Below, piece after piece: positions 1-33,587 of a DNA stretch of 33,587 bases. Source of the stretch: a virus. Every line of letters starts with the position of its first letter. The first letter of the stretch is position 1. Both the position numbers and the translations under genes were made by a program. The notes beneath the pieces were generated by a model. The model saw only the letters and a program-made list of their open reading frames with translations. It had not been told where the DNA came from and did no database searches. The stretch covers positions 1 through 33,587 of IMG/VR virus record IMGVR_UViG_3300020473_000077. One strand, given 5' to 3'.

Positions 1-958
1 CATTATCAGCAGAAGTAATAGATTTAACCTCAGTACCTCTTATATGAGCAAGTTTGGTTGTACCATCCTGACCCCTCTTAACAGTAATCTTATTACTATC
101 AGTATCCTTAGATTTGACGTAAACTTCCTCACCACCAATATCCAAGTAGACACTAGTAGTTCCAGAAGATGCATCAACATTAGTCACATCATTAAGTGCA
201 ATAACAGTTTGTGTTTTGGTTATGTCCTCTGCCAAGTTAGTAAGTATCGTTCCATCATAATTCTGGATTGCTCTAGGAACAACAGAGTATGTAAGATTGC
301 GTTGTGCGTTGGATGTATCTGTACCAGTAAGATAGTTGACTGTAGACTTGGTAATAATATCCTTGGAAGCATCTGCAACAGGACCAAAGAGGTATGTCTT
401 AGCAGTAAATCTTAATGTATAAAGGAGAACTCTTCTTGATTCAAAGTCTCCTTCATAATCATCCTGCATAGTAATATTTTCAAGAACTATAGGAATATCT
501 CTTTTCTCTTTTATAGAACCAACTAAATTTACTGTAAGGTTATATGATGGTTGGAAATATGGTAATATCTGTTCTACGATTTGTAATGCATCATCATTTA
601 ATTTACACATAACAGCAAGTTCAAATTGCATGTTATATGGAACTGGCATATAAACTTTCTTTTCATCAGGAGTGTCTGAATCTGGATTCTGAACTACAAT
701 CTTTTGGGTAGTAGTTACCTTTCGAGATGGATCATAAGTCAATCCAGTAAACTCAAAAGACATCCTTGGTAAAGACAAAGATGTTGCTTTATTAAGATCA
801 GGTGATTGATTTAATCTTGCTAAAAACTTTTGAGTAGGTCCATAAGCAAGAGGAACTCTTAATGGTGAACCATCCTGTTTGATAGAGATGCCATTAAATA
901 GAGTACCAAAACCAATAATGGTCCTCCTCAAGATTTCGTTATAAAAATATTCAAACAT
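1..958 (-). CDS. 15: gp15-like tail sheath stabiliser / tail completion protein, 3' end outside window
   Basis: About 319 N-terminal codons are present; the reading frame is open to the left edge, so the C-terminus is missing. The protein opens with MFEYFYNEILRR and carries VEQILPYFQPSYN near residues 140-150. Both match T4 gp15 (MFGYFYN..., VEQILPYFQPHF), the protein that caps the tail tube and sheath and joins the tail to the head neck. Later, RDIPIVLENI and SRRVLLYTLRF also follow the gp15 pattern. T4 gp15 is about 270 aa, so this one is longer. The extra C-terminal part (about residues 240-319) holds a beta-rich module ending in VKRGQDGT...HIRG that also occurs in the giant structural proteins upstream. 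It is the last gene of the neck set gp13-gp14-gp15. A late-promoter-like CATAAATA lies 22 nt upstream of the ATG, with AGGA about 12 nt before the start. Confidence 0.9.
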   Translation of the reverse strand, partial: MFEYFYNEILRRTIIGFGTLFNGISIKQDGSPLRVPLAYGPTQKFLARLNQSPDLNKATSLSLPRMSFEFTGLTYDPSRKVTTTQKIVVQNPDSDTPDEKKVYMPVPYNMQFELAVMCKLNDDALQIVEQILPYFQPSYNLTVNLVGSIKEKRDIPIVLENITMQDDYEGDFESRRVLLYTLRFTAKTYLFGPVADASKDIITKSTVNYLTGTDTSNAQRNLTYSVVPRAIQNYDGTILTNLAEDITKTQTVIALNDVTNVDASSGTTSVYLDIGGEEVYVKSKDTDSNKITVKRGQDGTTKLAHIRGTEVKSITSADN

Positions 959-980
959 TTTTTAGAGTCCTAGTATCTTA

Positions 981-988
981 TATTTATG
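981..988 (-). promoter_or_regulatory. Late-type promoter motif CATAAATA before gp15
   Basis: The minus strand reads CATAAATATAAG just upstream of gp15. It resembles the T4 late -10 consensus TATAAATA. The TAA inside the motif (984-986) is also the stop codon of gp14. The motif-to-ATG distance (22 nt) matches similar motifs before gp13, gp8 and gp25. Confidence 0.55.
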
Positions 989-2420
989 GAATTCCAAATG
1001 GGTTCTGTTCACTAAAGTCTAAAATATCATCTGCAGCAGATTCTATATTAACATTATCAGCAAATCCGTCCTCTGGAGGATCTTCACTTACAACCCTTAA
1101 TGCATGAACTGCACCAGAAGTTCCACCAGTTAGAGTCTCTCCAATACTAAACATTCCAGAAACATTTGCAACCTCTAGAACATTTGTAGTAGCATTCCAT
1201 GTTCTTACTCTTGCCGTCTCACCTGTAATAGATCCAGTAACAATTTCATTAAACTTGTAATTACCACTATTATTAAGTGAAGGATTACCGATTGTAATTG
1301 TTGGACTTGAAGTGTAAGCAGAACCAGCATTTGTAATATGAATTGCTGAGATAGTTCCAGCAGCACTCACGACTGCTTCAGCAGTTGCTGTAGTGCCTCC
1401 TGCACCTGGTCCTGTGATAGTTACAGTAGGTGCTGTAGTGTATCCAGAACCTGCATCAGTAAGTGTAACGATACCAACTGCCCCATCACCTATAAAGACG
1501 GTTCCAGCAGCACCTGACCCCCCTCCACCAGTTACTTGGAGTACAGGTGCAAGAGTATATCCAGCACCTGGATTTGTAATAACAACCTGTTGAACAGATT
1601 TTTGATTATCACTAATATTTAAATTACATACATTAATACCACTAATCATAGTAGCAGTAAGAATACCAGTTACACCACCTACAGGGGCAGAACTAACACC
1701 TATGGTTGGAACAGCAGTATATCCACCACCCCTATTACTGAGACTAATTAATCTAATAGATCCTTCAGTATTGAATCCAATTTCAGCAGTAGCAGTTGCT
1801 CCAGTTCCTACAAGAGTAAGAGTTTGAGATGATCCTAGAAGTGTAGAGATACCATCTTCTGAAGTTCCATCTGCTTCATCACCTGTAAGAACATCATCTA
1901 TCTCAGAAACTCCAGTATCAATAATTTCATCTTCATAACGGAAGAGTTCACACTTCAGAGTATATACATATGTCTTTTGAAGTTGATAGAATGGTTTCTC
2001 ATGCTCTACATACTTAATTTCAAATAAACGATCACCTAATGGAAAATAAACTAGATCCCCTTCTTTAGGTCGGGTAGTTAACTTTACATTAGATTCGTTT
2101 TTAAGTAATGGTTGAATATATGTCTCCCATCTTTCTCTAGAAATAACAAGAGTTACTTCATTCGTTTGTTCAATACCAAACTTAGATAGTAGTGTAGGAT
2201 TATCTGCATAACCATCAAAGTTGTCAATATATGCTTCTAATGGATATGAGTCATTAAATGTAGATTGTACAACTTCTCTTATTATCGTTTTTTCACTCAT
2301 ATACTTGCGAGGAAGATAGTGTATCTCGACACCATACATCCTCAACTGTTCGTTGATTAAATCCTGAACTAAGTTCTGTTCAGATCTTGCACCTTGTTGA
2401 AAAAACGGATTAAGTGCCAT
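984..2420 (-). CDS. 14: gp14-like neck protein (head-tail connector) with inserted Gly/Tyr repeats
   Basis: The first 175 residues (MALNPFFQQG..., LVQDLINEQLRMYGVEIHYLPRKY, then GDLVYFPLGDRLFEIKYVE and QLQKTYVYTLKCELFRYEDE) match the gp14 neck proteins of T4-like phages. gp14 with gp13 closes the DNA-filled head and receives the tail. T4 gp14 is about 256 aa; this one is 478. The excess is a region at about residues 195-385 with four GxGYTxxPT-type repeats (near residues 231, 286, 325 and 366), followed by a GETARVRTWN...GETLTGGTSGA segment and an acidic tail ending in ILDFSEQNPFGIP. The start overlaps the gp13 stop by one base (TAATG), which implies translational coupling. The assignment is firm for the N-terminal half; the role of the inserted repeats is unknown. 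Confidence 0.92.
   Translation of the reverse strand: MALNPFFQQGARSEQNLVQDLINEQLRMYGVEIHYLPRKYMSEKTIIREVVQSTFNDSYPLEAYIDNFDGYADNPTLLSKFGIEQTNEVTLVISRERWETYIQPLLKNESNVKLTTRPKEGDLVYFPLGDRLFEIKYVEHEKPFYQLQKTYVYTLKCELFRYEDEIIDTGVSEIDDVLTGDEADGTSEDGISTLLGSSQTLTLVGTGATATAEIGFNTEGSIRLISLSNRGGGYTAVPTIGVSSAPVGGVTGILTATMISGINVCNLNISDNQKSVQQVVITNPGAGYTLAPVLQVTGGGGSGAAGTVFIGDGAVGIVTLTDAGSGYTTAPTVTITGPGAGGTTATAEAVVSAAGTISAIHITNAGSAYTSSPTITIGNPSLNNSGNYKFNEIVTGSITGETARVRTWNATTNVLEVANVSGMFSIGETLTGGTSGAVHALRVVSEDPPEDGFADNVNIESAADDILDFSEQNPFGIP
1281..1778 (-). repeat. Four GxGYTxxPTxxI protein repeats inside gp14
   Basis: Residues of about 215-380 of gp14 contain GGGYTAVPTI, GAGYTLAPVL, GSGYTTAPTV and GSAYTSSPTI, each followed by a TxTGpGxGGxxA-like segment. 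They are spaced about 39-55 residues apart. The regular Gly/Tyr/Pro pattern suggests repeated short beta-hairpin modules. Single or diverged copies occur in gp8, the 2550-aa protein and the 4732-aa protein. Confidence 0.8.
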
Positions 2421-3271
2421 TATCCTATCATATCAAGTGGAGGAAGTTCATAAGTATTAGACATTTGTTCTCTGATGATCTCTAGATCTTTTTCTGCATC
2501 ATCATAGATTTGTCTACCATTCAACTCTACTCCTCCAGGTAATTTAACTCCTTGGAATTTTAATAGATTTTGACCCCATTGTCTCTTTAATAAAGCAGTA
2601 GTATATTTTTTTAAGAATGAATCATTCCATACTCTTCCATAATCATCAGGATTTAATTGACTAAAACAATCAATAACTAACCAATCATCCTTAGAAACAC
2701 TACCCCAATCAATATCGAGATATAGTCTATCCATTCTCTTATTAAATCTTATTTGTTTTTCTGTAGTTAATAAGAAATTAATATCCTCAAGATAAGTTTT
2801 AGTCATCGCATAAGTCAACATTTCTGTTGCACCCCAATAATAAATATCATTCAAAAACATCTGATATTTAACACTAAACATATTATTTGTCATAGTGTTA
2901 GATCCATCAAAATGATATATCTTTGTTACACCAATAACTGATGGAGGAATTTGTAAGAAATTGCTATTTTCATAATAACTAAAAGTTACATCTGTACCAG
3001 CAATATCAGCAGTTGCCGTTGTAGTTGTTATTCCAGTATTTTTTTCACTAGAGTTCATCGAGGCTTGTCCTCGATCAATATCATCTTGAGTTATTCTATA
3101 TTTTAAATATGTTTGAGAAACACCGTCAAAATGCCTTTCTTGAAAGAATTGAACAGCATCATCAATAATATCATCTACTTGCTCATCAGCAACATTTATC
3201 TCCAGCACGGGAGCACCCAATTGCCTTCTACAATAATCTGCTAATTCTGATCTACTTGATGGAGATGCCAT
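2420..3271 (-). CDS. 13: gp13-like neck protein
   Basis: This 283-aa protein begins MASPSSRSELADYCRRQLG and continues APVLEINVADEQVDDIIDDAVQFF, the signature N-terminus of T4-like gp13 head-completion/neck proteins (T4 gp13 is about 309 aa). Further agreement is seen in the aromatic middle (YYWGATEMLTYAMTKTYLEDI) and in RFNKRMDRLYLDIDW. gp13 binds the portal side of the packaged head together with gp14. The ATG at 3271 has AGGGG about 12 nt upstream, and a CATAAATA late motif lies 21 nt upstream. Its last codons overlap the gp14 start (TAATG), so the two neck proteins are probably made in a fixed ratio. Confidence 0.92.
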   Translation of the reverse strand: MASPSSRSELADYCRRQLGAPVLEINVADEQVDDIIDDAVQFFQERHFDGVSQTYLKYRITQDDIDRGQASMNSSEKNTGITTTTATADIAGTDVTFSYYENSNFLQIPPSVIGVTKIYHFDGSNTMTNNMFSVKYQMFLNDIYYWGATEMLTYAMTKTYLEDINFLLTTEKQIRFNKRMDRLYLDIDWGSVSKDDWLVIDCFSQLNPDDYGRVWNDSFLKKYTTALLKRQWGQNLLKFQGVKLPGGVELNGRQIYDDAEKDLEIIREQMSNTYELPPLDMIG

Positions 3272-3292
3272 GTATACAATTACCCCTGAATA

Positions 3293-3300
3293 TATTTATG
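3293..3300 (-). promoter_or_regulatory. Late-type promoter motif CATAAATA before gp13
   Basis: The minus-strand CATAAATA lies 21 nt before the gp13 ATG. The TAA at 3296-3298 inside it is the stop codon of the upstream 134-aa gene, the same arrangement as at the gp14/gp15 junction. Confidence 0.55.
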
Positions 3301-3700
3301 GTGCGGAAGCTATGCCAGTATAAACCATAATGTTTCCATTTACTATATTATAAATTGATGCTCCAGAACTTACTAAAACATTATATTCATATCTTCCTTC
3401 TGAAAGACTTGTAGTTGCAGTAGAACCCAGAGATATTTCAAAAATACCACCACCAGCACTTGTAAATCCAACAGTAAAGGTTCCTGCTGCAACTGTTGTT
3501 GCCGCCACACCTGCACTTTTTTGCATTTGAGCAGATCCTGACCAAACAGATGTTGTAGTTAATCCTTGAAAGTCAAAAGCAACATCGGATGTATCGACTA
3601 CATTAAAAGTAGTTTTAAAATCTGTACCAGTATAAATGGTCAGATTAGCAGCATATGGTACTCCTGCTGATGGATCAAATGTTAAATTTTTACTTGCCAT
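3296..3700 (-). CDS. Small beta-rich virion protein at the fibritin position
   Basis: This 134-aa protein has no membrane segment or signal peptide. The pattern (NLTIYTGTDFKTTFNV near residue 20, GSAQMQKS near 55, GGGIFEISL near 88, SEGRYEYNVLV near 103, then a short terminal strand ending VYTGIA) looks like the single-domain beta-sandwich structural proteins common in marine myoviruses, in which a TDF.xxF start and a GRYxYxV strand recur. Its start overlaps the end of the 74-aa gene by 11 nt and it ends inside the gp13 promoter motif, so it is co-expressed with the neck genes. In T4 this slot before gene 13 holds the fibritin gene (wac), but no sequence similarity to fibritin is visible. A virion decoration or baseplate role is inferred from position only. 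Confidence 0.75.
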   Translation of the reverse strand: MASKNLTFDPSAGVPYAANLTIYTGTDFKTTFNVVDTSDVAFDFQGLTTTSVWSGSAQMQKSAGVAATTVAAGTFTVGFTSAGGGIFEISLGSTATTSLSEGRYEYNVLVSSGASIYNIVNGNIMVYTGIASAP

Positions 3701-3914
3701 TAACCAATTCCTTTAGTAGTGATTTTATTTCACCAATCTCACCTTTTAAATTGGCAAGATCCTTTTCCATAGATTCCACTTTTTCATGCTTTATTTCTTT
3801 TGCATTTCTAGATGCAATATAATGTTGATAGTCCAAAGAATTTACGTTAATAATTGTACCTGAATGTGGATCTCTTGCGAGATCCGCATGTCCATCAATA
3901 TTGTAATGTTCCAT
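3690..3914 (-). CDS. 74-aa coiled-coil structural protein
   Basis: Residues 1-36 hold a short N-terminal segment (NIDGHADLARDPHSGTIIN, then a Tyr-rich DYQHYIASR) of the kind found in small conserved proteins of T4-like marine phages. Residues of about 38-72 form a clear amphipathic heptad region (KVESMEKDLANLKGEIGEIK followed by SLLKEL), so an oligomeric coiled coil is expected. The ATG directly follows the stop of the 2550-aa gene (zero spacing), and the 3' end overlaps the next gene by 11 nt. It lies where T4 encodes the trimeric coiled-coil whisker protein fibritin; it could be a minimal analogue, but that is inference. Confidence 0.75.
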   Translation of the reverse strand: MEHYNIDGHADLARDPHSGTIINVNSLDYQHYIASRNAKEIKHEKVESMEKDLANLKGEIGEIKSLLKELVNGK

Positions 3915-6900
3915 TTAAGCAAGAGCCATTACACGTAAATCTTTAACCTTTGGAACAAACACTTGACTTGTTGATGTTAATAAAAGTTTAACCCTATAAT
4001 ATCTAAAAGTAGGTAATTTATCTGCAGTAAATGTATACTCTAAGAAGTTAGCATTATCACCAAATCCATATTGACTTGATGGTGGAATAACTCTATCAGA
4101 TAATCCATCACTCTTTTGAGGAGCAATAAGTTGACCTCTATTATTAATATTATTATATCCAGGGAAAGGAGTAAATATTGGTTCAAATCCAGGATCATTT
4201 CCAACTGCATAGAATGCTCTAATGTTAGCATATGGATTAGAATGACCTGATAATATTATCTTAATAGAAGTAGCAGGATTTTCTATCTGAAGTTCTTTTG
4301 TAATATACTGGCAAGCAGTAGGATCATCAGTAATAGTTTTTACTCTACTATCAGTAGCATAGTTACTAATTATACTATTAACCCTATTATTTGTGAGAAT
4401 AGTGCTTACTCTTTCACCATCAATTACAGGACTTACTTTAGGATCTGTAGTTCCAAGAGTCAATCTCATTTGTAGAGATTTATTACCTTCAACCTGATCT
4501 AATTTTTCATCTTCGTTGATTTTTGAATAAACTGCCCTCGGAGTAGATAGATAATTTGGTTCTCCTATCGCGATAGTTTCAAACCCTTCATCAAGATATG
4601 GAGTTTCATCCCCACTAATACTAGCTGCACTAGTAGTTCTTAATTCACATCCTAATGTAGTTCCTGTAGTAGTAACATTTTCAACTATTGGAGTAATAAC
4701 TTCAAAAGGCATATTTTGAGTTGCCTTTATTTCATATCCACCACAAGATTTAGTTTGATTTAAGTATAATTTGGGGAATCCAACATCATTACTTCTATCA
4801 TCATTAATAGTTCCAATTCCAGTCATATCAAGTTTGATATTGTAAGAATCAAAAGTAATTGCTCCAGAAGTAGCTGTTGATGTTGTAGTTGAAAGTCCGT
4901 GAGTAGTGTTTATTCTCTTTAGACTAACTCCACCTAATTCATACTTATAAACAGGAGTTCCTACAGAATAATCAACTTTATCATTACCCCTAGCAGAAAT
5001 GGTGACTAAATTACCAGTTACATTATTATACTCAATAACTTCTTTTCCAATTTTCACATAACCCCTATTTGTTGTACCAACACCAACATTTTCAAAGTTT
5101 TCAAATATAGATCCATCATCTACACTAATTGTAGATTCATTACCAGTTTCTAATGCAATACTCAATTTAGTTGGTTTAACATCTGTCTGAACATTAGATA
5201 TCTCAACTCTATTATCAGTAGAATACATTCCATGATTTTTATGATTAACTTGAATATGTAATCCATCAGATTCAACATCAATAGAACTGATTTGTACATC
5301 TCCACCATTAGCAAATCCAAGTTCCGTCTTAATACCAGAACTATTTGTATAGAAGAGAGTATTAGCAGTACCAACAACAAATTCACCTTGAACATTATCA
5401 ATAGTTAATTCGTTAGTCATTCCAATACCAGTAATGCTAAATCTAGCATCACGTCCAACAGTTCCACTACCACCAGTAGAAATTCCAATAGTAGTAATGC
5501 CAAGAACATCACCTACAGAGTATCCTGTTCCACCAGAAGTAATAGTAGCAGCAGCTGCCACTCCATTATTCACATAAACATCAGCAACCGCTCCTTTTCC
5601 TGTACCAGTAACCGTAACAAGATTTACACTACTAAAGGTTTGATTTCCATCAAGAGGAGTATACCCAATACCAGCATTAGTAATACTTAAACCAGCAGGA
5701 GTAATAGATCCACCTGATCCAACAATATTACCTTCAGCCATCGTTCCATCTTGAATGATGGTATTACCAAGTTCATAACTATCACCAACAGTAGTTCCAA
5801 GACCTACTCTAATTCTTCTAGAACCAAGAATTAATGAATCAGGTGCTAGTGTAGGAATTTGATTATTTCCTCTAGTCAATTCTGGACTATAAAATTCAAC
5901 AGTACCAGATGTTTCAAATTCTGCTCTGTATAGTGTAAATTTCAAATCTTCCCATTGACTTGGTTCCCATGTAGAAGCATTTTGAGACTTAAAGAGAGAA
6001 CCTAAGTATGGTTGGTTGGAAATAAATGAATTAGTTAAAAGATCTGTTTCACCAATTCTTGAAATGTAAACACTATACTTAGTTGAGTTAGATGCTAACG
6101 CAACAGCATATTCTGTGTTACTACCTTCAAGATAAACAGGTGCTTTAAATTCTACACTTGTTGCAACAGAACCATCTGCTGAAGTATTAACTTGTGAAGG
6201 ATCTAATACAACTTCAGAGAAAGGTAGTACGTGTTGTGTTGGTAATCCATTTTTCATAGATCTAATCTGGAATACCACAGGTATATCCATATCATCTCTA
6301 GTTCTAAAGAAGACATCACATTTAGTAACAAATACTCCACCATCATCCTCAACTAAGAATGATTGAGCTAAAGGATCATACCACCCAATAATTTCCTGAG
6401 TTCTAACTTCATTAAGAACCTCTGAACCTACAACTTCAGTTCCAAGACTTCTATTAGTATTTCTTCTTTGGAATTGTTGTCTTTGTTCAATTCTTGCATT
6501 TCTAACAGAAACTATACTTTCCTGAACACTTTCTAATGTTCCAGCAGATGTAAATGTTTCATCAGTCAAAGTAGTAGCATTATCTGGATCATTATCTGGA
6601 TCATTAGTTAATGTAAGAACCTTACTTCCTGTCTCAAATCTTGGGAAACTAATATTATTTGGATTAGGAATATAGAAAGATCCACCACAGAATGCACCTA
6701 TATCAGATAAAAGTTGAACATCATCTATCGTTGCTATTGCTCCACTATTTTGACCTCTCAAAATCATTCCAGGTTCAACCCAACCATAATAAGATCCTTG
6801 TGGTTCATTAGATAAAGAGAATGTATCTACATTCAATACTGTTGAAGTGGATGAATAAGATGCAGCAAAAGGTTGGTTAGTGTAAGGATTTTCTGAAAAT

Positions 6901-9900
6901 GTCTTTGTAGGTAGATTGTATGGACCTTCCTTATGGTTAGATTGTGCAACCCTAAAGTTAATTTCAGGTAAGCTATCAGCAGTTATTTGACTAAGACCAG
7001 TTGGGTTTACCATTCCAATAACTTTTTCACCAACTTGGAAAGATCCAGAGGTCATACTAATTTGAAGAAGTTTAGGTACACAATACTTAGTGACATCTTG
7101 ACCATCAAAGAAAGCATAAAGTCTAGTTAAAGGTTTAACTCTCTTAGCAATAAATTCAATATTTCTAGATCTCATAAAAGGAATAAGATCTCTACTTACA
7201 ACCCTATCACCAACAGAAGTTCTATCAAATGATTCAGTAACTAATGTCTGAGTACCTGTTCTATTTTGAACACCTTGTTGTGTTGTAGTTCTTGTAGTTT
7301 CTCTAGTAACACGACCAATTGTTTCTCTAATTCTTCTAGCAGGGTTTCCAAATCCTCCACTAAAGTTGTTAATCCAACCACCCATTCCAAACACACGAGT
7401 TTGATTTGCAATAACAGTATCTCTCGTAGTATCATTAGTTGTTGTTCCTGTCCATGTAGTTTGCCATGAACCCCAAGTTAATGGACCAAATCCAGTCTGT
7501 TCATCTATTTCACCATTTTCAACCATTCTATTATAAACAGAAGTATAATCACCTTCAACATTAATAATTTTTGGTTGTAATCTAGCAGTATCAACCCACG
7601 TATCAGAAGATGGTGTTAACTCCATAGTTCCTTGCCAGAAACTAATCAAGAAAGGAGTAACACTTTCAGATCTGGTGGCAAAATTTTGCTTAACAAATTC
7701 AACTTCAGAATAATCAAGAGTTATAATATTACTTTTTTTTCTAACATTAATTCCTTCAATTGTAGCAAAATTAAGATCATCATTTGGATCATTACCAACA
7801 ACTGGACCAAAAATTAGATCAACTGAATTAGTATAATGTTTTGGTCTTAATTCTTTATTTTTTGGATCAATACTGTTCTGAATAGAAAGTCCTTGTTCTT
7901 GAGTCTTAAACCCAGTAAAGTTGTCAACAAAAAATCCAGACTTAAACCTATTTAAACCATCATCATCAGCAACAAACATATTTGCTGTATTAGTTTCTAA
8001 TAAAGAAAGAGTTGTATAATATTCAAGATTCTTAACTCTATTCTCAAGATTCTTGATATCAGACATCGTAAATCTCTTACGATCTAAGAAATCAATTTGT
8101 GCTCCAGCAACATTATAAAGATAAGGTGGGAGTCTAACAGTTGCTATTTCTATAGCATTATCAACTGGAACTGGTTTTTGTGGATCTTCTGAAGGATCTC
8201 CATACTTAATTTGGAATCTTCCTTCTTTTGTTAAGAATATTCTATCAATTCTTCCAAGATAGAATGAAAAATCAGTTAATAATGTTTCATCAGATGCTAA
8301 AATATTAGGAGCAGAATTTCCAGATGCATTAAAATTTCTTCCTTTAAATTCTAGAGGTGATCTATCACCCTCAGAAACAGAAGATACTTGACTTGCTCTT
8401 GGTCTGATATCAATTACATCAGAATTAGAAATTCCATCAACTTTTGGAATATCTATACCATAATCATATTGATCATAAGAATTGATAGTTATAAAATCAC
8501 CATTATCATTAGCATCAAAAGATCCATTAGAATAATAAATTTTTATCTGTTTAGACGGAGCATCTGAATCAAATTTTCTCTTAATTTGACCTATATTGTA
8601 AATAGTGGATTGTTGACCATCTACAAACTGGAAATTGGGAGATATATTAAAACTTGGAGAATTTAACGCATTAACTATTGCACTAACACCAGATGATTGG
8701 AAGTTTACAGTTTCTCCTTCCTTAAATAAATGCTCATTTTGATAAATGATAGTAATTATACTATCACTAGGTTTCTCTGCTACCATAGCAACAGCATTAC
8801 TATTTTGTCCAATCAATTGTTCACCAATTATTAACTCATTAGTTGTAGTTGATTCACTAACAATAGATGAAAGAGTAATTTTTGGTGCAGAAGGAGCACT
8901 AGTGTCAGCAGATTCATATATTCCCAATACTTCTATAATATCAGCATCATTTATAGATATGTTTTTATCTTGAACTCTTGTTCCATATGGATAAGCACCA
9001 TAAGTTAATCCATCATTTAATGTAGTGGTTCCAATTCCAGAAGCAGCATCTTTAGAATAATTAACAACTACAGACTTAACAGCATTTCTTATTTTTTGTT
9101 TTGCTTTTGGTTTTTGCTTTTTAATAGTAGCAATTAAAGTTGCTCCTTTATTTGCAGCAGGAGGATTAGTTAAACCACGAATTTGACAAGTATTACCAGA
9201 TCCAAAATCAAATTGATCTTCTGTTAATTCATGAGTCTTACCATCTGCACCAATTAGTGCATATCTTTTTGGAGTAAATGGTTGGAAAGATTGGTTTGTA
9301 TCTACTGTAGGAACAGGAGTTTCTAATCTACCATTACTAATATTAACATTAAAAGTTTGTCTTATTACAACCGAAGCACCAGTCAAATCTACATTAGATA
9401 TGTTCGTTTTAGAAAGTCTTGTAAATAAAGTATTATCAGTAGAAACATCAAATTTAGTTGCTAAAACTTTCAAATCAGTTACATCTTTATATGCTGCTGC
9501 TGTTGTAATACCAGTTGTATTTTGTCCTAATGTATTTACACCAACAATAGGCAATCCACCGTTACATACTCCAGTAACAGTAGCAACACCAACAACAGAA
9601 ACAGAATTTGAAGTTACACTAATTACTCTTGCTAAAATAGGATCTTCTGATATATTAAGATCACTATACTGAATAAGATTACCGATAGTAGTAATACCTG
9701 GAAAATTAGGATTAGTACTTTTTATTAACGTTCCTGCTGCTCCTTTGTCTATACCAACAGTAGCAATACCAACATCAAATAAAGTGGATGGAATTATATT
9801 TGCACTAAAGGTATTAATACCAGTAGTACCATCATCAGTTCCATAAACAGATAAAACATCAGAAACTGTATAATCAGTAACCCCTATAGCAGTTCTTCCA

Positions 9901-11567
9901 TTATTAATACCATTAATAATTATTGGTTCATCTGCAATAAAATTACCATTTTTCTCATAAACAGTTAATCCTACTCCAGAAGTAACAGAATTTACAAGAA
10001 ATGCTGTAGCACCACTTTGCTTACCTTCAATAAAAGCAGGAACAGATTGAGTAATTGGTTGATTTAATTCTAACTCACTAAAAGTTTGTACATCATATAA
10101 CGCAAGATCCCATTGATTTTTGGCTCTATCTGATTCAGCAACTTCATAAGTACCTGATTCAAGTCTAAAATCATATACTCTAGCAAGACCAACTTCTTTA
10201 CCTGGAACAGTTTCCGAGTTAACACCAACTCTCTGATCTCTTAAACTTAGAACATATGTACTACCAATACCTACTGTCGGAGTTCTAAAAACACTATTAA
10301 TTTTAAAAGTTGGTCCAGTATTATAAATTATATTTTGATTTTGTAAAGTTTTAACTTCTCTTGGTTTAGCTACATCAAGGAATGTGGGATTTACTGTTTC
10401 AAGTTCATATCCTTTAACATATGCCTTACCTGGAGAAATTTTATATAATGCTAAATCATCACTTGGAGTTTCTCCACCCTGTGTAAATTGACCTGCCCTA
10501 TATACTCCTCTATTTCCAATATTATCATTTAAAGATTCTAATAAAGTAACATCAAAAGGTTTTACATCATAATTACCACTCTCATCATAAGTTCTTCTTG
10601 CAAGAGTGTCAGTTATATCAAAGTTGGATGAATAAGGTGAACCTCCTCCACCTCCACCAAGAGCAGCACCTCCACTAGAACCACTTCTTTTAGATCTTAG
10701 AACTCCTGGTTGATTATTACTACCAATAGTAGCTAATTCAACAAAAGCATTATCATCAAAATCATCTAAAGGTTTTTTAAATAAACTAAGATTAATTTTT
10801 AACCTATCCGCACCTGGTGCAGCATAGTTATTAAATCCTTGTGAATTATCATTTAAAGATGGGTCTATATCAGGAGTGATTATCTCTTCATTAACAAATA
10901 ACCCAACTCTATATTGTGGAGCACTATTATATTGATCAAGTATAAGAGTCTCTTGATTTACATTACAAAATTGACCTCTAACAAAATATACACCATTTTG
11001 AATTTGGAAAGAGGAACCTGTTACAGCAGCATTTCTTGATATTGTAAATCCAAATGGAGCACCAGGAGAAATTGCAGCATTACCTAATAAACCAGAAGTA
11101 ATTAATTGATTACATACCAATTCTTCACCATCAGAAAATGTTTGTGTTGAATTATTCCCTGTATTTGAAGTGAGATAATTTATATAAAGAGTAGTTTGAT
11201 TTCTATCTGAATCTTCTGGAAAAAGAACACTATCAACAACAGCACTTACTCCAGATCTTAATCCAGTAATTTTTGTTCCAATTAATTGGTCTATATACGC
11301 AGTTACAGGAATTCCTTGATAATTATTATTGATTTGAATACCATAATAAAGTCTATTATATCCAGTATTACCAGGTATTACTTTAGCACCTTCTTTAAAA
11401 AAATGTTGACCAAATTTTTCAATTTGGTTCTGCATTATTGATTGCAGAGCTGTTAATTCTCTAGCCTGAACAGGATATCCTGGCTTAAATAATACCCGAT
11501 AAAAATCATCCGACGGATTATAATCATCAAAATATGGGGCTACATTTAAGTTTGTTTGCTGTGGCAT
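3915..11567 (-). CDS. Giant 2550-aa baseplate/tail structural protein (DUF4815-like N-terminus)
   Basis: The N-terminus (YFDDYNPSDDFYRVLFKPG, YPVQARELTALQSIMQNQIE, HFFKEGAKVIPG; residues 10-67) matches the DUF4815-type domain of large marine-phage structural proteins. A Gly-rich linker (six consecutive Gly) lies near residue 305. A possible coiled segment (MSDIKNLENRVKNLEYYTTL) is near 1160-1185. A DPLAQSFLVEDDGGVF block at about 1725 begins a beta-rich domain seen in other such proteins. GxGY modules lie near 1960-2055 and an IGKEVIEYN...RG module near 2167-2202. The C-terminal 150 residues (IILSGHSNPYANIRAFYAV, FRYYRVKLLLTS) look like a terminal binding domain. The gene follows gp8 by six bases, the slot of T4 genes 9-12 (peripheral baseplate and short fibres). 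A peripheral baseplate or host-contact role is inferred; direct homology to gp9-gp12 is not visible. Confidence 0.85.
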   Translation of the reverse strand: MPQQTNLNVAPYFDDYNPSDDFYRVLFKPGYPVQARELTALQSIMQNQIEKFGQHFFKEGAKVIPGNTGYNRLYYGIQINNNYQGIPVTAYIDQLIGTKITGLRSGVSAVVDSVLFPEDSDRNQTTLYINYLTSNTGNNSTQTFSDGEELVCNQLITSGLLGNAAISPGAPFGFTISRNAAVTGSSFQIQNGVYFVRGQFCNVNQETLILDQYNSAPQYRVGLFVNEEIITPDIDPSLNDNSQGFNNYAAPGADRLKINLSLFKKPLDDFDDNAFVELATIGSNNQPGVLRSKRSGSSGGAALGGGGGGSPYSSNFDITDTLARRTYDESGNYDVKPFDVTLLESLNDNIGNRGVYRAGQFTQGGETPSDDLALYKISPGKAYVKGYELETVNPTFLDVAKPREVKTLQNQNIIYNTGPTFKINSVFRTPTVGIGSTYVLSLRDQRVGVNSETVPGKEVGLARVYDFRLESGTYEVAESDRAKNQWDLALYDVQTFSELELNQPITQSVPAFIEGKQSGATAFLVNSVTSGVGLTVYEKNGNFIADEPIIINGINNGRTAIGVTDYTVSDVLSVYGTDDGTTGINTFSANIIPSTLFDVGIATVGIDKGAAGTLIKSTNPNFPGITTIGNLIQYSDLNISEDPILARVISVTSNSVSVVGVATVTGVCNGGLPIVGVNTLGQNTTGITTAAAYKDVTDLKVLATKFDVSTDNTLFTRLSKTNISNVDLTGASVVIRQTFNVNISNGRLETPVPTVDTNQSFQPFTPKRYALIGADGKTHELTEDQFDFGSGNTCQIRGLTNPPAANKGATLIATIKKQKPKAKQKIRNAVKSVVVNYSKDAASGIGTTTLNDGLTYGAYPYGTRVQDKNISINDADIIEVLGIYESADTSAPSAPKITLSSIVSESTTTNELIIGEQLIGQNSNAVAMVAEKPSDSIITIIYQNEHLFKEGETVNFQSSGVSAIVNALNSPSFNISPNFQFVDGQQSTIYNIGQIKRKFDSDAPSKQIKIYYSNGSFDANDNGDFITINSYDQYDYGIDIPKVDGISNSDVIDIRPRASQVSSVSEGDRSPLEFKGRNFNASGNSAPNILASDETLLTDFSFYLGRIDRIFLTKEGRFQIKYGDPSEDPQKPVPVDNAIEIATVRLPPYLYNVAGAQIDFLDRKRFTMSDIKNLENRVKNLEYYTTLSLLETNTANMFVADDDGLNRFKSGFFVDNFTGFKTQEQGLSIQNSIDPKNKELRPKHYTNSVDLIFGPVVGNDPNDDLNFATIEGINVRKKSNIITLDYSEVEFVKQNFATRSESVTPFLISFWQGTMELTPSSDTWVDTARLQPKIINVEGDYTSVYNRMVENGEIDEQTGFGPLTWGSWQTTWTGTTTNDTTRDTVIANQTRVFGMGGWINNFSGGFGNPARRIRETIGRVTRETTRTTTQQGVQNRTGTQTLVTESFDRTSVGDRVVSRDLIPFMRSRNIEFIAKRVKPLTRLYAFFDGQDVTKYCVPKLLQISMTSGSFQVGEKVIGMVNPTGLSQITADSLPEINFRVAQSNHKEGPYNLPTKTFSENPYTNQPFAASYSSTSTVLNVDTFSLSNEPQGSYYGWVEPGMILRGQNSGAIATIDDVQLLSDIGAFCGGSFYIPNPNNISFPRFETGSKVLTLTNDPDNDPDNATTLTDETFTSAGTLESVQESIVSVRNARIEQRQQFQRRNTNRSLGTEVVGSEVLNEVRTQEIIGWYDPLAQSFLVEDDGGVFVTKCDVFFRTRDDMDIPVVFQIRSMKNGLPTQHVLPFSEVVLDPSQVNTSADGSVATSVEFKAPVYLEGSNTEYAVALASNSTKYSVYISRIGETDLLTNSFISNQPYLGSLFKSQNASTWEPSQWEDLKFTLYRAEFETSGTVEFYSPELTRGNNQIPTLAPDSLILGSRRIRVGLGTTVGDSYELGNTIIQDGTMAEGNIVGSGGSITPAGLSITNAGIGYTPLDGNQTFSSVNLVTVTGTGKGAVADVYVNNGVAAAATITSGGTGYSVGDVLGITTIGISTGGSGTVGRDARFSITGIGMTNELTIDNVQGEFVVGTANTLFYTNSSGIKTELGFANGGDVQISSIDVESDGLHIQVNHKNHGMYSTDNRVEISNVQTDVKPTKLSIALETGNESTISVDDGSIFENFENVGVGTTNRGYVKIGKEVIEYNNVTGNLVTISARGNDKVDYSVGTPVYKYELGGVSLKRINTTHGLSTTTSTATSGAITFDSYNIKLDMTGIGTINDDRSNDVGFPKLYLNQTKSCGGYEIKATQNMPFEVITPIVENVTTTGTTLGCELRTTSAASISGDETPYLDEGFETIAIGEPNYLSTPRAVYSKINEDEKLDQVEGNKSLQMRLTLGTTDPKVSPVIDGERVSTILTNNRVNSIISNYATDSRVKTITDDPTACQYITKELQIENPATSIKIILSGHSNPYANIRAFYAVGNDPGFEPIFTPFPGYNNINNRGQLIAPQKSDGLSDRVIPPSSQYGFGDNANFLEYTFTADKLPTFRYYRVKLLLTSTSQVFVPKVKDLRVMALA

Positions 11568-11573
11568 GATTTT

Positions 11574-13130
11574 TTAGAACTGCAATACTATTTTGATATC
11601 TTCTTTTTGATTTGTTGATCGAGTAATAGCTGGTCTATTATCAACAAATATAATATTACCAGAGTATTTTTTAACTTCGGGATTGGCAATCCCCTCAACA
11701 AAACTCTGACCAAGATAATATGTTCTATTATTTATTGAGGTTGATAGACCTGTAAAGTTAGTATCTATTTCTAAGGTTGATCCAGATGTAGGAGCAATTT
11801 CCACATCTCCTCCCGTACCAGGAGAAGCAGTAAATGCATTTAAATTAAATCCATACTGTGGAGATGTATTAGCTGTCCCAACTGTATTAAATCCAGCAAG
11901 AGTTCTATCTTGCCAATATTTTAATACACCTGTAGTTTGATCATAATTAACTACTCTTCCTACAGCAGTCGATCCTGTGGAAATTGTTTGAGTAACATAA
12001 GAATCTGCAGCAAATGTAGCAGAACTGTATCCAGTTCCTACTAATCTCAAAGCACCAGTAGAACTTGCTTTATCTGCTGTCATAAGTGCAGTTGAATCAA
12101 ATTGTTGAGGATTACATACAACACCAACTCTTGCAATATCGTTAGCAGTTATAAAATCTGGATTTTCATTATCATTTTCAATTCTAGAATATAATAAAAC
12201 ATTATATGCTCCAAGTTCTTTATAAATGTTAGATCCATGCCCACCTTGAGGAGAAATAATAACATCAAATAAAGGTCTAGTACTTCCAGTAGGAACACCA
12301 CCTGCTTCTAAATCAACACTACCATATGTGTACCCAGATCCTTGCTTGGAAATAACAACAGTATCAACTTCTTGATCATTAGTTGTTGTTATAGTACATT
12401 CTGCCCCAGATCCATCTCCTTTAATAGGAACATTACGGTATTCAGTACCACCTACAGGACCAATACTTACTCCTCTATTAGTGACCGTTACTATTTTAAT
12501 AGATCCATCTATTGCATTATCTCTAACTGAAGCATTATCATTAGACGTTTCCCAATCTCTAGGAACTGGCATAAAATCCGTAGAATCGAATTTTACAATA
12601 TCAGAAGGTTTAATAGTATAAAGATATTTCCAAATATAATTATCACCACTACTTCCAGCAGATCTTGGTTCTAAATCAGTAAAAGTTGGTTCATCTAAAG
12701 AAGGTCTGCCATTAGGATTATCTGGATCTGTACCATTTTGAAGACACTCATAAACCCTATAATCACTGTTTATAACATAAAAAGTTGCTGAATATAAATT
12801 AGTAGCACCAGAAACTGGAGCAGTATTGCTTCTACTATAATCATTCCTGTACATGTCATAGGTTGTACCTGATGACCATACCCTCTTACTCACAACTTGT
12901 TTTGCATCAGAAGTTGTAATCTTCTTTAATGCAATCATAGAATCCCAATATTTATCCTCTTCAGAAAAATTATCTTTAGGGGATGGAGGAGTAGTATTCC
13001 AATCAGTAGCAATTTCAGTAGGATTTGTTAATCCAATAAAAGAATAATATGCATTTGTGCTAGAAGTTACACCAGCGATAAAATTCTTCGCATTCAATAT
13101 TCTAATCTGATCAGTTATTATAGCAGCCAT
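11574..13130 (-). CDS. 8: gp8-like baseplate wedge protein
   Basis: This 518-aa protein resembles T4 gp8 (334 aa), the wedge dimer that binds gp6, gp7 and gp10. Shared features are the N-terminal YYSFIGL segment near residue 29, VYECLQNG near 127, a DNYIWKYLYTI block near 163-173 (T4: DGYVWEYLFEI), and above all the C-terminus NRPAITRSTNQKEDIKIVLQF (T4: NRPPIIMAMDQTEEINILFTF). The extra length comes from a middle region (about 212-480) with one GSGYTYGSV module near 265 and a GHGSNIYKELGAYNVLLYSR block near 298-316. It follows the giant gp7-position gene by 37 nt that contain a late-promoter-like motif. Confidence 0.93.
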   Translation of the reverse strand: MAAIITDQIRILNAKNFIAGVTSSTNAYYSFIGLTNPTEIATDWNTTPPSPKDNFSEEDKYWDSMIALKKITTSDAKQVVSKRVWSSGTTYDMYRNDYSRSNTAPVSGATNLYSATFYVINSDYRVYECLQNGTDPDNPNGRPSLDEPTFTDLEPRSAGSSGDNYIWKYLYTIKPSDIVKFDSTDFMPVPRDWETSNDNASVRDNAIDGSIKIVTVTNRGVSIGPVGGTEYRNVPIKGDGSGAECTITTTNDQEVDTVVISKQGSGYTYGSVDLEAGGVPTGSTRPLFDVIISPQGGHGSNIYKELGAYNVLLYSRIENDNENPDFITANDIARVGVVCNPQQFDSTALMTADKASSTGALRLVGTGYSSATFAADSYVTQTISTGSTAVGRVVNYDQTTGVLKYWQDRTLAGFNTVGTANTSPQYGFNLNAFTASPGTGGDVEIAPTSGSTLEIDTNFTGLSTSINNRTYYLGQSFVEGIANPEVKKYSGNIIFVDNRPAITRSTNQKEDIKIVLQF

Positions 13131-13147
13131 TTGGACAGAGATTTTTC

Positions 13148-13159
13148 TTTATTTATTAA
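13148..13159 (-). promoter_or_regulatory. Late-type promoter motif TTAATAAATAAA before gp8
   Basis: The minus strand reads TTAATAAATAAAG in the 37-nt gap between the giant gene and gp8, ending 17 nt before the gp8 ATG. The same 12 bases occur before gp25 (29820-29831) at almost the same distance. It resembles T4 late promoters (TATAAATA). Confidence 0.55.
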
Positions 13160-13167
13160 TGATTTGA

Positions 13168-16100
13168 TCAAGGAGTTTTATATTGCTTATATTTAAGTGA
13201 TTCAGATCTTCTTACTACTGGAGAAGTAGAAATTCCACCTGTTCCACCTAAAGTATATGCGTTATAAGTATTACTTTCAGATCTTGCAACTAGGTTAATT
13301 TTACCCCAACTGTATGATCCAAAATAATTACCAGTTTGAATACCAGCACCTGTGAATGATGGCCATTGACCACTCCAAGTATTGAAGTTGGTTACTTTTA
13401 CAAACACCCTATTAAGATGGGTTGTACCTATGCCAACACCCGTAGTTCCAACTCCTGTTGGAGCTTGAACTATTTCATAATTATTAACTTCATAAACGTT
13501 ATTTAGGAATTGAGTTCCTACTCCAATAACAGCACCACCAGTATCCACAGAATTAATTGATGTAGTTGCACTACCAACTGTAGAATTATTAACTATAAAG
13601 AAGTCACCTGTAGATATTCCACTAATAGTAACTGCTGTTCCAGTAATATTAGAATCTCTTAGATCTGATGTAAGAGGAATATGTAAGTCAAATATCAATT
13701 GATAGTTGGTTGAACCAGCTCCAATTGTAGTAGTACCAAATCCAACAATAATACCAGAATCACCTTGATAATAATCAACTTTATTTTCTTCTTCAGACCA
13801 TACTGGAGGACTAATAAGAACCATAGGTGGATTGGATGATGTATATCCAGCACCAACACTTGTAATTGCAATACCAGTAATAGTGCCAGCAGCACCTATT
13901 ATTGGAGATCCAAAGGCAGTTGTAGATGTTGAACCAACACCAACCTCACTACCATTTAAAGAAGTGGTTGCAAAACTTACAGTAGCAGTACTATAACCAA
14001 CACCACCAGTAGAAATAGCAACAGAAGAAATTGTTCCTAAACCAGATACAATTGCAGTACCAGCAGCACCAATCTTATCTTCTTGAGATATTATCTTCAC
14101 TTTCTTCTGGAAAGCAAAATCATTTGCTACAGGTGCAACATTATCAACTTCATCATATGGATCAAAGTATGGTCTTGCATTTTCAACATAAATGACAGTT
14201 GATCCTATTCCAACAGATTTAATAATAGGTGAATAAGGATTAATAACAGGTTCATAGAGTTCTCTATCTTTACCCACACCCTTTTCATTAATAATTTTAT
14301 CTTCAGTTTGTCTACACCAATTAATTGGTCTTTCTAAATTAGAATCAGGAGTATTACCTGGTCCATGATATGGTGGAGTTGAAACAACATCAGTAGAATC
14401 AACACTAATAGGAACTCGTATATTTTCTTGTAACCAAGTATCTTGAGTTTGTAAACGTCCTATAGTTAAATCATCACCTGGTTTTACAGTTTCTATAACT
14501 TTTCTTTCAACAACATCCTGAGATCCAGTTCCTTTATAGAAAATAATTTCAATAGTATCACCAGACTTAGGTGCTTCTGTGAAAGTTAATACACTTCCAC
14601 CAGGGAATGTATATCCTTTTCCAGGAACTTGAGGAATGTTATTAACAAATACCAATAGAAGATCTTGAACATCAATCTTAGATCCCTTCTTAGCAACAAT
14701 TGAAGTTGATTCTCCATTAAGTGTTAATGGGAAATCTATTCTACTTCCATCAATATATCTTTCAACATTATCAAGAACTTCTAATTGACCAACAGACCAT
14801 CCAGTAAATTCGTCATTAAATACTCTTTCAATATCAATCAACATTTCAGTAAATGTTTTACTTGGATCAGTTGGAATACCTGTGGTTCCACCAATAGGAA
14901 CTGTTAATTTTTCAAGATTACCATAACCACTACCAGTATTCTGAATAGTAAATTTAACTACACTAGAACCTTGACCAACAACAACATCAATAGTAGCATT
15001 TGTTCCTATTCCAGTAGATGTATCACTATATTCTAAAGGAATATTGCTATAAGATAGTGGATCATCAAAGACTACCTTACTATATCCTTCAACTACTCCA
15101 CCTCTAGAATATTCATGATTTCTAGTTGATATTCCAGTTTGAGTTTCAAATGTCTTACTATCAATAACACGTAAGATTTCACTTCCATTTGCTGCAACAT
15201 CAAATTTACTACCAGAATTATTATTCAATCTAGGAGCTATAATTGCAGACTGAACAGATCCCAATCCAACATAGAAAGTTGGAACTGTGGATACCCCAAT
15301 ATTACACTCAAATGTAGTAGTTCCTACACCAACAGCAGTAACTGTTGTTCCTGTGTAATAAGGATCTGGTTTTCTAGGATATCTATGAACAGATGCATAG
15401 TTATCTCTTGAACATCTAAAGGATAATGATTCGGTTTTTATACCAATACTTTGTCCTGTAAGTAGACTATGACCTGCACCAATACTTACTGTTAATATTC
15501 CAGCAGAAGCACTATAAGATGCGGTAGAAATACTATAAAGAGCAGTCTTAGATGTACCTACATTAAGAGTAATAGTATCATCTGTTTTTGAGTCAATATT
15601 AATAGAAGTACTAAATCCTGGATCAGTATATCTTGGGTAAGTGTGTATTGTTGCATAATCATCAAATTCACATCTAAATCTTAAACTATCTTGCTTTAAC
15701 CTTACACTAGTATCTGCAGATAATCCATGACTAGCAATAGAAAGAACTAAAGCTCCTGTATCAGGATTATAACTAGCATCACTAACATTATGAGTTACAG
15801 TTGCAGAAGTTCCAACATAAACAGTAATGGTGTTTTCCGTATATCCCGTAATTGCAGTAGTAATTCCTGCAATAGGATCTGTTGAACGAGGATAAGCATG
15901 ATTTGATGTATGACTATCCATCGAACAAGTAAATACAATACCACCTGTAGCAATTCCAATAGTATCACTATCAGAAAGACCATGAGAAGGAATAGTAAGA
16001 ACTAAGTTTCCAGTTGCAGCATTATATGTTGCATCAGTAGCAGTTGTTGTTCCAATACCTGTTACACTTACACTTCCAATACCAGAACTCACAAATGTAT

Positions 16101-19100
16101 GATTATAATCACCACCACTAATAACAGCAGCAGGATCTGATCCAACAAACCTGTGAGCATAAGAACCACCAGCAACTATAGCACCAGAAGTAGCAGATAC
16201 GAATTGATGAACAAACTGATCTCCATTAGCAGCATATCCTACATCAATTGCAATATCCCCATCATTATGTGTAAGTCCATTAGCAAGTGCGCTAACAAAG
16301 GTATGAACACCAGTATTAGTGGAAGGTGCTACAGGAAGAACATTAACTCTAAATGTATTAGTTGTTTTATTTGAAATTGTTATCCACTGATTAGCAATAG
16401 TATCTGATTTTCTAGGATAAGTGTGTGAAGTAATATGATTATCCTTATCACAAGTAAATGTTAATGAATTAGGTGTAAATTTAACTTTATCTCCATTAGA
16501 CATTCCATGACTAGGAGAAGTAACTGTCATGATACCAGTGTTGGGATTATACACGGCATCTGTTACAGTTTTCTTAGCACCATCCTTAGTAATCTCAACT
16601 GCAGTATGATATGCAGAATCTTGTCCTCTTGGATAGTAATGAGTAGATGCTCCATTATCTAATCCACAAGTAAATGCTAATCCAGTAAAGACTACAACAC
16701 TCTTCTGACCACTAGTTGATAAACCATGACCAACAGCAGTTGTAACTGTCATGATACCAGAAACATTATCATAGACTGCAGTATGAATACCCATTCTAGG
16801 TGCATAATCGCAAGTAAATGCAATACCAGAAAGTCTCACTTCATCACCAACAGATAATCCATGATCAGTCTGTGTTGTTATGGTAGAAATACCAGTAACT
16901 GAACTATATCCAACATTTGCAACTTTTCTAGGTGAATAGAAAATGTGATCTGCATTAGTAACAGCAATTCCTGTAATATGTCCAGTCGTAATTTGTGCTG
17001 TTCCTATTCCAATTACATTTGTACCAACACGACTTAGAGTTTGTATACCAACATTAACAGTCTGAATACCTGCTCTATAACCAGAACCTGTATTACCAAT
17101 ACTGATAGATTTAATAGTACCACCAGCAGAAACTGCAACAGTACCACCTGCTGCTACTAAAGGTTGATATCCAAAACCTTCACTAGATCCAACAGAAACT
17201 ATTATTCCACCTTTAGGAAGATTTCCTACATTTACGTCAGAAGTTGAACTTCCAGTACCAGTAAATGAAATTGTCGTTACACCAACAGTAGGATCTTCTG
17301 TTATTGTAAATTCATTAGTTGTTCCTGAAGTTTGGAATACATCATTAATAAGAACAATAGCAGTATCAGTGACAATTCCAGAAACATTAGATCCACCAGA
17401 TTCTAAAGTAAACTCAGATTTTTGCCCATTAAACTGAGAAGAAATACTATCAAAAATGTAGTTCCTCCAATATGGTTCATTTGCAGTATCTGGAACACCA
17501 GAACGCATAAATGTTCTTCCCTCAAAACTAGATCCAGTAGAAATTCCTACCCAATCTCTTGAATCTGGTGGATTTGTAGCAGTACTTAAAGGAACATTGC
17601 CATAAGGTGCTTCTACAAAGTTTATTGTATTATCAACAATATTATAATTACCATCTACCTTAGTAATCAAAGTTCCTGTGCCATATCCTGCTAAAGCAGT
17701 TCCAGCCCAAGGTCTTCTAACCTTAATAAGATTATCATTTCCACCTTGACCAATAGAATCAATTCTTAATATTTCATTACCAATCTTAATTAAGTCACCA
17801 CCATAGAATGATGTAATTCCAGCAAACTCTATAACATCAGTAGTAGTGAATACTTGATCTGCTAACTGTGTAGTTACGGCAGTTGAAACAATAGGTGATT
17901 GGAGAATATTGTCTATTGATACTAATGCCTTTTTATTCTGATTAACAGCATTAAAACAGTGAGAAGTTCCAATACCTACACTTGTGATATCAACCACCTC
18001 TGGGACGGTCTGAAGTGCCTTAGAGACACTCTCTGCAAGCTTAATGGTTTCATCGTCAATCTTAACTGCATATACTGTACTTGGTAATAAAGTAGTTGTA
18101 CCAATTCCAGCAAATCCATTAGTACTAGCAATTCCAAGTGCCATAGTATATCCAGTACCAGGATTTGTATAAACAAGTTCCTCACCAGTAACAAAGAAAT
18201 GATTTGGAAGATTGATAGTATTATTTGCAATATTAACTACTGAACTATCACTACCATCAAATGGTTTTCTAAAAATTGGATCAGTTTTATGTGATAATCC
18301 AAATGCTCTTAATACAGCACTTTCAGTCCCTGTATATTCACCAAAACCACACTCAATAACTCCATTATTAAAATCAATAGTATCTTTAGTATCATCCTGT
18401 ATTCTTACAGCATTCATATACACATTAACTTGTGCATTAATACTTGCTACAGGAGTAAAGAGTAAGGAAACAGTTCCTGCAGAAGATACCTTTGATCCAA
18501 ATGTTCCTAGTCCAGTTGGAGAGACTCCCGAAGAAACATTACCCCAATCCACATCATATGTTTCTGTTGTTGATTCTGAAACATAATCAGTAACTACTGC
18601 AAACTCAAACATCTCATAAGCTTGATTTGTTGCATCAGTAACTTGAATAGTTCCATATGCAGCTTCATATTCAGATGGCCATGAACCAACAGTATTAATT
18701 CCAGGTGAAGATGAAGATTCTATTTCAGTTGTTCTATTTTCTAATCTTGCATGTTTAAGATCAACAGTTCCAATACCAGTATAAGCAGAGTCTGCCATAC
18801 CAACAAGAATTGTATTAATAACCCCAGTTGTTCCTATACCAACACTAGAATTGGCAATAAAATCAACCTTCAATTGTGTGCCATCAATATAACCACGATA
18901 AGTGCCAAGACCACCAATTGCTTCTGGAGTAGAAACTGTAGTCATTCTACCATATTCCATTATATCAACTTCATCACCATTATGAATAATATTCAATTGA
19001 TTATATTCATGCTCTTTACCACTAATATCAGGATTAATATTAATAATAACTTTTGCAGATCTATAAGTGCTTGCAATACCAACAATCGTTGTTGTTCCAG

Positions 19101-22100
19101 TTCCAGTTCCTATTGTAACACTTTCAGAATCAATTAATGACCTACCAATAACAGTACTACCAGTACTCAATAAATTATCATCAAGATTATAGGAAATAGC
19201 AGTAACCCAATAATCATTAACAGCATATTTGATTGGATAGAAGTTTAATAATCCCTCACTACCAGAAATAGCAAAATCAAAATCTCCTTGATCATAAACA
19301 CTTTCAACTCTTCCATATTGGTTAATATATCCTTGAGCACTATCGTGAATAATATCAACAATCATCAATTGTCTTTGAGCACCAAATCTTTTATCTCTTA
19401 CATAAGTAATATATTTTAATGCTCTTCTATCTGCTAATGTCCATCTATTAACAGTACTAAATCTAGTAGCTCTTGGATTGCTATTAAAGGTTCCACTAAA
19501 GTCATCTATAGAAACTACTCTGTTTCCAACAGATTCTGTATAATCTTTCAATATTCTGCTTGAAAATGTTATTTCATCAGAAATAGCATCATTCTCATTA
19601 ATATTCAAAGCATTTTCCGTAGCTAAATCGAAATCATATACACAATTTAAATTACCAATACCATACAGATCATTCACTATAGAAAAATCACATAATTCTG
19701 TTGATAATCCAACTCTAGAGGAAGCAGTTGATTCTAATTGATAATCAGCAAATTTTTTAAATCCTAAAGTATGATTTAATGAAGAAACAGGTTCATCCCA
19801 AGTTTCATAATCAATTCTAGAACTTAAAGAATATGAAAGGTTTTGATAATAATCACTATCTTGAATCCTTTGTGCATTATCATTAAGATATCCTGAATTA
19901 GTTTCCCATCCTTTTTCAACTTTAGTAGTTGAATTTAATTTCATATATGAATCAAAAGTTTTTATAGAAGAAGCAACTCCTTGAGTACCTGAACCAGTTC
20001 CTTTTAAAACTTCATTAACAAGGAATCCTTTAGTATTAGTAACTCTTAAAATTCCAACATCAGGTTGCCAATTTTGAACAACTCCAGTAGTACTACTAAT
20101 TGATCCAGTAACAGTTTCTCCTTTAATGAAATCATTAGGTGACAATTCAACATTAAATGTTGGCATGAATTTTTGAGGAACAATTCTTCCATTTGAATTA
20201 ATAAAATCAAATGTACCTGGTGATGAACCTGGAGCTAATCCTGTAAAGTAGTTGGAAAGGTTGTATGTAACAGTTCCAATACCACCATAATTTTCATCAA
20301 CTGCTGTTATTTCAAAAAGTTTATAATCATAATCTTTAGAATTATATCCTCTTGCGGTAGTACCAATTCCTACACCAATACCTTCCACAAATACCTTATC
20401 ACCAACTGCAATTGGGAAAGTGTCAGCAGTACTAAATCCGACAGATAATTGTACTGTTACATCATAATTTTCAGTATTAAATCCAACAGTAGCAATTCCA
20501 ACACCATTACTATTCTTATCAGTAATAATAGTAGGAGGAGAATTGCTAATACCTTTAGTATTCTTTAAAATTTCCACATTAGGATTTCCTAATGTATATT
20601 TTAAATCAAGATCAAGAACAGGTTTTTGAGTTTTACCATCAAGAACAATTAAATCTGGTGAAGAAATATATCCTCTTCCGAAAGATGTTACTCCAACAAA
20701 ATCAACAGACATCAAAGATTCTATTCTAATAATTTCAGGTAAAGCAGCATCTGGTGATACAGTAATATCAGATGGGAAATCATATCCAATATCTTTAACC
20801 TTTAAAGTTTTAATATTTCCAACCGAAGTACTTTTTGGTTCAAGAATTGCACTATTACCCAATAGACTAGTAATTGTACTAACACCAGGAAGACTATAAT
20901 AATTTCTACCAGGATTTGTTATTTCAAGATTTGCAATAGAACCATATGCAGACGGACTATCAGTTTCATAGGATATAAATGATGTAGTTCCATATGAAAG
21001 TCTTTCTGGAATTTCCGACATACTATATGTAAATTGATCTGTAGCACCTATAGTAATTCTTTGCTTTCCACTAAAAATACTATCAGATAATTGAATTTCA
21101 TTTCCAGTTATAACATCAGTATCTACAACTACATTCTTTTTAGTAAGAGGTAAATTACTTTCAAGAATAGGATCTAAAGAATAGTATAATATTTCTGGAA
21201 TATCTTTAGTAACTGATAAACTAACTTTAGCATCAGTTGATATTCCTATAGTTCCATTTCTTGTAACATTAAAAGTTTTAGAAAGAGGAGATGTTTCCCA
21301 TATTTTTGTTAGATTTTTATCAGAATAGAAATTTAATTTAAATGCAGAATAATCAGTAGATTGAACAACATAACTTAAAGATGAATCACTAAGATCAAAT
21401 TCAACTATAGAATTTTTATATACTTTTAAAGGTGGATTAATAGGACTTATTGTTCCTTCTGAAGTACTGGTAAAACCTACTACATTTGGTTTTGAATCTC
21501 TAGCATCATAATCTGTTTCGCATAATTTAAAACTATTAATATCAACTCTTAAAACATAATAAATTCCATTATCATTTAAACCCCCTATAGGAGTAGATGC
21601 TGTATGAATAATTTTATCTCCAGTTTCATAACCATGTTCGTTTATTGTAATAGAATTGGTAGTCGTATTAACTCCAGAAGCAGCAAATGATTTTGGATTA
21701 AATACAACTCTTCTATTATAATCATTATACTTAACAGTTACGGTAGTTGTAAGACCAGAAACAACATCCATGTATACATTTTCATAATTTAATAAACCAT
21801 GAGTTTCACCAGTAGATACCGTTGCAGTTGTTCTACGAATTTCTCCAGTAATTACGCTATGATTAGTCTTAAAGCTATGATAAACTCCAGTACCCAATCC
21901 AGAGAAGAATACTGTTGTACTACCCCTCTGTGTGCTTGCAATACCTACAAAAGTACCTGTACTACCTAAACCAACCTTAACAGTGGATATACCTATTAAA
22001 TCATTTGTAATAACACCCGCATAAAGTGTTTGACCATCTGTTAATGTAGATATACCTGTATCAACAGCATCTGATCCATCCCATCTTACATTAAGACCTT

Positions 22101-25100
22101 CACCTTGGTTAGGAGAATATGTCAATTTATCACCAGTCTTCAATCCATGATCAGGAAGATAAATTGCTTTTGTTTGAATAAACTTCTGAGTTATACCAAT
22201 TCCAGGATTACTAAATGCAATTGTAGTTCCAATACCAACTCCAGACCTTGTACCTAAACCAACTGAATCAATTGGATTAAAATAAATTTGATCATTTATT
22301 CTATACTCATAATCTGAAGTAAATCCAGCATTAATAGTAATTCTTCGTGGATCTTCAAGAATTTCAGAAGTTACTGTATGAGAAACTCCTGTAACTCCAT
22401 TAACAGCTCTAAGAACTCTAATTCGTGAAAGAAGAGGTTCTATACTTAATACTTTTACAGTTTCTGTTCCAATTCCAAGAATATCATTAGATCTAATTGA
22501 TGGAAAAGATAAATTTCCACGAACATTCAAATGTGTTACTATACCCGTAGCACCATCTGTTCCAATTGCAACAGATGTGGTTCCAATTCCAGTTAAACTA
22601 AGTCTATTAGAACTAATTCCTGCATTATAAACCCCAGAAATTTCTGAAGAAGTTGTAGATAATCCTGTAACAGTAATAATATCACGATTAACCCAATTAT
22701 GAGGTTCTGTACTAATAAGATCATAAACCCCTTGAAATTTCCTTGAAGGATATATTTCTACATTTGTTATACTACTAGTAGCAGCACTTACACTACTTAC
22801 AGGTTTTCCAAGAAGTCTTGTGACTCTAGCAGCAGCGTCAAATCCATCAGTACCACTATTATTAAATACAACCTCATCACCGATTTGATAATTACTACCA
22901 CCAGTAACAATACCAATACTCTCCAAAACACCTGGTTTAGTTCCTACAACTTCAAGAGATTGGGATAAATTATTAGGAAGAGGTAGATATGGATAATATG
23001 GTTCATCATCCTGAATTAAATTATATGGAGTCGTATTTCTAGCCCATTTATATTCACTAGTATCTCCTAAATCATAAATGTCTTGATTTGAATTGGGTGA
23101 GAAATTAAAATCATTTGGAGTTGAATAATAACACTTACCAATCAAATAAGGGAAAACAGGTAACTTATAAGTATTAAATTGTCCACCTTGCTCTGCACCA
23201 GAATCATCAATTGTTGCAAAATAAGCATAAGTTCCATTTGGAAATTCTGGAGTTACACAAAATCTTCCATTATTCTCATCTAAGACAGTTTCATCACTTA
23301 CTGCTTTATAAGTAAAGTCTTCTATAAAGAATTTTGGAGGGAAAACACTTAAAGGAGGTCTATTTTCCTTAATTGAAGCTTCGTCAAGATACCCAGTTTT
23401 CATCTGAGTTACTGTACCACCTGCATTCTTAATATATCCATATGGACCATAAATTGGATTTCCATCATATGCCCAACCAATAATTGGAGAATGATTATCA
23501 GATGGAACTTCTTGTCCATTAACTTTTCTTAAATCTGTTTCACCATATAAAGAATTCCCTTCTTGATTAGTAGCATAGACTGTTTGTCTTAATTTTCTAG
23601 GCGCATATAAATGACTATATTGAAGCTCAATATCACCTTTCTGTATAAATCCATCATCATCAGTAATTTGTTGAGTTTGATAATATTTTTCAAATAAATT
23701 GACATTCCATTTTTGAATACTTGAACGTGTTTTACAATCTGTTCCAGCAGATAAAACTGAAACTGTTGTATCCTTAGAATAACCAGATCCTTGTTTAAGA
23801 ACTTTAACACCATCTAAGATATACTTAATAGTTGTTCCTACACCAACAGCTGACTCAGATCCATTAAGATCAACTATCTTTAAAAGAGGAGTTAATACGC
23901 AACCTGAACCTGATCCAGATATTTGTAAATCTGGTGGTGAGTTATAATAATTGCCTTTACTGTTTACAATAACTTCAATAATATTTCCACCAAAACTTAC
24001 GACAGGAGAAACTTCTGCCTCAGATCCCTTAACAAAAGTTACTTCTGGTTCTCTAACAAAATTAACAACCTCTGATGCTCCATATCCAACACCATTATTT
24101 GATAAATGAATAGATGTTATTTCACCTCTGAATATAGGTTGAACTTTAAGTTCAAAAGTCTCAGATCCTACTGAATTGATACCAACATCACCAGATATAC
24201 TTACACTAATATCTTGATAATTAAAAATGTGAGTTCCTACTCCAATAGATGTTAAAGGTCTATATTGTTTAGTTTTATGATAGAAATCGTTAGATGTAGT
24301 TCCTACACCAACACTTGATAAATAAAAACTATCATCATCCTTTTTGGTAACATAAAAATCAGTGTCGGTTGTAAGACCTGCTATTGGTGTTCCATCACAA
24401 GTATAAGTAATAATTTCTCCAGACTCATAATCATGATTTTTAATATTAATACAATTTAAAGCAGTGTTTATACCTGCAGGAACAGCAGTTCTCTTTTTAT
24501 TTTGATATCCACTTCCACCAGAAACTACATTAATAGATTCTACAATAGATTTTGTTTTAAAAGATTTAAAAGATTGTACTCCTTGTCCTCTAGAAGTTAA
24601 TACAATTGTATTAATTCCTGCTAAAGCACCTGCTTGATCTTTATGAAGTCTTAATGTGGTTCCACCAGTTCCTACTAAAGAAGCATAATAAGTTGCACTA
24701 GTAGTTAATCCACCAATAACATCTTGATTATTAGTAACATAAACAACTTCTTCTGCGTTTTTAAATTTATGAAAAGTGGTAAATCCAATTGTAGAGGCTA
24801 AAGTACCCGTTGTACCCAATCCTACTAAAGGAGAATATGAATAAAAATCAGAAGAATGATCAATATTCTCCATATTTACAGAAACACGAGCACCTGATCC
24901 ATTACCACCTGTAATTTTTATTGTAGGAGCCTGTTCATAATCAAATCCAGGATCAACAATTCTCATATCTTTTAGAGATCCAGATACTGCAACATATCCA
25001 GTAGCACCAGTTCCAACAGAATCTTTAATATGCAAAAATGGAGGATTTATAACATCATAGTCTCTTCCTCCTGCAAGAACATCTACACTCTTAAGTTCTC

Positions 25101-27366
25101 CATAATGAACTTGATCAAATGATTTATAATTTAAAATTTCTACACCATTTACTAATATACCAGTATTTCCAGGAGTAGTTTCATATACAGTTCCTGTATT
25201 TTCTGGAGGACATACTTGCCTCAATAATTTTTGAGATTTTAAAGTTTTATTATTAAATTTAAATGGTGATATTTTATTATCAGTTACAATACCAGTTCTA
25301 TTAAGATCATTATCAATATTAATATACTTTCCATTATAAAGATCTGATGCACTCTTTGCAAATTTTACTGTTGTCTCATTTACTCTTTCAACAAAATATA
25401 AACCCTCATCCATCAAAGATGATTTGATAACAAAATTGTCTATAGAAGTTCCACTACCAGGATCTACATAAGCATCATTAACTATTTGTGGTGTATAATA
25501 GATTGCATCACCAGTATAAAATCCATGATCGAAGATAGGTACTCCAGATGGACTTGTTGTTGCATTTGTTATAATTTCATATTCATCACCACTAAAACTT
25601 CCACCAAAAATAATTTTTCCATCACTAACACCTAATGATTGGGATCCATATGTGGGAAGAGATGGAGATGCTACAAGTAACTTATCACTATTCCTATCCT
25701 TATATACATTCTGCACATTTGTAGAATATATAGATGTTTCAGTAAAATTAATAGCATTTGCTTTTAAAATTTGCCTTTCTATAGTATATTTTAAATCTGT
25801 ATTAATCTCACCCTGACCCTTTATAATAAATCCTCTAGAAGAAGTTAATTGAGTTATATCAGATACTGGTAAATTACGACCATCACTACCAACTAAAATC
25901 GCAACTGATTTATCACCTACCTTAAAATCATGGTCTGTAGTTAAGGTAATTTCATAAGTCCAATCAGAAGTATCTTTAAGAGTAATGCTTTCTACTTGAT
26001 ATACAGGAGCAATATTATAAAACCATGCTTTTTCTTTGAATCCTGTTTGCCCAACACCCAAAGTTTTAATTTCTATTTCATCACCTTTACCAAAAAGGCA
26101 ATTATTATCAGAATATTCAAGATTATCAATAACTGAAGTAATTCTAACTTCAATAGTTTCATCTTGATCTAAAACAGATTTTCCATATGCAAAAGTATTA
26201 ACTCCAACAGTTTCACCACTTAAAATAGTCTTACCAATTCCACTAACTCCAAAAAATTGTGTTAAACTCTTAGATGCATATGTACTAATACCGATAGTGT
26301 TATCAATATACCTAAAAAACAATTCTCCTGTAGTTCCAAACCCAACAGTAGAATCTACATCAATAACAGTAAGACCAGCTCCTACTTCTCCAACTACTCT
26401 TGATCTAGGTGGAGTAATAAAAGTACCATAAGTAGAACCTTCTACTCTAGAATCTCTATTATATCCAGCATCAATACTTAATTTATAATACGTACTCCCT
26501 GTGCTAACTCTAATAGGTTCGACATGAGTTATAGGTGCATATGCTTTATCAATACTACTTTGTTCATATGGATCTTGGTATAATGTAGATAATTCAAGAT
26601 TTTCAGGATTACCAAAAATAGGTTCTACAACAAAATCTCTTGTAATTTTATAATTTGCATTAGATGGTGTAAAAAGAAATTCAGAAGGTCTAACAATTTT
26701 TACATTTTCATTATATAAAGCTTTAAATAGAATTTCAAAACCTCTATCAGTACCCTTACTTAAATAAAAATCTTTTGCTTGTTTTATAAAAATATTTTCA
26801 TTTAAATCTGAAGATAATTTTCTTCCCTCAAATCCTGGTGTGAGTTGATGTTTACTTTTAACTAAAAATTCTTTGAGGAAAAGAGAACTTAAATTTTGTA
26901 TAGAATCCCCTTTACTGTGTATAGATGCACTTGATGATTCAAATACTAATTCTTCAGGATTAGTTGGACTATGATAAGAAGTTACTCCAACAAATCCTCT
27001 TACACATCCAGTAAAAGCAAAAGTAGTTATTCCTGTATATGTAATGATTTCATCATTAATTTTTATCAATCCATAAGAATCTGGAAACCCTTCAGTTCCA
27101 GTTGGATTTTTTTGCATATCAACAGGAATTATCTCACTCCCTACACCTACTGTAGCACCTAATCCAACATGGTTAGTTAAATTAACTTGTTCACTAATTT
27201 TTGTATATTCATCAATATTCTGAACAAGGTCAATTGGACCTCCTTGATATTCTTGTCCCTGATAATATGATTTTAAAAATTCCGCAACTAATGGATATTC
27301 ATTTATAACATACCGAGGAAGTTGGTTCTGAACAATGTTATTAAATTGGATTTTTTTTGTAGACAT
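13168..27366 (-). CDS. Giant 4732-aa baseplate protein at the gp7 position
   Basis: A single uninterrupted frame of 14.2 kb lies between gp6 and gp8, where T4 encodes the wedge protein gp7 (1032 aa). No clear sequence match to gp7 is visible, so the name rests on position. The N-terminus (MSTKKIQFNNIVQNQLPRYV, EYPLVAEFLKSYY, SKGTDRGFEILFKALYNENV near 203-222) looks like a conserved globular attachment domain. The rest is beta-rich and modular: repeated GxGYxxxP segments, HGLxxGDxI segments (for example near residues 630 and 1800), a YHYH-type domain at about 1285-1415, IGNEILRID...RRPWAGTA at about 3190-3225, tandem Cys/YPR repeats at about 3500-4010, and dozens of G-[IVL]-G-[TS]-T turns. No signal peptide or membrane segment is seen. 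It is probably a wedge core carrying very long exposed arms; host recognition is inferred. Confidence 0.85.
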   Translation of the reverse strand: MSTKKIQFNNIVQNQLPRYVINEYPLVAEFLKSYYQGQEYQGGPIDLVQNIDEYTKISEQVNLTNHVGLGATVGVGSEIIPVDMQKNPTGTEGFPDSYGLIKINDEIITYTGITTFAFTGCVRGFVGVTSYHSPTNPEELVFESSSASIHSKGDSIQNLSSLFLKEFLVKSKHQLTPGFEGRKLSSDLNENIFIKQAKDFYLSKGTDRGFEILFKALYNENVKIVRPSEFLFTPSNANYKITRDFVVEPIFGNPENLELSTLYQDPYEQSSIDKAYAPITHVEPIRVSTGSTYYKLSIDAGYNRDSRVEGSTYGTFITPPRSRVVGEVGAGLTVIDVDSTVGFGTTGELFFRYIDNTIGISTYASKSLTQFFGVSGIGKTILSGETVGVNTFAYGKSVLDQDETIEVRITSVIDNLEYSDNNCLFGKGDEIEIKTLGVGQTGFKEKAWFYNIAPVYQVESITLKDTSDWTYEITLTTDHDFKVGDKSVAILVGSDGRNLPVSDITQLTSSRGFIIKGQGEINTDLKYTIERQILKANAINFTETSIYSTNVQNVYKDRNSDKLLVASPSLPTYGSQSLGVSDGKIIFGGSFSGDEYEIITNATTSPSGVPIFDHGFYTGDAIYYTPQIVNDAYVDPGSGTSIDNFVIKSSLMDEGLYFVERVNETTVKFAKSASDLYNGKYINIDNDLNRTGIVTDNKISPFKFNNKTLKSQKLLRQVCPPENTGTVYETTPGNTGILVNGVEILNYKSFDQVHYGELKSVDVLAGGRDYDVINPPFLHIKDSVGTGATGYVAVSGSLKDMRIVDPGFDYEQAPTIKITGGNGSGARVSVNMENIDHSSDFYSYSPLVGLGTTGTLASTIGFTTFHKFKNAEEVVYVTNNQDVIGGLTTSATYYASLVGTGGTTLRLHKDQAGALAGINTIVLTSRGQGVQSFKSFKTKSIVESINVVSGGSGYQNKKRTAVPAGINTALNCINIKNHDYESGEIITYTCDGTPIAGLTTDTDFYVTKKDDDSFYLSSVGVGTTSNDFYHKTKQYRPLTSIGVGTHIFNYQDISVSISGDVGINSVGSETFELKVQPIFRGEITSIHLSNNGVGYGASEVVNFVREPEVTFVKGSEAEVSPVVSFGGNIIEVIVNSKGNYYNSPPDLQISGSGSGCVLTPLLKIVDLNGSESAVGVGTTIKYILDGVKVLKQGSGYSKDTTVSVLSAGTDCKTRSSIQKWNVNLFEKYYQTQQITDDDGFIQKGDIELQYSHLYAPRKLRQTVYATNQEGNSLYGETDLRKVNGQEVPSDNHSPIIGWAYDGNPIYGPYGYIKNAGGTVTQMKTGYLDEASIKENRPPLSVFPPKFFIEDFTYKAVSDETVLDENNGRFCVTPEFPNGTYAYFATIDDSGAEQGGQFNTYKLPVFPYLIGKCYYSTPNDFNFSPNSNQDIYDLGDTSEYKWARNTTPYNLIQDDEPYYPYLPLPNNLSQSLEVVGTKPGVLESIGIVTGGSNYQIGDEVVFNNSGTDGFDAAARVTRLLGKPVSSVSAATSSITNVEIYPSRKFQGVYDLISTEPHNWVNRDIITVTGLSTTSSEISGVYNAGISSNRLSLTGIGTTSVAIGTDGATGIVTHLNVRGNLSFPSIRSNDILGIGTETVKVLSIEPLLSRIRVLRAVNGVTGVSHTVTSEILEDPRRITINAGFTSDYEYRINDQIYFNPIDSVGLGTRSGVGIGTTIAFSNPGIGITQKFIQTKAIYLPDHGLKTGDKLTYSPNQGEGLNVRWDGSDAVDTGISTLTDGQTLYAGVITNDLIGISTVKVGLGSTGTFVGIASTQRGSTTVFFSGLGTGVYHSFKTNHSVITGEIRRTTATVSTGETHGLLNYENVYMDVVSGLTTTVTVKYNDYNRRVVFNPKSFAASGVNTTTNSITINEHGYETGDKIIHTASTPIGGLNDNGIYYVLRVDINSFKLCETDYDARDSKPNVVGFTSTSEGTISPINPPLKVYKNSIVEFDLSDSSLSYVVQSTDYSAFKLNFYSDKNLTKIWETSPLSKTFNVTRNGTIGISTDAKVSLSVTKDIPEILYYSLDPILESNLPLTKKNVVVDTDVITGNEIQLSDSIFSGKQRITIGATDQFTYSMSEIPERLSYGTTSFISYETDSPSAYGSIANLEITNPGRNYYSLPGVSTITSLLGNSAILEPKSTSVGNIKTLKVKDIGYDFPSDITVSPDAALPEIIRIESLMSVDFVGVTSFGRGYISSPDLIVLDGKTQKPVLDLDLKYTLGNPNVEILKNTKGISNSPPTIITDKNSNGVGIATVGFNTENYDVTVQLSVGFSTADTFPIAVGDKVFVEGIGVGIGTTARGYNSKDYDYKLFEITAVDENYGGIGTVTYNLSNYFTGLAPGSSPGTFDFINSNGRIVPQKFMPTFNVELSPNDFIKGETVTGSISSTTGVVQNWQPDVGILRVTNTKGFLVNEVLKGTGSGTQGVASSIKTFDSYMKLNSTTKVEKGWETNSGYLNDNAQRIQDSDYYQNLSYSLSSRIDYETWDEPVSSLNHTLGFKKFADYQLESTASSRVGLSTELCDFSIVNDLYGIGNLNCVYDFDLATENALNINENDAISDEITFSSRILKDYTESVGNRVVSIDDFSGTFNSNPRATRFSTVNRWTLADRRALKYITYVRDKRFGAQRQLMIVDIIHDSAQGYINQYGRVESVYDQGDFDFAISGSEGLLNFYPIKYAVNDYWVTAISYNLDDNLLSTGSTVIGRSLIDSESVTIGTGTGTTTIVGIASTYRSAKVIININPDISGKEHEYNQLNIIHNGDEVDIMEYGRMTTVSTPEAIGGLGTYRGYIDGTQLKVDFIANSSVGIGTTGVINTILVGMADSAYTGIGTVDLKHARLENRTTEIESSSSPGINTVGSWPSEYEAAYGTIQVTDATNQAYEMFEFAVVTDYVSESTTETYDVDWGNVSSGVSPTGLGTFGSKVSSAGTVSLLFTPVASINAQVNVYMNAVRIQDDTKDTIDFNNGVIECGFGEYTGTESAVLRAFGLSHKTDPIFRKPFDGSDSSVVNIANNTINLPNHFFVTGEELVYTNPGTGYTMALGIASTNGFAGIGTTTLLPSTVYAVKIDDETIKLAESVSKALQTVPEVVDITSVGIGTSHCFNAVNQNKKALVSIDNILQSPIVSTAVTTQLADQVFTTTDVIEFAGITSFYGGDLIKIGNEILRIDSIGQGGNDNLIKVRRPWAGTALAGYGTGTLITKVDGNYNIVDNTINFVEAPYGNVPLSTATNPPDSRDWVGISTGSSFEGRTFMRSGVPDTANEPYWRNYIFDSISSQFNGQKSEFTLESGGSNVSGIVTDTAIVLINDVFQTSGTTNEFTITEDPTVGVTTISFTGTGSSTSDVNVGNLPKGGIIVSVGSSEGFGYQPLVAAGGTVAVSAGGTIKSISIGNTGSGYRAGIQTVNVGIQTLSRVGTNVIGIGTAQITTGHITGIAVTNADHIFYSPRKVANVGYSSVTGISTITTQTDHGLSVGDEVRLSGIAFTCDYAPRMGIHTAVYDNVSGIMTVTTAVGHGLSTSGQKSVVVFTGLAFTCGLDNGASTHYYPRGQDSAYHTAVEITKDGAKKTVTDAVYNPNTGIMTVTSPSHGMSNGDKVKFTPNSLTFTCDKDNHITSHTYPRKSDTIANQWITISNKTTNTFRVNVLPVAPSTNTGVHTFVSALANGLTHNDGDIAIDVGYAANGDQFVHQFVSATSGAIVAGGSYAHRFVGSDPAAVISGGDYNHTFVSSGIGSVSVTGIGTTTATDATYNAATGNLVLTIPSHGLSDSDTIGIATGGIVFTCSMDSHTSNHAYPRSTDPIAGITTAITGYTENTITVYVGTSATVTHNVSDASYNPDTGALVLSIASHGLSADTSVRLKQDSLRFRCEFDDYATIHTYPRYTDPGFSTSINIDSKTDDTITLNVGTSKTALYSISTASYSASAGILTVSIGAGHSLLTGQSIGIKTESLSFRCSRDNYASVHRYPRKPDPYYTGTTVTAVGVGTTTFECNIGVSTVPTFYVGLGSVQSAIIAPRLNNNSGSKFDVAANGSEILRVIDSKTFETQTGISTRNHEYSRGGVVEGYSKVVFDDPLSYSNIPLEYSDTSTGIGTNATIDVVVGQGSSVVKFTIQNTGSGYGNLEKLTVPIGGTTGIPTDPSKTFTEMLIDIERVFNDEFTGWSVGQLEVLDNVERYIDGSRIDFPLTLNGESTSIVAKKGSKIDVQDLLLVFVNNIPQVPGKGYTFPGGSVLTFTEAPKSGDTIEIIFYKGTGSQDVVERKVIETVKPGDDLTIGRLQTQDTWLQENIRVPISVDSTDVVSTPPYHGPGNTPDSNLERPINWCRQTEDKIINEKGVGKDRELYEPVINPYSPIIKSVGIGSTVIYVENARPYFDPYDEVDNVAPVANDFAFQKKVKIISQEDKIGAAGTAIVSGLGTISSVAISTGGVGYSTATVSFATTSLNGSEVGVGSTSTTAFGSPIIGAAGTITGIAITSVGAGYTSSNPPMVLISPPVWSEEENKVDYYQGDSGIIVGFGTTTIGAGSTNYQLIFDLHIPLTSDLRDSNITGTAVTISGISTGDFFIVNNSTVGSATTSINSVDTGGAVIGVGTQFLNNVYEVNNYEIVQAPTGVGTTGVGIGTTHLNRVFVKVTNFNTWSGQWPSFTGAGIQTGNYFGSYSWGKINLVARSESNTYNAYTLGGTGGISTSPVVRRSESLKYKQYKTP
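15336..16866 (-). repeat. Tandem ~60-100-aa repeats with FTCxxD...HxYPRxxDP signature in the giant protein
   Basis: Residues of about 3500-4010 of the 4732-aa protein contain five related copies of [FL]xFxCxxDxxxxxHxYPRxxD, with Cys near 3575, 3645, 3819, 3905 and 3992, plus a diverged first copy (AFTCDYAPRMG near 3519). Each is preceded by a TDAxYNxxTGxhxhxxxSHGLSxxD-like stretch. Between the third and fourth copies lie four short HxFVS-type repeats (near 3700-3765). Cys, Asp, His and Tyr-Pro-Arg are the constant positions while the rest drifts, which is typical of old tandem duplication under structural constraint. Confidence 0.8.
23122..23514 (-). other. YHYH-type domain embedded in the giant protein
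   Basis: Residues of about 1285-1415 read SPIIGWAYDGNPIYGPYGY from H1292, then a KTGYL segment, ENNGRFCVTPEFPNGTYAYF around residue 1380, and finally PYLIGKCYYS. This order matches the YHYH domain (GWAxDGxPIYGPYGY ... LDExNGRfxvTPEyPnGTYxYxxT). The eponymous Tyr-His-Tyr-His position appears here as Y1380-A-Y-F1383, so both histidines are missing. The function of the family is unknown; inside a virion protein it is probably a structural or receptor-facing insert. Confidence 0.75.
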
Positions 27367-27383
27367 TTTATAATTTTTCTATC

Positions 27384-29396
27384 TTAGTAAGTTGATGTAG
27401 TTGAAGGAACTCTGCCGCCAGCGACTCTGCCTCTACTATCTATTGTAGAATTACCACCACTCCCACGGCCTCCAGCACGAACTAGATTTCCATTAGGATA
27501 ACTTGATGAAGTAACATAAGAAGAACCAGAAGAATCTAATCCAGAAGTAATATCATCAACTATAGGATCAAATACACTATTTTTAATATCTAATTGCAAA
27601 TAAAGATCTTGTAACCCAATAACATCATTTGAAGCAGGATTTGCTGATATTTCAATAACTGTTTGACCATCTTTTTTCATTCCTGATTGAATGTTAATTG
27701 GATTGATAGTAATAATTCCATTCTGATAATCAATTCTTCCAACATTCCTTTTACGAATAATTGGTGATGCTGATTCTATAGTAGGAACCGAAAATAAGAA
27801 TAATGATCCATTTATCCTATTAGTATTAGGAAGATCTGCAATATAAACATCATCTGCTATTCCACTCATTCTAAATGCAGATGTTTTAATATTATATCCA
27901 CCCATTCTCTTAATATGAATTCTATTACCAAAACCAATTTGATATTCTGCAAAAGAATTTAAAACAGCTCTTATATCTCTTCTCATACTAACTGTGGTAA
28001 TATTAGAAGTTATTGCTTCATGACTATTATCAATTAATGATAAAAACTTACTATATTTAAATCGAGCACCATACTTATTTAATTCAGTAGAATCTGCATA
28101 TTTTGATGCATTATTAGACACTACACTTGAAACATCTGCTCCAGATGGTGCAGAATTTGAGTTGTAATATACTTTTGAATTAACTTCCAGATAAAGATAT
28201 TTCAAATCAAGTATTTCTGGAATTATTCCTGCTACTGAATACTTTTTAAGCTTTAATTTTAACTGCTCTTTAACCAAATTTGGAAGAAAATCACCACTTC
28301 TTGGTTTTATACTAATAAAAACCTTCCCATATTGAGGAGGAATAAGATCTTCCCCTCCAAAAACTGAAATTGACTCTGTTTCTGGATAAATTCTTGCAGG
28401 AATTAGTGATTCATAGTCATTTGCAGTAATTGCTCTGTTTTGAGAGGCATAAATTCGAGGAGCAAACTTTCTAACCGACTCTGTAGACTCAATATCCTCT
28501 CCACCTGAAGCAATTAGTCCAGTCGTAAGTAAAGAAATGCCAGTTGTAACATTATATGTCTGATTACCGCGTGTATATTGAAGTTTTCCTGAAAAATTGA
28601 AAGAATTTACTCCATTTGCAGCATCACCCTTAGAAGTAATGTAATTAATTGTAACATAATTACCATCTTCTAATGCTCTTCCAAAAATTCCATCTCCAAA
28701 AAATATTTCATATCTTTCATCTTCAATTTCTTGTAAATAATAAACTTTTGAATCAGATTTTACGTCAAAAAGACTATCTTGCGAACTATATTTTGTTTCT
28801 GTGCTAGAAGCTTCCGTTGGTCTTACAGAAACCGTTATTAAATCAGTATCAATACCAGAATTTGTTAAAACAAATTTTTTATTTGGGGTTCTTGAAGAAT
28901 AAGTGTAATTTTGAGTGATTACTGTACCTTCATATACCTCAAGATCATTAAATGTTGCTATTCCATTTCTTACAGGAACTGTAACATCACTTAAAATTGA
29001 AAAAATAAAGGATTGTCCACCAAAAACTGCTGCTGAAGATGCTACTGGACCTTTTTTAAGGGTTATTGAAGCAGGTGCAGGTGTAATTCCAGCAGTATTA
29101 ATGAAAAAAGATATTGTTGCTCGTGCTGATTGCCTTGGTCTAGGTACATAACCTATGTTTCGTGCCAAAGAAACGATATTTTTTCTTAAAGTTGCGGTAT
29201 CTATGAACACTTCATTAGTGATCATGTTCGCATTATAAGATGTAATGTAGGTATTATACGCTAAAACATCTAAAATGGTCGAAATATTAGACCCTTCAAA
29301 GTCATAATCAGTAAAATTCGAGTTAGATTTGAGATATTCTCGTAAAGTTGTTTTGACCTCATTAAAATCGAGGTTACTAAAATTAGCTAATGGCAT
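27384..29396 (-). CDS. 6: gp6-like baseplate wedge protein
   Basis: This 670-aa protein is close to T4 gp6 in length (660 aa) and sits directly after gp25, as expected for a myovirus wedge (the gp6/J family). The N-terminus (NFSNLDFNEVKTTLREYLKS, YDFEGSNISTILDVLAYNTY, NANMITNEVFIDTATLRKN; residues 5-95) is the characteristic gp6 N-terminal domain. The middle has EIFFGDGIFGRALEDGNYV near 230-248 and a RAITANDYESLIPARIYPE block near 320, both typical. The last 40 residues are a Gly/Ser-rich tail. gp6 forms the iris ring around the tail hub whose rearrangement triggers sheath contraction. The gap to gp25 is only 2 nt, so the two are probably translationally coupled. Confidence 0.95.
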   Translation of the reverse strand: MPLANFSNLDFNEVKTTLREYLKSNSNFTDYDFEGSNISTILDVLAYNTYITSYNANMITNEVFIDTATLRKNIVSLARNIGYVPRPRQSARATISFFINTAGITPAPASITLKKGPVASSAAVFGGQSFIFSILSDVTVPVRNGIATFNDLEVYEGTVITQNYTYSSRTPNKKFVLTNSGIDTDLITVSVRPTEASSTETKYSSQDSLFDVKSDSKVYYLQEIEDERYEIFFGDGIFGRALEDGNYVTINYITSKGDAANGVNSFNFSGKLQYTRGNQTYNVTTGISLLTTGLIASGGEDIESTESVRKFAPRIYASQNRAITANDYESLIPARIYPETESISVFGGEDLIPPQYGKVFISIKPRSGDFLPNLVKEQLKLKLKKYSVAGIIPEILDLKYLYLEVNSKVYYNSNSAPSGADVSSVVSNNASKYADSTELNKYGARFKYSKFLSLIDNSHEAITSNITTVSMRRDIRAVLNSFAEYQIGFGNRIHIKRMGGYNIKTSAFRMSGIADDVYIADLPNTNRINGSLFLFSVPTIESASPIIRKRNVGRIDYQNGIITINPINIQSGMKKDGQTVIEISANPASNDVIGLQDLYLQLDIKNSVFDPIVDDITSGLDSSGSSYVTSSSYPNGNLVRAGGRGSGGNSTIDSRGRVAGGRVPSTTSTY

Positions 29397-29398
29397 TT

Positions 29399-29800
29399 TT
29401 ACCTACTTGACTGCAAAACAAATTGTAATTCTTGTGTTGGAACGTCTATTCCAACTATGTCATATCGAATAACTACATCAAAATTATAATTTTCATAATT
29501 TGGAAATGCTCTTACATCCTTTAATCTCACTCTTGGTTCAAGTCTATTGATAGATTGACGTATTTCGTCAATAATAAGAGTAGAACTTATTTCATCAATG
29601 TTCTCAAAAACAGATTCTGTAAGTCGAGAACCAAAAGATGGGTCAAAAAATTTCTCTCCAGGTGTTGTAAAGACAATATTTCGCATAGAACGAGCAATTG
29701 CATTCTCATTTTTAATCGCGATAAGATCATTATTCAGTGGATTAGACTGAAATGTCATACTAAGGTCTTTAAATGCTCGACTTACCCGTTCTACTGGCAC
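29399..29800 (-). CDS. 25: gp25-like baseplate wedge protein (lysozyme-like fold), GTG start
   Basis: This 133-aa protein matches T4 gp25 (132 aa). The diagnostic stretch RSMRNIVFTTPGEKFFDPSFGSR (residues 38-60) carries the EKFF.P.FGS signature of gp25/GpW proteins, followed by an acidic VFENIDE and an EIRQSINRLEPRVRL helix-strand near 78-95. gp25 binds gp6 and nucleates sheath assembly at the baseplate. The start is GTG at 29800; the conserved N-terminal PVERVSRAFKDLSMTF begins right after it and no ATG lies nearby upstream in frame. The motif TTAATAAATAAA lies 19 nt before this start, which supports gp25 as the first gene of the late structural transcript. Confidence 0.93.
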   Translation of the reverse strand: MPVERVSRAFKDLSMTFQSNPLNNDLIAIKNENAIARSMRNIVFTTPGEKFFDPSFGSRLTESVFENIDEISSTLIIDEIRQSINRLEPRVRLKDVRAFPNYENYNFDVVIRYDIVGIDVPTQELQFVLQSSR

Positions 29801-29819
29801 ACTAATACAGCGATTATCT

Positions 29820-29831
29820 TTTATTTATTAA
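29820..29831 (-). promoter_or_regulatory. Late-type promoter motif TTAATAAATAAA before gp25
   Basis: The minus-strand motif is identical over 12 bases to the one before gp8 and lies 19 nt upstream of the gp25 GTG, inside the 49-nt gap after the acidic 48-aa gene. It probably opens the long baseplate and neck transcript. Confidence 0.55.
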
Positions 29832-29849
29832 GGATTGCAAACGATTGTT

Positions 29850-29996
29850 TCAAATAATCATAGTTTGATCGTCATATTCAAGTTCATCATCATCAAAATC
29901 CCCAAAAATTTCACTTTGAACCAAATCATCACGTTTTTTTGGAGTAAGATGGTCGTTAGAGACCTCTCTTAGCATCTTTTTCTTGGGGTTTTCCAT
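29850..29996 (-). CDS. Small acidic 48-aa protein, unrecognised
   Basis: A short reading frame of 48 codons plus TGA. The sequence has a basic N-terminal third (MENPKKKMLREVSNDH) and a strongly acidic C-terminal half (SEIFGDFDDDELEYDD), with no Cys, no membrane segment and a single Thr-Met-Ile-Ile end. It fills the gap between the oxygenase gene and gp25 on the same strand, and the composition is protein-like rather than random AT-rich translation. A TTAAATA motif overlapping the oxygenase stop (TAA at 30022-30024) could be a weak late promoter. The function is unknown. The acidic tail could bind a basic partner, but nothing in the sequence tells which. Confidence 0.6.
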   Translation of the reverse strand: MENPKKKMLREVSNDHLTPKKRDDLVQSEIFGDFDDDELEYDDQTMII

Positions 29997-30021
29997 AATT
30001 TTAGTACTTTTGTTTTACTAT

Positions 30022-30726
30022 TTAACCATTAGTATAATCTGTTGCGTTTAACATTAACTTAAAATCCCACCATCCAGTTAAAATATACTTCGATTGGGTC
30101 TTACTTGTGACTCCTTTATGTGGATGAGTCCAAAATGCAGGCCAAATTAAGATATCTCCTGCTCTAGGTTGGAATAATTTTCTTTGAGTTGGAAATATAG
30201 TAAAACCTTCATCAGTTACATCATTCAAATATACCATCCATACCAACATTCTAGTTAAACAACTACCGTTATTCTCACAATGGAGACCAAAATAACCCTC
30301 ATTAGGTTTATATCTCTGCAATTTATACCATCTTTCAAATTTCCATGCATTTAAAAAGTTTATATAAGGGTATTTTTTCTTATAATCTTCTAAAGCAGCA
30401 TTTAAATCTCCTATAAAAAGTTCATTATAGGGATTTGGGTATCCTTCTTCTATATAAATTTCTTTACATATCTTTTGTTTTTCATCAATTCTCTGTTCAG
30501 GTCCAATAGTACCATCATTATGCTTTTTTTCTGTTTCAAATAGTTCGATAGCACGATTACAATTCTCTTTTGAAACTGCTCCTTGCTTTAAAAAAATAAA
30601 ATCATCCACCTCTTCAGGAGTCATGTTAGTTTTAACGCCATGAATTTGCTGAAGATCGTCATTTAGATCTTTACATTCAGCATCTAGCATTATTCTTGGA
30701 AATTCTGAATTTAGTTTTTCTACCAT
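30022..30726 (-). CDS. 2OG-Fe(II) oxygenase, prolyl 4-hydroxylase-like
   Basis: This 234-aa protein has the C-terminal double-stranded beta-helix pattern of 2-oxoglutarate/Fe(II) dioxygenases: LQRYKPNEGYFGLHCEN (H149 and E151), VWMVYLNDV near 162-170, FTIFPTQ, RAGDILIWPAFWTHPHKG (H203) and SKYILTGWW (K213). The spacing H203 to K213 (10 residues) fits prolyl 4-hydroxylases, with Lys binding the 2OG carboxylate. The first metal motif is His-x-Glu instead of the usual His-x-Asp. The N-terminal 100 residues hold a charged helical lead (MTPEEVDDFIFLKQGAVSKE). Such enzymes are frequent in marine T4-like phages, with unproven substrates; virion proteins or host proteins are both possible. The ATG lies 15 nt after the intrinsic terminator of the upstream unit. 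No strong SD is seen. Confidence 0.88.
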   Translation of the reverse strand: MVEKLNSEFPRIMLDAECKDLNDDLQQIHGVKTNMTPEEVDDFIFLKQGAVSKENCNRAIELFETEKKHNDGTIGPEQRIDEKQKICKEIYIEEGYPNPYNELFIGDLNAALEDYKKKYPYINFLNAWKFERWYKLQRYKPNEGYFGLHCENNGSCLTRMLVWMVYLNDVTDEGFTIFPTQRKLFQPRAGDILIWPAFWTHPHKGVTSKTQSKYILTGWWDFKLMLNATDYTNG

Positions 30727-30740
30727 GACTTAATTTTATA

Positions 30741-30765
30741 TAAAAAAATGGGGGATTGCTCCCCC
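30741..30765 (-). terminator. Intrinsic terminator with GCAA (GNRA) tetraloop
   Basis: On the minus strand, five bases after the stop of the 48-aa basic protein, GGGGGA-GCAA-TCCCCC forms a 6-bp stem closed by a GNRA tetraloop. It is followed by A and seven T. It ends the unit formed by the glycosyltransferase-like gene and the small basic gene. Confidence 0.9.
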
Positions 30766-30770
30766 TATTG

Positions 30771-30917
30771 TTATTTGCCTTGTCCTCTGTACTTCTTTTT
30801 TGCTTTATTGCGAGAAGTTGCGGATAGGAGTGTGTTAACCGAGCGTCCTTGACGAGTTTTTTTGGGCATCGAGACGAGTTGGACGGTCCCCCATGCACCT
30901 GATGTAGATTTTGCCAT
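30771..30917 (-). CDS. Conserved 48-aa very basic phage protein
   Basis: The 48-codon frame reads MAKSTSGAWGTVQLVSMPKK, then TRQGRSVNTLLSATSRN, then KAKKKYRGQGK. Twelve of 48 residues are Lys or Arg, concentrated in the last 12 (KAKKKYRGQGK), with no acidic residue. I recognise this as a small protein recurring in T4-like marine cyanophages (from memory, not checked); the function is unknown. The composition suggests nucleic-acid or ribosome binding. The start overlaps the stop of the upstream glycosyltransferase-like gene by one base (TAATG), and a terminator follows within five bases, so it is the last gene of a two-gene transcript. A competing 73-aa frame in the same DNA is unlikely, because it runs into the oxygenase gene and through the terminator. 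Confidence 0.85.
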   Translation of the reverse strand: MAKSTSGAWGTVQLVSMPKKTRQGRSVNTLLSATSRNKAKKKYRGQGK

Positions 30918-31684
30918 TAAATCACCCTAGTCTTTTCATGTCCTACACGTATGCGAGGGTCGCACCATGTCTCAATATCTGCTTCTTTAGCATCTAGGCA
31001 GAAAGACACGTCCTCACCACACATATCCTGTACTGCACCAGATTCAAAGACTTGCATCTTAGGAGCAAACCAAGGATATTCAAGATTTTCAAAAACACCG
31101 TGCTTAATTAACACCCAACCAAAACCAGTATAGTCAACTGTGAAAGGTTTGTTGCGTTTGCCCATAGACTCAACAGTCTCGTGATTCATAACTCCCCCAT
31201 TCTTACGGAAGTCATCTTCTTCTAACCAATGTGCAACTGAGGTAGTATGTCCGTCTTCTGTAGCATACCAGCCTGCTGCGATTTGTCTTTCTTCACCACT
31301 CGCAGGAACTGCTAGATCGCAGAGTTGCCAGAACTTCTCAGGAGTAAAGACAATATCATTATCAATCCAAAGTTGGTAGTCATACTGTAACTTACCGTCC
31401 CAAGGTATTTGCTTAGGTCCACGAAGAACATTTGCTCCAAGACACTTACATCTTGCAAAGTTCACCATCGATGAATAATCTTGAGATATCTGAATACTCA
31501 TTCCAGACTGCACCATATCAAAGCACAGTTGTACAAAATTCTTTAAAAAGGTATATGAACAACCTCTGCCAGGTAGACAGAATACAATTGTCTTACCTTT
31601 CATTCTCTGCTTAATCGCAGGAATGTCCCAACTAGGAGCTTCCTTAGTGGGTGCTTTGGCTTTAACAGTAAATCCTTTTGCCAT
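30917..31684 (-). CDS. Glycosyltransferase-like protein (GT-A fold, DxD-type motif)
   Basis: This 255-aa protein begins with a Lys/Pro-rich lead (residues 1-30), then KTIVFCLPGRGCSYTFLKNF (31-50), which looks like the first beta strand and helix of a nucleotide-sugar-binding domain. YQLWIDNDIVFTPEKF (104-117) contains Asp108-Asn-Asp110, the expected DxD metal/nucleotide-sugar motif. DYTGFGWVLIK (184-194), GEDVSFCLDA (223-232) and VGHEKTRVI at the end (His249) follow the acceptor-side E-D and late His pattern of GT-A glycosyltransferases. Phage-borne enzymes of this type glycosylate DNA, virion or surface structures; the acceptor cannot be told here. A perfect sigma70-type promoter lies just upstream, giving a leader of about 16 nt, and the gene is coupled to the small basic gene downstream. 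Confidence 0.7.
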   Translation of the reverse strand: MAKGFTVKAKAPTKEAPSWDIPAIKQRMKGKTIVFCLPGRGCSYTFLKNFVQLCFDMVQSGMSIQISQDYSSMVNFARCKCLGANVLRGPKQIPWDGKLQYDYQLWIDNDIVFTPEKFWQLCDLAVPASGEERQIAAGWYATEDGHTTSVAHWLEEDDFRKNGGVMNHETVESMGKRNKPFTVDYTGFGWVLIKHGVFENLEYPWFAPKMQVFESGAVQDMCGEDVSFCLDAKEADIETWCDPRIRVGHEKTRVI

Positions 31685-31706
31685 AATTCGTAATTACTTC
31701 ATTTCA

Positions 31707-31735
31707 ATTATAATGCAATTCTATGTATATGTCAA
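31707..31735 (-). promoter_or_regulatory. Perfect-consensus sigma70 promoter TTGACA-17-TATAAT
   Basis: On the minus strand, TTGACA (31735-31730), a 17-nt spacer and TATAAT (31712-31707) lie just before the glycosyltransferase-like gene (ATG at 31684). The predicted transcript start is near 31700. The TGA within TTGACA is the stop codon of the upstream 79-aa gene. Both hexamers are exact matches to the bacterial housekeeping consensus, suggesting strong early transcription by host polymerase. Confidence 0.85.
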
Positions 31736-31971
31736 TAAGAATCTCCCCCTTGTGGTTCGGTATATATTCTCACAGGTCCACCAACACCTACTGTGGGGGC
31801 AGCTTTCTCATAACTTAAATCATCTGCGTCGTAATCTGTTTTTAATAACCCTACCATTACGTTGAGTAGTTCCCATGTCTCTTCAAATTCTTCCTGTTTT
31901 AAATTATGATACAAGCACCTATCTTTGGCATATATGTGATACGTTATAATATTTTCCTTTTCAGACTCCAT
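31732..31971 (-). CDS. Conserved small cyanophage-type hypothetical protein (79 aa)
   Basis: The core YHIYAKDRCLYHNLKQEEF (residues 11-29), TWELLNVMVGLLKTDY (32-47) and DDLSYE (50-55) resembles small uncharacterised proteins I associate with T4-like cyanophages. There is no signal peptide or membrane segment; the middle is predicted helical and the last 24 residues (AAPTVGVGGPVRIYTEPQGG) look disordered. Its stop codon lies inside the -35 box of the next promoter. The upstream 274 nt are gene-free and hold the promoter at 32184-32212, so its mRNA should have a leader of about 200 nt unless a weaker proximal promoter is used. Confidence 0.8.
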   Translation of the reverse strand: MESEKENIITYHIYAKDRCLYHNLKQEEFEETWELLNVMVGLLKTDYDADDLSYEKAAPTVGVGGPVRIYTEPQGGDSY

Positions 31972-31988
31972 TTTTTCTGGGGGATTTT

Positions 31989-32015
31989 TTTATATAGCAA
32001 ACCTGAGAAGGTCAA
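31989..32015 (-). promoter_or_regulatory. Possible weak proximal promoter for the 79-aa gene
   Basis: The minus strand has TTGACC (32015-32010) and TATAAA (31994-31989) with a 15-nt spacer, 17 nt before the ATG. The spacing is short of the 17-nt optimum, so this is tentative. Confidence 0.3.
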
Positions 32016-32113
32016 AAAAAATTTTCGTGGAATTTATATATAGCTCTCGAATTCGGTTCGTTGTAGGTTAGGGACTTTCACTTTTTTATAAACGGCAACG
32101 CCCGCACCGCACG

Positions 32114-32205
32114 ATAACACATAAGGGGCAAATAACTGTCCTAAACTGTCAAGAACTCATAACGCACTAAGTGTATATAATTCATCATAACATTAAAGGG
32201 GCAAA
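32114..32205. repeat. Direct repeat of a 19-bp element (ATAACAnnnAAGGGGCAAA)
   Basis: The plus strand has ATAACACATAAGGGGCAAA at 32114-32132 and ATAACATTAAAGGGGCAAA at 32187-32205, 16 of 19 identical and 73 bp apart from start to start. The second copy forms the spacer and -10 side of the TTGACA promoter; the first copy has TTGACA and GGACA elements nearby but no good -10. It looks like a duplicated promoter or operator, one copy decayed. Confidence 0.65.
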
Positions 32206-32212
32206 GTGTCAA
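32184..32212 (-). promoter_or_regulatory. Sigma70-type promoter TTGACA-17-TATGAT
   Basis: On the minus strand, TTGACA (32212-32207), a 17-nt spacer and TATGAT (32189-32184) point toward the 79-aa gene. A GGGGCA/TGCCCC inverted repeat (32198-32203 with 32218-32223) brackets the -35 box. It could act as an operator, or as a weak terminator for the 41-aa gene upstream. Confidence 0.75.
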
Positions 32213-32245
32213 CAACCTGCCCCCAATCTGTTTACTAATTGTTAC

Positions 32246-32371
32246 TTATAGTGCCGTATCTTCCACCTCCACAATATCATCCAAGACTGCCAAAATATCC
32301 GCACCATTGTTTGCATTTTCTAGCAAGAATTCTGCAAAGTTCGGTGATACTCTGTTCACGTAATCTGCCAT
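32246..32371 (-). CDS. 41-aa acidic small protein, unrecognised
   Basis: A short frame of 41 codons plus TAA encodes MADYVNRVSPNFAEFLLENA followed by NNGADILAVLDDIVEVEDTAL. The sequence is amphipathic-helical and acidic, with regular hydrophobic spacing (FAEFLLENA, ILAVLDDIV), which is typical of a folded helical hairpin and unlike random translation of AT-rich DNA. It lies on the same strand as its neighbours, 71 nt after the 90-aa gene. Upstream on the minus strand there is CTGACA but no good -10 at 17 nt. The function is unknown; similar tiny acidic proteins are common in the early regions of T4-like phages, where some bind host enzymes. Confidence 0.7.
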   Translation of the reverse strand: MADYVNRVSPNFAEFLLENANNGADILAVLDDIVEVEDTAL

Positions 32372-32442
32372 AATAAGTTGTTAATAATTGTACTGAAATT
32401 AAGAGTGTCAGACCCTTACATAAGAGGGACACTTTAATAGCT

Positions 32443-32715
32443 TCAGTTATAATAATTCAACGGACAATCTACGTCTTCTATGTAACACTTACAGTCCTCA
32501 ATCTCTTGCATTTCTAATACTTTTCTCCAATCAATTTCTCTTGGATTAAAGTCATCAAGCACGTCTAATTCTAGTGTTATTCTATACTTAGTCTTCTGTC
32601 CGTATGTGTAAGAAACTGACATGAGATTAGAGGGTTGGGGGTGATACTTAGTATTATAATATGATTGTGGAAAAGTGTCAATAATTACAGTATTATTATG
32701 TATAAATCTTGACAT
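32443..32715 (-). CDS. 90-aa hypothetical protein
   Basis: The protein has a beta-strand-like N-terminal half with alternating polar residues (MSRFIHNNTVIIDTF, SVSYTYGQKTKYRITLELDV) and a C-terminal half VLDDFNPREIDWRKVLEMQE followed by DCKCYIEDVDCPLNYYN. The DDFNPxEIDWxKxL pattern resembles small uncharacterised proteins I associate with T4-like cyanophages. Three Cys residues near the end (CKC and DC) could bind a metal or stay reduced. There is no signal peptide. A TTTTCCACA DnaA-box-like site (32666-32674) falls inside the coding sequence. GTAGGG lies about 18 nt before the ATG. The function is unknown. Confidence 0.75.
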   Translation of the reverse strand: MSRFIHNNTVIIDTFPQSYYNTKYHPQPSNLMSVSYTYGQKTKYRITLELDVLDDFNPREIDWRKVLEMQEIEDCKCYIEDVDCPLNYYN

Positions 32716-32755
32716 TTATAAAATTGTAATATCCCTACAAAATATAAACGAGGGT

Positions 32756-32785
32756 TTGACAATTAAACCGAGTTCGTGTTATACT
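32756..32785 (+). promoter_or_regulatory. Plus-strand sigma70-type promoter TTGACA-18-TATACT
   Basis: TTGACA (32756-32761), an 18-nt spacer and TATACT (32780-32785) point away from all genes in the window. The -10 box sits inside a CCGAG...CTCGG inverted repeat (32768-32772 with 32789-32793), which could be an operator. No plus-strand gene follows: the first ATG downstream, near 32974, gives only 14 codons. The transcript would therefore be non-coding, antisense to the small minus-strand genes beyond 33044 if it is long enough. Confidence 0.6.
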
Positions 32786-32829
32786 CTGCTCGGTAAGATC
32801 ACTATAAAATCAACACTTTATTTCACATA

Positions 32830-33014
32830 TTATCCACAGTAACTAACAACAATTCCACACGTATTCCACTACATTACTAACACTTTTCCACACACTTGTT
32901 GAAAAGAGATACATTAAGCACCCCTATTTATTAGACCATTTTTATTACTAATTAAACGTAATTTAACTGAATTATGTATAGTTTTCCACAGAAATGCCTC
33001 CTAGTTGTGGAAAA
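32830..33014. repeat. Cluster of DnaA-box-like 9-mers (TTATCCACA / TTTTCCACA)
   Basis: Exact sites: TTATCCACA at 32830-32838 (+), TTTTCCACA at 32884-32892 (+), 32982-32990 (+) and 33006-33014 (-). Near matches: AATTCCACA at 32851-32859 and TATTCCACT at 32862-32870. Another exact copy lies outside at 32666-32674 (-), inside the 90-aa gene. By eye I found only 8-of-9 matches elsewhere (for example near 11800 and 20570). Confidence 0.65.
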
Positions 33015-33015
33015 C
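32981..33015. repeat. Perfect 10-bp inverted repeat with AGGAGG in the loop
   Basis: GTTTTCCACA (32981-32990) and TGTGGAAAAC (33006-33015) are perfect inverted repeats around a 15-nt loop. On the minus strand the loop carries AGGAGG, a full Shine-Dalgarno sequence, followed 7 nt later by GTG and a five-codon frame (GTG GAA AAC TAT ACA TAA). The arms are two opposed TTTTCCACA boxes. Confidence 0.75.
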
Positions 33016-33043
33016 TAAGAGACAAATCGTGTTTAATTGTTAT

Positions 33044-33175
33044 CTAATAGTTGTGTAATGTACGGTAAGGTTTATAACAATATTGCCTCTGTTTTTCCTC
33101 TTCTTGCTTATACTTTTCTACTAATGATTTGTACTCTTTAGTATCAAGTATAGGTGGTAATTCAGGTGTGTTCAT
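33044..33175 (-). CDS. 43-aa charged small protein, unrecognised
   Basis: A 43-codon frame plus TAG encodes MNTPELPPILDTKEYKSLVE followed by KYKQEEEKQRQYCYKPYRTLHNY. It has a Pro-rich start, then a highly charged helical stretch (residues 13-31), then an aromatic Tyr-rich end. It starts two bases after the stop of the 53-aa gene (TGA TT ATG), so the two are probably translated together. The same strand, tight packing and non-random composition argue that it is real. The function is unknown. Confidence 0.65.
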   Translation of the reverse strand: MNTPELPPILDTKEYKSLVEKYKQEEEKQRQYCYKPYRTLHNY

Positions 33176-33177
33176 AA

Positions 33178-33339
33178 TCAATTAGTGAATGGGATTACAG
33201 GTATTTGTTTGTATATAACTTGCTCTGATTGTGTATATGATTCTAATAACTTATGATCTCTTTTTGCTGCCCATACATTAACACTTAGTACGAATATTAT
33301 ACCACTAAGTGTTAGTAATGTCCATCTAATTTTACTCAT
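33178..33339 (-). CDS. 53-aa small membrane protein, unrecognised
   Basis: A 53-codon frame plus TGA has MSKIRW, a hydrophobic span TLLTLSGIIFVLSVNVWAA (residues 7-25), then the charged KRDHKLLESYTQSEQ and a short VIYKQIPVIPFTN end. This is a one-pass membrane protein or an uncleaved signal anchor; the basic residues before the span predict N-terminus in, C-terminus outside the inner membrane. VWAA-K could also be read as a signal-peptidase site. The ATG overlaps the stop of the upstream partial gene (ATGA), and the 43-aa gene follows after two bases. It may be a host-envelope modifier, but this is a guess from topology alone. Confidence 0.7.
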   Translation of the reverse strand: MSKIRWTLLTLSGIIFVLSVNVWAAKRDHKLLESYTQSEQVIYKQIPVIPFTN

Positions 33340-33587
33340 GATTGTGATAAGTGAATAGGGTAATCTGGATCATTAAACTTACCAAAACTAAACTTACTAT
33401 CTTTAACAATTTCATTATAGAATTGCTCATCCCACTTATACTTTCTCATGCCCATATTGTCTACTAATCTATCAACTTTATCTGCATAATCATCCTTCTT
33501 ATCTGTTACTTTATGTGCCTTATCATTAAGTGTTAAACTACCAGCATATTGCGTCTTATTTAATAACTCACATCTATGAATTGCAAG
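33336..33587 (-). CDS. C-terminal 83 codons of an unrecognised protein, 5' end outside window
   Basis: The frame is open to the right edge and ends with TGA overlapping the next ATG. The visible part is hydrophilic and lysine/aspartate-rich (KAHKVTDKKDDYADKVDRLV near residues 24-42, then MGMRKYKWDEQFYNEIVKD and FGKFNDPDYPIHLSQS). Internal ATGs near 33450 exist, but the frame upstream of them has the same protein-like composition, so the gene most likely starts beyond the window. No family is recognised. It heads the overlapping three-gene run (this gene, 53 aa, 43 aa). Confidence 0.65.
   Translation of the reverse strand, partial: LAIHRCELLNKTQYAGSLTLNDKAHKVTDKKDDYADKVDRLVDNMGMRKYKWDEQFYNEIVKDSKFSFGKFNDPDYPIHLSQS

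Follow-up and report, generated by a model that had tools for sequence, protein, structure and literature searches.

Origins of bacteriophage T4 (oriF/oriG type) combine a promoter with an AT-rich stretch and are primed through R-loops. To our knowledge these origins need no DnaA, and T4-type phages are treated as independent of the host initiator. Extrachromosomal replicons such as P1 oriR and pSC101 carry host DnaA boxes beside AT-rich DNA, and the Escherichia coli datA locus packs about five DnaA boxes into a short stretch of non-coding DNA. Cyanobacterial oriC regions, located upstream of dnaN (Synechococcus PCC 7942, Anabaena 7120, Cyanothece 51142 and Prochlorococcus), have TTTTCCACA boxes clustered in AT-rich non-coding DNA.

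The locus described here lies in a 33.6-kb viral record, referred to as the window. It shares the TTTTCCACA box and its clustering in AT-rich non-coding DNA with cyanobacterial oriC, but is phage-borne, has no adjacent dnaN or dnaA and no DnaA-trio, and differs in its box arrangement and in having flanking outward promoters. As at T4 origins, a promoter is aimed at an AT-rich stretch in a T4-like genome; unlike them, the tract has DnaA boxes. Host DnaA boxes beside AT-rich DNA are also the feature held in common with P1 oriR and pSC101, but those replicons have iterons for their own Rep, whereas no iterons or Rep were identified in the tract, which belongs to a lytic phage. The number of boxes and the short non-coding setting recall datA, from which the tract differs in that its boxes are consensus, are helically phased around AT-rich DNA, are accompanied by promoters, and are avoided elsewhere in the window's lineage. 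No known cyanophage replication origin or DnaA-box cluster was found in the literature searched, which covered few subscription papers, and a DnaA-box module in lytic T4-like phages is not described there.

The box cluster and its flanking promoters

The genes of the window are similar to those of the baseplate region in T4-like cyanophages (family Kyanoviridae). On the minus strand, two unusually long open frames, 13168-27366 (4732 aa) and 3915-11567 (2550 aa), probably encode large baseplate or tail proteins. Sites matching TTWTCCACA were counted across the window. There are five, all inside 349 bp (32666-33014), versus a mean of 1.3 and a maximum of 4 in shuffled versions of the window; about 2e-9 places with five boxes per 340 bp would be expected in a window of this kind. 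The boxes occupy a gene-free tract of roughly 420 bp (32623-33043), in which no tRNA and no Rfam family match was found. The features of the region are as follows.

32443..32622, minus strand: 59-aa conserved phage gene, PHROG 12516 (earlier listed as 90 aa)
32653..32681, minus strand: leftward promoter TTGACA-17-TATAAT, 12/12 consensus positions, reading into the 59-aa gene
32666..32674, minus strand: DnaA box TTTTCCACA, exact match, inside the leftward promoter spacer as in 34/102 relatives
32756..32785, plus strand: rightward promoter TTGACA-18-TATACT with extended -10, from the promoter scan
32778..32799, plus strand: conserved box-free core element GTTATACTCTGCTCGGTAAGAT, its pattern present in 111 stretches of viral contigs
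32830..32838, plus strand: DnaA box TTATCCACA (E. coli type), exact match
32884..32892, plus strand: DnaA box TTTTCCACA, exact match, left of the AT-rich stretch
32893..32981, no strand: AT-rich stretch (74% AT) between the phased boxes, candidate unwinding element
32897-32905, minus strand: one-mismatch DnaA box, following the box at 32884..32892
32982..32990, plus strand: DnaA box TTTTCCACA, exact match, left arm of the inverted pair (12-nt perfect arms)
33006..33014, minus strand: DnaA box TTTTCCACA, exact match, right arm of the inverted pair, 24 bp from its partner

The initial annotation had reported four exact boxes (one TTATCCACA, three TTTTCCACA) within 185 bp and a fifth 156 bp away, beside AT-rich DNA and an outward promoter. 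Its positions and box numbers hold up. The tract is 70% AT, rising to 74% between the boxes, versus 67% in the whole window, and both strands carry promoter-like sites. Its placement of the fifth box inside a 90-aa gene does not stand. The true start of this gene is the internal Met32 (32622): the alignment of PHROG family 12516 begins at Met32 of the 90-aa frame, and 136 distinct homologues of the 59-aa protein were found, of which the 45 listed all start at the Met32 position. The fifth box is therefore outside any gene, in a promoter spacer. An AT-rich candidate unwinding element is found next to the boxes, with a modest excess of AT; in relatives the DNA between boxes reaches up to 80% AT versus a background of 66-67%.

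The leftward promoter reads TTGACA-cTTTTCCACAatcatat-TATAAT, with the DnaA box within its 17-nt spacer. Of 102 relatives, 100 have its exact TTGACA, as a rule with a good -10 at a distance of 17 nt; the spacer holds a DnaA box in 34 of the 102 loci, and in others a box lies upstream of the -35. For the rightward promoter, TTGACA is exact in 32/103 relatives, and only this -35 counts as independent evidence because the -10 belonged to the search pattern. The rightward promoter points at the AT-rich stretch and the inverted pair, a layout reminiscent of T4-type R-loop origins, and no plausible plus-strand gene follows it in the window's list of open reading frames.

Conservation, spacing and likely reader of the boxes

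Three samples of related sequences, within each of which counts are not independent, were used to follow the boxes beyond the window. In the first, viral contigs were scanned for TTTTCCACA-N5..30-TGTGGAAAA, which retrieved at least 120 stretches. Cyanophage proteins accompany the pair in 89 of the 120 stretches listed, versus 3/120 for the reversed motif and 8/120 for the TTATCCACA version, and the neighbouring 255-aa gene is present in about 40 of the 120. The second sample was blind to the boxes, its loci being fetched with the neighbouring 255-aa protein alone. Upstream of the 255-aa gene, no 9-mer is more strongly enriched than TTTTCCACA, with 33 copies versus 0 in nearly three times more other DNA. 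Many relatives with the 255-aa gene have no exact boxes in this sample.

The third sample, anchored on one lineage, consists of 111 stretches retrieved from public viral contigs with the box-free core pattern GTTATAMTNNNCTCGSTWAGAT (window 32778-32799). Between -200 and +450 of the core, 342 exact boxes occur in 57 kb, versus 2 in the 763 kb that make up the rest of these loci; for the reversed motif the corresponding counts are 15 and 18. The boxes stand at stereotyped offsets from the core and are present in 70 of the 75 loci with enough sequence. Chance clustering is ruled out by this contrast together with the shuffles and the ~2e-9 expectation, and an artefact of base composition by the reversed motif, which has no comparable enrichment or phasing. 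For contigs from metagenomes, putative hosts were assigned from composition and relatives.

The spacing of the boxes follows the DNA helix. Start-to-start distances peak at 13-14, 23-25 and 34-36 bp in inverted pairs and at 11-12, 21-22, 32-33 and 42-43 bp in direct pairs, and a 10.5-bp periodicity remains strong in both orientations after removal of similar sequences. The commonest inverted-pair spacing in relatives is 24-25 bp, and that in the window is 24 bp. From the left box to the inverted pair, across the AT-rich stretch, distances are mostly 64, 74-75, 85, 120-121 or 130 bp and step by about one helical turn. Such phasing is, as judged from these distances, a requirement of touching proteins bound on one face of duplex DNA. 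A covarying hairpin at an ACCGAG/CTCGGT dyad was also considered; one compensatory change was seen, but many left arms break the pairing, and no inference was drawn. Inverted TTATCCACA pairs in other viral contigs (L617-L736), mostly without cyanophage proteins, have a main spacing of 23-24 bp, the same main spacing and phase as TTTTCCACA pairs, whereas the reversed-motif control differs. Pairs of DnaA boxes in helical phase may thus be frequent among viruses.

Tight groups of two or three exact boxes are found in 10 of 18 complete cultured cyanophages (S-SM2, S-RIM8, S-RIM50, QB2, Syn9, S-SM1, S-ShM2, P-TIM68, S-PM2 and Syn1). Each of these genomes has one cluster, with neighbouring boxes 12 to 31 bp apart; at about four boxes per 180 kb almost no such pairs are expected by chance. 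Eight of the ten carriers have the pair where the window has its cluster, a few kb upstream of baseplate genes; S-PM2 and Syn1 have it among small genes in a different region. The cluster is at about 52.6 kb in Syn9, about 41.5-41.7 kb in S-RIM8 and about 58.2 kb in P-TIM68. The other eight genomes (P-SSM2, P-SSM4, P-HM2, P-RSM4, S-SSM7, S-CAM9, Bellamy and SynMITS9220M01) lack a tight exact pair. The cluster is thus common but not universal in cultured cyanophages; universal conservation is ruled out by these eight genomes and by the many box-free relatives carrying the 255-aa gene.

Host origins were sampled as the regions upstream of dnaN in 17 low-GC genomes from the family of a Prochlorococcus genome. 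The most enriched 8-mers there are TTTTCCAC and TTTCCACA, both parts of TTTTCCACA, with 30 copies upstream of dnaN versus 0 further upstream, in 16 of the 17 genomes. TTTTCCACA is the published cyanobacterial DnaA box, for which DnaA binding in vitro has been reported for Cyanothece (PMC4674748). With a box profile built from host oriC only, the cluster is the top-scoring site of the window (96, versus 34 for the next) and, by smaller margins, also that of the complete S-RIM8 and S-SM2 genomes. The hosts possess DnaA. Six complete cyanophage genomes were searched for a DnaA DNA-binding domain and gave none, which rejects a phage-encoded DnaA as reader in the genomes tested and makes host DnaA the likely one. 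The boxes are thus, from their sequence, most likely read by host DnaA.

The initial annotation had proposed that the boxes are of host type; enrichment, identity with the oriC box, conservation and phasing strongly support them as such and as under selection. It had named a similar box density across the rest of the genome as grounds for rejection and conservation of spacing in relatives as a check. The 342-versus-2 contrast around the core and the stereotyped positions in ~10.5-bp helical steps both come out in its favor.

Proposed origin of replication and alternative readings

We propose that host DnaA binds the tract at 32623-33043 and that this conserved cis-acting site is most likely a replication origin, a claim for which we see about an even chance. 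A DnaA-assisted, transcription-coupled origin is favored ahead of a DnaA-responsive promoter and draws roughly half of our confidence. Among the origin, sponge and promoter options, an origin would fit the anatomy of the tract best: a cluster of host-type boxes beyond chance expectation adjoins the candidate unwinding element. From this arrangement we infer DnaA binding, melting, priming and origin activity. On one face of the helix, host DnaA would occupy boxes on the left side of the AT-rich stretch and the inverted pair on its right side, and the bound protein would bridge the two sides and strain or open the DNA between them. The rightward transcript, which has no evident gene, would then invade the opened DNA and prime the phage's own replisome, as at T4 origins, and the box in the leftward promoter spacer would make the 59-aa gene's expression depend on DnaA occupancy.

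Several observations count against an origin. In-phase TAG/TAA runs of the DnaA-trio type are not enriched near the phage cluster. A check of cumulative GC skew, suggested in the initial annotation, gave no turn and no origin signature in S-RIM8 or S-SM2, and says little about where replication starts. T4-like phages have their own annotated helicase loader, gp59, and 8 of the 18 cultured genomes have no tight pair; moreover, conservation would also be expected of a 5' regulatory region. In contrast to the phage tract, all 17 low-GC picocyanobacterial oriC regions sampled carry CTACTACT/AGTAGTAG runs resembling DnaA-trios.

Few marine viruses are as abundant as T4-like cyanophages. That a widespread group of these lytic ocean phages starts replication at least partly at an origin recruiting host DnaA is a tentative extension, to which we give slightly less than an even chance. 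If true, it would depart from the DnaA-independent T4 paradigm and tie phage replication to the host initiator and cell cycle. The DnaA-box module provides a precise, testable candidate origin, carried by Syn9, S-RIM8, P-TIM68 and other cultured phages.

The main rival to the origin is a promoter switch, in which DnaA represses or tunes the divergent promoters without origin activity; the level of host DnaA would then govern the output of the 59-aa gene and of the rightward transcript. We regard this as rather unlikely as the whole explanation, and both functions could coexist. A box overlapping a promoter is what a DnaA-regulated promoter would have, and one is found in the promoter at 32653-32681 of the window and, among 102 relatives, within the spacer of 34, with boxes upstream of the -35 in others and the promoter conserved in 100 of 102. 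The earlier suggestion of a DnaA-repressed promoter region is supported in this part, the box within a consensus spacer. However, many loci have no box at the promoter, and the inverted pair, which comprises the most constant boxes, lies ~300 bp away, past the AT-rich stretch. Even if the tract is only a promoter switch, the phages would sense host DnaA.

It is improbable that the motif merely resembles a DnaA box and is read by some other DNA-binding protein, encoded by phage or host. Phage-encoded regulators are common, and the identity of the reader as DnaA is deduced from the motif. However, this motif is both the top enriched host oriC word and the published cyanobacterial DnaA box, and its spacing agrees with that of TTATCCACA pairs in other viruses.

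A datA-like sponge, in which amplified phage copies would soak up host DnaA and stop host replication, is more doubtful still and appears highly improbable. Five close boxes in a short tract are present, comparable in number to E. coli datA, and phage copy number would multiply them. Extra boxes elsewhere would help a sponge, yet outside the cluster the window's lineage has 0 copies of TTTTCCACA versus 8.5-14 expected and 2 of TTATCCACA versus 8-12 expected; tolerance of extra boxes is an expectation of the sponge hypothesis, not its strict definition. In the 18 cultured genomes, about 44 unclustered boxes versus 36 reversed-motif hits indicate no avoidance. We give box avoidance moderate weight because the contigs are related and the cultured genomes neutral. 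Avoidance in the window's lineage points to a site where DnaA is wanted, and the conserved spacing and promoters exceed what titration needs. The sponge put forward in the initial annotation is thus disfavored and, because boxes are avoided elsewhere in the window's lineage, is the least supported of the origin, promoter and sponge options.

It is scarcely credible that the inverted pair works at the RNA level, as a terminator or processing hairpin, instead of as a protein site. The pair folds into a 13-bp RNA stem, and shuffles of the tract are less stable than the tract itself (z about -3). There is, however, no U-run after the arms, which rejects an intrinsic terminator, and no Rfam match; phasing extends to direct-repeat pairs, and loops differ in length by helical turns.

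Surroundings of the cluster

An inverted TTTTCCACA pair 44 bp apart is also present in Synechococcus WH7803 and in a Prochlorococcus genome, in the same gene neighbourhood (positions 769 and 813 of L419; 828 and 872 of L421), where the neighbours, judged by eye, are rpoZ, DUF1818 and DUF2811. This pair is a possible host DnaA site away from oriC. In the phage loci, AGGTTAGGG (window about 32066-32074), often extended to AGGTTAGGGTAG, occurs once per locus as a conserved element upstream of the 255-aa gene, in 31 loci and in none of the other DNA of the 255-aa sample.

Among contigs of at least 20 kb, 21 of 27 end within 1.2 kb to the right of the core element, where about 1 would be expected. 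Breaks to the right of window position 32800 are seen in L225, L235, L246, L249, L251, L269 and others, and the window itself ends ~800 bp beyond the core element, on the side where the other contigs break. A hypervariable island or recombination hot spot may adjoin the cluster.
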